This document shows, piece by piece, positions 1 to 64,000 of a stretch of 64,000 bases of DNA; within the stretch, counting starts at the first letter, position 1; each line of letters starts with the position of its first letter. The notes under the pieces are model-generated. The model worked only from the letters and a program-made list of their open reading frames with translations. It was not told where the DNA came from and did no database searches. Source of the stretch: Gammaproteobacteria bacterium (GTDB taxonomy: Bacteria > Pseudomonadota > Gammaproteobacteria > Pseudomonadales > Cellvibrionaceae). The translations under genes were made by a program, and so were the position numbers. The stretch covers positions 1,054,001-1,118,000 of the forward strand of contig SEBU01000001.1 in NCBI GenBank assembly GCA_004173475.1, given 5' to 3'.

Positions 1-1
1 A

Positions 2-1111
2 TTGACCAAAGCAAAAGCGGCGGCTGAAAGTGCGAACGCGAGTAAAACACATTTTCTCGCCGCTGCAAGCCATGACATCCTCCAGCCCCTTAACGCAGCG
101 AATCTTTATGCAAGCGCGTTGCTTGAGAAACAGGGTTTAGACGCAGAGCTTAAAGAAAGCCTGCACCATTTGCATGGCGCAATCGGATCTGCCGAATTAA
201 TTATTTCAAACTTGCTTGAAATTTCTCGTTTAGATACAGGCACTCTTAAGCCGCTACATAAAGTGTTCATATTAGGCGACATTCTTGAGCCGCTTGCACA
301 CGAGTTTCAGGTACAAACACGCAAAGACGTTGTTTTTAATTTCCAGGCAACATCCCTGTGTGTTAAATCAGACCCAAATTATCTGCGGCGAGTTCTGCAA
401 AATTTTTTATCCAATGCCGCGAAATATACGCCGTCAGGAAAAATTCTGTTTGGTTGTCGACGTCGCGAAAACACTGTTGAAATTTGCGTTTACGATACAG
501 GGCCGGGAATTTCCGAGGCGCATCAACAGCATATTTTTGAAGATTTTTATCGCATTGCACAGGATGTTGAAGGCGCAGGTTTGGGTTTGGGTATTGCGCT
601 GAGATTTTCCAGGCTACTCAATCATCCGTTACAGGTTAAATCATGTATTGGACGCGGTAGTATGTTTTCCATAGTAGTGCCCACACAACCAAGGCATCTC
701 GTAAGCCAGGAGGCAAAGGCTACACACACAATTGAATCTGAATTGGAGGGCTTTAAAGTATTTTATGTCGACGACGAAGAAAATAATATTCGTGCGCTTG
801 CGGCATTAACGTCCAATTGGGGCTGCGCGCTAGATAGCGCAACGGATTCAAACTCTGTGGAGGTTTATGCACACGCGAGAAACATTCCCGGTGCAATATT
901 GATTGATTATCAATTGGGCGATGGATTAAATGGAATTCAGATAGCGAAACAATTGCGAAACCACTGGGAAAATATTCCCATCTGCATTGTGTCTGCCGCG
1001 CAAGATGAGGATCTAGCGTCTATCTGTACAGGCTACGGTTACGACTTTTTGCGTAAGCCCATTAAACCGGGAAAATTGCGTGCACTCCTCGAATCCTATG
1101 CGCGAAAATAA
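2..1111 (+). CDS. Hybrid sensor histidine kinase, C-terminal part (5' end outside the window)
   Basis: The gene is open to the left edge, so only the cytoplasmic signalling part is visible. An H-box (ASHDILQPLN, His at about residue 24 of the visible part) is followed by an N-box (NFLSNAAKYTP), G1 (DTGPGIS) and G2 (GAGLGLGIA) of a HATPase_c domain. A receiver domain follows from about residue 255, with an acid pair (VDDEEN), a phosphoacceptor Asp (ILIDYQLGDG) and a conserved Lys (FLRKP). The FLAAASHD-LQPLNAA style of H-box is, to my knowledge, typical of the CrbS/MxtR and NahK-type hybrid kinases; that subfamily is inference because the sensor half is missing. The convergent LuxR-type regulator is the probable partner. 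The TTG at position 2 is probably not the real start. Confidence 0.85.
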   Translation: MTKAKAAAESANASKTHFLAAASHDILQPLNAANLYASALLEKQGLDAELKESLHHLHGAIGSAELIISNLLEISRLDTGTLKPLHKVFILGDILEPLAHEFQVQTRKDVVFNFQATSLCVKSDPNYLRRVLQNFLSNAAKYTPSGKILFGCRRRENTVEICVYDTGPGISEAHQQHIFEDFYRIAQDVEGAGLGLGIALRFSRLLNHPLQVKSCIGRGSMFSIVVPTQPRHLVSQEAKATHTIESELEGFKVFYVDDEENNIRALAALTSNWGCALDSATDSNSVEVYAHARNIPGAILIDYQLGDGLNGIQIAKQLRNHWENIPICIVSAAQDEDLASICTGYGYDFLRKPIKPGKLRALLESYARK

Positions 1112-1134
1112 ATCTGAAAAATATTTTAGATTTT

Positions 1135-1785
1135 TTAGCTTCCAACCAAATCGTCCAAAGACAACTTATTTAAACTAATGACAGTTTGCGTGCGGTTGGT
1201 GATACCCAACTTTCTAAAAATGGCCGTGATGTGTGCTTTAATCGTTGCTTCGGTCAGACCCATTTCATAGCCAATCTGTTTATTCAACCAACCCTCACGC
1301 AAATAACACAGTACTCGATATTGTTGTGGAGTTAATGTAGCGACCTTAGCCGCAAGCTCTTTTTCTTCGCTATCTATCGGCCTTAAATTATTGCGCACTT
1401 CTTCGGGCACCCAACGATTGCCATTTAATATGGAATCAATCGCTTGATAAATATCCTGCGACGAACAGGATTTTGGAATGTAACCACACGCACCGTGTCC
1501 TATGGCACGGTTAATTGTGTTGTGATTATCGATAGCAGAAATAATTACCACAGGAATAGACGGAAATTTTTCTCGCACCATAATCAACCCAAACAAATCC
1601 TGACTGCCGGGCATGTGAATATCCAGCAGCAGTAAGTCTGTGTCCGGGTTATGTTCAAGATCACGAATAGTGCCATCCAAATTACACGAGGTGTTAACCA
1701 CCGAATTTGGGTAGTGATGTTTAATAACTTCTAATATCGCATTTCGAAAAAGCGGATGATCATCTGCTACTTGAAAGTGATACAT
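1135..1785 (-). CDS. LuxR/NarL-family response regulator
   Basis: This 216-residue protein has an N-terminal receiver domain with an acid pair (VADDHPLF), a phosphoacceptor Asp at about residue 55 (LLLLDIHMPG) and Lys in GYIPKS. A C-terminal LuxR-type helix-turn-helix spans about 150-205 (LTPQQYRVL, NKQIGYEMGLTEATIKAH). It is a DNA-binding transcription factor controlled by phosphorylation. It converges with the hybrid kinase gene, 23 bp away, and diverges from the porin gene, so the three may form one regulatory unit. The layout resembles CrbR/ErdR-type regulators paired with CrbS/MxtR kinases, which control acetate and ethanol use in other gammaproteobacteria; that match is inference. Confidence 0.88.
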   Translation of the reverse strand: MYHFQVADDHPLFRNAILEVIKHHYPNSVVNTSCNLDGTIRDLEHNPDTDLLLLDIHMPGSQDLFGLIMVREKFPSIPVVIISAIDNHNTINRAIGHGACGYIPKSCSSQDIYQAIDSILNGNRWVPEEVRNNLRPIDSEEKELAAKVATLTPQQYRVLCYLREGWLNKQIGYEMGLTEATIKAHITAIFRKLGITNRTQTVISLNKLSLDDLVGS

Positions 1786-2372
1786 GACCTTCTCCTGACT
1801 AACATCGCTGCCATATATATCTTCAACATTCTGGCTTGAATTACTTGATTGAAATTACATAGCGCGATCTAGGCGTTACTAATTTATTTGTACTTATAAT
1901 ATTGAACGATTTATTTTGTGTATTTATTTATTCCACATCCTTCGCACCATTCAATCTGAAAAATGCTAGCGGATCATACACTTTAGTTATACCAATAATT
2001 GAAAAATTAGTTTTTTGTTAATTTAAACGAAAAAATTATTTACTAGTAATAAGTGTTTTTTATATTTCAAAGTCAATCCCAGCCTCGTGCACCGCTCGTA
2101 TATGTTTTCATTTTTTCGAGTTCATTTATTTTCGACCGCTAAGATATGATCACAATATTTAGTGTTTGTTTGACTAAAACAATTAGACCATCGTCTAGGT
2201 GCGAGATAAACGCGTTTATTAAACCAAAATGTTTAAACACATCAAATTTTTAAAAGAACACCAAACATATTTTGATTTGCAATTATTATTTTATTTGCAA
2301 AATAATTTTATAGCTTTAAACGACATGATTTACGACTTTAGTAGAACATAGACTAACATCTAATAGCAGAAC
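1786..2372. other. AT-rich divergent intergenic region, no gene seen
   Basis: About 590 bp between the response regulator and the porin gene. It is strongly AT-rich with many A and T tracts and has no convincing reading frame. It must hold the promoters of both flanking genes. I could not fix a -35/-10 pair with confidence. Confidence 0.6.
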
Positions 2373-2416
2373 CTCCTCATAGAGTGGAACCTTCGGGAAC
2401 CATGACTCATGAGGAG
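2373..2416 (+). promoter_or_regulatory. 5'-UTR hairpin that buries the porin ribosome binding site
   Basis: CTCCTCAT (2373-2380) pairs perfectly with ATGAGGAG (2409-2416). After a single bulged A (2381) the stem continues with GAGT (2382-2385) against ACTC (2405-2408). The apical part contains CC-TTCG-GG (2390-2397), a UUCG-type tetraloop. GAGGAG at 2411-2416 is the Shine-Dalgarno sequence of the porin gene, whose ATG is at 2425, so the closed hairpin would mask it. This suggests translational control, by temperature, a small RNA or a protein. Confidence 0.6.
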
Positions 2417-2424
2417 AAATAATA

Positions 2425-3594
2425 ATGAAATTCAAAAAAAATAAATTTGTTCAAGGATGCATCCTAAGTGCCGGCCTGCTAAGCGCGACACTAACGCAAG
2501 CCGCCACACTTGGCACTTTCGACGGCACCACAGTAACCTACGGCGGTTACGTTAAACTCGATGCACTCTTTAGTAATTACGATAGCGGCTTATTGCCCAA
2601 CGGGAGTTTGGGTCGCGATTTTTATGTTCCATCGGCCACGCCGATCGGTGGCGTTGAAGCGAATAACACAGTTGATATGCATGCGCGTCAAACTCGAATA
2701 AATTTGGGAACAAGCACCAACGTAAATGACACAACGCTTAAAACATTTATCGAGCTTGATTTTCAGGCAACACCTGTTGGCGATGATCGTGTCACTAACG
2801 GTTATGCTCCAGAATTGCGTTTAGCATTTATAACTTACGGCAATTGGATGTTGGGACAAAACTGGTCCACTTTTCAAAACACTGCCGCCTTGCCTGATAC
2901 AGCAGATTTTATCGGCAATACCGATGGCGGTATTTTCGTAAGACAAGCACAAATTCGCTACACCTTGGGCAACTTTCAATTTGCAGTTGAAAACCCCGAA
3001 ACAACCATCACACCTTACAAAGGCGGCACACGAATTGTTGCAGACCAAAATGCGGTTCCTGACTTTGTTGCTCGTTACAATCTTACTGCGGGGGACTTAA
3101 GTTTAAGTTTCGCTGCACTGGCTCGCCAGTTAGCCAATAATGATGTTGTGAAATCAATCGATACTGTTAATTCTTACAGCTTCAGCATGACGGGTAAGTG
3201 GACTATTGGTAAAGATGACATTCGGTTTGGAATAAATGGTGGCGATGGCTTGGGACGCTACATTGGCCTTAACACAGCGAATGACGCAGTGATTAAAGAG
3301 AATGGCGAATTGGAAGCGATTGGTACCGCCGGTGGATTTATTTCGTACCGCCATGTGTGGAATGAACAATGGCGATCCAATTTGATTTATTCGAAGCAAG
3401 TTATTGATAACGATATCGAACTGACTGGCGCAGCCGCTACAAAAAGCACTGAAAGCACACGTCTAAATCTTTTTTATAGCGCGACGCCGAAATTAAGTTT
3501 TGGCGCTGAAGTAACTTATGCAACGCGAAAAATTGAAACTGGTTTGGATGGAAATATGACTCGCTTGCAATTAGTGGCGAAATTAGATTTCTAA
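2425..3594 (+). CDS. Outer-membrane porin, DcaP-like
   Basis: This 389-residue protein has a signal peptide (about 1-26, ending TQA-A), then alternating amphipathic segments typical of a beta-barrel, and ends in Phe (KLDF) as outer-membrane barrels do. The start YGGYVKLDALFSNYD and the segment MHARQTRINLGT resemble the DcaP-like porin family, which forms trimeric channels for small, often carboxylated, solutes; the substrate here is unknown. The start has a strong Shine-Dalgarno (GAGGAG) lying inside a hairpin. A bidirectional terminator follows the gene. Confidence 0.8.
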   Translation: MKFKKNKFVQGCILSAGLLSATLTQAATLGTFDGTTVTYGGYVKLDALFSNYDSGLLPNGSLGRDFYVPSATPIGGVEANNTVDMHARQTRINLGTSTNVNDTTLKTFIELDFQATPVGDDRVTNGYAPELRLAFITYGNWMLGQNWSTFQNTAALPDTADFIGNTDGGIFVRQAQIRYTLGNFQFAVENPETTITPYKGGTRIVADQNAVPDFVARYNLTAGDLSLSFAALARQLANNDVVKSIDTVNSYSFSMTGKWTIGKDDIRFGINGGDGLGRYIGLNTANDAVIKENGELEAIGTAGGFISYRHVWNEQWRSNLIYSKQVIDNDIELTGAAATKSTESTRLNLFYSATPKLSFGAEVTYATRKIETGLDGNMTRLQLVAKLDF

Positions 3595-3632
3595 CGGCGA
3601 AGATTTTTCGAAGTATTTTTTGAAGGCTGTAA

Positions 3633-3666
3633 AAAATCCTTTCCCACATCAAAGGGAAAGGATTTT
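3633..3666. terminator. Bidirectional terminator between porin and RND pump genes
   Basis: A perfect 13-bp inverted repeat, AAAATCCTTTCCC (3633-3645) and GGGAAAGGATTTT (3654-3666), with an 8-nt loop. A and T runs flank both sides. It lies between two convergent genes, 38 bp after the porin stop and just after the stop of the pump gene. Confidence 0.85.
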
Positions 3667-3672
3667 CGAGAG

Positions 3673-6600
3673 TTAATTCTCTGCCTTTTTGGGAAACCAA
3701 CGTTGAGAAAATTTGAACACCACAACAAAGAATACTGGCACAAAGAAAATCGCCAATACCGTGGCCGATAACATTCCACCGAACACCCCTGTCCCGATTG
3801 CATTTTGGCTCCCTGAACCTGCGCCAGAACTTATTACTAAGGGCGTAACGCCCAGCATAAACGCCAGCGATGTCATAATAATTGGCCGCAACCGCATACG
3901 CACCGCTTGCATGGTGGCTTCGAATAAATCCATGCCTTGTTCATAAAGCGATTTAGCGAACTCAACAATTAAGATAGCGTTTTTCGCTGCAAGCCCAATC
4001 GTTGTCAGCAAACCAACCTGAAAATAAACATCGTTGGAAAGCCCGCGTCCCAACGCAAATAAAACCGCACCTAAAATACCAAGCGGAACCACGAGCATAA
4101 CGGCAAACGGCACCGACCAACTCTCATAAAGCGCAGCAAGGCAAAGGAACACGACGAGAATCGACAGAGCATAAAGCATAGGCGCCTGATTTCCCGACTC
4201 CAACTCCTGCTTTGACATACCACTCCACGCATAACCGATACCACGCGGTAACTTCTGCGCAATTTCTTCCACAACCCGCATAGCGTCGCCAGAGCTAACC
4301 CCGGGAGCGCCTTGCCCCTGTAGGTTCAAAGACGGAACGCCGTTGTAACGTTCCAGACGAGGCGAACCAAAAGTCCAGCGCCCGGAGGTAAACGCGGAGA
4401 AAGGCACCATGTCGCCTTTGTTGTTACGCACGTACCAATCGCCAACATCTTCCGGCAACATCCTGAACTCTGCATCACCCTGTACATATACTTTTTTCAC
4501 GCGACCTTTATCGATAAAGTCATTTACATAACTCGACGCCCAAGCCGTATTGAAAATGCTATTAACATCGTCGAGCGAGACACCCAATGCGGCTGACTTT
4601 TGATGATCAATATCGAGCTTGAATTGTGGATTATCTTCTTGACCATTAGGGCGCACCCCCACCAAACGTGAATCCTGCGCCGCCATACCCAAAAATTGAT
4701 TGCGCGCTTCCATCAACGCTTCGTGACCTAATCCGCCCAGATCTTGCAACTGCAAATTAAAGCCGGACGATGTACCCAATTGGGTAATGGCGGGCGGAAC
4801 AAAAGGAAATACCATCGCATCTTTGATTTGCGAAAAAGCACTCATCGCACGCGCAGCCACACTCTGAACGTGATGCTCTTCAGCAGTACGCTCGCTCCAA
4901 TCTTTCATACCTACGAACGCAATGCCATTGTTCTGCCCACGGCCACTAAAGCTAAAACCAATAACAGAAAAAATTGATCGCACTGTTGCGGTTTCGTTTT
5001 CCAGGTAATGCTTTTCAATTTGATCCATAACGCCAATGGAGCGCTCTTTGGTCGCACCTACCGGTAAGGTCATCTGAGTAAACATAATGCCCTGATCTTC
5101 GTCTGGCAAAAATGAGGTTGGCAAACGCACAAAGAGAACACCTAACAAGGCAACGATACCGATATAGATCAATAAATACCGACCGGTTTTACCCAGCATG
5201 CTCTGGACACCATATTGGTATTTTTCAGTTGCGCGACTGAAATTGCGATTGAACCAGCCAAAAAAGCCTTTCTTTTCGTAATGATCATGACTAACGGGTT
5301 TTAAGAGTGTGGCGCAAAGAGCTGGCGTCAAGGTAAGCGCCACCAATACTGACAAAGTCATCGCAGACACGATGGTTATCGAGAATTGGCGATAGATGAC
5401 ACCTGTTGAGCCACCGAAAAATGCCATGGGAATAAATACAGCTGAAAGTACGAGCGCAATACCTACCAGCGCACCGGTAATTTGTTGCATGGATTTTCGA
5501 GTCGCTTCGCGTGGCGACAAACCCTCTTCCGCCATAACCCGCTCAACGTTTTCGACTACCACGATGGCGTCGTCTACCAATAGGCCGATGGCGAGAACCA
5601 TAGCGAACATAGTAAGCGTGTTAATTGAATAACCGAACAACGACAGAATTGCGAAAGTACCTAGCAAAACTACGGGCACTGCAATGGTGGGAATTAGCGT
5701 GGCGCGGAAGTTCTGCAAGAACAGATACATCACCAAAAACACCAACACAATCGCTTCGATTAAGGTATGAACCACCGCCTCAATGGATAATTTGACGAAG
5801 GGTGTTGTGTCATAGGGATAAACTACTTCCAAACCATTCGGGAAAAACTTTGACAATTCAGCGATGCGAGCACGCACCGCTGTAGCCGTATCCAAGGCGT
5901 TAGCGCCCGACGCCAAAGATATTGCCATACCCGCAGCAGGACGCCCGTTATATTCAGTTTCGAAGGAATAATTCTGCCCACCCAATTCAACTCTAGCCAC
6001 ATCACCCAAGCGAATTTGCGATGCATCCGGATTCACACGCAGAAGAATGTTTCTAAATTCTTCCGGTGTGGACATCCGGGTTTGTACGACAATGTTGGCA
6101 TTGATTTGCTGACCCGGCACCGCAGGCGCACCGCCTAGCTCACCAGCCGCAATCTGCGCGTTTTGAGCGCGGATTGCAGACACAATATCAATGGTTGTGA
6201 GCTTGTAAGTGGCCAGCTTATTGGCATCCAGCCAAACCCGCATGGCGTATTGGGAACCGAACAATTGGATTTGGCCCACGCCGTTAACCCGGCTGAGCGG
6301 ATCTTGCACGTTAGCGGCTACATAGTCTGCGATATCGTATTTATCCATGCGTCCATCCGCAGACACGAAACCGAGTACCATCAAAAAGCCAGCGGAAGAT
6401 TTGGTCACGCGAATTCCTTGCTGCTGAACTTCCTGAGGCAACAGCGGCATCGCGGTTTGTAATTTATTTTGCACCTGAACTTGTGCGATATCCGGATCAG
6501 TCCCGGCGAGAAAGGTTAACGTTACTGAACCGGCACCCGTTGATTCACTGGTGGATGACATGTAATCCACATTGTCGATACCGGTGAGGCCCTGCTCGAT

Positions 6601-6792
6601 AATCTGGATGACCGTGTCCTGCACCGTTTGCGCTGAGGCACCAGGGTAATTAGCACTGATGCTTACGGATGGCGGCGCGATGTCCGGGTACTGCGCAATG
6701 GGTAACGTAAATAACGAAAGCGCACCGGCCAACATAATAATGATAGAAATAACCCAAGCGAAAACTGGCCTGTCGATAAAAAATCTTGCCAT
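3673..6792 (-). CDS. acrB: RND multidrug efflux pump inner-membrane subunit (AcrB/MexB type, HAE1)
   Basis: This 1039-residue proton-driven drug exporter has the usual family length. The N-terminus [17 protein letters not shown] is the standard first transmembrane helix, followed by [12 protein letters not shown]. The proton-relay aspartates are present ([16 protein letters not shown], near residue 405), as is the conserved Lys ([15 protein letters not shown], near residue 940). Two large periplasmic loops and 12 membrane helices are expected. It lies 5 bp after the membrane-fusion gene and is surely cotranscribed with it. No TolC-like outer-membrane factor is encoded nearby, so the channel must be shared from elsewhere. 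Confidence 0.97.
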
Positions 6793-6797
6793 GGTGG

Positions 6798-7952
6798 TTA
6801 CTCCGCAGTTTTAGTCGCAATTTTTGCAGGAACTGCTTTCACCGAGGCACCAGGTTTGACCTTCTGAACCCCCTCTACAATAACCTCTTCACCGACGGCA
6901 AGCCCTTCCTCTACCAACCATTTATCGCCAACGGCTCGGCTAGTTTTTATTGAGCGCAACTCAACTTTATTTTCTTTATTCACAACTAACGCAGTAGCGT
7001 TGCCGGTGCGATCCCGCGTAATACCTTGTTGAGGAACCAAAATTGCGTTGGCCCGTGTACCTTCTTGCAATTGGGTACGTACAAACATGCCGGGTAAGAG
7101 CACCTTATCCGGATTTGGAAATAGCGCTCTAAGCACTACCGTACCGGTTGATTCGCTAACCCCAACTTCTGAAAATTGCAGCGTGCCTTCATGTTTGTAA
7201 GTAGTCCCATCGTTTAAGGTAATTAATACTTTGGCGGTTTTATCCGCAGCCAGTTTGCCGCTCATCATTTGACGACGCAGGTTGAGGAGCTCATCTACTG
7301 ATTGCGATACATCTACATAAATAGGATCAAGCTGCTGAATGGTAGCTAAAACTTCTGTTTGACCAGCAGAAACCAAAGCGCCTTCGGTCACGGATGATTT
7401 TCCGATTGAGCCGCTAATAGGCGCCAATACTTTGGTGTATTTAAGATTGATGCGAGCGGCTTCAACCGAAGCTTTAGCGATGTCGAGGTTTGCTTGCGCT
7501 TGCGCAAAGGCGGCGGTTGAGTCGTCGACGTCTTGCTCACTAATAACTTTAGCGCTACTGAGGTTTTGAATACGTGCATTACGCGATTTGGCTGCGGCAA
7601 AATTGGCCTGGGCGCGTGCAAGTTCTGCCTGTGAGCTGGTGAGCGCGGCCTCATAAGTAGCAGGATCAATTTGATAAAGCTGAGCGCCTGCCTTGACTTC
7701 AGCGCCCTCCGTAAACAAACGTTTCTGAATAACTCCGCTTACTTGCGGGCGGACTTCCGCTTTACGAAATGCCGTGGTGCGCCCCGGCAACTCTGAATTG
7801 ATCGACGCAGAGGTCGTAGCAATCTTAACGACTCCAACTTCTACCACTGCCGCTGGTGCAGGGGCATTATTTTTAGGACCACAGGCCGCCAACAACGCCA
7901 GCGTTCCAAACCCCAAGATACTCGCTGCCTTTAAGCATTTGTTACGCAACAT
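6798..7952 (-). CDS. acrA: RND efflux periplasmic adaptor lipoprotein (AcrA/MexA type)
   Basis: This 384-residue membrane-fusion protein has a lipobox (LLAAC, Cys24) for inner-membrane anchoring. Next come the barrel-sandwich half ([22 protein letters not shown]), an alpha-helical hairpin rich in Ala/Gln (about 100-165), the second lipoyl half ([21 protein letters not shown]) and beta-barrel and membrane-proximal domains. It links the AcrB-like pump to an outer-membrane channel. It is the first gene of the pump operon and diverges from a TetR-type regulator; an operator resembling that of E. coli acrAB lies 120 bp upstream of the start. Confidence 0.96.
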
Positions 7953-8071
7953 ATACCGCTACCCTCATATTCACCTTCACCAACTCAATCCTCACATTCG
8001 CCAATTACAAGCGACTTCGACTTTCTATACGAAGCACTTTGAAATATTGATTTAAAAAAAGCAGTATTTTA

Positions 8072-8095
8072 TACATACATTTGTGAATGTTTTAA
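8072..8095. promoter_or_regulatory. AcrR-type operator, acrA side
   Basis: The first 19 bases, TACATACATTTGTGAATGT, equal the E. coli acrAB operator as I remember it, and 21 of 24 positions match overall. On the minus strand a -10-like TATAAAAT (8066-8073) overlaps its edge, so a bound repressor would block acrA transcription. Confidence 0.7.
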
Positions 8096-8240
8096 TTACA
8101 GCTGAAGAGGTGATGATTTTCAACTATCAAAGTCACCTGTGACGCCTATATCAAAATCTTTTCACAATTGGCGTTAAGGCTAACATTTCTTTATAAAACC
8201 TTGCAAAGTTCACATTCGCTGTCGCCACATAACTATGTTA

Positions 8241-8269
8241 TTGACGCCTTTGTAGATCGATAATATAAA
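8241..8269 (+). promoter_or_regulatory. Sigma-70 promoter of the TetR-type regulator
   Basis: A -35 box TTGACG (8241-8246) and a -10 box TATAAA (8264-8269) are separated by exactly 17 bp. The start codon is 33 bp after the -10 box. A second AcrR-like operator overlaps the -10 box, which predicts autoregulation. Confidence 0.7.
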
Positions 8270-8289
8270 TACAACCGTGAATGTATATG
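8266..8289. promoter_or_regulatory. AcrR-type operator, regulator side
   Basis: By eye 18 of 24 positions agree with the E. coli acrAB operator, including the uninterrupted core GTGAATGTAT (8277-8286). It covers the -10 box and probable transcription start of the regulator gene. Confidence 0.6.
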
Positions 8290-8302
8290 GAAAAGACAAC
8301 AT

Positions 8303-8968
8303 ATGGCTCGTAAAACCAAAGAAGATGCGCTTGAAACTCGCAGCCAATTATTGGATGCGGCGGAAAAAGTCTTTTTTGAAAAAGGCTTTGGTCAAACCTC
8401 CTTAGTGGACATAGCCGAAGCTGCTGCGCTTACCCGCGGTGCTATATATTGGCATTTTAAGAATAAAGCGGATCTGTTCGAAGCCATGGCCGATCGTATA
8501 AGGTTGCCACTCGAATCATTAGTAGAAGCTTGCGCTGAGCCTCAAGAAGCCGACCCGCTAGGAAAACTTCGTGAATTTTGGATTCAGACCCTCAGGGAAA
8601 TCACTCGCAACCCCCGTAAGCGGCGCGTACTCACCATCCTCTTCTTCAAATGCGAACTTAATAGCGAGGCCCGACAGCTAGAAATTCGTCGTCAGGCGGG
8701 TCATCTCCAATACGTCCAACACATTGAGCAATGCTTACAAAACGCAGTAAATAAAAACCAATTGCCAGCTAGCCTCCATATTCATCAAGCCGCAATTGCG
8801 AACCATGCACTTATCAGCGGGTTAATCAGTAATTGGCTGTTTTTGCCTGCCAGCTTCGAACTAAGCAGTTATGCCGAAACAATGATAGACAATTACATCT
8901 TCATGCTTAAACACAGTCCACATCTACAAACTGAGGCAACCCAGGCTACCGAGGATGTTTATAGATAA
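8303..8968 (+). CDS. acrR: TetR-family repressor of the RND pump (AcrR-like)
   Basis: This 221-residue protein has a typical TetR N-terminal helix-turn-helix (about 10-60): RSQLLDAAEKVFFEKGFGQTSL, then IAEAAALTRGAIYWHFKNKADLF. The C-terminal ligand-binding part has the AcrR pattern (RNPRKRRVLTILFFKCEL). It should repress the divergent pump operon and itself, and release DNA when it binds a toxic ligand. Operator-like sites sit on both sides of the intergenic region. The Shine-Dalgarno is weak (GGAAAAG, 8289-8295). Confidence 0.93.
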   Translation: MARKTKEDALETRSQLLDAAEKVFFEKGFGQTSLVDIAEAAALTRGAIYWHFKNKADLFEAMADRIRLPLESLVEACAEPQEADPLGKLREFWIQTLREITRNPRKRRVLTILFFKCELNSEARQLEIRRQAGHLQYVQHIEQCLQNAVNKNQLPASLHIHQAAIANHALISGLISNWLFLPASFELSSYAETMIDNYIFMLKHSPHLQTEATQATEDVYR

Positions 8969-9199
8969 AAAATGATATTTCACTACTAAAATCAACAAAA
9001 CTTTACCCCGTTCTGTTTATCCCCGTAGGTTTGAAATTAAGCCTGAAGCTTATAATTTCCATCTGTTTGCAAAGCTGCGTAAATATAAAAGCGCACCCGC
9101 AGTTAGGCTCGGAGTGCTTGCGATGCGAACTAAACCGGCATTAGCCAAACGTGTAATCAAAGCTCTTGCCTTCCAACGTTAATAATAAGAGTAGTAATC

Positions 9200-10699
9200 A
9201 TGTCTACGAAAACCTGTGCATCGCGCAATGATCTGAAGTTTATGGCCACTAAACGTGCTAAAAGTTTTATGAAACTGACAGCAGCTTTAGGCTTATTCGC
9301 TTACATCGGTAACGCCGCAGCAGTACCGGCAATCACTACCAGCGGTAACAAAGTGTTATTTGGCGGCCAACCAGGCAGCATTTCTGGTAATAGCTTGTTC
9401 TGGAGTAACACTGGTTGGGGCGGAGAGAAGTACTACACCGGCCAAACAGTTTCCTGGCTAAAAAGTGATTGGAAATCAAATGTGATTCGTGCCTCTATGG
9501 GGGTAGATGATGATGGTGGTTACCTGACCGATTCATCAAACAAGACTCGCGTAACCACTGTTGTTGACGCTGCAATTGCAAACGACATGTATGCCATTAT
9601 TGATTGGCACTCTCACCACGCTGAGCAATATCAATCTCAATCCATCGCATTCTTTAAAGAGATGGCGAGCAAATACGGCAACACCAATAACGTTATCTAT
9701 GAAATTTACAACGAGCCGTTGCAGATCTCCTGGAGCGGGGTTATCAAGCCTTACGCTCAAGCAGTAATTGCGGCAATTCGTTCGATAGACCCGGATAACC
9801 TGATTATTGTTGGTACACCATCCTGGTCACAAGATGTGGACGTTGCCGCTAACGATCCTATTACCGGCTACGCAAACATCGCCTATACCTTGCACTTTTA
9901 TGCGGGTACTCATGGCCAATATTTGCGTGATAAAGCAAGCACTGCATTGAGCAGAGGCATTCCACTGTTCGTAACCGAGTGGGGTTCAGTAGGTGCGAGT
10001 GGCGATGGCGCTGTGGCAACCAGCGAGACCAACGCCTGGGTTAGCTTTATGAAAGCCAACAACATTTCCAACGCTAACTGGGCATTGAATGACAAGGCTG
10101 AAGGTGCATCAGCGCTAGTTTCTGGCGCAAGTGCTAACGGCGGCTGGTCAAGCTCGCAATTAACCGCGTCAGGTGCTTTGGCTAAATCCATTACTTCCGG
10201 TTGGCCAGCGCTTAATCAAACTACCAGCTCAAGCAGATCATCAGTAATCAGCAGCAGCAGCAGCCCAAGATCAAGCCTGTCCAGTAGCAGCAGATCAAGC
10301 AGCAGTTTGATAAGCAGCAGTCGCTCAAGCGTTGTAAGTAGCAGTAGATCAAGCACAGTCAGCAGCAGTAGCAGGTCAAGCAGCTCTGTAAGCGGTGGAG
10401 CAAGTTGTAAGCAAGTTGTGAGCAGCGAGTGGGGCAACGGCTACAGCGGCGCTATCCGCATCACTAACAATAGAAGCACTGCAATTAACGGTTGGAGCAT
10501 CAGCTGGCAATTTAGCGATGGTACAAAAATTACCAATAGCTGGAATGCGAACGTGAGCGGTAGCAATCCCTACAGTGCAAGCAACCTTTCCTGGAATGGA
10601 ACCATCCAACCAGGTCAGTCTGTTGAGTTTGGTTACAATGCGACTAAGGGCGGAAGCAGCGTAAATACTCCAACAATTAGCGGTTCTGTTTGTAATTAA
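9200..10699 (+). CDS. Secreted endoglucanase, GH5 (GH5_2-like) with C-terminal CBM2
   Basis: This 499-residue enzyme should cleave beta-1,4-glucan. A signal peptide (about 25-41, MKLTAALGL...NAAA) is preceded by about 24 extra residues; an in-frame ATG at 9242 is a possible alternative start. The GH5 barrel (about 42-338) has acid/base Glu172 in IYNEP and nucleophile Glu260 in VTEWGS. A linker of almost only Ser, with Arg, spans about 341-402. CBM2 (403-498) is bounded by Cys403 and Cys498 and holds NGWSISWQF and [15 protein letters not shown] for binding crystalline cellulose. Ser-rich linkers of this kind are typical of Cellvibrio. A strong terminator follows. Confidence 0.94.
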   Translation: MSTKTCASRNDLKFMATKRAKSFMKLTAALGLFAYIGNAAAVPAITTSGNKVLFGGQPGSISGNSLFWSNTGWGGEKYYTGQTVSWLKSDWKSNVIRASMGVDDDGGYLTDSSNKTRVTTVVDAAIANDMYAIIDWHSHHAEQYQSQSIAFFKEMASKYGNTNNVIYEIYNEPLQISWSGVIKPYAQAVIAAIRSIDPDNLIIVGTPSWSQDVDVAANDPITGYANIAYTLHFYAGTHGQYLRDKASTALSRGIPLFVTEWGSVGASGDGAVATSETNAWVSFMKANNISNANWALNDKAEGASALVSGASANGGWSSSQLTASGALAKSITSGWPALNQTTSSSRSSVISSSSSPRSSLSSSSRSSSSLISSSRSSVVSSSRSSTVSSSSRSSSSVSGGASCKQVVSSEWGNGYSGAIRITNNRSTAINGWSISWQFSDGTKITNSWNANVSGSNPYSASNLSWNGTIQPGQSVEFGYNATKGGSSVNTPTISGSVCN

Positions 10700-10717
10700 G
10701 TGGTTTGTTTGTGGTTT

Positions 10718-10746
10718 AAAATCCGGCCAAGTGCCGGATTTTTTTT
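10718..10746 (+). terminator. Rho-independent terminator of the GH5-CBM2 gene
   Basis: AAATCCGGC (10718-10726) and GCCGGATTT (10733-10741) form a 9-bp stem with a 6-nt loop, followed by a T run to 10746. It begins 19 bp after the stop codon. Confidence 0.92.
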
Positions 10747-11187
10747 ATCGACTTTGTTGATTTATCTTTAATTGAATTCGCTGTTACAAAACATTGTTTC
10801 GGCTTAAATAAGTTAATGTTTATCACACGCAAATTATCCTTCGCTCTCTGTCACACACTTATCTCTTTTGAAAAAACTGAGCCCATGTATTTCATCTCGA
10901 TAATTTCTATTTACGGTTGTTGAATCCAGGAAAGCCAGGTATCCAAAAAACTCCCGCGAATAACGCGGTCATCCAAATATGTGTCTGCTTAACTTGCACA
11001 ATTCAAATAACCCCGCTGACAATCGCGGATTACCAGAACATACCTGTCGCTACGGACATTTATCGATAAGAATCGCCTTCGCAATTATCAACATAACTCT
11101 TTACTAGTATCCCAATCGTAAGTTTATTACCACCTGAATATCGGTTTTGCATCACCAATATCATGAAACAAATTTTATTTTCCAAAT
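10747..11187. other. Intergenic stretch between two convergent cellulase genes, no gene seen
   Basis: About 440 bp with stops in all frames and no credible reading frame. Two short GC-rich imperfect palindromes (CCGCGAATAACGCGG near 10952 and a similar CCGC...GCGG near 11013) may be weak hairpins. I see nothing else. Confidence 0.5.
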
Positions 11188-11219
11188 AAAAAAACGCCCG
11201 CTGTTTAGACGGGCGTTTT
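11188..11219 (-). terminator. Rho-independent terminator of the GH11-GH5 gene
   Basis: AAAACGCCCG (11191-11200) and CGGGCGTTTT (11210-11219) form a perfect 10-bp stem. On the minus strand it is followed by a T run (A run 11188-11194). It lies 52 bp after the stop of the large hydrolase gene, and its own T tract could also stop plus-strand transcription. Confidence 0.9.
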
Positions 11220-11271
11220 CTTTCTAACTTCCAAATCTTTGCGGATTTGGATTTATATCTTTAGCGATCTA

Positions 11272-14250
11272 TTACTGACCCCAAAGTCTGTTCAACAATG
11301 AAGTTTTACGTGTATCGAAACCGCTCCACTCACCCCATCTGTCGTTAGCACTTACTGGATCCCATGGAGTTAACCACCAACCGAAGGTGTCAGCTGACTC
11401 AGGGTTCATAGACCAGTAACAAGCATTGATTGACCTCTTCTTGAAGTAAGTCACTGCTGCTTCTTGCCATTGCTGATCAACATTGGTCGTAATGTGACTC
11501 CATTGATTACGCACGACTTGGCTAGTTTTCAATGGCCAATCCATATTTCCGCCGAACTCACCAATCAATAGACCGTAGCCAAGATCACGCAAGTAACCGA
11601 AATGCTGTTCCCAGCCTTTTTCAAGCAACTCAGAATTGATTACGATTTTGCACTTGGCGGCAGCAGCTTCGTCACCTTCAAGACCTTCACAACCAGCCTG
11701 TGTTGGATCTATGTGGTGTTTTTGTGTAAACACAGATGGACCATAAGTGTGTGGCGAGAACAACACGCGATCTTTAGGAATGTTGATTGGATTATCGCCA
11801 GCTTCGTGTAGGTTTTCACCCCAGTTTGGATTAACTGCTTTATCACCATTTGGTACTTCATCTTTGGTATCTGGAGTGCCGTCTTGGTTATTTGCGGAAC
11901 CAGAAACCCCTTCAACGATAACAAGCAAGTTAGGGTTTACAGAGTTAATGGCTTCATAAGCATGCTCAGAAAGAGTTTTCCAATCTTCCCACGTGTAATC
12001 CCATGGCTCATTGAAAATATCGATACCGATGATGTTATTAATTCCTAACTGCGCTGGCAAACCTGCAACTTCTTTCAATGTGGCAAGCCACTTGGCTTCG
12101 TTGTAGTCGTGAATAACTTTCACAGTACTTGGGTTACCAGTTGTGGAGCATGAGTAAGCTTCACGATCAAAATCATAACCTGCACGAGTTGCATCAACGT
12201 ATGGAGGACGAGCATCTATACGACCTGCACGCCAGCCCACGAAGTTTGAGCAAGAGTGAATGTCAATGAATACTTGAATGTCTTCCGCCGCAGCTGCTTT
12301 AAGGAAATCTTCCAAGCCTTGACGCGAATTGGTTTGACGTACAGATTCATGGTTTTTCAGGTTAGGAGCTTTACCTTGTGGGTCGTTAGCATCCAAAGTC
12401 TGGGGAGAGATTGGCAGACGAAGCATAGTGATGCCTTGTGCTTTCAATTCTTTCAAACCTTGAGAAACTGTGCGGCCTGAACCTTTACCGCCATTTGTCC
12501 ACCACATGTTACCAACGTACAACTCCATTGGCGCACCGCTTGGGTTAGTAGTGTCATTTGATGGCTCATGACGACCTTCCAAACCGAACCAGTTACCGCA
12601 ACGTGCTGGAAGCACAGTACCATCTTTAGTAATTTGGCCATCTGAATTCACACGGAATTTACCGGTAGCGGGAGCGGACGTACTAGTGTTTGAAGCACTG
12701 GAAATAGGAGCAGCACTTGAACTTGAACGTGGAACGCTTGAAGAACTAGAGCGTGGAGCGCTTGAGCTTGATGCCGGAATCGAAGAGCTTGAACGCGGAG
12801 CGCTTGAGCTAGACGCTGGAATCGAAGAGCTTGAGCGTGGAGCACTTGAGCTTGATACAGGCGCTGATGAGCTAGAGCGTGGAGCGCTCGATACTGGACA
12901 GCTACCGCCACCTACCACACCGTAAGGAGATGGTTGTGTTGCACAAGTACTTTGAGTGATACAGCTTCTACCATTTTCATAACCCCAACCTGAAGTAGTT
13001 TGAGTACAGATAGGATAGCTGGTGCCGTACCAGTTACATTGAGAACCAGTGTTGCAGTTACCAACAGAGCTTACACCAACTGAACTTACGCCAATTGAGC
13101 TTCTAGCAACTGAACTAACGCCTACTGAGCTCACACCAACAGAACTTACACCTGCAGAGCTGGTGGTTCCGCCTGAACATACCGCACCATTGATAGTGGG
13201 TTTTTCAGCTGAACTGTTGTTGTTTTTGCTACCTTGAACACCAAAGCTAACTGATTGGCCAGGTTGAATGGTTTTGTTCCAATCCACTCCGGTTGCAGTG
13301 TATGGATTGCTGCCTGACAAATTAGCATTCCATGAGCTGGTGATTCTGTTAGAAGAATACTGCCAATTCACACTCCAACCATTGATCGCAGAGCTGCCTC
13401 TGTTCGTAATGGTGATAGTGCCTTGAAAGCCATTGTTCCACTCATTATTAATGGTATAGGTACAGCTACCATTACCACCGTTGCCACCCGTGCTTGAGTT
13501 AGCGGTAGCGCTGGATGCTGGACGCGATGATGAGGATGAAATTGGGGCAGCAGAGCTGGTGTTGTTACCACCTTCGCTAACGGTCAGGTCAGAACTACCA
13601 CTACTTTGATAGCCTTCGGTTGCCAGGATTTGATAATCATGGTTACCCAATTGCAAACCTTTGCTTGCCCAGAAAGCAGCGTGGTTAGCGAAAGTAACTG
13701 TACCGGAAATGTTACCAAAGCCTTTTTTGGGGCTTCTTACACTGAAATATTGATAAAAGGTTTGAGTACCATCAATAGATGGTTGTTGTGTACGTGTACA
13801 ACGACGAACGTTGTAGGTAGCGCCATCGCTTTGGAAACTACCGTAGTCAGTACCGCCCTGGCAATTTGCTGGGTTATACGAACCGTAGCTTTCAATTACG
13901 TAATATTCGATCAATGGACTTCTGGTCCAACCATATACAGCGAGGTAGGTATTTTGACTGTCACTACCACCGTAGCTACCTGAATAACTGATAGTTCTTG
14001 AGCTGCTACCTGGTTTCCAGCCTTTACCGCCAACCCAGTTATTAGTGCTGTTATTCCATTGAGAAGAATAACGGCCACCGCCGTACAAGGTCATGGTGGC
14101 ACTACCTGAGTCTTTCCAGAATGAGTAGTAGAAACCGTTATTAAAGTCGGCAGAATTGCTCGATAAGGTGGTCTGCGCGCTAGCGCCGACGCTAAACCCA
14201 AGACCTAGCGTAACCGCTAGACCAAGAGCCTTCTTCTTATAAGATTGCAT
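11272..14250 (-). CDS. Secreted bifunctional enzyme: GH11 xylanase - CBM2 - CBM10 - GH5 endoglucanase
   Basis: This 992-residue protein has five parts. A signal peptide covers 1-25. A complete GH11 xylanase jelly-roll (about 27-228) has nucleophile Glu115 (SPLIEYYV) and acid/base Glu212 ([11 protein letters not shown]). CBM2 (263-358) is Cys-bounded. A GVSSV repeat linker leads to CBM10 (about 399-451, [21 protein letters not shown]). A Ser/Pro/Ala/Arg linker (454-527) joins a GH5 catalytic domain (530-992) with acid/base Glu748 (DIFNEPW) and nucleophile Glu898 (LIGEFGG). It probably cuts xylan and beta-glucan in the same cell-wall region. Separate GH11 and GH5 proteins are common; both in one chain is unusual. 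The Shine-Dalgarno is GGAG, 13 bp before ATG. Confidence 0.95.
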
Positions 14251-14540
14251 GTTAGAGATCTCCGATATGTTGCACGCAAGGAGCGCCAGGCACTCCCATT
14301 ATTATTAATTCACCTACCTAGGAAAGGTGATCTTAAATAACCACTCCTGTCGCTTGCCTTATTGCAAGCAGACACAGCTGCACACTGCAGTCACTGCCGT
14401 GTCTGTGGTCCAACCACATTTAGTGGCGAAGTTTCGCCTGAAGTTAAAGATGCCTCAGCGCCCAGATAACGAGGCAACCATGTTGTGTTGAATAGAAGTT
14501 GTAATTCGATGCTCAACATTATTCTTATTATTGTATTACT

Positions 14541-14566
14541 CTGTCAGTAATCTGACAGCGCTGTCA
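14541..14566. promoter_or_regulatory. Palindromic TGTCA-type operator candidate
   Basis: CTGTCAG (14541-14547) and CTGACAG (14552-14558) form a perfect 7-bp inverted repeat with a 4-bp centre, followed by a third half-site CTGTCA (14561-14566). It lies about 290 bp upstream of the GH11-GH5 start and about 380 bp upstream of the glycosyltransferase operon. The bound protein is unknown. Confidence 0.4.
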
Positions 14567-14721
14567 TTTTCCCCCCTAATAGGGTTTGAGTTCTAGATCT
14601 AGTTAACACTTCTTCATATTTTTTTATTATCCTTACGATGTTTTATATTCGATATTTGTTTTTTATTGTTTTTTTGCAACCAAAATCTCACTTTTTTGAT
14701 CAAAAAAAGGACAAATCATTA

Positions 14722-14768
14722 AGATTCGTAAATTTTTTACCTGTGAAATGCAGGTTTTTTTCGAATCT
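14722..14768 (+). terminator. Terminator-like hairpin inside an intergenic region
   Basis: An inner stem ACCTG/CAGGT (14739-14743 and 14751-14755) is followed directly by a run of seven T. An outer pair AGATTCG (14722-14728) and CGAATCT (14762-14768) encloses it. No plus-strand gene ends here, so it may terminate a leader or small RNA ahead of the glycosyltransferase operon. This is structural evidence only. Confidence 0.35.
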
Positions 14769-14943
14769 AGCTGGAAGTCTTTACACAAATACCCTCTCTT
14801 GACCAGCCAACCGCGCCTTAGTTCGCTCTGTTCCTTTATTTAATGTCATAAATTTAACATCAAACTCATATCAAATAAGGCCATCGTCATCCGTTGAACG
14901 ATTACCGTCGTTATCAATTGCAATTTCATTTGAGGGCTTGATA

Positions 14944-16074
14944 TTGAATGCATTAAAAGTCATGCACTTTGTGACCGGTGGCTTTTCAGGTTCAACTTCC
15001 GTGGCCGTAGACCTTGTTAAGTCCACCCTTGAAAGCGACAAATTCGACGGACTGCTGGTTCTGCGCAGGAAAAAACCCAAGCACGATGGGAAAATTCAGC
15101 AACTGCGAGATCAGGGCATTCCACTCGAAGTTGTGACTAACTGGTCAAACTTGTCGACGATTTTCGAGCTGGTAAAAATTTGCAGACGCTATAAACCCGA
15201 CATCATCGTTTGTCATGGTTTTAGCGAACATCTCTGGGGACGATATGCTGGTCTGATAGCCGGTGTTCCGCACCTTATTCATGTTGAACACAATTCGCGT
15301 GAACGCTACACCCCATGGCGTTTAATTCAGGCGCGTTGGCTTGCAAAATATACCGACAAAATTGTCGGCTGTTCCGAGGGTGTTCGAAACGAATTACTGC
15401 GGTTAAATTTCCCGGCTGAAAAAACCATCGCAATAAATAATGGAATTGATTTATCAGCTTATGCAAAGTCAGATATTACGTCCTTAAAAGCGCGCGCGCC
15501 TGGCATTGTTATGGCGGCCCGTTTTGCAAAACAAAAAGATCACCTCACCTTGATCAAAGCCATTGCCCTGCTACGAGAGAAAAATATTTTCCCGCCTTTA
15601 TATCTCGCAGGCGCAGGGAGTAAAAAACATTTAAAAAAAGCCAAGAAGTTAGTGAAGGAACTCAAGCTTAAGGATCAGGTTAATTTTTTGGGATTTTGCA
15701 ATAACATTCCTGATTTATTAGAACAAAATAAAGTTTGCGCACTGGCAACTCATTACGAGGGCATGCCACTTTCATTGTGCGAAGGCATGGCGTCCGGCTG
15801 TATCGTCGTTGGCTCAGAGGTAACTGGGGTCAAAGAAATGATTCAGCACAACAGCGACGGCTTGTTAGTTACACCCAATTCACCCCAATCACTTGCCAAC
15901 GCTCTCCACATAGCATTGATAAGCAGTTGCTTTACCGACCAGCTCGCTGCAAATGCGCGCGAACGAGCCATGTTGCAACTTGGAAAGCAACACATGATAA
16001 AAAACTACGAAAATTTATTTTTATCCATTATCAGACAACCCGAAGCTGTCTTCCGCGAATCGCTATTTTATTAA
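14944..16074 (+). CDS. Glycosyltransferase, GT4 family
   Basis: A GT-B fold glycosyltransferase of about 376 residues. The N-terminal glycine-rich motif LKVMHFVTGGFSGS is typical of GT4 enzymes. The C-terminal half has the donor-binding pattern (VMAARFAKQKDHLTLIKAI, VNFLGFCNNIPDLL, THYEGMPLSLCEGMASGCIVV, with the E-x7-E type site). It should add a sugar from a nucleotide donor onto a surface polysaccharide; the sugar is unknown. I chose the TTG at 14944 because GAGGG (14932-14936) lies 7 bp upstream; TTG at 14938 and ATG at 14959 are alternatives. It is the first of three glycosyltransferase genes, with a 7-bp gap to the next. Confidence 0.88.
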   Translation: MNALKVMHFVTGGFSGSTSVAVDLVKSTLESDKFDGLLVLRRKKPKHDGKIQQLRDQGIPLEVVTNWSNLSTIFELVKICRRYKPDIIVCHGFSEHLWGRYAGLIAGVPHLIHVEHNSRERYTPWRLIQARWLAKYTDKIVGCSEGVRNELLRLNFPAEKTIAINNGIDLSAYAKSDITSLKARAPGIVMAARFAKQKDHLTLIKAIALLREKNIFPPLYLAGAGSKKHLKKAKKLVKELKLKDQVNFLGFCNNIPDLLEQNKVCALATHYEGMPLSLCEGMASGCIVVGSEVTGVKEMIQHNSDGLLVTPNSPQSLANALHIALISSCFTDQLAANARERAMLQLGKQHMIKNYENLFLSIIRQPEAVFRESLFY

Positions 16075-16081
16075 GGTATAT

Positions 16082-17071
16082 ATGAGTTCCAACTTCTGGT
16101 TGAGTATCCTTATCCCTATTTATAATGTTGAGCCGTACCTGGCAGAATGTCTTGAGTCTGTTTTTTCACAAATAGACACAGGTGTGGAAGTTATCGTCTT
16201 GAATGATGCGTCGACCGATAACTCCAATTTTATTCTAAATAATTTTAGCGCAGAGAATCACGTATCATTAAAAGTCATGCAGCATCAAATCAATCGAGGC
16301 CTGAGTGCTGCACGTAATGCGATGTTAGATGTAGCGCAAGGGACCTATATTTGGTTTTTAGATTCAGACGACCTCATGGAATCTGATGCAATATCGAACC
16401 TTAAATCTATTATTAATACACATTCGCCCGATTTAATATTATGTGACTTTCGAGTGTTGCGCGAAAACCAACAGCCAAAACATCGGTTGCGTGGCGAGAA
16501 TCACAGAAAAAGTTTTGTCGGTTCCGAAAAAATTCTTCTACCTAATAGCGAAGACCTTTTTTATGGATTATATAAAAAAGGTGAGCTGCATGTATGGTCA
16601 AAAATTGCTAAACGAAATCTCTGGGGCGACGACCTTCGTTTTCCAGTTGGCCAAAACATGGAGGACATGGTCACTACTCCCCGCTTAGCCCTACGTGCTA
16701 GGACCTATTTCTACTGTCCAGATGTTTGGGTGGCCTATAGGCGCAGGCCGGGCAGCATTTTGGCAACGCATAGCTCAAAAAAAATAGATGATGCGGCTAT
16801 AGGTTGTGATCGTGTACTGGAAGAGTGGCTACAAAAATATCCACAACTTTCTACGGAGTCTCGACTGGCATTTAGCCATTACTGCGCGAGAACCCATTAT
16901 TTTGTGATGCGCGATTTACGCGATACAAATCCGGAGCGCTACCACGAGCAAAAAAGAATGTTTCGTCAGCAATTGTTAAAAAATATCCACTGGAACGAAT
17001 TCGAACTTTGCTGGCAATACGTTAAGCGTGGTTTGGTATCACGCTTACTGCGATTTATTGCGAATTATTAA
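16082..17071 (+). CDS. Glycosyltransferase, GT2 family
   Basis: A 329-residue GT-A enzyme. The N-terminal domain shows LSILIPIYNVEPYLAECLESV, then VIVLNDASTDNS, NRGLSAARNAML and the metal-binding FLDSDD, all hallmarks of GT2. The C-terminal part is basic and helical with no clear membrane helix, so the enzyme is probably cytoplasmic or membrane-associated. It lies in the middle of the glycosyltransferase operon, and its end precedes the ATG of the next gene by 19 bp. Confidence 0.9.
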   Translation: MSSNFWLSILIPIYNVEPYLAECLESVFSQIDTGVEVIVLNDASTDNSNFILNNFSAENHVSLKVMQHQINRGLSAARNAMLDVAQGTYIWFLDSDDLMESDAISNLKSIINTHSPDLILCDFRVLRENQQPKHRLRGENHRKSFVGSEKILLPNSEDLFYGLYKKGELHVWSKIAKRNLWGDDLRFPVGQNMEDMVTTPRLALRARTYFYCPDVWVAYRRRPGSILATHSSKKIDDAAIGCDRVLEEWLQKYPQLSTESRLAFSHYCARTHYFVMRDLRDTNPERYHEQKRMFRQQLLKNIHWNEFELCWQYVKRGLVSRLLRFIANY

Positions 17072-17090
17072 TTGTAATTTTGAGCGCAAT

Positions 17091-17909
17091 ATGAACCCAC
17101 AAAAAATTATTATCTGTATTAAATGGGGCGATAAATTCGGTCCCGAATACGTCAACCGCCTTTACGCTATGGCTCGCCGTCATATTAGCGGAGAATTTGG
17201 CCTCATATGTTTTACCGACAATACGAATGGATTGCGTGCCGAAGTTGAAACACGTCCTCTACCAACCTTGGGTTGCGCACACCCTGAACGCACCATAGGA
17301 AAATGGCCCAAAGTTGCTCTTTGGGGTTCTGAATTAGGCGGACTCAGTGGGCCAGTATTATTTATCGATTTAGATTCTATTATTGTCAGCAATATAGATG
17401 ATTACTTCAGTTACGGCTCACCAAATGATGTAATTCTAGCGCGTAATTGGGCCAAACCTTTTTCAGGTATGGGGCAGACATCTATTTTTAGATTTCCGGT
17501 TGGAAAAAACCCACACATATTGGAAAATTTTCGAAAGGCACCTCAAGAAATTGCTGACAAATATAGATTTGAACAACATTACATAACGTCTTCAGTGACG
17601 GGAGGCATTAAATTTTGGCCTGAAAAGTGGACTCGGCATTTTCGCTTGCATTGCCTTCCCATCTTCCCGCTACGTTATTTTATGGGCGCTAAATTTCCGA
17701 ACAGCGCCAAAGTCGTCACCTTTCCAGGTGGGCCGAATCCTGCGGATATTATTTTGGGGCGATGGGATGAAGATTTTGCGCCGTTTCAAAGTGCGCTGCA
17801 ACATATCACCTACGCTTTCTCACACACGAATTCAGTTAGAGCGCGTTGGCGATATATCAAACGTTATGTACTTCCTTGCGAATGGGTTAAAACGCATTGG
17901 CGAGAGTGA
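17091..17909 (+). CDS. Putative nucleotide-sugar glycosyltransferase
   Basis: About 272 residues. It starts at an ATG preceded by GAGCGCAAT; a longer reading frame from 17028 overlaps the previous gene and is less likely. It begins with IIICIKWGDKFGPEYVNRLY, typical of GT-A type transferases. The DLDS motif in VLFIDLDSIIVSNIDDY fits a DxD metal and nucleotide-sugar site. The exact family is not recognised; it resembles proteins annotated as glycosyltransferase-like in polysaccharide clusters. It ends the operon, 47 bp from a convergent gene. Confidence 0.7.
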   Translation: MNPQKIIICIKWGDKFGPEYVNRLYAMARRHISGEFGLICFTDNTNGLRAEVETRPLPTLGCAHPERTIGKWPKVALWGSELGGLSGPVLFIDLDSIIVSNIDDYFSYGSPNDVILARNWAKPFSGMGQTSIFRFPVGKNPHILENFRKAPQEIADKYRFEQHYITSSVTGGIKFWPEKWTRHFRLHCLPIFPLRYFMGAKFPNSAKVVTFPGGPNPADIILGRWDEDFAPFQSALQHITYAFSHTNSVRARWRYIKRYVLPCEWVKTHWRE

Positions 17910-17956
17910 TAAAAAGTTCACTACGCTATTTAAAAACTTTAACAACCCAAACAAAA

Positions 17957-19225
17957 TTAAATAGTTGTCGCAAAAATTAATCCACCCCAAACAACGCTTC
18001 TATCGCCATCTCCACGTTTGATTTCCGATGACTGCGCACGTAGTACATAACTAACGCGATACCCTTCTTTAAACGCAAAAGTGTAGCCCAACCATGCTTC
18101 AGCAATCACAGGACGCAGTTCCGAATAATCGTAAGAAAGATCCGAATCACGGAACTGACCTTGTAGAAATGCATTGTAGAAACGTGCCTTCAATGTAAAA
18201 CCTGCCCACACATAATGTTCATTAGTGCTCGAAACATTATTGCTATAGGTAGATTTTTCTCCATAGCTTATTAAATCAGGATTAAAACTTGCCCATGGGC
18301 TGATAATTTTTCCGCTGCGAAAGCTCATTCCCCAACTAGTTTCGGTGAGGTATCCGACCGATGCTTGCAAAGTACTCTTCAGCTCCACAGAATCCGAAAA
18401 ACTTTCAAGATAATCTTGTCGTGCGAGCACATAACGCCCAGTGAGTTCTCCACCATCGCTGATTTCATTATCCCAACCCCGCGCTGCACGTGCGGAAATT
18501 TGCTGGTGCACTTCATTCTGTAAATCGCCTACCCAACCCAACCCGAGCGCACCAATGGTCAGTGTGGAATTCCAGGCAACATTTTTTTCAACATCAATTC
18601 TTTCGTGAGAGCTGGAGAAATACACCAGGCTCGCATAGGGCCGATCATTTTCATTAATGACTTCACTCTCAAGCTCCTGTGGTGTAAAACCAAACAACCC
18701 TAGTTCAACACTGTGATTATTACGCGGATGGGCCACTAACCCGTCAACCCCAAGCAATTTATCAATAACACCCAAAGGAGCTTTTAAAGAAATGGAAGCA
18801 TCCTCTGCATTCGAACCTGAATATGTAAGGTTTATACCAAAGGTGTAATCGCGATCGCGATGGCCAGGAGCAAGGAAATCATTGTCCATCGCAAACGCCC
18901 AACTACTACTAATTTTTTTTCCGTCACCAAAGAGCTGGGGCCGTTTTTCATCGTCAACCAGCGCCGCGAGTTGCAGCCTGGTATCGGAATCAGCCAACGA
19001 AAAACTCTCATTTGCCTGAACGGAATAGCTCACCGCCAATAACACGCTGATGGCGAACAGCTGTAGGCAAACTATTCGCAAATACTCCAACCAAATGATG
19101 TGTTCTGTGCTCGCCTTTGACTGTGTATTTTTCCTGGAGATAAAACCAACTTGTAACTGGTTAACATCTATCCCGAATTCCTGATTTGCGAGGGGGTAAT
19201 CCTGCGATCTTAATAATGTATTCAT
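17957..19225 (-). CDS. LpxR-like outer-membrane lipid A 3'-O-deacylase (DUF2219)
   Basis: A predicted outer-membrane barrel. AMDNDFL, GHRDRDYTFGINLTYSG, NENDRPYASLVYFSSSHER and HQQISARAARGWDNEI correspond to the conserved segments of LpxR, including the Asn-Asp pair and the His before GWDN used in catalysis. LpxR removes the 3' acyl chains of lipid A. The ATG at 19225 has GGTGAG just upstream, better than the TTG at 19237. The N-terminus is odd: about 60 residues precede the hydrophobic segment (LQLFAISVLLAVSYSVQA), so the signal peptide would be very long or the start lies further in. A TetR gene lies upstream in the same direction and shares an operator-like motif. Confidence 0.82.
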   Translation of the reverse strand: MNTLLRSQDYPLANQEFGIDVNQLQVGFISRKNTQSKASTEHIIWLEYLRIVCLQLFAISVLLAVSYSVQANESFSLADSDTRLQLAALVDDEKRPQLFGDGKKISSSWAFAMDNDFLAPGHRDRDYTFGINLTYSGSNAEDASISLKAPLGVIDKLLGVDGLVAHPRNNHSVELGLFGFTPQELESEVINENDRPYASLVYFSSSHERIDVEKNVAWNSTLTIGALGLGWVGDLQNEVHQQISARAARGWDNEISDGGELTGRYVLARQDYLESFSDSVELKSTLQASVGYLTETSWGMSFRSGKIISPWASFNPDLISYGEKSTYSNNVSSTNEHYVWAGFTLKARFYNAFLQGQFRDSDLSYDYSELRPVIAEAWLGYTFAFKEGYRVSYVLRAQSSEIKRGDGDRSVVWGGLIFATTI

Positions 19226-19242
19226 ATTACTCACCAAACAAA

Positions 19243-19260
19243 TGACCAGTCGTCTTCTTT
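19243..19260. promoter_or_regulatory. Operator-like motif upstream of the lpxR-like gene
   Basis: ATGACCAGTCGTCTTCTT here and ATGACCGGTTGTCTTGTT at 19938-19955 agree at 15 of 18 positions, with inverted GAC/GTC ends. Both lie 11-17 bp before a start codon, in the same orientation. This suggests that the TetR protein encoded next door binds both. Confidence 0.5.
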
Positions 19261-19344
19261 TTGGTTGAAAGCTTAGCGGCTTTTGGCCAGAGCTCTAAAA
19301 GAATCAGAAGTGACTAAGGGTATAGGTCGTTAAAAAATAGGTAG

Positions 19345-19926
19345 TTAATTACCTAAAATACTTGGCAATGCAGACAGGAAAGCCTCCATTGGTTCGCGGC
19401 ACTTGGTAGCTTTCATACGCATCAAGGTCCCCTCCCAAGCATTAAACAAAAACTCAGCTAAGACTCCAGCTGACATGGTGCATTTTAGGCTTCCATCCAA
19501 CTTTGCTTCCTCTAACAAATCTTCAACTATTAGCGTCTTGTTGCGCATCATTTGCCGCACCTTAATACGAATAGCCTCGTTAGAATCAGACATTTCCTGA
19601 CACATATTCCCGATAAAGCAACCACCGTTAAGATTGGAGTCACAACCCGGAACACTACTTTCAAAAAAGGATTTCAGTCTTTCCAATGGTGGAACCGTAC
19701 GATCTCCAACCACGCGTTTACTAGCCAGAACCCTATCATCCGCAACCATTTCTATCGCCGCGATAGCAAAATCTTCCTTACTTTTGAAGTAGGTATAGAA
19801 AGAACCTTTGGGCACATTGGCCGCATCTACGATGTCCTGGATGCTGGTTCCGTTATAGCCACGGGTGGCCATAACCTTTATGCCCGTCTCAAGTAAGTGA
19901 TCTTTTTTAAGTTCGCGTTTGCTCAT
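19345..19926 (-). CDS. TetR-family transcriptional regulator
   Basis: This 193-residue repressor starts at the ATG for MSKRELKKDHLLETG; the longer open frame to 19995 adds 23 residues with no support. The helix-turn-helix is clear: GIKVMATRGYNGTSIQDIVDAANVPKGSFYTYFKSKEDF. The C-terminal part, with SVPGCDSNLNGGCFIGNMCQEM, is the pattern of the AcuR/NemR-like branch, whose members sense electrophiles through cysteines; several Cys are present. It probably controls itself and the lpxR-like gene through a shared motif. Confidence 0.88.
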   Translation of the reverse strand: MSKRELKKDHLLETGIKVMATRGYNGTSIQDIVDAANVPKGSFYTYFKSKEDFAIAAIEMVADDRVLASKRVVGDRTVPPLERLKSFFESSVPGCDSNLNGGCFIGNMCQEMSDSNEAIRIKVRQMMRNKTLIVEDLLEEAKLDGSLKCTMSAGVLAEFLFNAWEGTLMRMKATKCREPMEAFLSALPSILGN

Positions 19927-19937
19927 GGGAGAATAAT

Positions 19938-19955
19938 ATGACCGGTTGTCTTGTT
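19938..19955. promoter_or_regulatory. Operator-like motif upstream of the TetR gene
   Basis: The partner of the motif at 19243-19260 (15 of 18 identical). It contains GACCGGTTGTC, an imperfect palindrome similar in style to operators of NemR/AcuR-type regulators. It ends 11 bp before the ATG of the TetR gene and could also mask its ribosome binding site. Confidence 0.5.
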
Positions 19956-20134
19956 TTTCAAGGATTGATTTAATTAATTTTAAGTAACTAGGCATTCATT
20001 TTAGTCTACAGGGGTTTAAATGCCATCAAATCCTTTCTCGCTTAGTAACTCGATCTACACCAATGGCTTGTAAGCACAACCAAGGAAATCTGCCGCCTGT
20101 GCCTTTACTTTTACTATTGAGCCAAGACGAATAC

Positions 20135-20296
20135 CTACCTGAAAATGCAGTGTTTGGCGTAGTCTTTGGCCTCGTTTACGGTCCAATCGCCCTTATCTTT
20201 CGCATCCATTTTTTCACACCATTCGGGGCTACCTACCTTCGGGGCGCAAGCGCTTAAAGCCAGTGATGCAACCAAAACTAAAATAATGTTCTTCAT
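20135..20296 (-). CDS. Small lipoprotein, DUF3012 family (copy 1)
   Basis: This 53-residue protein has a lipoprotein signal peptide (MKNIILVLVASLALSAC, Cys17) and a compact mature part (APKVGSPEWCEKM, DKGDWTVNEAKDYAKHC). The pattern SPEWC...GDW...ANDYAKHC is the DUF3012 family as I know it; function unknown. Two Cys remain in the mature chain and could form a disulfide. A longer open frame to 20416 exists, but the ATG at 20296 fits the signal peptide. A paralogue lies 430 bp upstream on the same strand. Confidence 0.8.
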   Translation of the reverse strand: MKNIILVLVASLALSACAPKVGSPEWCEKMDAKDKGDWTVNEAKDYAKHCIFR

Positions 20297-20669
20297 AATT
20301 TTCTCTATTTTGAGTGTTTCTAATACTTTTGACGTTCGACCAAATTGAGTGCTAGGACGAATGAGCTTCATTGCCCGAATTTGCAAATCAAGAGGCAAAG
20401 CCAGCAGCATTCTCAACTAAGTGGCGTATTCGAAAATCCAATTGTTAGCACTAGTTGCGGATAACAAACATTCAGAAGTGCAAGACCGAATTCGACTTCC
20501 ACAGCATTTGTCTTGGGCATTTAATTATTACAGTGAACTGAAAAAGATTCGTGCGCCAGCTCCACACATTGAGCATATGAATGATTAATTACGGGTGAGT
20601 TATGCGTATTAAATTGGCGGTAGTTAACGATCAGAAGATCAACGAATGCTGTTTGGATAAGTCATCACG
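20297..20669. other. Intergenic stretch between the two DUF3012 genes, no gene seen
   Basis: About 370 bp with no credible reading frame and no clear promoter. It contains the upstream region of the first DUF3012 gene. I see nothing else that I can support. Confidence 0.4.
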
Positions 20670-20704
20670 AAAAAAATGCCGGAGTCCAAAGGCTCCGGCA
20701 TTTT
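20670..20704 (-). terminator. Rho-independent terminator of DUF3012 copy 2
   Basis: AAAATGCCGGAG (20673-20684) and CTCCGGCATTTT (20693-20704) form a 12-bp stem. On the minus strand it is followed by a T run (A run 20670-20676). It begins 22 bp after the stop of the second DUF3012 gene. Confidence 0.92.
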
Positions 20705-20725
20705 CATAATCATTTAAACGGTAAA

Positions 20726-20890
20726 TTATTTTAGAACACAATGCTTGGCATAGTTTTTTGTATCATTCAAAGACCAATCTGCTTTTGACTCATTCTTCTT
20801 TTTTGCGCACCAGGCATCACTTCCTACCTTCGAAGCGCAAGAACTCATCACAGCACCTGCAAAGATTACAATAAATAAAGTTCTCATCAT
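20726..20890 (-). CDS. Small lipoprotein, DUF3012 family (copy 2)
   Basis: A 54-residue gene read directly from the sequence. The signal peptide MMRTLFIVIFAGAVMSSC has the lipidated Cys at residue 18. The mature part reads ASKVGSDAWCAKKKNESK, then ADWSLNDTKNYAKHCVLK. It aligns along its whole length with copy 1 (KVGS-WC, DW, N-K-YAKHC), so the two are paralogues. Two in-frame ATG codons are adjacent (20890 and 20887). It has its own terminator and lies 48 bp after the rlmB stop on the same strand, so it could be the last gene of the rnr-rlmB transcript. Confidence 0.82.
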   Translation of the reverse strand: MMRTLFIVIFAGAVMSSCASKVGSDAWCAKKKNESKADWSLNDTKNYAKHCVLK

Positions 20891-20938
20891 TAGCTTCTAG
20901 TTTATCTGAAATAAATGAATTAAAGGCGATACAAATAA

Positions 20939-21676
20939 TTAACGACGCTGTCTTACTGCTTCAAACAACACCACGCCTGTTGCAACAGATACATTCAAAC
21001 TACTCACGGTACCTGCCATTGGGATATTAATTAAATGATCACAATTTTCCTGGGTTAACCGTCTTAGACCGTCACCTTCCGCTCCCATTAATATTCCAAC
21101 ACTACCTGTTAATTTGACGTCATATATCGAAGCTTCCGCTTCTCCCGCTGCACCGAAAAGCCAAATGCCTTTTTCTTGTAGCTTTTTTAACGTACGCGCG
21201 AGATTAGTTACAGGCACGAGCGGTAAAACTTCTGCAGCGCCACAGGCAACTTTGCGAGCTACGGGAGTTAACCCAACGGATTTGTCCTTCGGCACTACAA
21301 CTACATGCACCCCCGCCGCTTCTGCAGTTCGCATACATGCACCCAGGTTATGCGGATCTGTAACGCCATCTAATATCAGTACAAATGCCGGTTCACCAAG
21401 ACCATCGATTAATTCAAACAAAAATTTCTCATCATGAACGTCACCTGGCGTACAAACTGCCACTACGCCCTGATGGTTTTCATCTCCGACCATCTCATCT
21501 AATTTTTTTCGATCAACAATTTTACAGCTGATTTGATTACTTTGTGAGAGGTTTAAAATCTTAGTAAGACGTTGGTCATTACGTCCCTGCACCATAAAGA
21601 CTTCAAGTACACGCTGCGGTGCACTTTTTAATAGGGCCTGCACAGAATGCAGGCCAAAAATATTTTCATTTTTCAA
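20939..21676 (-). CDS. rlmB: 23S rRNA (guanosine-2251-2'-O)-methyltransferase
   Basis: This 245-residue SPOUT methyltransferase methylates the ribose of G2251 in the P loop of 23S rRNA. The N-terminal substrate-binding domain (IFGLHSVQALLK) is followed by the knotted catalytic domain with the family motifs: GVTDPHNLGACMRTAEAAGVH, GILMGAEGDGLRRL and IPMAGTVSSLNVSVATGVVLFEAVRQ. It lies 150 bp after rnr on the same strand, the same pairing as in E. coli, and is probably cotranscribed with it. Confidence 0.97.
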   Translation of the reverse strand: MKNENIFGLHSVQALLKSAPQRVLEVFMVQGRNDQRLTKILNLSQSNQISCKIVDRKKLDEMVGDENHQGVVAVCTPGDVHDEKFLFELIDGLGEPAFVLILDGVTDPHNLGACMRTAEAAGVHVVVVPKDKSVGLTPVARKVACGAAEVLPLVPVTNLARTLKKLQEKGIWLFGAAGEAEASIYDVKLTGSVGILMGAEGDGLRRLTQENCDHLINIPMAGTVSSLNVSVATGVVLFEAVRQRR

Positions 21677-21826
21677 TTTAATTACTCGTTTCTGCTCTCG
21701 TCTAGCGCATCTATTTTTCCAGGGAGAGAAAAATCAGACCTAACACAACCTCAGATCAACCACCAAACAGATCAATCAAATAAATCGTGCTGGGTTTTAA
21801 TTTCGTCGCCTGGACACCACCACGCA

Positions 21827-24583
21827 CTAATCCTTGCCTTTAGATTTACCCAGCGCTTTTTTAACAGCAGCTTTCGCCTTGTCAAGGAATGACGCATCTT
21901 CTGGTGCCGAAGGTTGTTGAACTGCTGGTGACGCCTTCGTGCGCGAAGTTTTTTTATTTTGGTCGCCATTGGATGCCTCGCTAGGATTTTTCGCTTTTTT
22001 CGCACCAGGTTTTTCAGCAGGTACCGATGCTTTAGAGCTTTTTGGAAGAGCCAAATCAGCGGAAGTAGGATTAGATTCCGTTGATTTCTTGGCTGAAGCT
22101 ACTTTTGCGGCCTTCAACTTCGCAGGTGTTTGAGGACTGAATTTTTTTGTAACGAGAGATTTACCTGACGGGGACTTGGCCGCAGGACTACGCCCGGCTG
22201 ACTTTTTCCCCGCTGTAGATAATTTCGTTGCTGATTTTTTTGAAGACTTTTTATCTTTTGCCGCTGTTTCAGTAGCTGAACGAGTCTTTTTCTTTTCAGC
22301 TTTTTTAACGACAATAGGTACGATGGATTTTTTCGGACGGCGAATGGCGTTGTCTGACTCGAGTTCAAAATCAATTTTTCTGTTTTCCAAATCGACGCGC
22401 ACAACTCGAACAACTAGCTCATCACCTAAACCAAATACGCGACGAGTTCGTTCACCAACCAAGCGGTGTTGGGCTGCCTCAAAACGATAATAGTCGTGAG
22501 GTAATGCAGTGATGTGAACTAGACCATCTACATAAATATCTTTTAACTCTACAAACAAACCAAAGCCAGTTACCGCACTCACGTGGCCAGCGAACACTGC
22601 GCCTACCTGATCGCGTAGATATTCACATTTCAACCAACTTACCACGTCCCGTGTGGCTTCATCCGCTCGACGCTCGGTCAACGAACATTGTTCGCCGAAT
22701 ACGACCATATCATTAATGTTGTACGGATAAATTTGCGATTTGGGAATTGATTTCGCACCTTCTGCGCGGCGCACGTGACTCGTTTGAATATCGCTACGAA
22801 TAACCGAGCGAATTGCGCGGTGAACAAGAAGGTCAGGGTAGCGTCGAATAGGTGACGTGAAATGGGTGTATGCCTCGTAACCCAAACCAAAATGGCCACG
22901 ATTTTCAACCTGATACATTGCTTGCCGTAGGCTGCGCAACATAACGGTTTGAATCATATTTGAATCGCTTCGACCCTGGATTTGTTGCATCAATTGTTGG
23001 TAGTCACCCGAAGTCGGCTCTGCTCCGCCCGCAAGGCCTAATCCAAGCTCGGATAAAAATTCTCGCAAGTTCGTGAGCTTTTGTTCAGTCGGTCCCTCGT
23101 GAACACGATACAAACCAACAAGATTATGCTTCTCAAGGAATTTTGCAGAACACACGTTTGCACACAACATACACTCTTCAATTAATTTATGAGCATCGTT
23201 GCGTTTGATAGGAACTATGCGTTCAATCTTGCGCTCATCGTTAAATTGAATGCGCGTTTCTACAGTTTCAAAATCAATCGCACCTCGTTCATCTCGCGCA
23301 ACTCGCAAGCATTTATATAATTTGTGCAGTAATTCCAGTTGGGGAATAATTTGCTTGTACTCTTCACGCAAAGCATTGGCTTCATCATCTGATTCAGTGA
23401 GAATTTTTCCAACCTTGGTGTAAGTTAAACGCGCGTGCGAATGCATTACGCCTTCGTAAAATTCATAACCCGTAATTTTACCAGCATCGGTTATGGTCAT
23501 TTCACATACCATGCAGAGGCGATCAACGTGAGGATTTAACGAACACAAACCGTTGGACAAAGCCTCCGGTAGCATGGGTACAACATAATCAGGAAAATAT
23601 ACGGAGTTACCACGGCTGCGCGCTTCCATATCCAATGCGTTATTCACTTTTACGTAATGCGATACATCAGCTATGGCAACATACAAACGCCAGCCGCCTC
23701 GACGACGCTCACACAAAACCGCATCGTCAAAATCACGTGCATCTTCGCCATCAATAGTCACGAACGGAAGATGGCGAACATCAACACGATTTAATTTGTC
23801 AGCATCAGCAACTTCGGCGGGAAGCACAGAAGCCTCAGTAATTACATCTGTTGGCCACACAGATGGAATCCCATGTGCTTGTATGGCCAATTCGATTTCC
23901 ATTCCGGGCGCCATGTGATCGCCAAGCACTTGAATTACTCGCCCCATTGGCAAACGGTTTTTATCGGGCTGCTGGGTTATTTCTGCCACCACGATCTGGC
24001 CGTTGGTTGCCCCGCCATAAGAACCGAAGGGAATCATAATATCTTGAGTGATACGCGCATTTTCCGGCCGCACAAATTGGACGCCATCTTCGTTAAAAAA
24101 GCGCCCGGCCAATTGCGTGGTATTTCGGGATAGCACTTCGACAATTGCGCCCTCCTCCTTGCCACGATATTGTTCGCCAGACATGCGCACTAAAACTTCA
24201 TCGCCATCAAAAACGCGCCGCATCTGACGATTGTGTAAATAAATATCCTCACCACCATTCGCCGGAATAACAAACCCGTAGCCATCTTTATGACCTTGCA
24301 CACGCCCACGAATAACGTCGATTTTATCCAGGCGTAAATAAGCATCTTTACGATTACTAATTAATTGTCCGTCGCGCGCCATGGCTATCAAACGCCGACG
24401 CAATGCCTCTACCTGATCCTCGTCAGTGAGCTTCAAAATCTCGCACATCTGGGGATGGGTAATAGGCTCGGCGGCGTTATCAAGTAAATCTAAAATATAT
24501 TCGCGGCTAGGAATCGGGTTCTCGTATTTTTCAGCTTCACGAGCAGCAAATGCATCTTGTGGCGGGACTTTACGTTTGGTCAA
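21827..24583 (-). CDS. rnr: Ribonuclease R with long basic C-terminal tail
   Basis: About 918 residues, a 3'-to-5' exoribonuclease that degrades structured RNA. In order: a winged-helix region (REAEKYENPIPSREYILDLL), cold-shock domains (GRVQGHKDGYGFVIP), the RNB catalytic domain (IDGEDARDFDDAV with its aspartates, ADVSHYV, HFTSPIRRYPDLLVHRAI) and an S1 domain (AGHVSAVTGFGLFVEL). A tail of about 165 residues rich in Lys, Ser and Ala follows, longer than in E. coli RNase R (813 residues). The TTG at 24583 has AGGA 8 bp upstream; a TTG at 24643 would add 20 residues without similarity to known starts. Confidence 0.95.
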   Translation of the reverse strand: MTKRKVPPQDAFAAREAEKYENPIPSREYILDLLDNAAEPITHPQMCEILKLTDEDQVEALRRRLIAMARDGQLISNRKDAYLRLDKIDVIRGRVQGHKDGYGFVIPANGGEDIYLHNRQMRRVFDGDEVLVRMSGEQYRGKEEGAIVEVLSRNTTQLAGRFFNEDGVQFVRPENARITQDIMIPFGSYGGATNGQIVVAEITQQPDKNRLPMGRVIQVLGDHMAPGMEIELAIQAHGIPSVWPTDVITEASVLPAEVADADKLNRVDVRHLPFVTIDGEDARDFDDAVLCERRRGGWRLYVAIADVSHYVKVNNALDMEARSRGNSVYFPDYVVPMLPEALSNGLCSLNPHVDRLCMVCEMTITDAGKITGYEFYEGVMHSHARLTYTKVGKILTESDDEANALREEYKQIIPQLELLHKLYKCLRVARDERGAIDFETVETRIQFNDERKIERIVPIKRNDAHKLIEECMLCANVCSAKFLEKHNLVGLYRVHEGPTEQKLTNLREFLSELGLGLAGGAEPTSGDYQQLMQQIQGRSDSNMIQTVMLRSLRQAMYQVENRGHFGLGYEAYTHFTSPIRRYPDLLVHRAIRSVIRSDIQTSHVRRAEGAKSIPKSQIYPYNINDMVVFGEQCSLTERRADEATRDVVSWLKCEYLRDQVGAVFAGHVSAVTGFGLFVELKDIYVDGLVHITALPHDYYRFEAAQHRLVGERTRRVFGLGDELVVRVVRVDLENRKIDFELESDNAIRRPKKSIVPIVVKKAEKKKTRSATETAAKDKKSSKKSATKLSTAGKKSAGRSPAAKSPSGKSLVTKKFSPQTPAKLKAAKVASAKKSTESNPTSADLALPKSSKASVPAEKPGAKKAKNPSEASNGDQNKKTSRTKASPAVQQPSAPEDASFLDKAKAAVKKALGKSKGKD

Positions 24584-24711
24584 TGGAGGTATCCTATTTG
24601 TGGCAAAAGGCAGCGTCTGGCTGCCGAAGGTATTTTCGATCAATTACGATCATAGTCGAGCAATTATAGGGCAGTCATTATGACAAACCCACAAATAAAA
24701 TCAGTTGCGCG

Positions 24712-24740
24712 TTGACAAGCTTTAGGCCGCTATTTATAGT
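24712..24740 (+). promoter_or_regulatory. Strong sigma-70 promoter of the tRNA-Leu gene
   Basis: A perfect -35 box TTGACA (24712-24717) and a -10 box TATAGT (24735-24740) are 17 bp apart. A GC-rich stretch follows (TCGCGACC), as expected for a stringently controlled stable-RNA promoter. The mature tRNA starts 26 bp after the -10 box. Confidence 0.88.
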
Positions 24741-24765
24741 TCGCGACCTCGGCACTAGCCGAATT

Positions 24766-24850
24766 GCCCAGGTGGTGAAATTGGTAGACACGCCAGCTTC
24801 AGGTGTTGGTGGCGCAAGCTGTGTCGGTTCGAGTCCGACCCTGGGCACCA
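24766..24850 (+). tRNA. tRNA-Leu (anticodon CAG)
   Basis: An 85-nt class II tRNA with encoded CCA. Acceptor strands GCCCAGG and CCTGGGC pair perfectly. The anticodon arm CCAGC-TTCAGGT-GTTGG gives anticodon CAG at 24800-24802. A long variable arm (GGTGGCGCAAGCTGTG) and a T-arm (TCGGTTCGAGTCCGA) follow. The long variable arm and the anticodon identify leucine. Confidence 0.97.
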
Positions 24851-25788
24851 AAGTTTCAACATTCGCGCTTTAATGGCTTTCTAAGCTATTTTGAGCGACG
24901 AGACATACACATCCCCTTCCGCTTTTCTATATCCCTTCAGCTGTGACACTTTGGTGCGAAGCCAAGGGTTTACTGTGCCTACATCTTCCTATTCTTTCAA
25001 CGCCTATATGACGATTTTATTTTGCTATGACAATTTCGTTAAGACATAGATCCGCCATTGCAGGAAAAGTCTTCTAAGGAAGATAAAAAATTGTCGACGG
25101 CGAATCGCATTACTTAGAAACCTTAAGGTCGCACGAAAATAATTCTTTAGTTAAACGGTAGCGTTATAAACACCTTCGCGTTCGATTTGATATAACGACG
25201 AAGAAAAGAAATTGACGAATATCCAAAGGAATTACAAATATCAAGACGCTTTTAGGTTGATAATTTTAGGCCGTTTCGCCCCACTCGGAAGCATCAAAAT
25301 ACTTTAGCCGTATTAAACAAATTCGATATTTTTTTTCAATCGATCAATTGCTTTCAGACGTGACGCTATATTTTGTAACTCCCCTACACCCAAAAATTAA
25401 ATCAAAACCATTTATCATCTAACGCCTCTGCGCGCCTGATTCTCCTTACCTCTGCATTCCGGTTAAGCCTGATTTAGATGCTAGATTCTGGGCAAAGCAA
25501 CTGGCGCGGAATACCGCGCCCACCACCTGATAACCTCGCAACATTCGTCATTGCAGAATATCAACAAAACGGCATGCAACCAATTTCTGACTTATTTATT
25601 GCATTACTACCGAGACTTAAGCCGATTTGAGAAGAACTTCACGCAGGCAATTTCTGGCTGTGGTAATTTCAGAACACTTAGCTGCCTGCAAATTTAGAGA
25701 CAACATACATTGGGTATTGGCAATCAGGAATAAGGTTAAGCATAGGTTTGTGCTTATGTAACGGGATATAAATATTTTAGAGACTCTT
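24851..25788. other. About 0.9 kb downstream of tRNA-Leu with no recognisable gene
   Basis: All frames are broken by stops; the longest is an 85-codon minus-strand frame that runs into the next gene and looks like a shadow. I see no terminator right after the tRNA, no direct repeat of its 3' end and no integrase. It may be decayed coding sequence or a long untranslated region of the acyltransferase gene. Confidence 0.5.
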
Positions 25789-26742
25789 ATGAACCGAAGT
25801 GTTTCACTTGATATTTTAAAAATAGTGTTGGCTTTAATGGTTGTTGGTATCCACTCGGGATTCCTTGAGGACATAAGTGCATTAGGCCGCTATTTGACGG
25901 TCGCCGGTCTATTTCGAATCGCGGTCCCTATCTTTTTTATCATCAATGGTTTTTTCTTTTTTTCAATGCCACCAGAAAAAATAACAACTTGGTTTAAGCG
26001 GGTCGTCATTCTTTATTTATTTTGGACTCTGGTTTACATAGGTTATTGGTTCAGAGCTGAAACTATTAATCTTTTTGAAGTCGCGCGTATTTTAAAAACC
26101 ATATTGGTAGGGCATGAGCATTTGTGGTACTTGCCGGCGATGATTGGTGCGGCATTGGTGCTTCTACCGCTCAGAAAGTTTTCCACACCCGCCCTTCTTA
26201 TTATTGCATTCGCCCTTTATACGATCGGATTAAGCATTCAGTACCTTGGCAATTACCATGTAATTACCAGCCCTCCCATTGACAATGCTCTCAACAGTCA
26301 TTTTGTTTATCGCAATTTTTTGTTTTTTGCATTCCCCTTCTTTGCAATAGGTTACTTATTAAAAAAGACAGAAGCTTACAAAAAAATTACTATGAATGTC
26401 GTTGTGAGCATGACTTTATTTGCCATTGCGCTGCTGTTAATGGAAAATTATCTGAATTTTAAATATAAGGTTGCGGCCAAAGGCTTCGACATTTTTCTAT
26501 TTCTTATCTTGGCTTGCCCCCTAGTGTTTATAACCGCGTTAAAACTGGACATTCGAGGCGAGAGTAAAACTTTAGCTCTTTATTCAACCGGCATCTATTT
26601 TATACACCCGCTATTCATTTCAATTATTAAGAAATATGTCGATATTGGGGGGACGTTATTAACGTTCTTAGTCGCCTCTATTTCCGTTGTAGCTGCGTGG
26701 CTTCTGATAAAAATAAATGCCAAGTTGAAGTTTATTTTATAA
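25789..26742 (+). CDS. Membrane acyltransferase, AT3 family
   Basis: A 317-residue integral membrane protein with about ten hydrophobic helices. The N-terminus SLDILKIVLALMVVGIHSG carries the conserved His of acyltransferase family 3, and LWYLPAMIGA matches another conserved segment. AT3 enzymes O-acylate carbohydrates such as LPS O-antigen, peptidoglycan or exopolysaccharide. No partner gene is adjacent, so the acceptor is unknown. It stands alone, with long intergenic DNA upstream and a hairpin downstream. Confidence 0.88.
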   Translation: MNRSVSLDILKIVLALMVVGIHSGFLEDISALGRYLTVAGLFRIAVPIFFIINGFFFFSMPPEKITTWFKRVVILYLFWTLVYIGYWFRAETINLFEVARILKTILVGHEHLWYLPAMIGAALVLLPLRKFSTPALLIIAFALYTIGLSIQYLGNYHVITSPPIDNALNSHFVYRNFLFFAFPFFAIGYLLKKTEAYKKITMNVVVSMTLFAIALLLMENYLNFKYKVAAKGFDIFLFLILACPLVFITALKLDIRGESKTLALYSTGIYFIHPLFISIIKKYVDIGGTLLTFLVASISVVAAWLLIKINAKLKFIL

Positions 26743-26791
26743 CGGGGCGGTGAGAGCGAGTGAAACTCCTTGCACGAACTAATTATTGTTG

Positions 26792-26824
26792 AAAAAAATA
26801 AAGCCCCGATCTTAATCGGGGCTT
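26792..26824 (-). terminator. Terminator between AT3 and the small Lys-rich gene
   Basis: AAGCCCCGAT (26801-26810) and ATCGGGGCTT (26815-26824) form a perfect 10-bp stem with a 4-nt loop. On the minus strand it is followed by TATTTTTTTC, so it mainly serves the 38-residue gene; it may also help to stop AT3 transcripts. Confidence 0.88.
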
Positions 26825-26873
26825 ATTCGGGATCTCACAGAAAGCGTTATAAAACTCAAATAAATAGTGCTAC

Positions 26874-26990
26874 TTAAAATTCTTTTCGAGCATTCTCGGC
26901 TTTTTTGGCTTTTTTCATCTCTTGCTTTTCTTTAGCAGTTTTCGCTGCAGGTTTCTTGGCTTCTTTTTTGCTATCTTGAGCTTTACTCAT
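26874..26990 (-). CDS. Small Lys/Ala-rich basic protein (38 residues)
   Basis: A very short gene with strong signals: AGGAG 7 bp before ATG, and its own terminator 50 bp after the stop. The product begins MSKAQDSKKEAKKPAAKTAK and continues with more Lys, Ala and Glu. It has no signal peptide and no hydrophobic stretch, and is probably one charged helix or disordered. Lys/Ala composition of this kind occurs in nucleic-acid-binding tails and in stress-induced small proteins; the function is unknown. Confidence 0.72.
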   Translation of the reverse strand: MSKAQDSKKEAKKPAAKTAKEKQEMKKAKKAENARKEF

Positions 26991-27066
26991 GGTATTTCTC
27001 CTAAATAGAAAGTGAATCCCGTACCAGTAGATTACAACCTAAATTAGGATAAAGATACTCCGAGCT

Positions 27067-27285
27067 TTAAACTTTTCTACGAACGAACAATAACAAACCG
27101 CCGATGATAATGAGGCCTACACCCGCATAGGTCGGTATATTGACGTGCTCTTTTTCATCTACACTTAATTTCAATGAGCCAATCTCTGCCTTGTGGGTCT
27201 CCTTCGTAAAGCTGAAACCGCCGTAGGCAAGACCAAGCGCACCCACCACCAATAATAAAATACCTATTATACGTGCAATATTCAT
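27067..27285 (-). CDS. Small two-helix membrane protein
   Basis: A 72-residue protein with two membrane helices (IARIIGILLLVVGALGLAYGG and AGVGLIIIGGLLLFV) around a short polar loop (TKETHKAEIGSLKLSVDEKEHVNIP). A clear ribosome binding site (GGAG) precedes the ATG. Similar small proteins are conserved hypotheticals in many proteobacteria, often in stress regulons; I do not know a defined function. It lies among other tiny membrane proteins on the same strand. Confidence 0.8.
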   Translation of the reverse strand: MNIARIIGILLLVVGALGLAYGGFSFTKETHKAEIGSLKLSVDEKEHVNIPTYAGVGLIIIGGLLLFVRRKV

Positions 27286-27366
27286 AAAATTTTCTCCATA
27301 ATAAATTAAGTAAGCCCACTAAAAATTCGTCACATCGCTTCATCCAGCTAGCGAAACTGCTTTCTA

Positions 27367-27513
27367 TTAAAATCGCCGGCTAGTGATGACTCGAAATAAT
27401 ATAGTCGCGATCGCCAGCACCAGGAGAATGTGAATTAGATTACCCACCACTATGGATGTCATTAGACCCAACGCCCACAATAGAATGAATATGACTGCTA
27501 ACGCTTCTAACAT
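27367..27513 (-). CDS. Small membrane protein, lmo0937 family (48 residues)
   Basis: Read directly from the sequence: AGGAG 7 bp before ATG, product MLEALAVIFILLWALGLMTS, then IVVGNLIHILLVLAIATILF and RVITSRRF. Two membrane helices and a basic end, with the G-IHILLV pattern, match the lmo0937 family of small membrane proteins as I know it. Function is unknown; family members are common in stress-response gene groups. Confidence 0.8.
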   Translation of the reverse strand: MLEALAVIFILLWALGLMTSIVVGNLIHILLVLAIATILFRVITSRRF

Positions 27514-27690
27514 AACTATGCTCCTGAAATTGGCTTAAACTTATTAGAAATTAAAGTGTCCTGAGAATTAATATCTTGTGAAATTCAAGGTATCCAAAAT
27601 AATTCCGTGCAACTAATCAGCCTTAAGCTTATGATCGCGCACGATCAATTTCATTTCCGTACGCTGTACAACATATGAAACTTTATAAAT

Positions 27691-28230
27691 CTAGCCAGCG
27701 TGGTCTTGCAATAGATCTGCTAATTCATCTGCATGTTCTTCTTCTACAGACAAAATACCTTTTAGCATGAGAGTTGTCGTAGAATCTTTATCACCAATGT
27801 ATTGAATCATCTCGCGGTAGCTATCAATTGCAATTCGCTCAGCAATTAAGTTGTCTCGTATCATATCCGCTAAGGTTCCACCGTCAGTGTATTCAGCATG
27901 ACTTCTTGCAGTGAGACCATCTGGAGAAAAGCCCGGATCACCACCTAGCTGGACAATACGCGCTGCAATTTGATCTGCGTGTGCCAGTTCTTCATTAGAA
28001 TGCGCAAGAAATTCAGCGGCTATACTCCTGGAATTTATACCACGCGCCATAAAATGATGGCATCTATAGCGTAATGCGCACGTCAATTCGGTGGCCAAGG
28101 CCTCATTCAGCAACTTGATCACCTCTTCGCGATCTGCGGTATAACTTGGTGTAATCGCGCCTTGGTCTATATTTTCACGCGCATTTGCACGTAAGGTTGC
28201 AACATCCGTTAAAACGGTAATCGTGTTCAT
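27691..28230 (-). CDS. Ferritin-like / bacterioferritin-type protein
   Basis: A 179-residue four-helix bundle with the di-iron pattern: Glu in LNEALATELTCALRYRCHHF, EELAHADQIAARI (ExxH), NLIAERIAIDSYREMI (Glu) and VEEEHADELADLL (ExxH). It should store iron or detoxify iron and peroxide in the cytoplasm. It is longer at the N-terminus than a standard bacterioferritin and has no visible haem Met, so it belongs to the broader ferritin-like group. It lies in a cluster of stress-type genes and has an AGGA ribosome binding site. Confidence 0.87.
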   Translation of the reverse strand: MNTITVLTDVATLRANARENIDQGAITPSYTADREEVIKLLNEALATELTCALRYRCHHFMARGINSRSIAAEFLAHSNEELAHADQIAARIVQLGGDPGFSPDGLTARSHAEYTDGGTLADMIRDNLIAERIAIDSYREMIQYIGDKDSTTTLMLKGILSVEEEHADELADLLQDHAG

Positions 28231-28308
28231 AATTAATCCATCCTAAATTTTTTTTACATTCTTGAGATCAAAATAAAATTGGGAAAAGTGCATCACATAA
28301 CTGCATGA

Positions 28309-28752
28309 TTACTTAATACGTATGTCGTCTTTAACCGATCTGACGCCTTTAACATTTTTTGCAACTTTCACTGCTGTAGACCGGTCTTCACGCGAGTTTA
28401 CAAATCCGCTTAATTGAACAGTGCCCTTATAGGTCTCCACGTTAACCTCAGAAACCTTTAAGGAATCTTCGGCCAAAATAGCTGCCTTAACGCGAGTTGT
28501 AATTACGGTATCATCGAAATATTCACCTGCACTTTCTTGTTTCGGCGCAGAGCTACAAGCGACCAAAAAAATCAGCGCAAGAGTTACTAAAAAGACAGGA
28601 ATGTTTTTCAAAAACGCTCTTACAATAATCTGTTCCATCGACGGAGGTTTCATATAAGGCGAGATGGGTGTCTGAAAAAATGATGGGCTACTTACAGGTA
28701 CATTAGCTTGCTGCGGATTAGGAATCGAAGAATTATCTACAGTAGTTTTCAT
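28309..28752 (-). CDS. BON-domain lipoprotein (OsmY-like)
   Basis: A 147-residue protein. One BON domain (about 80-147: DDTVITTRVKAAILAEDSLK, VQLSGFVNSREDRSTAVKVA, GVRSVKDDI) is thought to bind the periplasmic face of membranes and is found in osmotic-shock proteins. A lipobox-like LVACSS places Cys66 unusually far from the start, because about 47 polar residues precede the hydrophobic segment. The first ATG has AGGTG upstream and is the best start by ribosome binding site. A type II membrane anchor is an alternative to lipidation. Confidence 0.8.
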   Translation of the reverse strand: MKTTVDNSSIPNPQQANVPVSSPSFFQTPISPYMKPPSMEQIIVRAFLKNIPVFLVTLALIFLVACSSAPKQESAGEYFDDTVITTRVKAAILAEDSLKVSEVNVETYKGTVQLSGFVNSREDRSTAVKVAKNVKGVRSVKDDIRIK

Positions 28753-28869
28753 AGTGCACCTGCGACACCTCGTAATAGGAATTTATAAGTGGCTTTAACA
28801 TCTATTGAAAATTGAGTTTATTGGGAATCGAGTTTTGCGTAGTTAAAATTTTTAATCACAAGTTATTTA

Positions 28870-28902
28870 AACACGAGCAAGGCGGTACGCCTTGCTCGTG
28901 TT
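28870..28902 (-). terminator. Terminator after the DUF3309 gene
   Basis: A 15-bp perfect stem: AACACGAGCAAGGCG-type arm at 28870-28884 and its complement at 28888-28902, with a 3-nt loop GTA. It begins 5 bp after the stop of the DUF3309 gene. The T tract on the minus strand is short (TTAAATAACTT), so termination could be partial or the hairpin may protect the mRNA end. Confidence 0.7.
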
Positions 28903-28906
28903 ATCG

Positions 28907-29065
28907 TCAGATCCGGCCTAGTAGAACTAGGACCAGTAAGATCACCACGATCAATCCTAAACCGCCACTTGGACCATATCCCCAACCACGGCTATGAGGC
29001 CAGGCTGGGATTGCTCCGATAAGCATCAAAATTAAAACGATTAACAAAATTGTTCCTAGACTCAT
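28907..29065 (-). CDS. Small membrane protein, DUF3309 family (52 residues)
   Basis: Read directly from the sequence: AGGAG 6 bp before ATG, product MSLGTILLIVLILMLIGAIP, then AWPHSRGWGYGPSGGLGLIV and VILLVLVLLGRI. Two membrane helices around a Pro/Trp/Gly-rich loop (WPHSRGWGYGPSGG) are the DUF3309 signature as I know it. Function is unknown. It follows the OmpA-like gene by 48 bp on the same strand and is probably the last gene of that operon. Confidence 0.85.
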   Translation of the reverse strand: MSLGTILLIVLILMLIGAIPAWPHSRGWGYGPSGGLGLIVVILLVLVLLGRI

Positions 29066-29113
29066 AATATTCTCCTACGGTCATTACCGAGTTGTAGTTC
29101 AGTTCAAAATTAA

Positions 29114-29935
29114 TTATTTAGCAGTAACCGAATTAGCGATAACAACTTCTACGCGGCGATTCATTTGTCGACCGGCCGCATCGTCATTACCGGCGACAGG
29201 GAAGCTTTCGCCTTTACCAATCGCAGTAAGACGATTAGCAGCTATGCCTTGCGAAACTAAAAATTGCTGCACTGAATTCGCACGGCGTTGCGACAAGGCT
29301 TGGTTATAATCATCGCCGCCTACACTGTCGGTATGACCTTCTATTGTGACGGTGCGATCAGGATGTTGATTTAAAAATGCAGACAGTTTGGCGAGATTTA
29401 CCGCAGCCCCACCTTTTAAATCCGCTTTACCTGTCTCGAATAAAACGTCACCTAAGGTTACGACAAGTCCACGGTCGGTAGCTTTTGCGTTTAGCTCTGC
29501 AACTTGGCGCTGCAAATCTTCGGCTTGTTTGCGCGCAGCTTCTGCATCCAGTTTTGCTGCATCGGCTTCTTGAGTGCGGGCATCTAGACGAGATTTTTCG
29601 CGTTGCTCTGCAAGAACTTTACGTTGATCCTCTAAATAACGTGCTTGTGCCTGCGCAGCAGCGATATCGATTTTACGATCCGCAACCCACACCAAATGAT
29701 CAAGCTGCCCTTTTTCTTTCGGTAATTTTTCCGCCGCACGCACGGCTTCTTCGGCTTCTTTTAAAGAAACTGGGGCACGGCTAGCTAATTGCGGATCATT
29801 CTGTAATCGTTGAAGTTTATTGCGAACATCGGTGACTTCGGAAGGCACTTTAGACGATGTAGCACAGGCAGACATCAATATCGCGCTCAGCACTACAATG
29901 CTCAGATTTTTATACGCATGATTTAAGTTTTTCAT
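29114..29935 (-). CDS. OmpA-family lipoprotein with DUF4398-like and coiled-coil region
   Basis: A 273-residue lipoprotein (lipobox MSAC, Cys24). The middle third is a long Ala/Gln/Glu-rich helix (about 35-150, AAQAQARYLEDQRKVLAEQ), probably coiled coil. The C-terminal OmpA-like domain (about 155-268) has GDVLFETGKADL, IEGHTDSVGGDDYNQALSQRRA and the final RRVEVVI, which bind peptidoglycan. It should tether the outer membrane to the cell wall. Its start ATG overlaps the stop of the upstream DUF4398 gene (TAATG), so translation is coupled. Confidence 0.92.
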   Translation of the reverse strand: MKNLNHAYKNLSIVVLSAILMSACATSSKVPSEVTDVRNKLQRLQNDPQLASRAPVSLKEAEEAVRAAEKLPKEKGQLDHLVWVADRKIDIAAAQAQARYLEDQRKVLAEQREKSRLDARTQEADAAKLDAEAARKQAEDLQRQVAELNAKATDRGLVVTLGDVLFETGKADLKGGAAVNLAKLSAFLNQHPDRTVTIEGHTDSVGGDDYNQALSQRRANSVQQFLVSQGIAANRLTAIGKGESFPVAGNDDAAGRQMNRRVEVVIANSVTAK

Positions 29936-30348
29936 TATTGAACTCCTGGAGTACGTTGAAGTTCTTCTTTAACCGCGGTAGTGCCTTTAGCAAGCTCATC
30001 GTTCACGGCCTTGGCTTTTGCAGCTTCTGCTTTCGCAGCTGCTAAATCTGCGTTTAATTTTGCTTGCTCGGCATAACGAGCAGCTCTTGTCATTTCATCT
30101 TTGGCAACGGACTCACGAGCTGCCGCTAGTTTCTCACGTGCTTCGGATAATTCCGGTGAAGCATAATCAGCAACTCTCGCTTGTTCAGCATGAGATATGG
30201 CAGATTCAGCTGCGGTAATTTGTTGCGTAGGTGGTTTTGGATTTGAAGCGCAGGCAACAAATAAAATACTGGCTGTCGCTGCGACTGTAGCTGACTTTAA
30301 GACTGAGTACGTATACTCCGCCTTTAGCTGTTTAATTTTCCGAATCAT
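29935..30348 (-). CDS. DUF4398 lipoprotein
   Basis: About 137 residues. I chose the ATG at 30348 because AGGA lies 9 bp upstream; a TTG at 30363 would extend it by 5 residues. The lipobox is LFVAC (Cys33). The mature part is almost entirely helical and Ala/Glu/Lys-rich (ITAAESAISHAEQARVADYA, SEAREKLAAARESVAKDEM), the DUF4398 pattern. It matches the helical part of the downstream OmpA-like protein, with which it overlaps by one base, so the two probably work together in the periplasm. Confidence 0.87.
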   Translation of the reverse strand: MIRKIKQLKAEYTYSVLKSATVAATASILFVACASNPKPPTQQITAAESAISHAEQARVADYASPELSEAREKLAAARESVAKDEMTRAARYAEQAKLNADLAAAKAEAAKAKAVNDELAKGTTAVKEELQRTPGVQ

Positions 30349-30388
30349 AATAGTGTTCCTCAATAATAATTTGTTTTTCTAAACACCG

Positions 30389-30531
30389 GTAAAACCTACG
30401 AATGACTTTTAAGTACACATTCGCCAAAGCTCCTTAACACCCCAACAAGCTTTGTTTGAGTAGATAGTTTTGTTTTTTTAACGTCTATAGTCGGTGCGAT
30501 ACCACACTCAAAAGTCATTCATGTGTTTTAC
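30389..30531. repeat. 22-bp inverted repeats flanking a 143-bp segment
   Basis: The arm at 30389-30410 and the reverse complement of 30510-30531 agree at 19 of 22 positions: GTAAAAC, four variable bases, then GAATGACTTTT. Each copy points the same way relative to the gene on its side: the DUF4398 operon to the left and the yqjD-like operon to the right. It may be a pair of operators or promoter elements, or the ends of a small mobile element; no target-site duplication was seen. Confidence 0.5.
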
Positions 30532-30842
30532 ATTTTTATCTCGCCGAACAATCAAATGAGCCATTTTTTATTTAACTGGCCGAGCAAAGCGTAATAAATC
30601 ATTGCGATTCGTAGATTGGCATGGAGTAGGCTTAATTCATTGCTTGCGCGCAAATTTTCACGGAAAACAATCATTACCTGAATCCAAACTTGTGTAAATT
30701 TATAATGTGCGTTGACGTACAGACCATGACCCGTGAGGGGGCCAGTATTCATTTCATATCGACATATATGTGATTTAACAAATGTCGACGTAAGTTGTCG
30801 TTTTACTATTGTTTTTAAACATTTATGAATAGGAATATTATT
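30532..30842. other. Upstream region of the yqjD-like operon, no gene seen
   Basis: About 310 bp. A 120-codon minus-strand frame overlaps the yqjD-like start but has no ribosome binding site and an implausible composition, so it is treated as a shadow. The operon promoter should lie here; no clear boxes were found. Confidence 0.4.
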
Positions 30843-31175
30843 ATGCAAACCAATATCAAAAAAATTGATGCATCTAGTGCCAAACCAAACGGCATTTCTT
30901 CTGAATTCAAACATTTTTTAAGCGACATCGAAGATCTAGTGGCACAGGCAACTTCGCTGACTGGGGAGGACTTAAGTAAAGTCAAACGCACATTAAGCAC
31001 GCGAATTGATGCAGCAAAACATTCGCTCGAAGACCTTAGCGGTAACGTCGCACAAAAAGCTAAAGCAAGCGCTACTGCAACTAACGAATATGTACACCAA
31101 CAACCTTGGGTAGCAATAGGTGCGGGCGCTGCAATCGGTTTGCTCGTTGGATACTTGGTTTCTCGTCGCGATTAA
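30843..31175 (+). CDS. yqjD: DUF883 family membrane-anchored protein (YqjD/ElaB-like)
   Basis: About 110 residues, starting at an ATG with AGGA upstream. A long amphipathic helical region (SSEFKHFLSDIEDLVAQATSLTGEDLSKV, RIDAAKHSLEDLSG) ends in one C-terminal membrane helix (VHQQPWVAIGAGAAIGLLVGYLVSRRD), the diagnostic end of the family. YqjD and ElaB of E. coli are stationary-phase proteins that anchor ribosomes to the inner membrane. The following yqjE- and yqjK-like genes reproduce the E. coli order. Confidence 0.92.
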   Translation: MQTNIKKIDASSAKPNGISSEFKHFLSDIEDLVAQATSLTGEDLSKVKRTLSTRIDAAKHSLEDLSGNVAQKAKASATATNEYVHQQPWVAIGAGAAIGLLVGYLVSRRD

Positions 31176-31179
31176 TATT

Positions 31180-31617
31180 ATGTTGAAATTTATTATGGAG
31201 TTATTTTCCGGCTCCCGCGCCAACACGGACGATGGCGCATTAAATCCGTTGCAGCTATTAGGGGTTCTTCGCTCAGCAAGCGGTGCGCTATTAGCGCAGG
31301 CATCAATGCATGCTGAACTAGCTCAAATAGAATGGGAAGTTGAAAAGCAACGATTAAGTCAAATGATTATTTTTACCCTCGTGGGCTTCGCGTGCTTTTT
31401 GTGTCTAATTTTTTTTCTCGGTATTTTCGTCCTTGTCATAGCCTGGGACACTCAATACCGTATTCCCGCATTCGGAGCTTTACTCCTACTTTATCTGGGT
31501 GCACTAGTGTGGGCCGGCTTTAAACTTAAAACCCTAGCTGCTTTGGGAGAGAAAAGTTTTGCAGGAACGAGAGCGGAAATTGCAGCGGATATAGACTTAA
31601 TCAAGAGCGCATTATGA
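31180..31617 (+). CDS. yqjE: YqjE-like membrane protein (phage-holin 3_6 superfamily)
   Basis: About 145 residues, starting at ATG 31180 just after the yqjD stop; ATG 31195 is an alternative. A cytoplasmic helix (LGVLRSASGALLAQASMHAELAQIEWEVEK) precedes two membrane helices (MIIFTLVGFACFLCLIFFLGIFVLVIA and FGALLLLYLGALVWAG) and a charged tail. The family is called holin-like only by fold; it is not a phage gene here. The end overlaps the next start by 4 bp (ATGA). Confidence 0.85.
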   Translation: MLKFIMELFSGSRANTDDGALNPLQLLGVLRSASGALLAQASMHAELAQIEWEVEKQRLSQMIIFTLVGFACFLCLIFFLGIFVLVIAWDTQYRIPAFGALLLLYLGALVWAGFKLKTLAALGEKSFAGTRAEIAADIDLIKSAL

Positions 31618-31988
31618 GTGACTTAACAGCTGAGCAAATTAAAACCGAGTTGGCTATCACTACACTTGAGGCGCAGCCGAAAACCCTTGAAGAACAGCGC
31701 GAGGAAATTCGGACGCGCTTACACATAAATCGCCAATTGCTAGAACATAAATTATTAAATTCTGGTGATAAACATTTTCCGCGTAGCGCAACCATGCGTT
31801 TCCTCTCTAACCAGAGCACGCGTCATGTACTGCACCGATTCGCGGGAGCAGCTTTAAGCTTTCAAGCGTTTAAGTCCATTCGATATGGATTTTCATTATT
31901 TCAATTTGCACGAAGTGCTTTTTCAGCATTCAAAGCCACGCGCAACGTTGTTAAAGCGAAAGAAGGAAAGCCGACCGAACAGATATAG
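31614..31988 (+). CDS. yqjK: YqjK-like protein
   Basis: A 124-residue basic protein whose ATG overlaps the stop of the yqjE-like gene, which implies translational coupling. The N-terminus is helical and charged (TLEEQREEIRTRLHINRQLL); the C-terminus is rich in Phe, Arg and Lys. Identification rests on its position as the third gene of a yqjD-yqjE-yqjK arrangement and on its general shape. Function is unknown. It ends 1 bp before the convergent corA stop. Confidence 0.7.
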   Translation: MSDLTAEQIKTELAITTLEAQPKTLEEQREEIRTRLHINRQLLEHKLLNSGDKHFPRSATMRFLSNQSTRHVLHRFAGAALSFQAFKSIRYGFSLFQFARSAFSAFKATRNVVKAKEGKPTEQI

Positions 31989-32954
31989 TTATAACCAACC
32001 CGATTTTTTAAACCGGTAGTAAAGGTAACTACACAAACTTGCTACGAGCAACAGTGCTGACGGGTAGCCGTAGCGAAATTTTAATTCCGGCATAAATTGA
32101 AAATTCATTCCCCACACACCGACGAACGCGGTAGCAACACCAAAAATTGCAGCCCAGGCCGCTAGTCTTTTATTAACCTCTCCCTCATCGATAGCTACCA
32201 TTGAAAGGTTCACCTGAATGGCCGTTGCTATAGTGTCCCGAATTGAATCTACGGACGCATTTATTCGATACAGATGATCATGCACATCGCGAAAATAATC
32301 TTTCGTATCTATCACTATGGGGGGCACTCGTCCGCCATCAAGTTTTCCTACGGCTTCAAGTAATGGCGTGACGGCGTGCTTTAAAATAATTACCTTTCGC
32401 TTCAACTGATACAGCTTTTGAATATTGTCACGCTGTGAACCCTTGGTAAAAATTTGTTCTTCAATAATTTCAAGCTCGGACTCAATGGCATCCACGATCG
32501 GAAAATATCGGTCTACCACCGCATCCATTAATGCGTAGAGGACAAATGCCGATCCCAACATAAGATGATGAGGTTCGCGCTCACAGCGCTCGCGCACCCC
32601 CATAAAGTTTTGTTGGCTGCGATTGCGAACCGAAAGCACGTAATTGGTTCCGACAAAGACGTCCACCTCTCCTACATGAATTTCCTGGCCGCGCATTTCA
32701 AGCACATGCATAACAGCGAATAATGATTCACCGTACTCTTCAATTTTAGGCCGCTGGTGACCGGCCTGGGCATCTTCAACAGCGAGCTCATGTAAGCAAA
32801 ATTCCTCCTGCATTTTTTCCAGTTCTGCAGGTTCAGCGTCTTTCAATGCAACCCACACGAAGCAGTCGGGATGTTGAACGTATTCGCTAATATCTTCGAT
32901 GGGAATATCACAAAGTTTTTTGCCTTCCTGATAGGCAACGCAATTGATAAGCAT
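31989..32954 (-). CDS. corA: CorA-type magnesium/divalent-cation channel
   Basis: A 321-residue protein. The N-terminal cytoplasmic alpha/beta domain includes FCLHELAVEDAQAGHQRPKIEEYGESLF, a strong CorA motif. A long stalk helix follows, and the C-terminus has two membrane helices with the signature GMN in GVWGMNFQFMPEL and a basic end (YYRFKKSGWL). It forms a pentameric Mg2+ (or Co2+, Ni2+) uptake channel. The ribosome binding site is GGAG, 8 bp before the ATG. Confidence 0.94.
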   Translation of the reverse strand: MLINCVAYQEGKKLCDIPIEDISEYVQHPDCFVWVALKDAEPAELEKMQEEFCLHELAVEDAQAGHQRPKIEEYGESLFAVMHVLEMRGQEIHVGEVDVFVGTNYVLSVRNRSQQNFMGVRERCEREPHHLMLGSAFVLYALMDAVVDRYFPIVDAIESELEIIEEQIFTKGSQRDNIQKLYQLKRKVIILKHAVTPLLEAVGKLDGGRVPPIVIDTKDYFRDVHDHLYRINASVDSIRDTIATAIQVNLSMVAIDEGEVNKRLAAWAAIFGVATAFVGVWGMNFQFMPELKFRYGYPSALLLVASLCSYLYYRFKKSGWL

Positions 32955-32992
32955 CTCAAACGCTCCAAATAGAGATGACGCCTTGTATATGT

Positions 32993-34084
32993 CTAGGCGG
33001 AAACAACACCCTCTTCAAATCCCTTTTGAATAATACGATGCACCAAATCCAATTTTTTTATCACTGGTTCGGCTAACACAAAGGGATAGGCGTGTTGGTG
33101 GCCAATACTTCGGCTTAAGCTATTCAATGCATAACTTAAAGGCAACCAATGCCTGAGTATATTATTAAAATTTTTGCTGTCATACACATTAATGCCAACA
33201 TTTGTCTGCAGTTCTTTGCTGTTAGAAATTTGCGGACGAACACTAATGCCGAATTCATGCGCGGTCTCAAGAGTATCTGTGATGTGGAGATAATGAGCCC
33301 AGGTTTCAGCCCAATCCTCCCAAGGGTGAGAGCTTGCGTATGCGCTTACGTAATTAAGCTGCCAATCTGTGGCAGGCCCATTTTCATAATAAATTTTTAA
33401 TGCGTCACTATAATCTTGCGTATCATCACCAAAAAATTCGCGTACGAGCGGCAACCAATCCGAGTTTCGCACTAATAAATCCCAATAGTAATGCCCTGAT
33501 TCGTGCCGAAAATGACCGAGCAATGTCCTATAAGGCTCGTGCATTTGCTCACGCATTTTTTCACGAGTTGCAGAATCTGCTTCGTTGATATTGAGTGTGA
33601 TTAGTCCATCAGCATGCCCTGTTATAACGCGTTGTGATTCTTCAGCGGTAGAAACAGGATCAGCAAGAAAATCAAATGCAAGTTTTGGAGAATCTAAATT
33701 CTCGGGCGTTAACGGGAGATCAAGCACTAATAAACTATAAACCAGACGTCGTTTTTCAGTCTCGACTTTAGTCCAAAGATCGCGATTCTCTGGAATCGTT
33801 AGGTCAGGAATAGTTCTATTTAAGCCGCATGCAACGCACAGATCCTGGGTCTCGGTGGCATGAACAACCCAGTTACAAACATTGTAATTAATACCATTTG
33901 AACAATATTTAAAAAGTCTTGATTGATCGCCCTCAACCAACTTCAACAACCCCTCTTCCGTTGGTTTAAAAGATTCCATTGCTAAGTTTTCTGCAACAAA
34001 ACCTAAAACACAACCACAACGAGTACACGAGGTATTTTCAAAATAAACGAGTTGGCCACAGTTGTTACAAGTAAATAAACGCAT
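32993..34084 (-). CDS. Putative zinc metallopeptidase with N-terminal zinc ribbon
   Basis: About 363 residues from the ATG at 34084, which has GGAG upstream. The N-terminal zinc ribbon is CNNCGQLVYFENTSCTRCG. The middle carries FRHESGHYYWDLL, an HExxH-like zinc site written as HESGH, and a downstream Glu-rich helix (HPWEDWAETWAHYLHITDT) likely to give the third ligand. This matches the family annotated as putative zinc-binding metallopeptidase (Peptidase_Mx type). Substrate unknown; no signal peptide, so it is cytoplasmic. Confidence 0.82.
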   Translation of the reverse strand: MRLFTCNNCGQLVYFENTSCTRCGCVLGFVAENLAMESFKPTEEGLLKLVEGDQSRLFKYCSNGINYNVCNWVVHATETQDLCVACGLNRTIPDLTIPENRDLWTKVETEKRRLVYSLLVLDLPLTPENLDSPKLAFDFLADPVSTAEESQRVITGHADGLITLNINEADSATREKMREQMHEPYRTLLGHFRHESGHYYWDLLVRNSDWLPLVREFFGDDTQDYSDALKIYYENGPATDWQLNYVSAYASSHPWEDWAETWAHYLHITDTLETAHEFGISVRPQISNSKELQTNVGINVYDSKNFNNILRHWLPLSYALNSLSRSIGHQHAYPFVLAEPVIKKLDLVHRIIQKGFEEGVVSA

Positions 34085-34400
34085 AGTTGCTCCATGCACT
34101 GTGAATAAACTTTTCCCCTTATCACTAGTCGGCAGTTAGGAATATTCATTGTGTGCAAACATTAGTGAACAGTAATTAAAATTTTGTTCATCTTGTGTCG
34201 ACCCGTAACATTTTTCTGTACGGCAACGCACCAGGTAGTGTTTAGCTGCCAGGAAAATTGAAAATGCTTTTTCAAAAACTAACGGCATTACATCTCGCGC
34301 ATCGTGCTAGCAGCATTTCAACGTTAAGCTAAGCAACGAACAGTTTGAATTTGGTGACCTATTTAACTTCTGATGCTCCTATCAATATGGAGCGATTATT
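34085..34400. other. Divergent intergenic region, no gene seen
   Basis: About 315 bp between the metallopeptidase and the glycine-zipper lipoprotein. It should hold both promoters. No clear -35/-10 pair, palindrome or small gene could be supported. Confidence 0.4.
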
Positions 34401-34859
34401 ATGAAAACTTTATCAACCGTTATCTTTCTGTCTTGCACAGCTATGGTTGCATGTAATACCTATAACGAACCGCGGCATCATAATGCCCGCCCGATTCATT
34501 CATCTATAGACGATTCACGCGACTCTGCTCACTACGGCCGCGTAAGCGATATTGATGTCGTGTCTGTTGAGTCGCGGTCATCCGGCAGCGGGGCTGTTGT
34601 GGGAGCGGTTATCGGCGGCGTACTTGGTCATCAGGTTGGTAAAGGCAAAGGCCGAGATGTTGCTACCGGAGCAGGCGCAATTGGCGGAGCCGTGGCCGGT
34701 AACAAGCTGGAGAAGCGTAATGGGCGAGACAAAGAAATTTATCGCGTTACGGTAAACTTTGAGAATGGTGACAGACGAGAATTTGATTACGACGACATAG
34801 ATGACCTGCAAGTAGGCGATCGAGTCAGAGTAGAAAATGGAAAGATCGAACAACTTTAA
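34401..34859 (+). CDS. Glycine-zipper 2TM lipoprotein (17-kDa surface-antigen type)
   Basis: A 152-residue lipoprotein with lipobox MVAC (Cys18). The centre has the glycine-zipper pattern GAVVGAVIGGVLGHQVGKGKG followed by GAGAIGGAVAG, then a small beta-rich end (YRVTVNFENGDRREFDYDD, VGDRVRVENGKIEQL). Proteins of this group (SlyB/Rick_17kDa) sit in the outer membrane and respond to envelope stress. A related protein is encoded at the right end of the window, sharing VLGHQVG-G-G. Confidence 0.87.
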   Translation: MKTLSTVIFLSCTAMVACNTYNEPRHHNARPIHSSIDDSRDSAHYGRVSDIDVVSVESRSSGSGAVVGAVIGGVLGHQVGKGKGRDVATGAGAIGGAVAGNKLEKRNGRDKEIYRVTVNFENGDRREFDYDDIDDLQVGDRVRVENGKIEQL

Positions 34860-34866
34860 TGAAACA

Positions 34867-35160
34867 TCACACCCGTATATCGATACGGTGATATATGGGC
34901 GCATAGTCTGCGACTGCTAAAAAGGCACGGCTAACGGGATCAGTATTTTGGTTGGGCCTTTTTAAAAGATTTTTAAGCTCGCTCGGCTTTTCGGGCGTGG
35001 GAATAACCTGAGGTTTGGTGTTGACCGCGTATCGATGAGGAGTTTTGGGATCGGGCTCAGCATCCAGCGTAACAGCTGGCCGCGTGATACTTACAGGCTT
35101 TTGCCAGTAGGCATTCCCCTGCAGCACGGAAGAGTAACCCGTGAAATCACTGATAGCCAT
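34867..35160 (-). CDS. Hypothetical protein (97 residues)
   Basis: An open frame with a protein-like composition: rich in Pro, Lys and Asn, with an ordered-looking end (DPVSRAFLAVADYAPIYHRIDIRV). No signal peptide, membrane helix or known domain is visible. It converges with the glycine-zipper lipoprotein gene, 7 bp away, which fits a real gene because no space is wasted. The ribosome binding site is weak. I do not recognise a family. Confidence 0.5.
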   Translation of the reverse strand: MAISDFTGYSSVLQGNAYWQKPVSITRPAVTLDAEPDPKTPHRYAVNTKPQVIPTPEKPSELKNLLKRPNQNTDPVSRAFLAVADYAPIYHRIDIRV

Positions 35161-35296
35161 TGAAAATGCCCAAATCGGATATTAAGTGCGCAGTATAGCT
35201 GCCGGTTTTCACAATTCGCCACCAGCCGGATGTGAATTTAAAAAAACTTTAGCTGCTCAGTTAAATAACGAATAAACGCGTCTTGTTTAACAACTA

Positions 35297-35545
35297 TTAA
35301 CCCTCGTTTGACCCCTTGTTTTCTATATGTCCAATTTTCCTAACTAACAGCGCTGGATGCCCCAGATCAACAGCGCCCTGGAAAAACTCCGTTCCGATAA
35401 GTCTTGGCGCTACAAGACCCCAACCGTAGCTTTCCTGGCCGCACATGGATTTTACTTTGCCCAATGCAAGGTCGCCTTCTCTGATAGTATCGCCGTCTGC
35501 GACTCGACCATAGCCTTCTGGAATAGGATGCACAATTAACCTCAT
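35297..35545 (-). CDS. Hypothetical protein (82 residues)
   Basis: A short frame reading IPEGYGRVADGDTIREGD followed by LALGKVKSMCGQESYGW. The G-R---DGD-I-EGD pattern recalls short beta-rich proteins seen in phage and accessory regions, but I cannot name a family. No convincing ribosome binding site precedes the ATG. Overlapping frames exist on both strands, so this is the most protein-like choice rather than a certain one. Confidence 0.35.
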   Translation of the reverse strand: MRLIVHPIPEGYGRVADGDTIREGDLALGKVKSMCGQESYGWGLVAPRLIGTEFFQGAVDLGHPALLVRKIGHIENKGSNEG

Positions 35546-35690
35546 TTATTTTTGGCGACCCGTCGATTAATCGATTCACCACTCGACTATTTTATGTATT
35601 TTTCAAGTAAACATAGGGTTTCTTATCTCTCGAGCTACAATGCCGAGATTGATTAATATTAACAGCTCTCAGATAGACACGGATTTACAC

Positions 35691-36932
35691 ATGACGCTAC
35701 AACCCACTCAAGAATCAAAAATTTCATCCGCAGAGTTTACGATACTCGTCGCATTGTTAATGTCGATAGTGGCAATTTCAATCGATGCTTTGTTGCCAGC
35801 TCTCGGAATCATCAGTAACGAAATTTTATTGGACTACCCAAATCAGATTCAATTGGTTATTAGCGCCTTATTTCTTGGCATGGCGTTCGGGCAATTAATT
35901 TGCGGGCCATTATCCGATGCGATCGGTCGTAAAAAAGTCTTATACAGCGGCATCTTTTTTTTCCTGTGCGGAAGCGTGATATGTTTTTTTGCACAAGATA
36001 TAACTGCGTTATTAATTGGGCGCGTTATTCAGGGTCTTGGTGTTTCAGGCCCCTATGTATCTGCAATGTCTATTGTTCGCGATAAATATGTTGGCCGTGA
36101 AATGGCAAAAATCATGTCTCTGGTAATGATGATTTTTATTATGGTTCCGGCAATTGCACCCAGCCTTGGTCAGGGTATTTTATTAATGGCATCCTGGCGA
36201 TATATTTTTGTGCTTTACGTGGTTTATTCAATTGCTGTTGGTTTGTGGATTTTTTTGCGCTTGGAAGAAACTCTCCCAAAAGAAAAACGCATACCATTTA
36301 CAATTACCGGTTTTACCGACGGTTTTAAAGAAGTTATTTGTAGCCGCATCACTATGGGTTATACCCTGTGTATGGGTTTATTTTTTGGTAGCTTTATGGG
36401 TTATCTGAATTCGTCGCAACAAATATTTCAGGTGCAATTTGGTACAGGGAAATTATTTACCGTTTACTTCGGCGTCTTGGCTCTAGTTTTTGGCGTATCC
36501 TCTTTATTGAACTCACGCCTGGTAGAAAAATGGGGTATGCACCACATCAGTAAACGTGCTGTTGTTGCAATTATTGCCAGCTCGGCAATGTTTCTCGGTT
36601 TACATGGAATTGCGGATATTCAACTGTGGATGTTTATGATTTATGCCGCGATTTTATTTTTCTGCTTCGGTTTAATTTTCGGTAATGTTAACGCTATGGC
36701 CATGGAACCGATGGGGCATGTGGCGGGCATTGCTTCGGCTGTTATTGGATCAGTATCTTCCATTATTGCTATGGTGATAGGCACTGCCATCGGACAGTTT
36801 TATAACAATACATTAATTCCTACGACGCTAGGTTTTTTAACCATGACCAGCCTCGCATTAATCATGATGTATGTTGCTAACGCGAAAAAAAGCGAACCGG
36901 AAAATACTCCTGACATCCTGGAAGCAGAGTAA
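35691..36932 (+). CDS. MFS drug-resistance transporter, Bcr/CflA type
   Basis: A 413-residue, 12-helix exporter from the ATG at 35691; the ATG at 35640 would add 17 polar residues. ISIDALLPALGIIS and the MFS motif A region GPLSDAIGRKKVLYSG are typical of the Bcr/CflA drug:H+ antiporters, as is GRVIQGLGVSGPYVSAMSIVRD (motif C-like). It probably exports drugs or small metabolites. It stands alone and is followed by a good terminator. Confidence 0.9.
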   Translation: MTLQPTQESKISSAEFTILVALLMSIVAISIDALLPALGIISNEILLDYPNQIQLVISALFLGMAFGQLICGPLSDAIGRKKVLYSGIFFFLCGSVICFFAQDITALLIGRVIQGLGVSGPYVSAMSIVRDKYVGREMAKIMSLVMMIFIMVPAIAPSLGQGILLMASWRYIFVLYVVYSIAVGLWIFLRLEETLPKEKRIPFTITGFTDGFKEVICSRITMGYTLCMGLFFGSFMGYLNSSQQIFQVQFGTGKLFTVYFGVLALVFGVSSLLNSRLVEKWGMHHISKRAVVAIIASSAMFLGLHGIADIQLWMFMIYAAILFFCFGLIFGNVNAMAMEPMGHVAGIASAVIGSVSSIIAMVIGTAIGQFYNNTLIPTTLGFLTMTSLALIMMYVANAKKSEPENTPDILEAE

Positions 36933-37001
36933 GAAGTTAAAGCTTTTTAGGCTTAGAAGGTATCCCAATAAACGCCAATTGACATCGCATTGTTCAATAT
37001 A

Positions 37002-37036
37002 AACCGGAAAGCACCAACTGCTTTTCGGTTTTTTTT
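37002..37036 (+). terminator. Rho-independent terminator of the MFS gene
   Basis: AACCGGAAAGCA and TGCTTTTCGGTT pair over 12 positions with one G-T pair and a 5-nt loop, followed by a T run to 37036. It lies 70 bp after the stop. Confidence 0.88.
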
Positions 37037-37439
37037 CGTTCAAAGGAATTTACCCGGTACCGAATCGGAACGTTTGGGTAATTAAGAAACTAATAATTTG
37101 TTCGTAAGTCCTAAAAACATTCCTAAACTTAAAATTTACAGACATTTATAGAGCTCGACCCTACAATAGCTAAAGACTTGTCCTATGCTGAAAAAGTCAT
37201 CATGAAGCTTAATAATCGGTAGTTGGCGGTGATACTCATAATGTCTGCAAATGAGACAGCGTTTTAACCTTGTAATATGTTTCGGGCATTCTCTTCGAAG
37301 AATAAAAAGGATTTCGAAACTCACTCTGCAGCGAACGTTAGGCTGCAAAAAACCAATTAATGGCTAAGTAAACTTACCAACAGATACGGACATGGTGCAA
37401 TTGTGCTCTGTGGTTCGCGCTGTTTTACGAAGGTAAAGT
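37037..37439. other. Intergenic stretch upstream of the LpxL-family gene, no gene seen
   Basis: About 400 bp with no credible frame; a 70-codon minus-strand frame is Cys/Arg-rich and looks like a shadow. I see no repeat or clear promoter. Confidence 0.4.
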
Positions 37440-38360
37440 ATGAGAAACATTATTGTTCCTCAAGTTTTTAAATTATTGGCATTGCTCCCTTTGAGTGTTG
37501 CCCGCGCGCTTGGTGTAGTTATTGGCACAGGAATGTATTTTGTAAAAGGCCGCGCCCATCGCGTAACCCAAAAAAATATTCGCGCGTGTTTCCCGGATTT
37601 ATCAGCCCAGGAAACACGAACCCTTGTTCGTGAAAGCTTAATTGAAACAGCAAAAACAGCTACAGAAGCCAGCATTGTTTGGCGAAATTCCTGGGAGTGG
37701 TTGGAATCCAAAATAGTTGCGGTCGAAGGTGAAGATTTAATGCGCGCAGAACTTGCCAAAGGGCGCGGACTGATTGTATTAGCGCCACACTTAGGCAACT
37801 GGGAAGTTGTCGCGCCGTACTTGGCAAGCATTGCGCCGCTTACCGCTATGTATCAGCCGATGTCCATCCCAGCGATGGATAAACTTATATTGAGCGGCCG
37901 AAGTAAATGTAATATTGACATGGCGCCCACGTCTCGTAAGGGTGTGTTAATGCTTCTTAAAGCGTTACAGCAAGGCAAGATTGTTGGAATCTTGCCCGAC
38001 CAACTCCCCAAAAAGGAAGCGGGTGCTGAGTTTGCGCCTTTCTTCGGGCAGGAAACCTTAACCATGAGTCTCGTACATTCGCTTATCAGCCGAACTCAAT
38101 GTCCGGTGGTTAGCGTATTTGCCATGCGGGTGCCTGACGGATTCAAAATAATAGTGCTGCCGGCTGATGAGATGATTTATAGCGAAGACGTCGTAGCTTC
38201 GATTACTGGATTAAATAGTAGTGTCGAACGTTGCGTGCGTTTGGCACCCACTCAATATCAATGGGAATATAATCGGTTTCGTTTCCCGAAGAATTACGCA
38301 GCCATTCGCGAACAGAAAAGGAATGCAGCCGCTTGCAAAAGTAATTGCAATACGCAATAA
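37440..38360 (+). CDS. Lipid A / lysophospholipid acyltransferase, LpxL(HtrB)/LpxM family
   Basis: This 306-residue protein has an N-terminal membrane segment (VFKLLALLPLSVARALGVVIGTGMYF) and the catalytic HxxxxE motif in APHLGNWEV. Further family blocks are LTAMYQPMSIPAMDKLI and GILPDQLPKKEAGAEFAPFFG. These enzymes add a secondary acyl chain to lipid A at the inner membrane. The end YQWEYNRFRFPK fits the family. It could also be an acyltransferase for another lipid, since core lpxL is usually elsewhere. With the LpxR-like and AT3 genes it points to active envelope remodelling. Confidence 0.9.
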   Translation: MRNIIVPQVFKLLALLPLSVARALGVVIGTGMYFVKGRAHRVTQKNIRACFPDLSAQETRTLVRESLIETAKTATEASIVWRNSWEWLESKIVAVEGEDLMRAELAKGRGLIVLAPHLGNWEVVAPYLASIAPLTAMYQPMSIPAMDKLILSGRSKCNIDMAPTSRKGVLMLLKALQQGKIVGILPDQLPKKEAGAEFAPFFGQETLTMSLVHSLISRTQCPVVSVFAMRVPDGFKIIVLPADEMIYSEDVVASITGLNSSVERCVRLAPTQYQWEYNRFRFPKNYAAIREQKRNAAACKSNCNTQ

Positions 38361-38574
38361 GTAAAAGTCAGTTTTCAATAGCTTAGCTTCAGCAAATCAA
38401 TTCCCCTTCAACAATTTAATTTTAATAAAAATAGTTTATGCGCCATAAATATAAATATTTGTGACATTGCGCCTGATTCTTGATCAAAAAAAACTATTGG
38501 CGTTGCGAATTCACACGGTGAAGCTAAATTTGAATTGTGGTGTCTCACCCATAAGGCTCACTGATTAGGTCTAC

Positions 38575-40368
38575 ATGATGTTTAACGTTTTGCCATTTGC
38601 TTCAGCCGATACAGTATCTACGTCACCCGTTCCGCATCAGGACACCTGCGCGGATTTAATTGTTGAATATTTAGCCAGAATGGGTATCACCACGGTCTTT
38701 GGCGTTCCTGGCGGTGCTATAGAACCGTTTTTAAATGCGCTCGCGCGCAGCGAACGCAAAGGTGGCCCGCGTTTGGTAGTCGCACGCCACGAAAGCGGCG
38801 CGGCATTTATGGCGGACGGCTATTACCGCGAGACGGGCAAAATGGGTGTTGTATGCAGCACCACCGGCCCCGGCGCGACGAATTTATTGACTGGAGTAGT
38901 GTCTGCGGCGGCAGACGAAATTCCAATGCTGGTTATCACCGCCCAAACCCCATTACCTAAATTCGGCAAGCGCGCCCTGCAAGAGTCCAGCTGTACTGCT
39001 GTTGATACTGTGGGAATATTTCGCTATGCGACTCAATTCAATACGCTTATCTCCCACCATGAACAATTGGAAACTAAATTAGTCTCGGCCATTATGGCTG
39101 CACACAGAGCACCTAATGGCCCGGCTCACATAAGTATCCCTGCCGATGTTTTGCGCGCGCCAGCGACTATCGGCCCTAATATCCACAACGATTTATTAAT
39201 TCATAACTTTTCTCTGTTCGATGAAACCGCGATTGGGCGCCTGTGTGAAAAGCTTGGAAATGTTGAAAACATAGTGGTCTACATAGGTAGCGGTGTTAAT
39301 AAAGCCAGCCAACAAATCATGGAATTTATTACGCTCACAGGTGCTAGTTTTGTAACAAGCCCTATGGGCAAAAGTTGGGTGGATGAAAAACATCCGCAAT
39401 ATCATGGCGTGTTCGGCTTCGCCGGCCATGAAAGTGCTAATGCGCTCTTGCAAGATCCAAACGTCGATCTGATTATTGCTGTGGGTACAGCACTGAGTGA
39501 GTTAGGCACGAATGGTTGGAAGGGCGATTTGCTGAACAATAAATTGATTCATATTGATTCTTCGATCGAACACTTTACTCGCTCTACCATGGCTAACTTG
39601 CACGTGTGCGGCAACATCGACACCATTTTCAACCGGTTATTAGTGAGTGTTCGTGAAGTTACCAAATGGGGCCGGCAATGGAATACTCATCGTAAAAACC
39701 ACGTGAGAAATATCAATGGCGGTTACGCCACATTGCTTGAACCGGAAAAAGGGCTTTCAAATGCAGTTCCGCTTAAACCACAACGTTTGATGTGTCAGCT
39801 GGCAAAAAAATTACCTGAAGAAACACGTATTTTCATAGATGCTGGCAACAGTTGGGCTTGGGCAACTCATTACCTTACTCGCAGCAACAGCGACGGTTTT
39901 TACCGTATAGCGATGGGCTACGGCGCAATGGCTTGGTCCATTGGCGCTGCGATTGGTTCGGCAGTTGCAAATCGCAATGCACCGACAATTTGTATTGTTG
40001 GTGACGGCTCTTATTTGATGAGCGCGCAAGAAATTACTGTCGCCGCGCAACAACATTTACCCATGGTGTTTCTCATTTTAAATGACGCAGCGATGGGCAT
40101 GGTGTTGCACGGACAACGTCTCGGCAACCAGGAATCTATAGGCTGGGAACTGAACAGCATTAATTACGCGGCCCTCGCACAAGCGATGGGTATTGATGGC
40201 ATAGTAATTGAAACGCCAACTGATTTAGACGAACTCGATTTTAATTCCCTTTTTAATAAAACAGGCCCAACGTTGGTTGACGTTCGAATCGACCGCAATG
40301 AAGTTCCACCGATGGGTGATCGCGTAAAAAGTTTAGCGATTAATGGATCTGCAACACCAGGAAGCTAG
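38575..40368 (+). CDS. TPP-dependent acetolactate-synthase-like enzyme
   Basis: A 597-residue protein. The N-terminal pyrimidine-binding domain has GVPGGAIEPFLNALAR and the activating Glu in ARHESGAAFMADGY. The middle domain includes GTALSELGTNGW. The C-terminal pyrophosphate domain has GDGSYLMSAQEITVA...NDAAMGM, the GDG-N thiamine diphosphate motif. Acetolactate synthases, sulfoacetaldehyde acetyltransferases and related decarboxylases share this layout. There is no adjacent ilvN regulatory subunit, so it is probably not the main biosynthetic enzyme. The reaction cannot be fixed from sequence alone. Confidence 0.82.
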   Translation: MMFNVLPFASADTVSTSPVPHQDTCADLIVEYLARMGITTVFGVPGGAIEPFLNALARSERKGGPRLVVARHESGAAFMADGYYRETGKMGVVCSTTGPGATNLLTGVVSAAADEIPMLVITAQTPLPKFGKRALQESSCTAVDTVGIFRYATQFNTLISHHEQLETKLVSAIMAAHRAPNGPAHISIPADVLRAPATIGPNIHNDLLIHNFSLFDETAIGRLCEKLGNVENIVVYIGSGVNKASQQIMEFITLTGASFVTSPMGKSWVDEKHPQYHGVFGFAGHESANALLQDPNVDLIIAVGTALSELGTNGWKGDLLNNKLIHIDSSIEHFTRSTMANLHVCGNIDTIFNRLLVSVREVTKWGRQWNTHRKNHVRNINGGYATLLEPEKGLSNAVPLKPQRLMCQLAKKLPEETRIFIDAGNSWAWATHYLTRSNSDGFYRIAMGYGAMAWSIGAAIGSAVANRNAPTICIVGDGSYLMSAQEITVAAQQHLPMVFLILNDAAMGMVLHGQRLGNQESIGWELNSINYAALAQAMGIDGIVIETPTDLDELDFNSLFNKTGPTLVDVRIDRNEVPPMGDRVKSLAINGSATPGS

Positions 40369-40457
40369 TAATTATCCCTTCCCTTCTAAAAAATAAAATC
40401 AAAAATTTGTATTTTTAGCAGAATAAATGATTTTATTTTTTCCACAAAAAATGGCAT

Positions 40458-40477
40458 CTAGCTGTTTAGTCAGCTAG
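40458..40477 (+). promoter_or_regulatory. Short leader hairpin before the GGDEF-EAL gene
   Basis: CTAGCTG (40458-40464) and CAGCTAG (40471-40477) form a perfect 7-bp inverted repeat with a 6-nt loop. It lies 26 bp before the GTG start and just ahead of the GGAG ribosome binding site. It could be an operator or leader hairpin. Confidence 0.35.
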
Positions 40478-40503
40478 CATAAATTCTTAACGGAGAGCCA
40501 TTT

Positions 40504-43020
40504 GTGTTATCTACTGCAACCGAAAAAAGTCCTGCAGCCAATACCTGCATTCTCGTTGTTAACAACGACATCTCAGCACAGCAAAAAATTAAAAATTGCT
40601 TGCTGCCGCTCGCCTATTCCCACGTAACAATTGTTGAATCAGCCACCAACGCCTTGCATTTTTTACGTGATCAACCCGTTGACCTGGTGATCCTTGATAT
40701 AGATATTCCAGATATGGATGGCTGGCGTTTATCGCGATTAATTCGCTGCGGCATACTAAATTGTCGCGCGGATCTTCCTATTGTAATAATGGCGAGTACA
40801 TGGTGTGAGCGCATTGCAGAAATCACAGCCCGTGAATACGGAATAAATTATTTAATTCCGCTTGACCATCTCGACCAGTTGCCAACGGTTGTTCAAAAAC
40901 TTGCGCAAGAGAAGAAATACCAACAACCGAAACCGCGCGTATTAGTGGTAGAAGATTCCCAAGACACATCTGATTTAATTGAGCGTGTACTCGGCGCTAA
41001 TTTTGATATGGAGGTTGCAGCAGACGGTGCAGAAGGTCTTAATGCCTGGAAAGCAAGACGTCACGATTTAGTATTGTTGGATGTAATGCTTCCGAGCCTT
41101 TCCGGGCGCGATATTTTAATTGAAATTAATCGCATCGACCCGCGCCAACCCGTGGTGATTATGACCGCGCACACCACCATAGACCAAGCTGAAGAACTAA
41201 TGCTGCTCGGAGCAGTTGATTTTTTGTCCAAACCGTTCCGGCCTGAACAGTTGCGTAAAGTATGTGATATCGCAATTCGCCGAGAAGATTATTTAGTCAG
41301 CAATGCGCAATTTGCGCAACGCGTAGAGTCGCTGCAAAAACGCGAGTATGAGTATCGCAGTCTCTACCAGAGCCATCACCAATTACTGGATGATTTGCAA
41401 TCCGTAGTAATGGAGTTGGACGAAGGATTATGTATCCGTTTTTTAAATCGCACCTGGGAAGCCTTGACGGGTTATACCATTAAGCATTCTGTTGGTCGCC
41501 CTATTGAAAATTTCATTTTTGATAGCAACGAATTTCTGGCATTTAAAACAAAATTTACCGATGCTCTGCGCGAGAAAAAGTCTTCCACCGAAATTGAACT
41601 GTGTTTAAAGGATGTCAATGGCCAAAAAATATGGACGCAGCTAAAAATTAGCCGCTCTACCAATAGTGAAAAGATATCCACCTTTACCGTTTGCCTGGAT
41701 AATATTACCGAGCGAAAAAAATCCCAGGACCAATTAAATTACCTGGCGATGCATGACTCTCTAACAGGTTTGTATAACCGCCACTATTTCGAAGTGTCGT
41801 TAGAAAAACTCGCTGATGAGGCCTCGCATAAAAATATATTGCACGGGTTAGTGTATTTAGACCTGGACCATTTTAAAGTCGTAAATGACACCTTTGGTCA
41901 CCAGAAGGGTGACGAGGTACTTAGGGAAATGTCTTCATTACTCGGCCAACGAATTCGCGAGCCAGATATATTATGCAGGCTGGGCGGTGATGAATTTGCG
42001 GTTCTGCTGCAAGACGTCGACGCACAAACCCTGAATAATTTTGCCCAAGAAATTCAAAAAATTATTGGCGATTTTAGTTTTCAACTGCAAGAACATCGTA
42101 TTAATTTGGGTTGTAGCATCGGCATCACCTTAATTGACGGTAGCGTTCGTAGTCCTGAAGACCATTTTAAGCGAGCAGATATCGCGCTTTACGTTGCCAA
42201 AGGACGCGGCCGCAATTTAATCCATCTCTACAATTCACAAGATGATGAAACTGATGAATTGCGAATGCGAATAAACATTTCGCAGAAAATCCGCAAGGCT
42301 ATTTCAGAAGACAGGATGATTCTTTATTTTCAACCTATCTACGATATTCGAAAAGATAAAATTTCTTATTATGAATCATTAGTTCGTCTGAGAGAGACAG
42401 ACGGAACCATTGTTGGCCCGGCGGAATTTATTCCAGCACTTGAGGCCGCGGGCGAAATGCATCTGTTGGATCGCTGGATTATAAAATTAGCCACGAGAAT
42501 GTTGAAAGATCATCCAAAATTAAACCAAATTGCTATCAATCTTTCAGCACAAGCATTTAAAGATGAAAGTCTAGTTCCCACCATTTTGGAAGCATTGAAA
42601 GCAACAGGAATAAATCCAAACCGCATTACGTTTGAGTTAACGGAAAGTGCAAGTTTATTTAATTTACATATTACGCAACGTGTAATTGCAGAACTCCATA
42701 ACTTGGGCTGTAGTTTTTCGGTAGATGATTTTGGTTCAGGATTCAGCAGCTTTTCTTATTTGAAGGAATTGCCTGCGGATTATATTAAACTCGATGGTTC
42801 ATTTATAAAGAATTTGCACAAAGATGCCATTGATCGGGCATTAGTTAAATCCATGATTCAGGTGATTCAAGCGCTCGGAAAAAAAGCAGTTGCAGAATTT
42901 GTAGAGAACCAGGAAATCCTGGACATTTTAAAAAACATGGGCATTGATTTTGTTCAAGGCTATCATATTGGCCGCCCGATTCCCGTTGAACAATTAACCT
43001 TGCGAAAATTTGCGCAATAA
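40504..43020 (+). CDS. Cyclic-di-GMP enzyme: REC-REC-PAS-GGDEF-EAL
   Basis: An 838-residue cytoplasmic protein with a GTG start; GGAG precedes it. REC1 (about 15-135) keeps Asp65 but has NN in place of the acid pair (VVNND) and lacks the conserved Lys, so it is probably not phosphorylated normally. REC2 (about 145-262) is complete (VVEDS, Asp193, FLSKPF). PAS covers about 298-405. The GGDEF site 494-498 is intact, with an I-site RxxD (485-488). The EAL domain (about 600-835) reads ESLVR at 624 and keeps DDFGSG. It can probably make c-di-GMP; hydrolysis is likely but depends on the EAL variant. Confidence 0.93.
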   Translation: MLSTATEKSPAANTCILVVNNDISAQQKIKNCLLPLAYSHVTIVESATNALHFLRDQPVDLVILDIDIPDMDGWRLSRLIRCGILNCRADLPIVIMASTWCERIAEITAREYGINYLIPLDHLDQLPTVVQKLAQEKKYQQPKPRVLVVEDSQDTSDLIERVLGANFDMEVAADGAEGLNAWKARRHDLVLLDVMLPSLSGRDILIEINRIDPRQPVVIMTAHTTIDQAEELMLLGAVDFLSKPFRPEQLRKVCDIAIRREDYLVSNAQFAQRVESLQKREYEYRSLYQSHHQLLDDLQSVVMELDEGLCIRFLNRTWEALTGYTIKHSVGRPIENFIFDSNEFLAFKTKFTDALREKKSSTEIELCLKDVNGQKIWTQLKISRSTNSEKISTFTVCLDNITERKKSQDQLNYLAMHDSLTGLYNRHYFEVSLEKLADEASHKNILHGLVYLDLDHFKVVNDTFGHQKGDEVLREMSSLLGQRIREPDILCRLGGDEFAVLLQDVDAQTLNNFAQEIQKIIGDFSFQLQEHRINLGCSIGITLIDGSVRSPEDHFKRADIALYVAKGRGRNLIHLYNSQDDETDELRMRINISQKIRKAISEDRMILYFQPIYDIRKDKISYYESLVRLRETDGTIVGPAEFIPALEAAGEMHLLDRWIIKLATRMLKDHPKLNQIAINLSAQAFKDESLVPTILEALKATGINPNRITFELTESASLFNLHITQRVIAELHNLGCSFSVDDFGSGFSSFSYLKELPADYIKLDGSFIKNLHKDAIDRALVKSMIQVIQALGKKAVAEFVENQEILDILKNMGIDFVQGYHIGRPIPVEQLTLRKFAQ

Positions 43021-43057
43021 ATTTCCTGGCGCATCACGAACTCCATATTTAATTCTT

Positions 43058-43903
43058 TTAATCAGGCACTGCCCTTCTTGGCACCCCTTGGTAATCTACA
43101 TCATCGCAGCGTAATGGTAAAAAACTGTCAGCTGGTTGCTTATAAGTATCCAGGTAACACGCTGTAACTCCGCTAGCGACGAGCATGGCAAACATTTGAT
43201 ACACCTCTTGCGAGCTGAATCCCTGATCCGACAAAAAAGCAGACATGTAACCGTTAATATTCATGCCTTCATCAAATTGATCCAATAATACGCGCTCTAT
43301 CTCATAGGCTAATTGCAAGTGTGGGCCTTCATCAAAACCAAGATTACGTGCGACAGCTTCCATGGTCTCAAGACGTTCATCACCTTTTGCGATTGGGCGC
43401 TTGTAACCGACGATATAGGGCTTACCTTTATTGGTAGCGACAACTTCATTCACTACGTCAAGCGGAGACATGCCGCTTTGGTGTTTCGCGTAAGCCTGCT
43501 GAATAAATTCCACGCCTTCTACCAATGGATAAACACCGTAAGTTCTTGAATCGGTGGCCATACAACCAATTGCCGTAGCTGTTACGACCGACGTTCGCGC
43601 AGTGCCGGCGAGCGCACCAATTTGATTGCACCATATACGCGGATCAGGCCAACTTAAACATCCATAAATGGCTTCAACCCAATCTGCAAAAGGTCGCTCA
43701 ACCATTTTTCCCGTGGCATTTAAAATCAATGTTTGGAAATACGTTTTTTTTCCAACCAATTCGTCGAGCATTGAATAGCCGTGACTAAATACACCATTGC
43801 CCGGAAACCAACCACCAGTATTACTAATAATTTTTCCACGTCGTTGATCGAGCACTTCGATGATTTTTATATCGCTGTAGGTTTTTTTATCGTTCGATAA
43901 CAT
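43058..43903 (-). CDS. Citrate-synthase-fold protein, second of a pair, catalytic residues apparently lost
   Basis: A 281-residue protein. The C-terminal helices (INGYMSAFLSDQGFSSQEVY, QMFAMLVASGVTACYLDTYK, PLRCDDVDYQG) follow the citrate synthase small-domain pattern. Aligned by eye, the GFGHR-type catalytic His site reads VGYKRPIAKGDER, and the Asp of the V-D-F-Y-S-G site is Asn (MNINGYMSA). It is therefore likely a non-citrate-forming relative or a structural partner. Its start overlaps the end of the first citrate-synthase-like gene by 17 bp, so both are probably made together as a complex. Confidence 0.68.
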   Translation of the reverse strand: MLSNDKKTYSDIKIIEVLDQRRGKIISNTGGWFPGNGVFSHGYSMLDELVGKKTYFQTLILNATGKMVERPFADWVEAIYGCLSWPDPRIWCNQIGALAGTARTSVVTATAIGCMATDSRTYGVYPLVEGVEFIQQAYAKHQSGMSPLDVVNEVVATNKGKPYIVGYKRPIAKGDERLETMEAVARNLGFDEGPHLQLAYEIERVLLDQFDEGMNINGYMSAFLSDQGFSSQEVYQMFAMLVASGVTACYLDTYKQPADSFLPLRCDDVDYQGVPRRAVPD

Positions 43904-44735
43904 AATTTTCGTCGCTCACAAAAGGCATTGCGGTAATGGGTTTGTTTGCAAGCTCCAAACCTTGGGCAACTAAACCCGGCGCACCTAATAACTGAAACAA
44001 ACATCCGCCTGCGCGTGGTTGGAAACCTAAATCTGCAAATACAGCTGCGGCCACACCGGTCATTAACCAACCTTGTCCGTGCTCGTCTAGTTGCTCGTTC
44101 AATTTGCACCCCCACTGCAACGCAGCCCCTGCACCATCCAGCTTTGCAAGACGACTCGCGAGTTCTACCGCCATTAATTCTACGCCGCCGTTGCGCGCAC
44201 CGAATCCAGCAAAATAAACTTCTCCTGGTTCGTTTATTTTTCCAGCCGATTTTTCTAACGTGTTTTTATCACGCTGCTCCAAATAATCGCGAATAAGAAT
44301 TTCAGGTTGCGTTTTTTGATGTTTACGAAAGAAACGCATAGATGTTTCCAGCTCACCGCCACCCAGGTAGGTTCCACCTAATACAGCTGATGCAATGGGC
44401 AAAATATGCAACGGATCAGTTTTTCCAACGCCAACATTCATCGCTGCACGCACAGCGGGATGCCTTGGGCCAGGATTGATTAACGCAATCATTAGCTGTT
44501 GTAATAAATTACTTTCAGCGTGAGAGGGCAACTCGCCTCGGAACAATAAATAAAATACATCGACAAACGAACGCTTTTCCATAAGCTCAAACAGATCGTA
44601 ACCGTGGCATTGAGCTGATGCGGCAATGTAGGGATTGTCGGTGCTCGGCTCTTCATGCCATATGCGCGTGGCAGTACGCGCTACAAATGGCTCGTTGCGG
44701 CTACGCACCGGTTCGTGTTTGTGCTCTTGCGTCAT
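43887..44735 (-). CDS. Citrate-synthase-fold protein, first of a pair (citryl-CoA lyase-like), catalytic residues apparently lost
   Basis: A 282-residue protein. TRIWHEEP, then GYDLFELMEKRSFVDVFYLL and FRGELPS are the N-terminal citrate synthase pattern. MTGVAAAVFADLGFQPRAGG followed by FQLLGAPGLVAQGLE is the C-terminal one. At about 280 residues it is as short as citryl-CoA-lyase-type relatives. The first active-site His (normally PLHGGAN-like) reads GGTYLGGGELE, and the GFGHR site reads GFGARN; both His appear lost. It lies 66 bp after a TonB receptor gene, with a hairpin between, and overlaps the second citrate-synthase-like gene. Confidence 0.7.
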   Translation of the reverse strand: MTQEHKHEPVRSRNEPFVARTATRIWHEEPSTDNPYIAASAQCHGYDLFELMEKRSFVDVFYLLFRGELPSHAESNLLQQLMIALINPGPRHPAVRAAMNVGVGKTDPLHILPIASAVLGGTYLGGGELETSMRFFRKHQKTQPEILIRDYLEQRDKNTLEKSAGKINEPGEVYFAGFGARNGGVELMAVELASRLAKLDGAGAALQWGCKLNEQLDEHGQGWLMTGVAAAVFADLGFQPRAGGCLFQLLGAPGLVAQGLELANKPITAMPFVSDENYVIER

Positions 44736-44747
44736 GATTTATTCCGA

Positions 44748-44795
44748 AGCTAATAAAAAATAAACAGCTCACCTCGTGCTCAATTGAAGTGAGCT
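44748..44795 (-). terminator. Terminator or attenuator between the TonB receptor and the citrate-synthase-like pair
   Basis: AGCTCAC (44766-44772) and GTGAGCT (44789-44795) form a 7-bp stem with a long loop. On the minus strand a T-rich tract follows (GTTTATTTTTTATT). It lies right after the receptor stop codon and before the ATG of the first citrate-synthase-like gene, so it may lower rather than abolish expression of the pair. Confidence 0.55.
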
Positions 44796-44801
44796 AACTA
44801 T

Positions 44802-46994
44802 TTATTTAAATGCGTAGGTTAACCCCAACCAAATGTTGCGAGATTCAAGCGGATAATCGTCCGGTATCGTAATACTGCTGGGCTCTCTGGCCGTGGTATT
44901 GGCGGCATTGCGCACGGCAAAAGATAAATCCAATTCGGGTAAAATATTTTTGCGGATCAAGGTGAAATTTAACAAGGTATAGTTAGCAACATCGGGGCGT
45001 GGATCATCGACTGCACGCTCCCGGTCACCTATCCAATGAAGCTGGCTATTGAGAGACCATTGTGCGGCGGGCATCCAATTTACATTCACTTTAAATTGTT
45101 TTCCGGGCGCATCAGGAATAGCGGCTTCTGTTTTTCCATCAACGGCCGACTGCGTAGAATAGCTTGCGTTTAAATGTAACTGTGCCGATGGTTTCCAAAT
45201 AACTTCAAACTCAACACCTTTGCCGTCCTGGTCGCGAATATTATTTGCATATTTAGAGGCATCGGGTGTATCAACATTATCAACAAACTCAATCATATCT
45301 GTTGCGCGATATTTAAATAGCGTCAAATTTGTTTGCAGCGTATCTGCGAATCTATAATTGAAAGAAAGCTCCAGTGTATTCATCTGCTCTGGTTTTAATT
45401 CAGTATTACCTATAGAGACGGGATTATTTTTGTAATAAAGCTCTGCAAACGATGGCGCGCGAAACGCGCTGCCGTATAGTAATTTTGTCGTTAGATCCTC
45501 ACTGGCTGTCCACACCAGCGCTACACGCGGATTGGTGGTGCTACCAAAGTCGGAATAATCGTCGTAGCGCACACCTGCCGTCAGATCAAGGCCTTGCAGA
45601 ATCTTCCACTCGTCTTGCAGAGAAACATAACGTATTTCACGGGAGTTATCGTCAAGAAACGCGTCTGGGCTATTACTAATATTCGTTAAAGCGCCATCCA
45701 TAGATGCTGGCAAAGGTGTTATATCCAGAACACCCGGACCAAAATTTTTACTTTCGGTACCCCTTAAGTTTTGATACCGAGCGCCCGCAGCGAACCGGAT
45801 GCGTTGGGAATCGAAACCGGAATAAAGCGAGACAAATTCAAATTGTCCATCTTTCGATACACCACCCGGATTACCTTTTAAACCTTCGGGAAAAGCAACT
45901 ACACCTGCGGGGGCAACGAAATCGAGATTGCCATCCCTACCTATGGGCACGACAGTGCCAGCGGGTAGCAAGGTAAATTTGGCCTCCTCCTCGTAACGCA
46001 TGTAACTCAATCTAACGCTGTTATTCCAGTGTTCGGGGGCGCCTAGTTGATAGCTAAGGTCACCCATAATTAAATCACTGTCGTCGCTACCGGATGGATC
46101 CAAAGCTTGTGCGGCACCGACACCGACACCTGCATCCCTGGAAACCCAATTCCATAAATTTATCTGTAAATTTTCACCGGTTAATGACAAATGCGAATCG
46201 AAAATTTGATAGCGAGTCGACAAGGCACCAGGTGCAAGCGAAGCATTTGTGCCAAGTTTTTCGTCCAGCGCAGACTGTAAATCCGAATTAACTTTTCGAT
46301 CATCATCGCCATCGCTTTCAAGATAGGCGAGATCAAACGCAATGCCCATGCCCTGCCATTCGGTGGCAGTTTGCACCCACATGTCATGCGTATTGAACGA
46401 GCCTGCCCTCGCTCCTATCTGCGTTGCTTTTGTCGCGTTGGCGTCTTTGGTTATTACATTGACGACGCCCGCATAAGCATCCGCACCATAAATGGCGGAC
46501 CCTGGCCCGCGAATAACTTCTACTCGCTCAATGCTAGCAACGGGCAAACGAAACAATGTCGGTCGCCCACCTTGCAAACTGTATTGAACGGGAACGCCGT
46601 TCATTAGCAAGAGGACCTGCGGGTTGAAGCCGCTGTGTACGCCTCTAATCGATTCCACAGAATCGAGGCGACTAAGACTGGAAAGGGAAATATGGAGACC
46701 TGGAACAGTTTCTAAAACATCATCAAGCGTACGCGCACCCATGGATTCAATTTCGGCCGCATAGATTACCGACGCCGTTGCGGGTGCTTTATCGAGCGGA
46801 GTGCTGTTACCTGTAGCAATGGAGATTTGAACCTGACCTAACTCGGAAAGCGAGAGGTTATATACGTCCATAGAAGTTGCTGCAGATTTACTAGCATTAT
46901 TTTTTTTGTCATCCGTTTTATCAGCGCCATAACTTGTGGCACTCATTATACCGAGCAATGCAGACAAAAAAGTTTTGGTAAAACAGAATTTCAT
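44802..46994 (-). CDS. TonB-dependent outer-membrane receptor
   Basis: A 730-residue protein with a signal peptide (MKFCFTKTFLSALLGIMSATSYGA). The plug domain has SVIYAAEIESMGARTLDDVLETVPG and the standard VEVIRGPGSAIYGADAYAGVVNVITK. The barrel has the usual FRAPSFAELYY and ends RNIWLGLTYAFK with a terminal aromatic region. It imports a large or scarce ligand across the outer membrane using TonB energy; the ligand is unknown. The segment before the plug (MDVYNLSLSELGQVQIS) is typical of receptors found beside YfiR-type sensor kinases, and such a kinase is the next gene upstream. Confidence 0.9.
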   Translation of the reverse strand: MKFCFTKTFLSALLGIMSATSYGADKTDDKKNNASKSAATSMDVYNLSLSELGQVQISIATGNSTPLDKAPATASVIYAAEIESMGARTLDDVLETVPGLHISLSSLSRLDSVESIRGVHSGFNPQVLLLMNGVPVQYSLQGGRPTLFRLPVASIERVEVIRGPGSAIYGADAYAGVVNVITKDANATKATQIGARAGSFNTHDMWVQTATEWQGMGIAFDLAYLESDGDDDRKVNSDLQSALDEKLGTNASLAPGALSTRYQIFDSHLSLTGENLQINLWNWVSRDAGVGVGAAQALDPSGSDDSDLIMGDLSYQLGAPEHWNNSVRLSYMRYEEEAKFTLLPAGTVVPIGRDGNLDFVAPAGVVAFPEGLKGNPGGVSKDGQFEFVSLYSGFDSQRIRFAAGARYQNLRGTESKNFGPGVLDITPLPASMDGALTNISNSPDAFLDDNSREIRYVSLQDEWKILQGLDLTAGVRYDDYSDFGSTTNPRVALVWTASEDLTTKLLYGSAFRAPSFAELYYKNNPVSIGNTELKPEQMNTLELSFNYRFADTLQTNLTLFKYRATDMIEFVDNVDTPDASKYANNIRDQDGKGVEFEVIWKPSAQLHLNASYSTQSAVDGKTEAAIPDAPGKQFKVNVNWMPAAQWSLNSQLHWIGDRERAVDDPRPDVANYTLLNFTLIRKNILPELDLSFAVRNAANTTAREPSSITIPDDYPLESRNIWLGLTYAFK

Positions 46995-47371
46995 AGCTAC
47001 AACCTTAAGATATAGCTAGTACGCATGATATACATTGAGCGGACTAACGCCAGTGTAAGCCTGTGGTTTTTTCATCTCCAGGGTAACCACTGAACTGATA
47101 CGATTGAACTGCAAAAACCTCATCAGCTCAATAAAATTTTTAAAATTCCTAATATTTCCGCGCATCCCTACGAACTATTTAACGATAGCGCAGCTTTAGA
47201 CGAAAGCAACCTAATAACCAGATATTTATAACCAGGAATTCCAATTTCCGGAGACGATCTTTGCACCCAAAGTGAGCAATGTCAGAGAGATTTGAATGAT
47301 TCGTGAAAGATTTAATTGGCTAAATAATCGTCTATTTAATTAGCATAGGTTTTTAAATCGTCGCCACACGT
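46995..47371. other. Intergenic region upstream of the TonB receptor, no gene seen
   Basis: About 375 bp. It separates the sensor kinase stop from the receptor start, both on the minus strand, so it probably carries the receptor promoter. No clear Fur box or -35/-10 pair was found by eye. Confidence 0.4.
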
Positions 47372-49321
47372 TTATTGGATACGTTTTCTATCCTGATCGC
47401 TCACCACGCTTGACTCAACATTTGGCAAATCAGGTTTTACAGGCAGCGGGATGATAACGGTGAAAGTTGCACCTTCACCCAATTCACTTTTCACCGCGAT
47501 AGAACCGCCCATCATTTCACATAGTTGCCGTGTGATTGACAGCCCTAAACCGGTGCCCTGATATTTTCGTGTAGTGCCATTTTCAGCCTGCCGGAAGGGA
47601 TCAAAAATGTGCTCTTGTTGTTCGCTAGTAATTCCAATTCCGGTATCGGTCACGCTAATAAAAATACGATTAGGTTCACTGTGTGCTTTCAAGGTGACGG
47701 TGCCGTTAGGTGAAAATTTACTGGCATTGCCTAATAAATTAATCATGACATGCAATAACTTTTCTGGATCAGCGACAGGTAAGACAATTCCGTCATTAAC
47801 ATCCAGTTGTAATTCAATTGAATTTTTTTCCAGCAAGGGTTTGATCGTGCCAACCGCATCGTCAACTAAGCTGGATAGTTTCACCTCAGCTAAATCTAAT
47901 CGCATACGACCAGATTCAATTTTTGCCAAGTCCAATACACCATTAATCAGTTTTAATAAGCGCTCGGAATTATTAATGACGCGAGTGAGATCTTTGACAT
48001 GAATTTCGTCATCGTTAAGCTTCAAATCTTCAATAACCACTTCTGTGTAGCCTATAATGGCTTGTAGCGGAGTGCGCAACTCATGACTCATGAGCGACAG
48101 AAAATCCCCCTTCGCTTGACTGGCATCCTCCGCTTTGCGCTTGGCAATTACGAGGCGATCTTTTGCGAATTGCAAATCCTGGCTGTGTGCCGCCAAACGC
48201 TGGTTATCGCGACGCTTGGTAACGTACGCAACAAAAATGGTGATGGCGAGCAAAATGCCCAATATCACTAGTGCCCAGGAATACATAAGGGCTTTTTTCT
48301 GCGCGCCTACAATAATATCTAAATTGGTAATTGCTTCACGTTGCTTTTTTAAATCAATTTCCTGCGTTTTAATTGTGTTATCCAGCTCAGTAACACGTTT
48401 TTCACGCTCGTCAATTTTCCCAGTAATGCTACTTAATTCCTGTTGCAGCGTGGCAAGCCCCTTCGCACGCATCTCAACTTCATTTTGCAATGCGATGCGT
48501 TCACTTTTACTTTTTTCAATTTGTTCATTTTGTGTAGCAATTAATTCATCGCTTTTTTGTATATTCTGGTTTAGCGTCTGCATTTGCTGTTCAAGCCGAG
48601 TATTGAGCGCCTCTTGACTTTGGATGCGAGCACTTAGATCAGCCAATGCTTTTTCACGGCTTTGCAATTGCTTTTGAATATTCAGGAGTGACGATTGGCC
48701 TTCGCGAAATAATTTTGCAACATCAATTTCAGTGCCACCATTTAAAATTAACTCGGGAAGCGGCTTTAACCCCTGATTAATCAAATTGGATTTATTTACT
48801 TCAAAGCGTAGGCGATCATTGGGGGCCGGAATTAAATTAATCATCACCAGCTGCTTGTTGGCAAAATCGAAGGTGACAACCAGTACCGGCTTACCTTCTA
48901 CTGCAGTGTAAATATCGGAAATTAATTTATTGTCAGCTACCTCAACATAAATTAATTGAAATTTGTCGAGTGCTTGCAGGGAGTTGATGCGCTTGACTGT
49001 AATGGGATGATTTTTCAAAGAACCATTTGCAGATAGTTGCACCAGCTCTTTATAGACTGCGGAATCCTCCGAGTGAAATACCGCAACATCAAAACTTGTT
49101 AGGGCCGCTTCATTTGGCCATTCAATATTTTTAGCGAAGTTGTATAGGTAGGATGCCGTCAATCGTTGTTTATTGATGGTTTGCGCAAATGTACTGTCAG
49201 CTAACAAAAATAAAACGACCACCCAATAAATTGGCCTACAGGTCAAGCGGACAAAAAACGATGCCCCGCTCACAGGAGAGATGTTATTAACGAAAGAATG
49301 TAGCGATTTATAAATCAACAT
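47372..49321 (-). CDS. Sensor histidine kinase with N-terminal YfiR-like (DUF4154) domain
   Basis: A 649-residue protein. After a hydrophobic N-terminus, a periplasmic YfiR-like domain (about 48-190) starts RLTASYLYNFAKNIEWPNEA and includes NDRLRFEVNKSNLINQGLKP. A long coiled coil (about 205-345) leads to one membrane helix (SWALVILGILLAITIFVAYV), HisKA (SHELRTPL, His near 412), and HATPase with N-box (NLLGNASKFSPNG), G1 (DTGIGI) and G2 (GTGLGLSI). No receiver is attached and no response regulator is adjacent. YfiR-like domains control periplasmic redox or cell-envelope signals in the YfiBNR c-di-GMP system; the ligand here is unknown. Confidence 0.92.
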   Translation of the reverse strand: MLIYKSLHSFVNNISPVSGASFFVRLTCRPIYWVVVLFLLADSTFAQTINKQRLTASYLYNFAKNIEWPNEAALTSFDVAVFHSEDSAVYKELVQLSANGSLKNHPITVKRINSLQALDKFQLIYVEVADNKLISDIYTAVEGKPVLVVTFDFANKQLVMINLIPAPNDRLRFEVNKSNLINQGLKPLPELILNGGTEIDVAKLFREGQSSLLNIQKQLQSREKALADLSARIQSQEALNTRLEQQMQTLNQNIQKSDELIATQNEQIEKSKSERIALQNEVEMRAKGLATLQQELSSITGKIDEREKRVTELDNTIKTQEIDLKKQREAITNLDIIVGAQKKALMYSWALVILGILLAITIFVAYVTKRRDNQRLAAHSQDLQFAKDRLVIAKRKAEDASQAKGDFLSLMSHELRTPLQAIIGYTEVVIEDLKLNDDEIHVKDLTRVINNSERLLKLINGVLDLAKIESGRMRLDLAEVKLSSLVDDAVGTIKPLLEKNSIELQLDVNDGIVLPVADPEKLLHVMINLLGNASKFSPNGTVTLKAHSEPNRIFISVTDTGIGITSEQQEHIFDPFRQAENGTTRKYQGTGLGLSITRQLCEMMGGSIAVKSELGEGATFTVIIPLPVKPDLPNVESSVVSDQDRKRIQ

Positions 49322-49469
49322 GTAACCTTAGGTCCTATTGATCGCTATCCCGCGCGTGAATGCTATTCCTTGAGAAGAGTACTGACATATTCACAAAGCA
49401 TAGCCCGTAACTCCCCATCCTGTTAGAAAATGGCTCAGCCCAACTACCAGGCATGTAATTACTGCTGTT

Positions 49470-51482
49470 CTATTTCGCCAACTTATAGCGCTGCTCGCGG
49501 TACAACAGCGAGGGCAGCATTACATGCGCCATAGCTTTATCGACTTGTGCTTCGCTTGGCGCTTCCTGCCGCAATACTAATTCTCCTTTGGTTGCATCGT
49601 ATTGACCCAGTAAAGGCGACTGGCGAGGCCGTAAAATGGTTGCGGTATCGCCTTCCAGCCATGCAAAATAATTATCAAATTGCATGAGCGCGCGACCAGG
49701 CGACTCACTGTCCTTCGCAAAGTCGCGCCCTATCATTGGATGCTCAGTTGAGACGCCCATAAGCGACAAGACTGTGGCTCCGAGATCTATCTGACTAGCC
49801 AGCGTAGCAATACGCTTCGACTGAACGTCAGCACCAAGAATCAGCCCGGGAATATGGAATTTTTTAATTGGCACCAAACTGTCGCCATACACGCGATTAT
49901 CGTGATCAGCCACAATCAGGAATATAGTATCTTTCCAGTAATCCTGCAGTTTCGCTTCGCTAATGAATTTGCCCAAGGCGTAATCGGCGTATTTAACTGC
50001 ATTATTAACTGTTTGCTTTTCAGCGTCGTGTAATTCGATTCTGCCATCGGGAAACTGAAAAGGCTCATGGTTGGAGGAGCTAAAAATCAAACTGAAGAAT
50101 GGTTTATTTTCATTATGTAATTGTTTGAGTCGCTCCAAAGACTTATTGAATAAATCCTCATCGCTTGCACCCCAACTTCCTTCGAAGACCGGATTTTTTA
50201 TATCGCTACGATCAACAATCTGCTGAAAACCATTGCCCGTAAAGAAGCCGCGCATATTGTCGAAATGCGCCTCACCACCGTACACAAATTCGGTGTGATA
50301 ACCTTCCCGGCTCAAGCCCAAGGCAAGCGTGTAAAAATTACGTTGCGCCAGCGAAAGCTTTACAACACTGCGTGCCGGTGTAGGTGGATAGCCTGACACC
50401 ACGGCCTCTATACCACGCACTGAACGCGTTCCAGTTGCATACAACTGTTCGAACCACCACCCGTCATTTTTTAATTTTTCCAGCTCTGGTGTAACTGGTA
50501 GCCCCCCTAAAGATTCTACGAAAGTAGCGCCTAAACTTTCCTCTAGGACTATAACTAAATTGAGTGGCTTTTCACGTTTGACAGCGGGCTCCTGACGATG
50601 CAGTGTCGGGAAAACTTTTGAATTAAATTGATACTGACTTAACCATGGAGCTGATACGACTTGCTGCAAGATTTTTTCGGTGGGCACGCTGCCATATATT
50701 TCAGAAGACTTGGCTTCATTATTCATTGAGGCCAGCGCATCAAACACAGACCAGCCTGAATTAATAATGAGGGAATTGACCATTGCGTCACCAGTCAATG
50801 CAAACATGGCGGGATTCGCCGGGCGATGATCTGTGGTGGATCTGATCTGGAAAAAAACCATTACAAATATCAATGGCCATAGTAGTAATAATTTTTTCGC
50901 AGACCACAGTGATGTATTGCGTGAAGCTGCACTTAAAAGCCCGTAAATTGTTATGCCCAGCAAAACAGTAAAGCCCACGCCTAAAATTAAGGCCACGCGA
51001 AAACCATTCCACAAGGTCGCAAAGACCTCCTTAGGATAAGAGAGATACTCAATAAACAGGCGATTGGGGCGAACATCGAATTGCATGATGAACGGTGGCG
51101 AGGAAAGCTCCATAAAAATAACAAAAACCAACGCCAAGGTCGCCCAGCACAAGTTGAAAATTCGCCATGGCCGAGCAAAAAACGGGTGGGCAAAAAACGG
51201 GGCAAGGAAAACTGGAATCGCAATAAAATAACCCAATAAAATAAGGTCAGCGCGTATGCCCTGTAGAAATAATTCAGCTAAATTGCCTGCAACTTTCACA
51301 CGGTCCCATTGCCAAGCCACCAAACCTGCGCGAGACACGGACAATACAATCAAACCAATTATTAGCATCTGCAACAGCGTTGCGTAAGGTCCAGCCCATA
51401 AGCTAATAGCTGACAGTCGCGCCGAAATGCGTGAAAGAAAATTCGTAGGGCTGTGCGTTAGGTTTTTTTGTAGACTCACCAT
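49470..51482 (-). CDS. LTA-synthase-family membrane phosphotransferase (sulfatase/alkaline-phosphatase fold)
   Basis: A 670-residue protein. About five N-terminal membrane helices (about 25-210) precede a periplasmic sulfatase-fold domain. Metal and nucleophile motifs are visible: VIVLEESLGATFVESLGG (Glu), YATGTRSVRGIEAVVSGYP (Thr near residue 351) and IFLIVADHDNRVYG (Asp-His). The layout is that of LtaS, MdoB/OpgB and EptA-like phosphoglycerol or phosphoethanolamine transferases. In a Gram-negative organism it probably decorates periplasmic glucans or LPS. It diverges from the WaaP-like gene by 73 bp, which suggests a joint role in surface glycolipid modification. Confidence 0.88.
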   Translation of the reverse strand: MVSLQKNLTHSPTNFLSRISARLSAISLWAGPYATLLQMLIIGLIVLSVSRAGLVAWQWDRVKVAGNLAELFLQGIRADLILLGYFIAIPVFLAPFFAHPFFARPWRIFNLCWATLALVFVIFMELSSPPFIMQFDVRPNRLFIEYLSYPKEVFATLWNGFRVALILGVGFTVLLGITIYGLLSAASRNTSLWSAKKLLLLWPLIFVMVFFQIRSTTDHRPANPAMFALTGDAMVNSLIINSGWSVFDALASMNNEAKSSEIYGSVPTEKILQQVVSAPWLSQYQFNSKVFPTLHRQEPAVKREKPLNLVIVLEESLGATFVESLGGLPVTPELEKLKNDGWWFEQLYATGTRSVRGIEAVVSGYPPTPARSVVKLSLAQRNFYTLALGLSREGYHTEFVYGGEAHFDNMRGFFTGNGFQQIVDRSDIKNPVFEGSWGASDEDLFNKSLERLKQLHNENKPFFSLIFSSSNHEPFQFPDGRIELHDAEKQTVNNAVKYADYALGKFISEAKLQDYWKDTIFLIVADHDNRVYGDSLVPIKKFHIPGLILGADVQSKRIATLASQIDLGATVLSLMGVSTEHPMIGRDFAKDSESPGRALMQFDNYFAWLEGDTATILRPRQSPLLGQYDATKGELVLRQEAPSEAQVDKAMAHVMLPSLLYREQRYKLAK

Positions 51483-51555
51483 TTAAGAATATTCCTGAAG
51501 CTGTACATTTAGTGCATTCGAATTTTGGGTGGCGGGTTGTAAACTAGGCTAGCGC

Positions 51556-53856
51556 ATGAATTATCGTTATAATTCTTTCACCGCGAAAACGCAGAAGTAT
51601 AGCTTACCTGATCATAACCAGCACTCTAATCACAACAACATACTATTCAGAATCATAAGGGGCCAGCACTTGACTCATTCATTCGACGGAAGTGCTGCCA
51701 CTTTGGCTGGCTCCATCGGGATTTACCATGGTGAAATCGCGCCTGAGTTTGATAAGGATATTTTGCGTTCTCAACTTGCTCAAATTTCAAACGTGTTAAG
51801 CAAAGATAATGTCGTGAAAATATCCAACGGACCGGATTATGTTGTGAAGCTACCGCTGCAAACTGAAACTGGCGAAATACAGGTTGCACTAAAAATTTTT
51901 AAACGACAAAGTTGGTTTAAAGACCGTTACGACCATAAGCATAAATCCAAAGCCGAACGTTCCTATACGGCGGCGCGTTATTTGCAAAACCACCGAATAG
52001 GTACACCTGCACCTATTGCCTGGCTCGACCTCTGGGAAAATAATCGCTTACTCGAAAGTTATTTTTTGAGCGTGTTTCAGCCGGCCATTTGTTTTCGCGA
52101 TGCACTGAGCGATGTATATTTCAATATTCGCAACAATGAAAACCTCATGGAATTATTGCATCTGGTTGCACCCGCCATTAGCGCCATGCATGCAGAAAAT
52201 TTTTTCCACGGCGACCTTGGCAATCAAAATATATTACTTCCAAAAAATGCAGACGGTACCTGGGCGCAACCCCAATTCATTGATTTAAACCGTGCCACCG
52301 TAAAAACGCATCCATTGACCGATAAAGAACGTGCGTTTGATTTATCGCGCGCTATCTTGCCTGGCAACTATCTTAACTTTTTTAAATACATTTATTGCAA
52401 TCACCAAATGCCCTCGCGCGAGCTGGAAAAATATGAGCAAACCTATCGCTCCCGTTTTGCATTTCATCGCAAGTCGCGCCATTTTCGACATCCACTTCGC
52501 TATTTAAAAAATCGTCACAAAAATCCCAAACCAGCCGTGTATCCGGACCCTAAAGATTATTGGTTATGGGATGAAAAATCCGCGCAACCTATGATCGCAC
52601 TGTCGCGCGAGGAGAAACATCGCGAGCGTTTTTTTGGCGACACCTTAAAAATGATTGGCCAGGGCATAGCCACTTTGCCAGGATTGTGGGGTGCCTATAA
52701 AAAAGTGAAACAGCAAAGCTTTCAGTCACCTGTTGTAATAAAAAACAGAGTTGGCGTCGCCTTGCATCCTCACGCTGAATATATTGAAAATGAAATTAAG
52801 CTTCTGGGTGAGCTTGGCAATCCACCCGTGTTACTGCGTTTTTGCCATCACGAAGATGAAAACATTTGGACCAACACTATCGCACTAATCGAGCGATTAA
52901 AACGCGACGGCATTGAAGTAATGGTGGCACTGCTTCAGGACCGAGAAGCTGTATTACATCCGGAAAAATGGGAAGCCTTTTTGCATAAAATAATTCCTGC
53001 GGTTGCCGATTTTGCCAGCCATATTGAAATTACCCACGCGTACAATCGCATCAAGTGGGGCGTGTGGAATATGAATGAACTGCAGCAATTACTTGCACCG
53101 GCTTTCGAGCTGAAAAAACAATTTCCACACATAAAATTAACGGGACCTGCGTGTATCGACTTTGAATATTTACCCGTTATTGCAGCCTTGAAATCGCTCC
53201 CAAAAAATTATTCGTTTGCAGCCTTATCGCACTTACTTTACGTTGATAGACGTGGAGCTCCGGAAAATCCACAGGGAATGTTTTCAACCCTTGAAAAATG
53301 CGCCATGTTAAAAGCGCTTACAACCTTATCCCCGCATTGCGAAGACAAGGTAATTATTTCTGAGGTGAATTGGCCAGTCGAACATACTGATATATGGTCT
53401 CCCGTTGTGTGCCCTTATGTAACACCGAAATGGAAAAACAAACCTTCAGGCGAATCCGAGCAGGATTACGCAAATTTTATGCTGCGCTATATTGCTATCG
53501 CTATTTGCTCAGGTCATGTTGAACAAGTATTTTGGTGGCGTTTGTCCGCCAAAGGTTATGGTTTGGTAGATGATCAAGACGGGTTTAGGCAGAGAGAGGC
53601 TTTTAAAGCCTTGCAGTATTTTTTCTTACGACTGGGTGATGCAACATTTTTAAAAAGATGGCCATCATCCCAGAACACCTATCTATTGGAGTTCCAAAAT
53701 CCAACCCAACAAATACTCATGGCTTGGTGCACCAAAGGTGAAATAAACGAGTTGCCGAATTTTGATCCACAGCAAACTTATTCACGCACAGGTGACGTTA
53801 TTAAAAATCCGGTGATATCTGAATCCCCGATCTATATGGTTAGGCCACTTTTGTAA
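51556..53856 (+). CDS. WaaP/KdkA-like sugar kinase fused to a glycosidase-like barrel
   Basis: A 766-residue protein. The N-terminal half (about 85-290) is an LPS-kinase type protein kinase fold: Lys113 (ALKIF), Glu134 (KAERSY), catalytic HGDLGNQN (Asp220, Asn225) and metal Asp243 (FIDLN). The C-terminal half (about 395-766) resembles a clan GH-A barrel: VGVALHPHAEYI, ITHAYNRIKWGVWN in the usual acid/base strand but without its Glu, and ISEVNWP with Glu603 in the nucleophile position. The first half may phosphorylate a core sugar; the second may bind or cleave a glycan. No signal peptide is visible, so both domains should be cytoplasmic. Confidence 0.82.
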   Translation: MNYRYNSFTAKTQKYSLPDHNQHSNHNNILFRIIRGQHLTHSFDGSAATLAGSIGIYHGEIAPEFDKDILRSQLAQISNVLSKDNVVKISNGPDYVVKLPLQTETGEIQVALKIFKRQSWFKDRYDHKHKSKAERSYTAARYLQNHRIGTPAPIAWLDLWENNRLLESYFLSVFQPAICFRDALSDVYFNIRNNENLMELLHLVAPAISAMHAENFFHGDLGNQNILLPKNADGTWAQPQFIDLNRATVKTHPLTDKERAFDLSRAILPGNYLNFFKYIYCNHQMPSRELEKYEQTYRSRFAFHRKSRHFRHPLRYLKNRHKNPKPAVYPDPKDYWLWDEKSAQPMIALSREEKHRERFFGDTLKMIGQGIATLPGLWGAYKKVKQQSFQSPVVIKNRVGVALHPHAEYIENEIKLLGELGNPPVLLRFCHHEDENIWTNTIALIERLKRDGIEVMVALLQDREAVLHPEKWEAFLHKIIPAVADFASHIEITHAYNRIKWGVWNMNELQQLLAPAFELKKQFPHIKLTGPACIDFEYLPVIAALKSLPKNYSFAALSHLLYVDRRGAPENPQGMFSTLEKCAMLKALTTLSPHCEDKVIISEVNWPVEHTDIWSPVVCPYVTPKWKNKPSGESEQDYANFMLRYIAIAICSGHVEQVFWWRLSAKGYGLVDDQDGFRQREAFKALQYFFLRLGDATFLKRWPSSQNTYLLEFQNPTQQILMAWCTKGEINELPNFDPQQTYSRTGDVIKNPVISESPIYMVRPLL

Positions 53857-53880
53857 GCGGTGAAAAAGTGCAAATCTCTT

Positions 53881-55278
53881 TCACGAATTATGTAAACCTA
53901 ACCAGTTTTTTGCGTAAGCCCAGCGTGAAAAAATAATTTTTTCGATCAGCAGAATCACAATTAACGAAATGCCAAGGACAGGTAGAACAACGGCAGCAAC
54001 CATAATAATAACAACGAAACCCTTACCAACTTCTGCGTCCGGCATGGCGGGTGGTGCTCCGAGAACTCCATCTGGAGCGCGTTTGCGCCACATAATAAAA
54101 CCGCTAACTGAAATCAGTACTAAACCTAAAGCGGTGATTAAACCTAGCAACTGATTAAACCATCCAAATAGCTGGCCTTCGTGTGCAGAAACACCAATTC
54201 CTACTGCTCGATCTATAAGGTGACGTTGCGAAAAATTTTGAATATCGATGAGTTCGCCAGTTTGCGCACTGAAATAAGCATCTGCTCTACGCGGCCGATT
54301 TTGCGTGTTTGATTTAGCTGTCCATTGGGTAGTTCTTGCAGAGGGCGGCGCGACCCAAACAGGGTGCTCCAATTTTAGTTGTTGCGCATGTGCAACTATT
54401 AAATCCAGATTTACCCTGACTTGGGCTGGCCCGTGCATGCCCGCGCCATGATCATGGTGCGTTGCTGAACTAGAATCAATTGTCGGAGTTGCGGTGACGG
54501 GCGAACCCATGTCATGGTGAGCATGTTCCTCTTCGAGGGCAGGCAAATTACGTTGACCAGCCACCGACCAATCCTGCTGTTGCATAGCGGCGCTTGTAAA
54601 ACCACGCACCTCCTTGAGCGCACTGCCCCACACTAACGCCCAAGGCAATCCGCTTATTAATAAAAATAAAACAAAAAATGAAATCCATATCCCGGCAACT
54701 GAATGCAAGTCTCGCCAAAATAAACGTCCCTTTAACGAAACTCGTGGATATAAAATACCTGCAACACCTTTCGCTGAGCGCGGCCACCACAAATAAATTC
54801 CCGTCATAACCAATACAATTGCCCAGCAAGCCGCCAGTTCGACCAACACCGAACCAAACTTACCTAGCAATAATTCGCCATGCAGATCATGAACGATTCT
54901 AAGGAAACGCTTGTCCTCTTCTTCGACTGCCAGAATTGCCAAGGTTTGTGGATGAACATATACACGAATATTTTTTCCGGACTTATTTAAAATTATATTT
55001 ACTGCATCGGTTTTTTCGCGCGGCAATTCGTAGGCGATAAAACTCGCGTTTGGAACAGCCGTAAACGCAGCAGCCACTTGTTGTTCAGGTGTGCCGGCTT
55101 GTCCGTCTATTGTTAAATTTCGGTAGGGTGCATCGTGAAGCGCATCTATTTGCGGTTTAAATAAATAGATGGCTCCCGTGATCGACAAAATAATCACAAA
55201 AGGTATTGCGAAAATTCCGGCGTAGAAATGCCAGCGCCACAATGTTCGATAAACTTGTTTAGCGTTCAGTTTTTCCAT
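53881..55278 (-). CDS. PepSY-associated membrane protein with His-rich loop (PiuB-like)
   Basis: A 465-residue protein with four main membrane helices. TLWRWHFYAGIFAIPFVIILSITGAIYL at the N-terminus, VHDLHGELLLGKFG and the GVSAHEGQLFGWFNQLLGL segment are typical of PepSY-associated TM proteins, which are thought to reduce or release metals after TonB-dependent uptake. A periplasmic insert at about 245-282 holds EEEHAHHDMGS and THHDHGAGMHG, many His and Met likely to bind copper or iron. Its start overlaps the end of the upstream TonB receptor gene by 13 bp. Confidence 0.87.
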   Translation of the reverse strand: MEKLNAKQVYRTLWRWHFYAGIFAIPFVIILSITGAIYLFKPQIDALHDAPYRNLTIDGQAGTPEQQVAAAFTAVPNASFIAYELPREKTDAVNIILNKSGKNIRVYVHPQTLAILAVEEEDKRFLRIVHDLHGELLLGKFGSVLVELAACWAIVLVMTGIYLWWPRSAKGVAGILYPRVSLKGRLFWRDLHSVAGIWISFFVLFLLISGLPWALVWGSALKEVRGFTSAAMQQQDWSVAGQRNLPALEEEHAHHDMGSPVTATPTIDSSSATHHDHGAGMHGPAQVRVNLDLIVAHAQQLKLEHPVWVAPPSARTTQWTAKSNTQNRPRRADAYFSAQTGELIDIQNFSQRHLIDRAVGIGVSAHEGQLFGWFNQLLGLITALGLVLISVSGFIMWRKRAPDGVLGAPPAMPDAEVGKGFVVIIMVAAVVLPVLGISLIVILLIEKIIFSRWAYAKNWLGLHNS

Positions 55279-57602
55279 TTAGCCTCGAGCAAATAGGTTC
55301 GTTGAGAAAAGGGATGATAGGCCCAGGCTTTGTCGTTGTTAATATTATCTACACCAAAACTTAATTCCGTTTGCTGGTTAACTTGCCAGGCAATTCGTGC
55401 ATCCGCAATTAATTGTTCTGAGGCATAACCGAAAGTATCACCGCGCTGTGTTCCCTCTAAATTAGTGTTAGGGCGCGATGCATAACGTACTCCGCCCGAC
55501 AAACGCCAATCTTGCGCAAATTCATAACGTGCCTGAGAATTAATACGCCAGTAAGGAATGCGTGGGAATTGATTGCCTTCAGATACGGGTAACAATCTAT
55601 TCTTTAAAATTTTATCGTCGATATACGCCATGTTGAAATCAACACTCAGCCCTCTTATCCACGTATCAGAAAGCTCCAAAATAAGTTCGGCCCCGGTTTG
55701 GCGAACACGATCAACATTCACAAAGGATGTTGTAGTCGCGCTCGTTACAGCCCGTGTAATCGGATCAATCTTGTAATGTTCAAACGAAAAAATGTAATCA
55801 CTAACATCTTGATAAAAGATGCTGGCTGTTATGCGCGCATTTTCAAATTGATGACGTAGAATAAAATTTGCGTCTTTTGAACTTTCCGGTTTCAAATTTG
55901 GATCAAAGCTGTATGGATCGAACACGCCGGTTGAATCAAACTTTCCTTGAAATAGTTCCCCCACTGTAGGAAACCGTGTTGCGGTGGCCAAGCTCAATTG
56001 CGCCTGCCAGTTTTCAGCAAAAGCCCACTGGGAAGACAATGAAAAATTAGTTTTGGTTTCTTCCCTGTCATCATATTCTTGCGGAGCTTTTGCAGTTATC
56101 TGATGTATGGCGCCATCAAAGGCTCGCCATTTTTCGGCTCTAACGCCTGCAGTCACACTAAAATTATCGTTTAAATGTAATTCATCTTCTGCAAAGACGC
56201 CGTGCAAACTTGACTTGCCACCTGTTTCAATTGAGTAACGTTGATTAGAAGCATAGCGCCATTGAGTCGTGTTATAGGTAATGCTATCGGTCTCATAAAG
56301 ATTGGCTGTTAAACCCAAGGTTATTTCGTGTTTACCGAATTCTTGCGAGGCTTTGGTATCAAAAGTCCACCACCCAGACGGATCAACATCTGTAAAAGTG
56401 CCTGCGCCATTATTAACGCCATTGTCATAACCGTTAGAAGTAAAAGTTTTCGCCTTGGCCAACCAGAAGTGCGATAAATTCAAACTCAAATCCCAATTTG
56501 CGACCTTTCCCTTTAAGCCCAAACCTGCAAGTATTTCTGTTCGCTCCGTAAGCGATAAATTAAGCGCGTTAGTGTCCCAATATTTTCCATTAACTTTTAC
56601 TGTGCCTCTGTAAACAGGTCGGTCGTTTGTATCGCGCAAATAAGTGTTGGGATTCGTTGCATCCGACTCGGTTGTCCAATAAACCAGTAAACCATGCATG
56701 CTCCAATTATCGAAAGTCAAATCCCCTCGCAAACGTAATTGATCCTGCGTGTTATCGTCTGTTGATGCGGCGGCAAATATGGGTGCCGGAGTAGTGTTGG
56801 GGATTGTTGGAACTAAATATTTATCCTCTACGGCACCTTTTACCTCATCACCATTTATTTTTGTTGACGGGGTCAACTGGCTCCAACTCATTGGTTGCCC
56901 TTCATTTTCAAAATGACGGTAACTGGCACGCACAGACACAGGTCCATCGTCCTGTTTCATTGCAAAACCGCCTTCGAAGGTGTAGCCCTTGTAGGTGTCT
57001 TCGGTACTGTATTGTTGGTAAGGTTGCACGAAGCCTTGCAAGGTGACGAAGGCTTCATTTTTTTCAGGAGGACGAGTAGAGATAGACACTATTCCGCCCA
57101 TAGAATTACCTGGGTAACGCGCGGAATAAGGACCGTAAACTATATCGAATTGTTGAACTTCACCTGGCCCCACAATTCCCCACTTGGGTGGAAAACCAAA
57201 TGAATTACCCAAATAATTTGAAATCACAAAGCCATCCACCAAAACCAGGGAACGGGCAGATTGTGATGAGTGAGTTCCGCGAAAGCCAGGCACGCCATTC
57301 GCATCGCCGATGTAACGCTTACGAACAAAAAAATTCGGCGCGTATTTCATTAAATCTTCAAGATTAATAGCATTCGTCGATGCAAATTGTTCTTCTCCTA
57401 GTGATACGGCCAAACCACGCGGTTCAATTGTAATTGGCGCTTCTTTTTGCCCAACGACTATCATCTCTTCTACAGAAACGTTGGCCGCTAATTGCAAAGC
57501 TGAATCTTCGGCATAAACGTTAAATGCCGTATTACATGAAATAACGAAGATGGGAATTCGCGTGAGATAACCTAAGCGCACCATAATGAACCTTAAATTC
57601 AA
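55266..57602 (-). CDS. TonB-dependent outer-membrane receptor, probable metal or metallophore uptake
   Basis: A 778-residue protein. A signal peptide is followed by a TonB-box-like EEMIVVGQKEAP, a plug (NLEDLMKYAPNFFVRKRYIG, then IVYGPYSARYPGNSMGGIVSIST) and a barrel ending SQRTYLLEAKWKN. The plug variant DIVYGPYSARYPGNSMGG differs from the usual VEVIRGP form and resembles receptors paired with PepSY proteins. It is cotranscribed with the downstream PepSY gene (13-bp overlap). The ligand is not known; the His-rich partner suggests copper or an iron chelate. A palindromic operator candidate lies 42 bp upstream. Confidence 0.9.
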   Translation of the reverse strand: MNLRFIMVRLGYLTRIPIFVISCNTAFNVYAEDSALQLAANVSVEEMIVVGQKEAPITIEPRGLAVSLGEEQFASTNAINLEDLMKYAPNFFVRKRYIGDANGVPGFRGTHSSQSARSLVLVDGFVISNYLGNSFGFPPKWGIVGPGEVQQFDIVYGPYSARYPGNSMGGIVSISTRPPEKNEAFVTLQGFVQPYQQYSTEDTYKGYTFEGGFAMKQDDGPVSVRASYRHFENEGQPMSWSQLTPSTKINGDEVKGAVEDKYLVPTIPNTTPAPIFAAASTDDNTQDQLRLRGDLTFDNWSMHGLLVYWTTESDATNPNTYLRDTNDRPVYRGTVKVNGKYWDTNALNLSLTERTEILAGLGLKGKVANWDLSLNLSHFWLAKAKTFTSNGYDNGVNNGAGTFTDVDPSGWWTFDTKASQEFGKHEITLGLTANLYETDSITYNTTQWRYASNQRYSIETGGKSSLHGVFAEDELHLNDNFSVTAGVRAEKWRAFDGAIHQITAKAPQEYDDREETKTNFSLSSQWAFAENWQAQLSLATATRFPTVGELFQGKFDSTGVFDPYSFDPNLKPESSKDANFILRHQFENARITASIFYQDVSDYIFSFEHYKIDPITRAVTSATTTSFVNVDRVRQTGAELILELSDTWIRGLSVDFNMAYIDDKILKNRLLPVSEGNQFPRIPYWRINSQARYEFAQDWRLSGGVRYASRPNTNLEGTQRGDTFGYASEQLIADARIAWQVNQQTELSFGVDNINNDKAWAYHPFSQRTYLLEAKWKN

Positions 57603-57643
57603 AAATTGGTGAACACTTTAATAAAGTTACGTGCCCGCGAAAA

Positions 57644-57660
57644 TGTGACAAAATGTCACA
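57644..57660. promoter_or_regulatory. Palindromic operator candidate upstream of the TonB receptor-PepSY operon
   Basis: TGTGACA (57644-57650) and TGTCACA (57654-57660) form a perfect 7-bp inverted repeat around AAA. It lies 42 bp upstream of the receptor start and 174 bp before the divergent GGDEF-EAL gene. It resembles a CRP site (TGTGA...TCACA), but the spacer is 7 rather than 6. Confidence 0.45.
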
Positions 57661-57833
57661 CCCGATGCGCTTCTTATGGCGTTTAGATTGCAAAAAATAA
57701 ACAGTTTTTCGCGATTGTTATTTCAATTCGGTTTTCGACAAGGGCTACTTTCACTGCTATATTTTCTGATCTTCATATACTTTTTGAAGTATCAATACTC
57801 TCGTAATTTTAAGGCGTGTTTTAGCGACATCGA

Positions 57834-60800
57834 ATGATGGAATTTATGAAGCCCGAGATGCACGCTGAACCTGAAAAGGTTTCTGAACTCACCGATTTGT
57901 TCAACCGCGCTAAAAAACTTTTGCCGCATTCTGAGCAAAGTCTGGTTAACGCCGCTGAAGCCGAGCAATTAAAACGCGACATAAAAATTTGGCAACTTGC
58001 TCTGCAATTAATGCGTAACGAATTACTTGTGCGCGAACTTGAGTTACGCGCTACAAATCAATTGGTAGAAACTTTTCAGGCAATTACGCATGTTGGGATT
58101 GTCGAGATGGATGCAACGACGCGTGAATTGCGCTGGAGCATGGAGACCTATCGTATTCACGATACTTCACCAGAAGAGTTTGACCCCACCCTGCAGGACA
58201 ATCTCGGTTACTACACTTTAGAGTCTCGTCCGATCATGGAGGCTGCAGTTAAGGCAGCTCTGGAAGAGGGAAAAGTTTTTGACCTTGAGGTTGAGAAATA
58301 TACGCTCAAGGGGAGAAAAATACGTCTGCGTACAACCTGCGTTCCGGTATACAAAGATGGCAAGCTGGTTAAATTCAGCGGCATCTACCAAGACATTACC
58401 GAGCAAAAGCGAAAGGAAAGCTTGTTGCTGGAGAAGGACCACATCCTTTCCGAATCCCAACGTATCGCCCACATTGGCAGTTGGAGCTGGGATCTAAAAG
58501 ACAAAACCGTTATTTGGTCTGAAGAAACATGCCGTATTTATGGCGTAGATGTTCTCGCCTTCGAGCCCACCAAACAATCCTTCGTTGAGCTGATTCACCC
58601 CGACGATCGAGCGTTAATGCGCCAATGGCGCGAGCAATGTTTAATTGGTGAGGCGCCCGGCGAGCTTGAGTTTCGTATAGTTCGGCCCGACGGGACTGTG
58701 AGGTTCATTAACGGCCGTAGCAATCTCGAACGAGACAAATTCGGTAACCCGCAGAAAATGGTGGGTACAGTTCAAGATATTACCGAACGCAAACAAGCCG
58801 AACTTCATCAACAACATCAAAGCCGCATCCTGGGTCTAATAGCGGAGAAAGCCCCGCTTAAAAAAGTGCTCGATGCTATGGCACGAGACATCGAACACCT
58901 TAAACCGCAATCCTTCTGCTCGATACTCCTGCTTGATGAATATGGACAGCACCTATGGCACGGCGCCGCCCCCAGTCTGCCGGATTTTTACGTCCGCGCT
59001 ATTGATGGTGCAGCTATTGGCTTGGCCGCTGGTTCTTGCGGCACGGCGGCGTTTACTGCCCAGCGCGCCGTGGTGGAGGATATAAGTACTCATCCCTGGT
59101 GGAACGATTACCGCGACCTGGCCAAAAGAGCCGGATTAGGATCTTGCTGGTCACAACCGATTATGTCTTCTGAAGGACGCGTTCTCGGCACCTTTGCGAT
59201 TTACCATGCCAAGCCCGCCAGCCCCACTGACGAAGACATAAGCCTGATAGAGACCGAGTCTAATTTAGCGGCGCTTGCCATTGAGAAAGACAGGGACCGG
59301 GCACGATTGGAGCTGGCAGCCAGCGTATTTACTCACGCCCGCGAAGGCATACTGATTACTGACGCAAACGCCAATATAGTCGACGTCAATGACACCTTTA
59401 CCGCAATTACTGGCTACAGTCGCAGCGAGGTCTTAGGGCAAAACCCAAGCATTTTGCAATCTGGTCGCCATACGACGGCATTTTTCAAGCAATTGTGGAG
59501 CGACCTTACCACTAAAGGTTTTTGGTCTGGCGAAATGTGGAACAGGCGTAAAAATGGTGAAATTTTTGCCGAGATGCAAACTATCAGTACCGTGCGGGAC
59601 CGCTCAGGTAAGCCGACAAATTACGTAGGCTTGTTTACCGACATTACCCAGTTAAAAGAACATCAACAACAACTTGAATACAGCGCACATTACGACGCCC
59701 TCACCCGCCTGCCTAACCGCGTGCTATTGGCTGACAGGTTAAAACAGGGCTTGGCGCGTTGTCACCGCATGAGTACGTCGCTTGCTGTTCTTTATATAGA
59801 TCTCGACGGTTTTAAAAGCGTGAATGATAACCACGGGCACGAAATGGGCGACCAGCTTCTGATTACCATAGCCCAGCGTTGGAATGAGGTTTTGCGTGAG
59901 GGTGATACGCTTGCGCGCATCGGTGGCGATGAGTTTATTGTGATTCTGGTAGACCTTGAGAATACAAACGATCACGAACTTATTTTGCAGCGTCTCTTGC
60001 AAGCAGCTACCGAGCCGGTGTCGGTGAAGGATCAGCTGCTACGAGTATCCGCGAGCATCGGCGTCACTATTTATCCGCAAGACGGTCCAGATGCCGATCA
60101 ACTCATGCGACATGCCGATCAGGCTATGTATCTCGCCAAGCAAGCTGGTAAAAATTGCTTCCACGTGTTTGATGTTGCTAAAGATGTGGCAGTTAAAATT
60201 CATCGTGAAAGTATTGAACATATTCGTCAGGGACTGGATAGAAACGAGTTTGTCCTTTACTACCAACCCAAAGTAAATATGCGCACGGGCGAGGTAATTG
60301 GGCTGGAAGCTCTGATTCGCTGGCAACACCCGGAGCGCGGCCTACTGCCACCTTCAACTTTTTTGCCCATCATTGAGGAGCACGTACTCAGCATAGAAGT
60401 TGGTGATTGGGTAATTAACCGCGCACTTAAACAAATGGCGGAATGGCGCGATCTCGGCCTGGATTTATCAATCAGCGTCAACGTTGGCGCCTTGCAATTA
60501 CAGCAGGGCGATTTCGTAAATCGTCTACGCGCGCAACTCAGCCGCCATTCAAACGTGCCTCCAGGGAAACTTGAGTTGGAAATTCTTGAGACCAGTGCCC
60601 TCAATGACATCAACGACATAGCTGAACTTATGCGGCAGTGTCGTCAGCTGGGAGTAAATTTCGCGGTGGATGATTTCGGCACCGGCTACTCATCACTCAC
60701 TTATTTAAAAAGGTTACCTGCGGAACTCTTAAAAATCGACCAAAGTTTTGTGCGCGATATGCTGGACGACCCAGATGATCTCGCCATCGTAAAAGGCGTC

Positions 60801-61007
60801 ATAGGTTTGGCGACCGCGTTCCATCGCAATGTTATTGCGGAAGGCGTAGAAACCATTGCGCACGGAAAATTGTTGCTTGAACACGGTTGCCATCTCGCCC
60901 AAGGTTACGGCATCGCCCGACCCATGCCAGCCGAACAAATTCCCGCATGGATTGCCGGGTGGCGACCAGATAAAGCCTGGAGTGATCCGGATTTAAAAAA
61001 ATTATAA
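57834..61007 (+). CDS. Cyclic-di-GMP enzyme: PAS-PAS-GAF-PAS-GGDEF-EAL
   Basis: A 1057-residue cytoplasmic sensor enzyme. PAS domains lie at about 80-195, 205-322 and 495-615, each ending in the PAC type DITE/DITQ motif. GAF lies at about 327-490 (GSCGTAAFTAQRAVVEDI, LGSCWSQPI). The GGDEF site at 697-701 is intact, with an I-site REGD just upstream. The EAL motif at 825 (GLEALIRWQHPERG) and DDFGTGYSSL are intact. It can probably make and degrade c-di-GMP under control of several cytoplasmic signals. It has no membrane helix. It diverges from the TonB receptor operon. Confidence 0.95.
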   Translation: MMEFMKPEMHAEPEKVSELTDLFNRAKKLLPHSEQSLVNAAEAEQLKRDIKIWQLALQLMRNELLVRELELRATNQLVETFQAITHVGIVEMDATTRELRWSMETYRIHDTSPEEFDPTLQDNLGYYTLESRPIMEAAVKAALEEGKVFDLEVEKYTLKGRKIRLRTTCVPVYKDGKLVKFSGIYQDITEQKRKESLLLEKDHILSESQRIAHIGSWSWDLKDKTVIWSEETCRIYGVDVLAFEPTKQSFVELIHPDDRALMRQWREQCLIGEAPGELEFRIVRPDGTVRFINGRSNLERDKFGNPQKMVGTVQDITERKQAELHQQHQSRILGLIAEKAPLKKVLDAMARDIEHLKPQSFCSILLLDEYGQHLWHGAAPSLPDFYVRAIDGAAIGLAAGSCGTAAFTAQRAVVEDISTHPWWNDYRDLAKRAGLGSCWSQPIMSSEGRVLGTFAIYHAKPASPTDEDISLIETESNLAALAIEKDRDRARLELAASVFTHAREGILITDANANIVDVNDTFTAITGYSRSEVLGQNPSILQSGRHTTAFFKQLWSDLTTKGFWSGEMWNRRKNGEIFAEMQTISTVRDRSGKPTNYVGLFTDITQLKEHQQQLEYSAHYDALTRLPNRVLLADRLKQGLARCHRMSTSLAVLYIDLDGFKSVNDNHGHEMGDQLLITIAQRWNEVLREGDTLARIGGDEFIVILVDLENTNDHELILQRLLQAATEPVSVKDQLLRVSASIGVTIYPQDGPDADQLMRHADQAMYLAKQAGKNCFHVFDVAKDVAVKIHRESIEHIRQGLDRNEFVLYYQPKVNMRTGEVIGLEALIRWQHPERGLLPPSTFLPIIEEHVLSIEVGDWVINRALKQMAEWRDLGLDLSISVNVGALQLQQGDFVNRLRAQLSRHSNVPPGKLELEILETSALNDINDIAELMRQCRQLGVNFAVDDFGTGYSSLTYLKRLPAELLKIDQSFVRDMLDDPDDLAIVKGVIGLATAFHRNVIAEGVETIAHGKLLLEHGCHLAQGYGIARPMPAEQIPAWIAGWRPDKAWSDPDLKKL

Positions 61008-61024
61008 TTTTGCGTTAATAAAAA

Positions 61025-61390
61025 TTAATGACTTATCATCCACGGCCGCGCCGATGGAAACATTTTATTTCCCTCTGCTGTGTACATCAGCGCAGATTTA
61101 CGAATTGGTTTATCTCCACAACAACCTTTCCCGTGTTTATGCTCTAGTCGCGCTTTTTTTTCAGCACGATAATCTGGTGTAGAAAATACCGGTTCATTCA
61201 TAGCTTTTTCATTAGCTGCATGCGCCGCACGATTTTCTTTTTTCATATCCAGAAATTCCGGCGCAACCATAATTACGCGTGCGGATAAACTACCGCAAGA
61301 TGGACACGCACAAGGTTGGCTGGACGATTCCATCGTGTTCAATTCATGAAATAAACCGTGTGTTGCGCATTTGTAATCGTAAACGGGCAT
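61025..61390 (-). CDS. fmdB: FmdB-type zinc-ribbon regulatory protein
   Basis: A 121-residue protein from the ATG at 61390, with AGAGGA upstream. It starts MPVYDYKCATHGLF, and with CACPSCGS it gives the Cys pairs of the FmdB zinc ribbon. A longer C-terminal extension contains a second Cys/His group (HKHGKGCCGD). FmdB genes are named for their place beside formamidase, and here too fmdA lies upstream on the same strand, separated by a MITE-like element. The regulatory role of FmdB is suggested in other species and is not shown by the sequence. Confidence 0.9.
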   Translation of the reverse strand: MPVYDYKCATHGLFHELNTMESSSQPCACPSCGSLSARVIMVAPEFLDMKKENRAAHAANEKAMNEPVFSTPDYRAEKKARLEHKHGKGCCGDKPIRKSALMYTAEGNKMFPSARPWMISH

Positions 61391-61486
61391 GATTGTTCCT
61401 CTTAAAACGTCTTTCGTCATCCTCACGTAGTGGGATCCAGATTTTTCTTATACCCAAACCCCATCTTGGGAATGCATATTTGTTTC

Positions 61487-61726
61487 GCCGGCCGCGGGCC
61501 TCACTTTTCTTTGCTTGTCCAAAGAAAAGTAAGCAAAAGAAATGACACCCGGTTCGTTCGTATTTCCTGCGCGTTTCGAAAAATTACTGTCGTTCCGGTG
61601 CGACATCCTTGTCGCATCGTCACTAAAACGCACATCCTGTGCGTTTTTCAGTAATTTTCCTCCAATGCTCGGCGAACTCGCATGGGACCCGATTGGTGCT
61701 AAAGAAAAGTGAGGCCAGCCGCAGGC
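61487..61726. mobile_element. MITE-like structured repeat element between fmdA and fmdB
   Basis: The 26-bp ends 61487-61512 and 61701-61726 are inverted copies matching at 23 of 26 positions; the inner 15 bp (GCCTCACTTTTCTTT) are identical. Inside are further nested inverted repeats: CTTTTCTTTG/CAAAGAAAAG, AAATTACTG (61581-61589)/CAGTAATTT (61649-61657), TGCGACA/TGTCGCA and AAAACGCACA (61625-61634)/TGTGCGTTTT (61638-61647). No coding capacity or target duplication was seen. Similar TTTCTTTGC-TGTCCAAAGAAA repeats occur between genes in many proteobacteria, to my memory. Confidence 0.75.
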
Positions 61727-61730
61727 AAAA

Positions 61731-62960
61731 CTATTTATCTTTCGATAAAGGTACATCCATTCCAGGTGTAACTTTTTTCGTTGGGCCTTCCGCACTCGGG
61801 TTCACGTCAAAATCAAAAATATCTGTGGGCAGCCATAATGTCGCACAGGCATTCGGAATATCTACCACACCACTGATGTGACCTTGCACAGGAGCGCACC
61901 CGAGAATCGAATAAGCTTGTGCTTTGCTGTACCCAAATTTTGTTAAATAATTAATCGCATTCAAACAAGCTTGACGATAAGCAACGTGAACATCGAGATA
62001 ATGTTGTTCGCCATATTCGTCAACAGATATACCTTCAAAAATTAAATAATCATCATATTTGGGGGTGATTGGACTTGGTTTAAATATCGGATTTTTAATC
62101 GCGTATTTCGCCATGCCGTCTTTAATTAAATTCACTCGCAAATGAATCCAGCCTGCCATTTCAATTGCGCCACAAAACGTAATTTCACCGTCGCCCTGAC
62201 TGAAATGCAAATCACCTACAGATAAACCACCACCCTTTACATACACGGGGAAATAAATTTTTGAACCGCGTGATAAATCTTTAATATCGCAGTTGCCGCC
62301 GTGTTCACGTGGCGGAACAGTACGCGCGCCTTCAGCAGCCGCAACTTTTGCAGCGTCGGGAGCCATGCGGCCCATATGTGCGGTGTCTGCATAGGGAAGT
62401 GTTGCAAGCGCAGGTACGCGCTCTGGCTCAGTGTCATAAAGTTCTTTTTCGCGCTTGTTCCATTCAGCCAGCATTTCTTTTGATGGCAAACAACCTATTA
62501 AACCTGGGTGAACCAAGCCCGCAAATTCGACGTTCGGCACATGGCGAGATTTTGTGAACATGCCGTTAATATCCCAAATCGATTTTTGCGCTTCAGGAAA
62601 ATGCTCTGTTAAAAATCCGCCCCCATTTTGTTTGGAAAAAAATCCGTTAAATCCCCACAAGCTTTCTTGAAACGCGCCTATGTCCAAAATATCTACGACT
62701 AACAAATCACCAGGCTCCGCACCTTCAATTCCTACCGGGCCGGAAAGAAAATGCACTTGTGATAAATCCACATCGCGCACATCGTCTGCACTGTCGTTGT
62801 TAGCAATTTGCCCGCCGGTCCAGTCATAACATTCAATAATAAAATCATCGCCAGGTTTTACAGTTTTCACCATAGGAATATCAGGGTGCCAGCGGTTATG
62901 AATCATGTCATTTTCATAAGGCGTCTTTTTTAAATCTATTTTGATAATTGTTTCAGCCAT
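61731..62960 (-). CDS. fmdA: Formamidase / acetamidase
   Basis: A 409-residue hydrolase that releases ammonia from formamide or acetamide. It starts at the ATG for MAETIIKIDL with CAGGAG upstream. Family motifs are clear: NRWHPDIPMVKTVKPGDDFIIECYDWTGGQI, FLSGPVGIEGAEPGDLLVVDILDIG, HPGLIGCLPS, GGNCDIKDL and VGDLHFSQGDGEI. It is the full length of the FmdA_AmdA family. It supplies nitrogen from short amides. A repeat element ends 4 bp after its stop codon, and fmdB follows. Confidence 0.95.
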   Translation of the reverse strand: MAETIIKIDLKKTPYENDMIHNRWHPDIPMVKTVKPGDDFIIECYDWTGGQIANNDSADDVRDVDLSQVHFLSGPVGIEGAEPGDLLVVDILDIGAFQESLWGFNGFFSKQNGGGFLTEHFPEAQKSIWDINGMFTKSRHVPNVEFAGLVHPGLIGCLPSKEMLAEWNKREKELYDTEPERVPALATLPYADTAHMGRMAPDAAKVAAAEGARTVPPREHGGNCDIKDLSRGSKIYFPVYVKGGGLSVGDLHFSQGDGEITFCGAIEMAGWIHLRVNLIKDGMAKYAIKNPIFKPSPITPKYDDYLIFEGISVDEYGEQHYLDVHVAYRQACLNAINYLTKFGYSKAQAYSILGCAPVQGHISGVVDIPNACATLWLPTDIFDFDVNPSAEGPTKKVTPGMDVPLSKDK

Positions 62961-63431
62961 CGTCTGACTCCTGCGGATAGTGAGCAAAATGCTAATAGTT
63001 ATCGCGTTTTTCGCGACAACACTTGCTAGCGGTCAGAGTTAGTATCCAATGGGAAGTAGTTACGAGCTATACGACAAACTGCCAACCAAACTGCGTTATT
63101 TAACGTATAGACGCCTCCTTAATGTCAGCTCGGCCAGTAAAAATTCAATTACGTAGACTGCCAAATACTGATCCAACAATATTGTTCAATTTTGGCGATA
63201 ATTTATTGGTGCCGCTAATTGTTCCTTGCCCGCGCGCTTTCTAAGAACCATCCGTGCCCTCTAAATCCCAGTCATCGCAAAACTGTTGACTAAATCACAC
63301 AAAAGCTATTATGTGGCGCACACCGCAGGAGTGGGGATTTATACATTAAGGTAGCGTTAAGCCTCGGAATGTTTAAACTCCCACCATCCAAAGCAAAAAG
63401 CTTTTTATTAAAGTCAAAGAGGTTAAGCATT
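62961..63431. other. Divergent intergenic region, no certain gene
   Basis: About 470 bp between fmdA and the glycine-zipper gene. It should carry both promoters. An in-frame extension of the glycine-zipper gene begins at 63369 but lacks signal-peptide or ribosome-site support. No repeat or small gene was found. Confidence 0.4.
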
Positions 63432-63971
63432 ATGAGTAAGTCGATGATGGTAGGCGTATTGTTAGGCGTAGGCGTTGCGACAATCGGCGGGGCTGTGGCT
63501 GGCTACCAGCACTTTAAGCAACCTGATCATGCAGAAGTGCTTAAAGCAGTTGCTATTACCAAAAAAGTGAAAGTTCCACACGAAGAGTGTCATGACAAAA
63601 CCGTAGTGCATCAAAAAGAAGTTAAAGACGAAAACCGCGTTGCCGGTAAGGCAATAGGTGCCGTACTTGGGGGTGTTTTAGGGCATCAGGTAGGCGGCGG
63701 TAATGGTAAGAAAGTAGCTACAGTCGCAGGCGCTGTTGCTGGCGGCTACGCAGGTGATCGTGTGCAAAATAACATGCAAAAGAATGATACCTACACCACT
63801 GTTGAGAAAGTCTGTTCAACCAAATATGAAACGCGCGAAGATATTGATGGTTATGACGTCACTTATCGTATTAAAGATAAAGAAGGTAAGGTGAGAATGG
63901 ATTACGATCCAGGCACTAAAATTCCGTTGAAAGACGGTCAACTCGCATTGGATTCATCAGAGAATATCTAA
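63432..63971 (+). CDS. Glycine-zipper 2TM membrane protein
   Basis: About 179 residues from the ATG at 63432, which has GAGG upstream. The N-terminal membrane helix (MMVGVLLGVGVATIGGAVAGY) has no lipobox Cys. A glycine zipper follows at about 70-115 (GAVLGGVLGHQVGGGNGKKV, then AGAVAGGYAGDRVQ), and a C-terminal beta-rich part (YDVTYRIKDKEGKVRMDYDPGTKIPL). It resembles SlyB/17-kDa-antigen-type envelope proteins and shares the VLGHQVG-G-GK core with the lipoprotein at 34.4 kb. Confidence 0.85.
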   Translation: MSKSMMVGVLLGVGVATIGGAVAGYQHFKQPDHAEVLKAVAITKKVKVPHEECHDKTVVHQKEVKDENRVAGKAIGAVLGGVLGHQVGGGNGKKVATVAGAVAGGYAGDRVQNNMQKNDTYTTVEKVCSTKYETREDIDGYDVTYRIKDKEGKVRMDYDPGTKIPLKDGQLALDSSENI

Positions 63972-64000
63972 CTCAAAGCTTTAAAAAATTTACGAGACCC

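Follow-up and report, generated by a model that had tools for sequence, protein, structure and literature searches.

A citryl-CoA-lyase-fold gene pair linked to a ThDP-dependent enzyme, usually beside TonB receptor and sensor genes

Results

Gene organisation of the locus

The window analysed is a 64,000-nucleotide stretch of a Cellvibrionaceae genome (contig SEBU01000001.1). Its genes of interest are listed in Table 1. On the minus strand CSA follows the TonB receptor and is itself followed by CSB. The initial annotation described two short citrate-synthase-like genes overlapping by 17 bp, and both reading frames are indeed present, sharing positions 43887-43903.

Table 1. Genes and features of the cassette in the window
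Feature	Position	Strand	Description
ThDP-dependent acetolactate-synthase-like enzyme	38575..40368	+	597 aa; cofactor residues (Glu73, GDG-N motif) all in place
c-di-GMP output protein	40504..43020	+	838 aa; two receiver domains, PAS, GGDEF, EAL; conserved set
CSB	43058..43903	-	281 aa; citryl-CoA-lyase-fold subunit B
CSA	43887..44735	-	282 aa; citryl-CoA-lyase-fold subunit A
Hairpin separating receptor from CSA, terminator- or attenuator-like	44758..44803	-	from folding
TonB-dependent receptor	44802..46994	-	730 aa; Pfam plug and barrel
YfiR (DUF4154) sensor domain fused to histidine kinase	47372..49321	-	649 aa; conserved set

CSA and CSB are two old paralogues, found as a pair. CSA has an adjoining CSB in all 22 genomes of the class that contain it (in L047 the CSB is a fragment), and in the 20 later loci CSB always has CSA beside it, which bears out the suggestion that the two stay together. 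They do not appear to be decaying pseudogenes, since dN was 0.19-0.41 in ten comparisons, against a dS of 2.3-3.8 in the four for which it could be computed and saturation in the other six.

The hairpin between the receptor and CSA, noted earlier as terminator-like, is real as a predicted structure (-19.5 kcal/mol, z -2.9, with 3 of 200 shuffles equally good). Most relatives do not share it: among eight close ones, only L004 has a hairpin as strong, and there the sequence differs.

The fold is retained and the catalytic residues are lost

Against citryl-CoA lyase models, CSA scores 71 bits (cut-off 212) and CSB 46 bits (cut-off 245), both well short of the threshold. CSA also falls slightly under the cut-off of Pfam Citrate_synt, and a Pfam scan of CSB gave no match. 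Profile searches nevertheless return the citryl-CoA lyase 6hxp as the top PDB relative of both proteins, and Foldseek, run with AF2 models whose confidence is low (pLDDT 61 and 67), again places 6hxp first for each. The profile matches and the low-confidence models thus agree on a short-form citrate-synthase fold.

The catalytic columns were examined, in pig numbering, in an alignment of 30 CSA, 29 CSB, six citrate synthases, 6hxp and one lyase-like protein; L014 and L039 are absent from a separate set of alignments. The position of His320 is a gap in all 59 CSA and CSB sequences, and none of the 59 has Asp at the position of Asp375. The His274 column holds His in 9 of the 30 CSA and in none of the 29 CSB; in the CSA of the window it reads Tyr-Leu, with an alignment uncertainty of one residue. 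The proposal that the catalytic His and Asp residues are lost therefore holds, and no intact His274/His320/Asp375 set, which would have spoken against it, was found in CSA or CSB. The replacing residues are themselves conserved. Conserved motifs are NPGPR and GF in CSA, and PDPR, YG and GYxRPIxxxDER in CSB. The Arg329 position is retained in 29/29 CSB. All 59 CSA and CSB sequences also keep a G[YF] loop that citryl-CoA lyase has, where its role is CoA contact. CSA and CSB are thus related to the citryl-CoA-lyase fold and have lost its catalytic residues; given this loss and the scores under the cut-offs, an ordinary citryl-CoA lyase or citrate synthase is rejected.

Among 398 genomes from the phylum and 247 from the phylum of Malonomonas, the CSB profile matched 10 and 4, respectively, so the system is sparse there. 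Cultured environmental strains that carry the cassette include Cellvibrio sp. OA-2007 (L011), Malonomonas rubra DSM 5091 (L012) and Motiliproteus sp. MSK22-1 (L013). A tblastn search of plasmids with the CSB reference of L051 found no match, and a search with NF004866 returned mostly longer frames of citrate-synthase type.

A ThDP enzyme is the most constant partner

The neighbourhoods of 44 loci were compared with 20 control stretches taken from 15 of the same genomes, and with 20 later loci. The 44 loci exclude L014 (8.3 kb, at a contig end) and include L084 from the same genome. For the search seeds, CSB-labelled sequences longer than 340 aa were dropped and the fused ThDP sequence of L044 was trimmed to 600 residues. 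The ThDP gene adjoins CSA/CSB in 39 of the 44 loci, a set of loci related by ancestry from which some of the seeds were themselves taken, in 19 of the 20 later loci and in none of the controls. It is the most constant partner of the pair, and we therefore regard the unit as an enzyme trio. Two fusions are found: in L044 the ThDP enzyme and CSA form a single 886-aa reading frame, and in L009 CSB is fused to an SDR in a single frame of 530 aa.

Six genomes have no ThDP gene at the locus. Five of these carry a relative elsewhere, which is 76-77% identical in two of them; in one of these, L189, the ThDP gene has been relocated along with the EAL gene. In G128, where the CSA/CSB pair is present, a ThDP relative was looked for and not found. 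G847 has a ThDP relative and neither the pair nor the KAS III described below.

The ThDP enzyme has three TPP domains, and its cofactor motifs are conserved across the family (Glu73 and GDG in 38/38, Asn503 in 37/38). It is not the housekeeping acetolactate synthase: it scores 316 bits against TIGR00118, where the cut-off is 538, and the genome encodes another homologue, 28% identical. Against the ScyA-related model it reaches 291 bits (cut-off 1000). It has HGQ where acetolactate synthases have QWQ.

Receptor and sensing genes usually surround the trio

The trio is usually surrounded by genes for a TonB receptor, a histidine kinase, a GGDEF-EAL protein and a sensor of the periplasm, which is either YfiR or a solute-binding protein. 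The proximity to a TonB receptor seen in the window proved to be usual, with a receptor gene in 33/44 loci and, by the seeds used, in 18/20 later loci (one a weak match). Several of the 11 loci with no receptor match end at contig ends, and in the two later loci missed by the receptor seeds there is a homologue of the receptor variant found in L186. A solute-binding protein or YfiR is found in 31 of the 44 loci and EAL in 22. The sensing module, defined as TonB together with a solute-binding protein or YfiR and with a histidine kinase or EAL, is found in 31/44 loci, 0/20 controls and 10/20 later loci.

The module is not invariably complete. Six of the 20 later loci (L167, L170, L173, L176, L178 and L182) have trio and receptor and, by these seeds, no kinase, EAL or periplasmic sensor; L067, L069 and L070 have the trio and a histidine kinase with no receptor match; and in L047 and L049 receptor and sensor genes were not found within 18 kb. 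A chance neighbourhood is rejected, because no control contained a ThDP gene, TonB, solute-binding protein, YfiR or EAL; the controls yielded two histidine kinases, two GGDEF and one receiver domain. Neither a recurring exporter nor a recurring inner-membrane importer was seen in the clusters scanned.

A KAS III enzyme can take the place of the pair

In L185, L186 and L192 a KAS III homologue adjoins the ThDP gene, in cassettes otherwise homologous to the CSA+CSB cassettes of L168, L174 and L179. Identities between the two kinds are 70-77% for the ThDP enzyme, 52-60% for GGDEF-EAL, 43-49% for the receptor (L185/L186) and 35-49% for a putative periplasmic protein. The 36 genomes positive for CSB include none of the three with KAS III; within that set of 36, neighbourhoods were inspected in all but G829, G867, G877, G899, G910, G921, G935 and G939. 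The absence of CSA/CSB from L185-L187 is based on reading frames, the remnant search having mixed ThDP and pair queries. A further genome of the same genus, L184, keeps the kinase, receptor and EAL gene with no trio, and is thus a receiver-only set.

The initial annotation had suggested that the pair binds acyl-CoA or a tricarboxylate. The occupation of the CSA+CSB slot by KAS III makes an acyl-CoA link likelier, and we found nothing that indicates a tricarboxylate ligand.

Discussion

Proposed function

On the basis of these observations we tentatively propose a small-molecule synthase that depends on ThDP and has CSA-CSB as its heteromeric, repurposed acyl-thioester part. As in ScrABC, the cassette would sense the product itself, by means of its own receptor and with c-di-GMP as output. 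In the mechanism that we infer, CSA and CSB would assemble into a physical complex that keeps the citryl-CoA-lyase fold and has dropped the His/His/Asp chemistry. The ThDP enzyme would convert a 2-oxo acid into an activated acyl unit or an acyloin, and CSA-CSB would take the acyl-thioester partner, in a condensation or an acyl transfer; in the sister cassettes KAS III would perform this step. In some species the SDR may reduce the product. The product would then leave the cell, and its detection would run through the TonB receptor, the kinase and the YfiR or solute-binding-protein sensor that the cassette encodes, a path that may set c-di-GMP or transcription. A TonB receptor would be unusual for a small diffusible acyloin, and this counts against synthesis coupled to sensing.

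A bolder version, which we consider somewhat unlikely, is that this is a new class of cell-to-cell signal made by a new kind of synthase, in which a ThDP enzyme would be joined to the heteromeric CSA-CSB pair, and the pair would carry out thioester condensation or acyl transfer without His/Asp, interchangeably with KAS III. The cassette's own TonB receptor would recapture the product, a YfiR- or solute-binding-protein-coupled kinase would read it into c-di-GMP, and receiver-only strains would eavesdrop.

Alternative explanations

The cassette might instead be catabolic, the receptor and sensor detecting an outside compound that the ThDP enzyme and CSA-CSB degrade in the cleavage direction of citryl-CoA lyase. 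That enzyme is indeed the nearest solved relative, chemotaxis genes lie close to some loci (MCP and CheW in L051, MCP in L167), and the receiver-only set is compatible as well. We nevertheless consider this unlikely, as the catalytic residues of the lyase are gone, the clusters scanned have no recurring importer, and KAS III in the same slot indicates synthesis.

It is quite unlikely that this is a metallophore or scavenging system, in which the trio makes a chelator which the TonB receptor recaptures, with the kinases as accessories. TonB receptors typically serve chelates, and the receptor accompanies the trio more constantly than the kinases do (18 against 12 of the 20 later loci). Against this, a Fur-box 19-mer, allowed up to three mismatches, had no match in the window, where Fur-regulated uptake is therefore rejected; inner-membrane uptake genes were not seen in the cassette; and L067, L069 and L070 combine the trio with a kinase and no receptor match.

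Alternatively, CSA-CSB could have no catalytic role and serve the ThDP enzyme as a regulatory or CoA-sensing module, like the small subunit of acetolactate synthase. The ThDP-CSA fusion and the G[YF] loop kept in all 59 sequences, with its role in CoA contact, would fit this. So would the allosteric interpretation of the module in ATP citrate lyase, in the available text of PMC10115795. Replacement by KAS III, which is normally a catalyst, and the CSB-SDR fusion make it improbable.

Finally, the reading of the initial annotation, that CSA and CSB are pseudoenzymes binding acyl-CoA or a tricarboxylate tied to the receptor ligand, agrees with the linkage to the receptor and is highly improbable, because the ThDP gene accompanies the pair more often than the receptor does (39 and 33 of 44 loci, respectively) and L184 has the receptor-kinase-EAL set without the pair.

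Comparison with known systems

CSA and CSB have the same fold and subunit length as citryl-CoA lyase (PRK06224; 6hxp, from Hydrogenobacter thermophilus) and the citrate-synthase-homology module of ATP citrate lyase, and share with citryl-CoA lyase the loop and, in CSB, the Arg329 position. They differ from the lyase in having no equivalents of His320 and Asp375, in being paired old paralogues and in having a ThDP enzyme as partner. The available part of PMC10115795 argues that the ATP citrate lyase module loads CoA and does not catalyse.

In ScrABC of Vibrio parahaemolyticus, a single gene set encodes a signal-making enzyme, a periplasmic binding protein and a GGDEF-EAL protein, according to the available text of PMC11315295. 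The window follows the same logic with its YfiR-kinase and GGDEF-EAL proteins. Its enzymes are from other families: ScrA is an aminotransferase, and no homologue was found among six window proteins scanned. Unlike the cassette of the window, ScrABC has no TonB receptor in the available text of that paper (PMC11315295).

The ThDP enzyme shares three TPP domains and intact cofactor motifs with acetolactate synthases and ScyA-related enzymes, and differs from them in scoring under both cut-offs, in its HGQ and in its pairing with CSA-CSB. In the xenocyloin pathway the ThDP enzyme is XclA, and its product is acylated by a KAS-type enzyme. This resembles the KAS III cassettes, where a KAS-type acylating enzyme would likewise act on what the ThDP enzyme makes. 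XclB and XclC are acylating ketosynthases in the available text of PMC4425429 and PMC4578411. By comparison with what is described there, the window has CSA+CSB in the place of the ketosynthase, and receptor and sensor genes in addition.

Searches of the open-licence literature yielded precedents and no description of a CSA-CSB/ThDP/receptor cassette. This agrees with the initial view that the layout is undescribed, with the amendment that the conserved set also includes the ThDP, GGDEF-EAL and YfiR-kinase genes, which that view had not taken in. The idea that the pair mainly serves the receptor ligand is not supported.

Implications

The pair and its ThDP enzyme, usually with receptor and sensor genes, suggest a route, not yet described, by which bacteria could produce and detect a small molecule. 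If this is true, the citrate-synthase fold would gain a function outside citrate reactions, and there would be an explanation for a group of genes whose present matches to citryl-CoA lyase and acetolactate synthase models are weak. It would also tie TonB receptors, YfiR and solute-binding sensors, and c-di-GMP to a self-made ligand. Because of the KAS III swap and the receiver-only genome, the idea lends itself to tests in environmental bacteria that are in culture.

Position, fold and kinship of CSA and CSB

The two citrate-synthase-like genes CSA and CSB lie where the initial annotation had placed them, on the minus strand with a 17 bp overlap and a TonB receptor gene upstream, and encode proteins of 282 and 281 residues respectively. 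Citryl-CoA lyase models match both weakly; against Pfam, the Citrate_synt match of CSA stays below the threshold and CSB has no match. When the PDB was searched with profiles built from 21 CSA and 20 CSB sequences, the top hit for each was the citryl-CoA lyase 6hxp, which was also the top Foldseek match of the AF2 models of CSA and CSB, these models being of low confidence. Between the two proteins, identity is 21% across 242 positions and the profile-profile probability is 98.5. A quick tree (67 rows) puts CSA and CSB in one group each (SH-aLRT 94 and 98), separate from six citrate synthases (SH-aLRT 100); two lyase rows attach next to CSA (SH-aLRT 85), a placement that is unsure. CSA and CSB are classified here as citryl-CoA-lyase-fold proteins and not as citryl-CoA lyases, because the defining residues of that enzyme were looked for and not found.

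The proposed loss of catalytic residues is borne out when 30 CSA and 29 CSB are aligned with six citrate synthases, 6hxp and one more lyase-like protein. The His320 position is gapped in 59/59 and the Asp375 position is Asp in 0/59. The His274 position, where the alignment is uncertain by one residue, holds His in no CSB (0/29) and in nine of the 30 CSA. The roles of these residues, in pig numbering, are general background or come from the initial annotation. A lyase-like protein encoded in the relative's locus L085 keeps the His320 motif and has Asn at the Asp375 position; by eye, its gene is flanked by SDR-like and FAD-enzyme-like frames.

R89, W91, N93, Y122, G123, R169, D175, E176, R177 and C249 are invariant in an alignment of 20 CSB, and P88, G89, R91, G177, F178 and W208 in one of 21 CSA; the clades that diverge most lie outside these two alignments, and some of the residues differ there (e.g. 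in L083). CSB R177 occupies the Arg329 position, which is Arg in 29/29. Comparisons within CSA and CSB give low dN where dS is at least 2.3 or saturated. These conserved replacements and the low dN argue against decay, which we reject, and for a predicted repurposed or binding site.

A conserved gene set

Nine of 12 loci from named genomes hold the whole set inside the stretch: a sensor with kinase, TonB receptor, CSA, CSB, the acetolactate-synthase-like ThDP enzyme and a receiver-GGDEF-EAL protein. The ThDP and EAL genes belonging to L010 sit together at another genome site (L189); L007 and L014 end at contig ends, L084 providing the missing part of L014. Gene order differs (L013 versus the others), with the content kept. 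CSA occurs in 22 of 185 genomes of the class, and the proposed pairing is upheld in that CSB adjoins it in 22/22, counting a CSB fragment (L047) and a broken CSB (L039). The L047 fragment, of 72 residues, adjoins an IS66 transposase gene.

Descriptive counts over 44 loci, which are related and yielded some of the seeds, are CSA 44, CSB 43 (at threshold), ThDP 39, SDR 7, TonB 33, solute-binding protein (SBP) 21, YfiR 10, histidine kinase (HK) 36, receiver 23, GGDEF 22 and EAL 22. Twenty control stretches, taken from 15 of these genomes, gave HK 2, GGDEF 2, receiver 1 and otherwise 0. The interpretation in the initial annotation is partly right: a degenerate pair, usually beside a TonB receptor, is supported, and a pair that mainly serves the receptor's ligand is not supported, the ThDP gene being the more constant companion (39/44 versus 33/44).

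CSB is present in 36 of 120 genomes of the family. Twenty loci collected later from another 18 genomes of this family, and chosen for the presence of CSB, contain CSA 20, ThDP 19, SDR 5, TonB 18, SBP 6, YfiR 5, HK 12, GGDEF 11 and EAL 11, with the full combination in 10. L168 and L174, with no TonB match, and L179, with a weak one, carry a homologue of a variant receptor found in L186. L177 bears two tandem ThDP-CSA-CSB sets.

Location of features in the window and in loci of relatives
Feature	Locus	Position	Basis
CSA	window	43887-44735	
CSB	window	43058-43903	
YfiR-kinase	window	47372-49321	
Second TonB-receptor-like ORF, next to PepSY-like ORF	window	53881-57602	BLAST; PepSY-like ORF by eye
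Another ORF resembling GGDEF-EAL protein	window	57834-61007	BLAST comparison
KAS III homologue beside ThDP gene	L185	7630-8580	sequence models
KAS III homologue beside ThDP gene	L186	10664-11686	sequence models
KAS III homologue beside ThDP gene	L192	9357-10331	sequence models
ThDP-CSA fusion	L044	6776-9436	Pfam (ThDP domains); BLAST (CSA portion)
CSB-SDR fusion	L009	8795-10387	
Lyase-like protein	L085	1480-2250	
CSB fragment and IS66 transposase gene	L047	9490-11456	
Tandem ThDP-CSA-CSB sets	L177	4255-11496	
Multidomain kinase and LuxR-type regulator	L069	9892-15701	
CheW, MCP	L051	885-3340	
MCP	L167	9119-10762	
YfiR-kinase, receptor, EAL protein	L184	7006-13751	

The ThDP enzyme as partner, and a KAS III replacement

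The ThDP enzyme has intact cofactor motifs in sequence alignment. The host genome's other homologue, only 28% identical, is a different protein. A single 886-residue frame in L044 comprises both ThDP enzyme and CSA and is followed by CSB; in L009 CSB and an SDR form one frame of 530 residues, and a homologous SDR is a separate gene after CSB in L004, L005, L006 and L011. Six genomes have no ThDP gene at the locus, and five of them have a relative at another site: two at 76-77% identity, two at 43-44%, and one at 33% that is possibly a different enzyme. The contig with the off-locus relative in G575 (76-77% class) also bears a CSB piece; in G128 a search of the genome found no ThDP relative. 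The fusions and off-locus relatives suggest that the three enzymes work together.

Nineteen family genomes without CSB were searched for ThDP and receptor relatives. A close ThDP relative (54-72%) turned up in three of them, a receptor relative (58% and 35%) in two. Directly after the ThDP gene of L185 and L186, which represent two of the three ThDP-positive genomes, lies a KAS III homologue. It scores above Pfam cut-offs and below those of FabH models, and has the Cys, His and Asn motifs, whose roles we take to be those of KAS III. This KAS III occurs in 3/120 family genomes and in none of the 36 CSB-positive ones; in its third carrier (L192) the five-gene order is identical. Neither CSA nor CSB was found in the three cassettes, which otherwise comprise receptor, putative periplasmic protein (in L186 with a sub-threshold SBP_bac_3 match), GGDEF-EAL protein and ThDP enzyme. 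By homology, L168, L174 and L179 have the same remainder, but with CSA and CSB. G847, the third ThDP genome, is an exception, with neither the pair nor this KAS III found. Known KAS-type enzymes acylate small molecules, as in the xenocyloin pathway (PMC4425429, PMC4578411). The simplest reading of the replacement is that CSA-CSB would perform, or enable, an acyl-thioester step on the ThDP product.

Proposed sensing and overall organisation

The role of the sensors is constant across loci although their types differ. Cellvibrio loci have a YfiR-kinase, and outside Cellvibrio a solute-binding protein (PF04392) accompanies a kinase; in L012 and L013 a solute-binding protein next to the kinase serves as sensor. 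L069 has a 1727-residue Ser/Thr kinase-AAA-GAF-histidine kinase and a LuxR-type response regulator beside the enzyme trio, and chemotaxis genes lie near the trio in L051 and L167. ORFs similar to the L069 variant occur in L067 and L070, and an FkbH_N-type gene is close by in L069. The window's YfiR-kinase has 649 residues versus 766-802 in L003-L011, and may have lost a domain.

In L184, a locus of a CSB-less genome of the same genus, YfiR-kinase, receptor and EAL protein remain together (72% identity in the kinase part, 60% in the receptor, 77% in the EAL part), with no trio match in its 19 kb; among the matches listed, the only ThDP homologue in that genome is 28% identical. Such an arrangement is what one would expect of a receiver that lacks a sender, and also of a nutrient sensor.

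Counted against a signalling cassette are loci without sensing genes and the absence of a visible exporter. The seeds used found no sensor, kinase or EAL gene in 6/20 later loci, neither L047 nor L049 has a receptor or sensor gene within 18 kb, and no exporter was seen in the recurrent gene clusters scanned. Six loci contain members of one ABC-ATPase cluster; in the L072 member Pfam detects two ATPase domains without any membrane domain.

Of this picture, the enzyme trio stands most firmly and the receptor comes second; signalling is what we infer. PMC11315295 describes how the synthase, periplasmic protein and GGDEF-EAL enzyme of ScrABC can form one signalling unit. The CSA-CSB locus is not homologous to ScrABC; it would be a synthase-plus-receptor cassette that works in a similar way.
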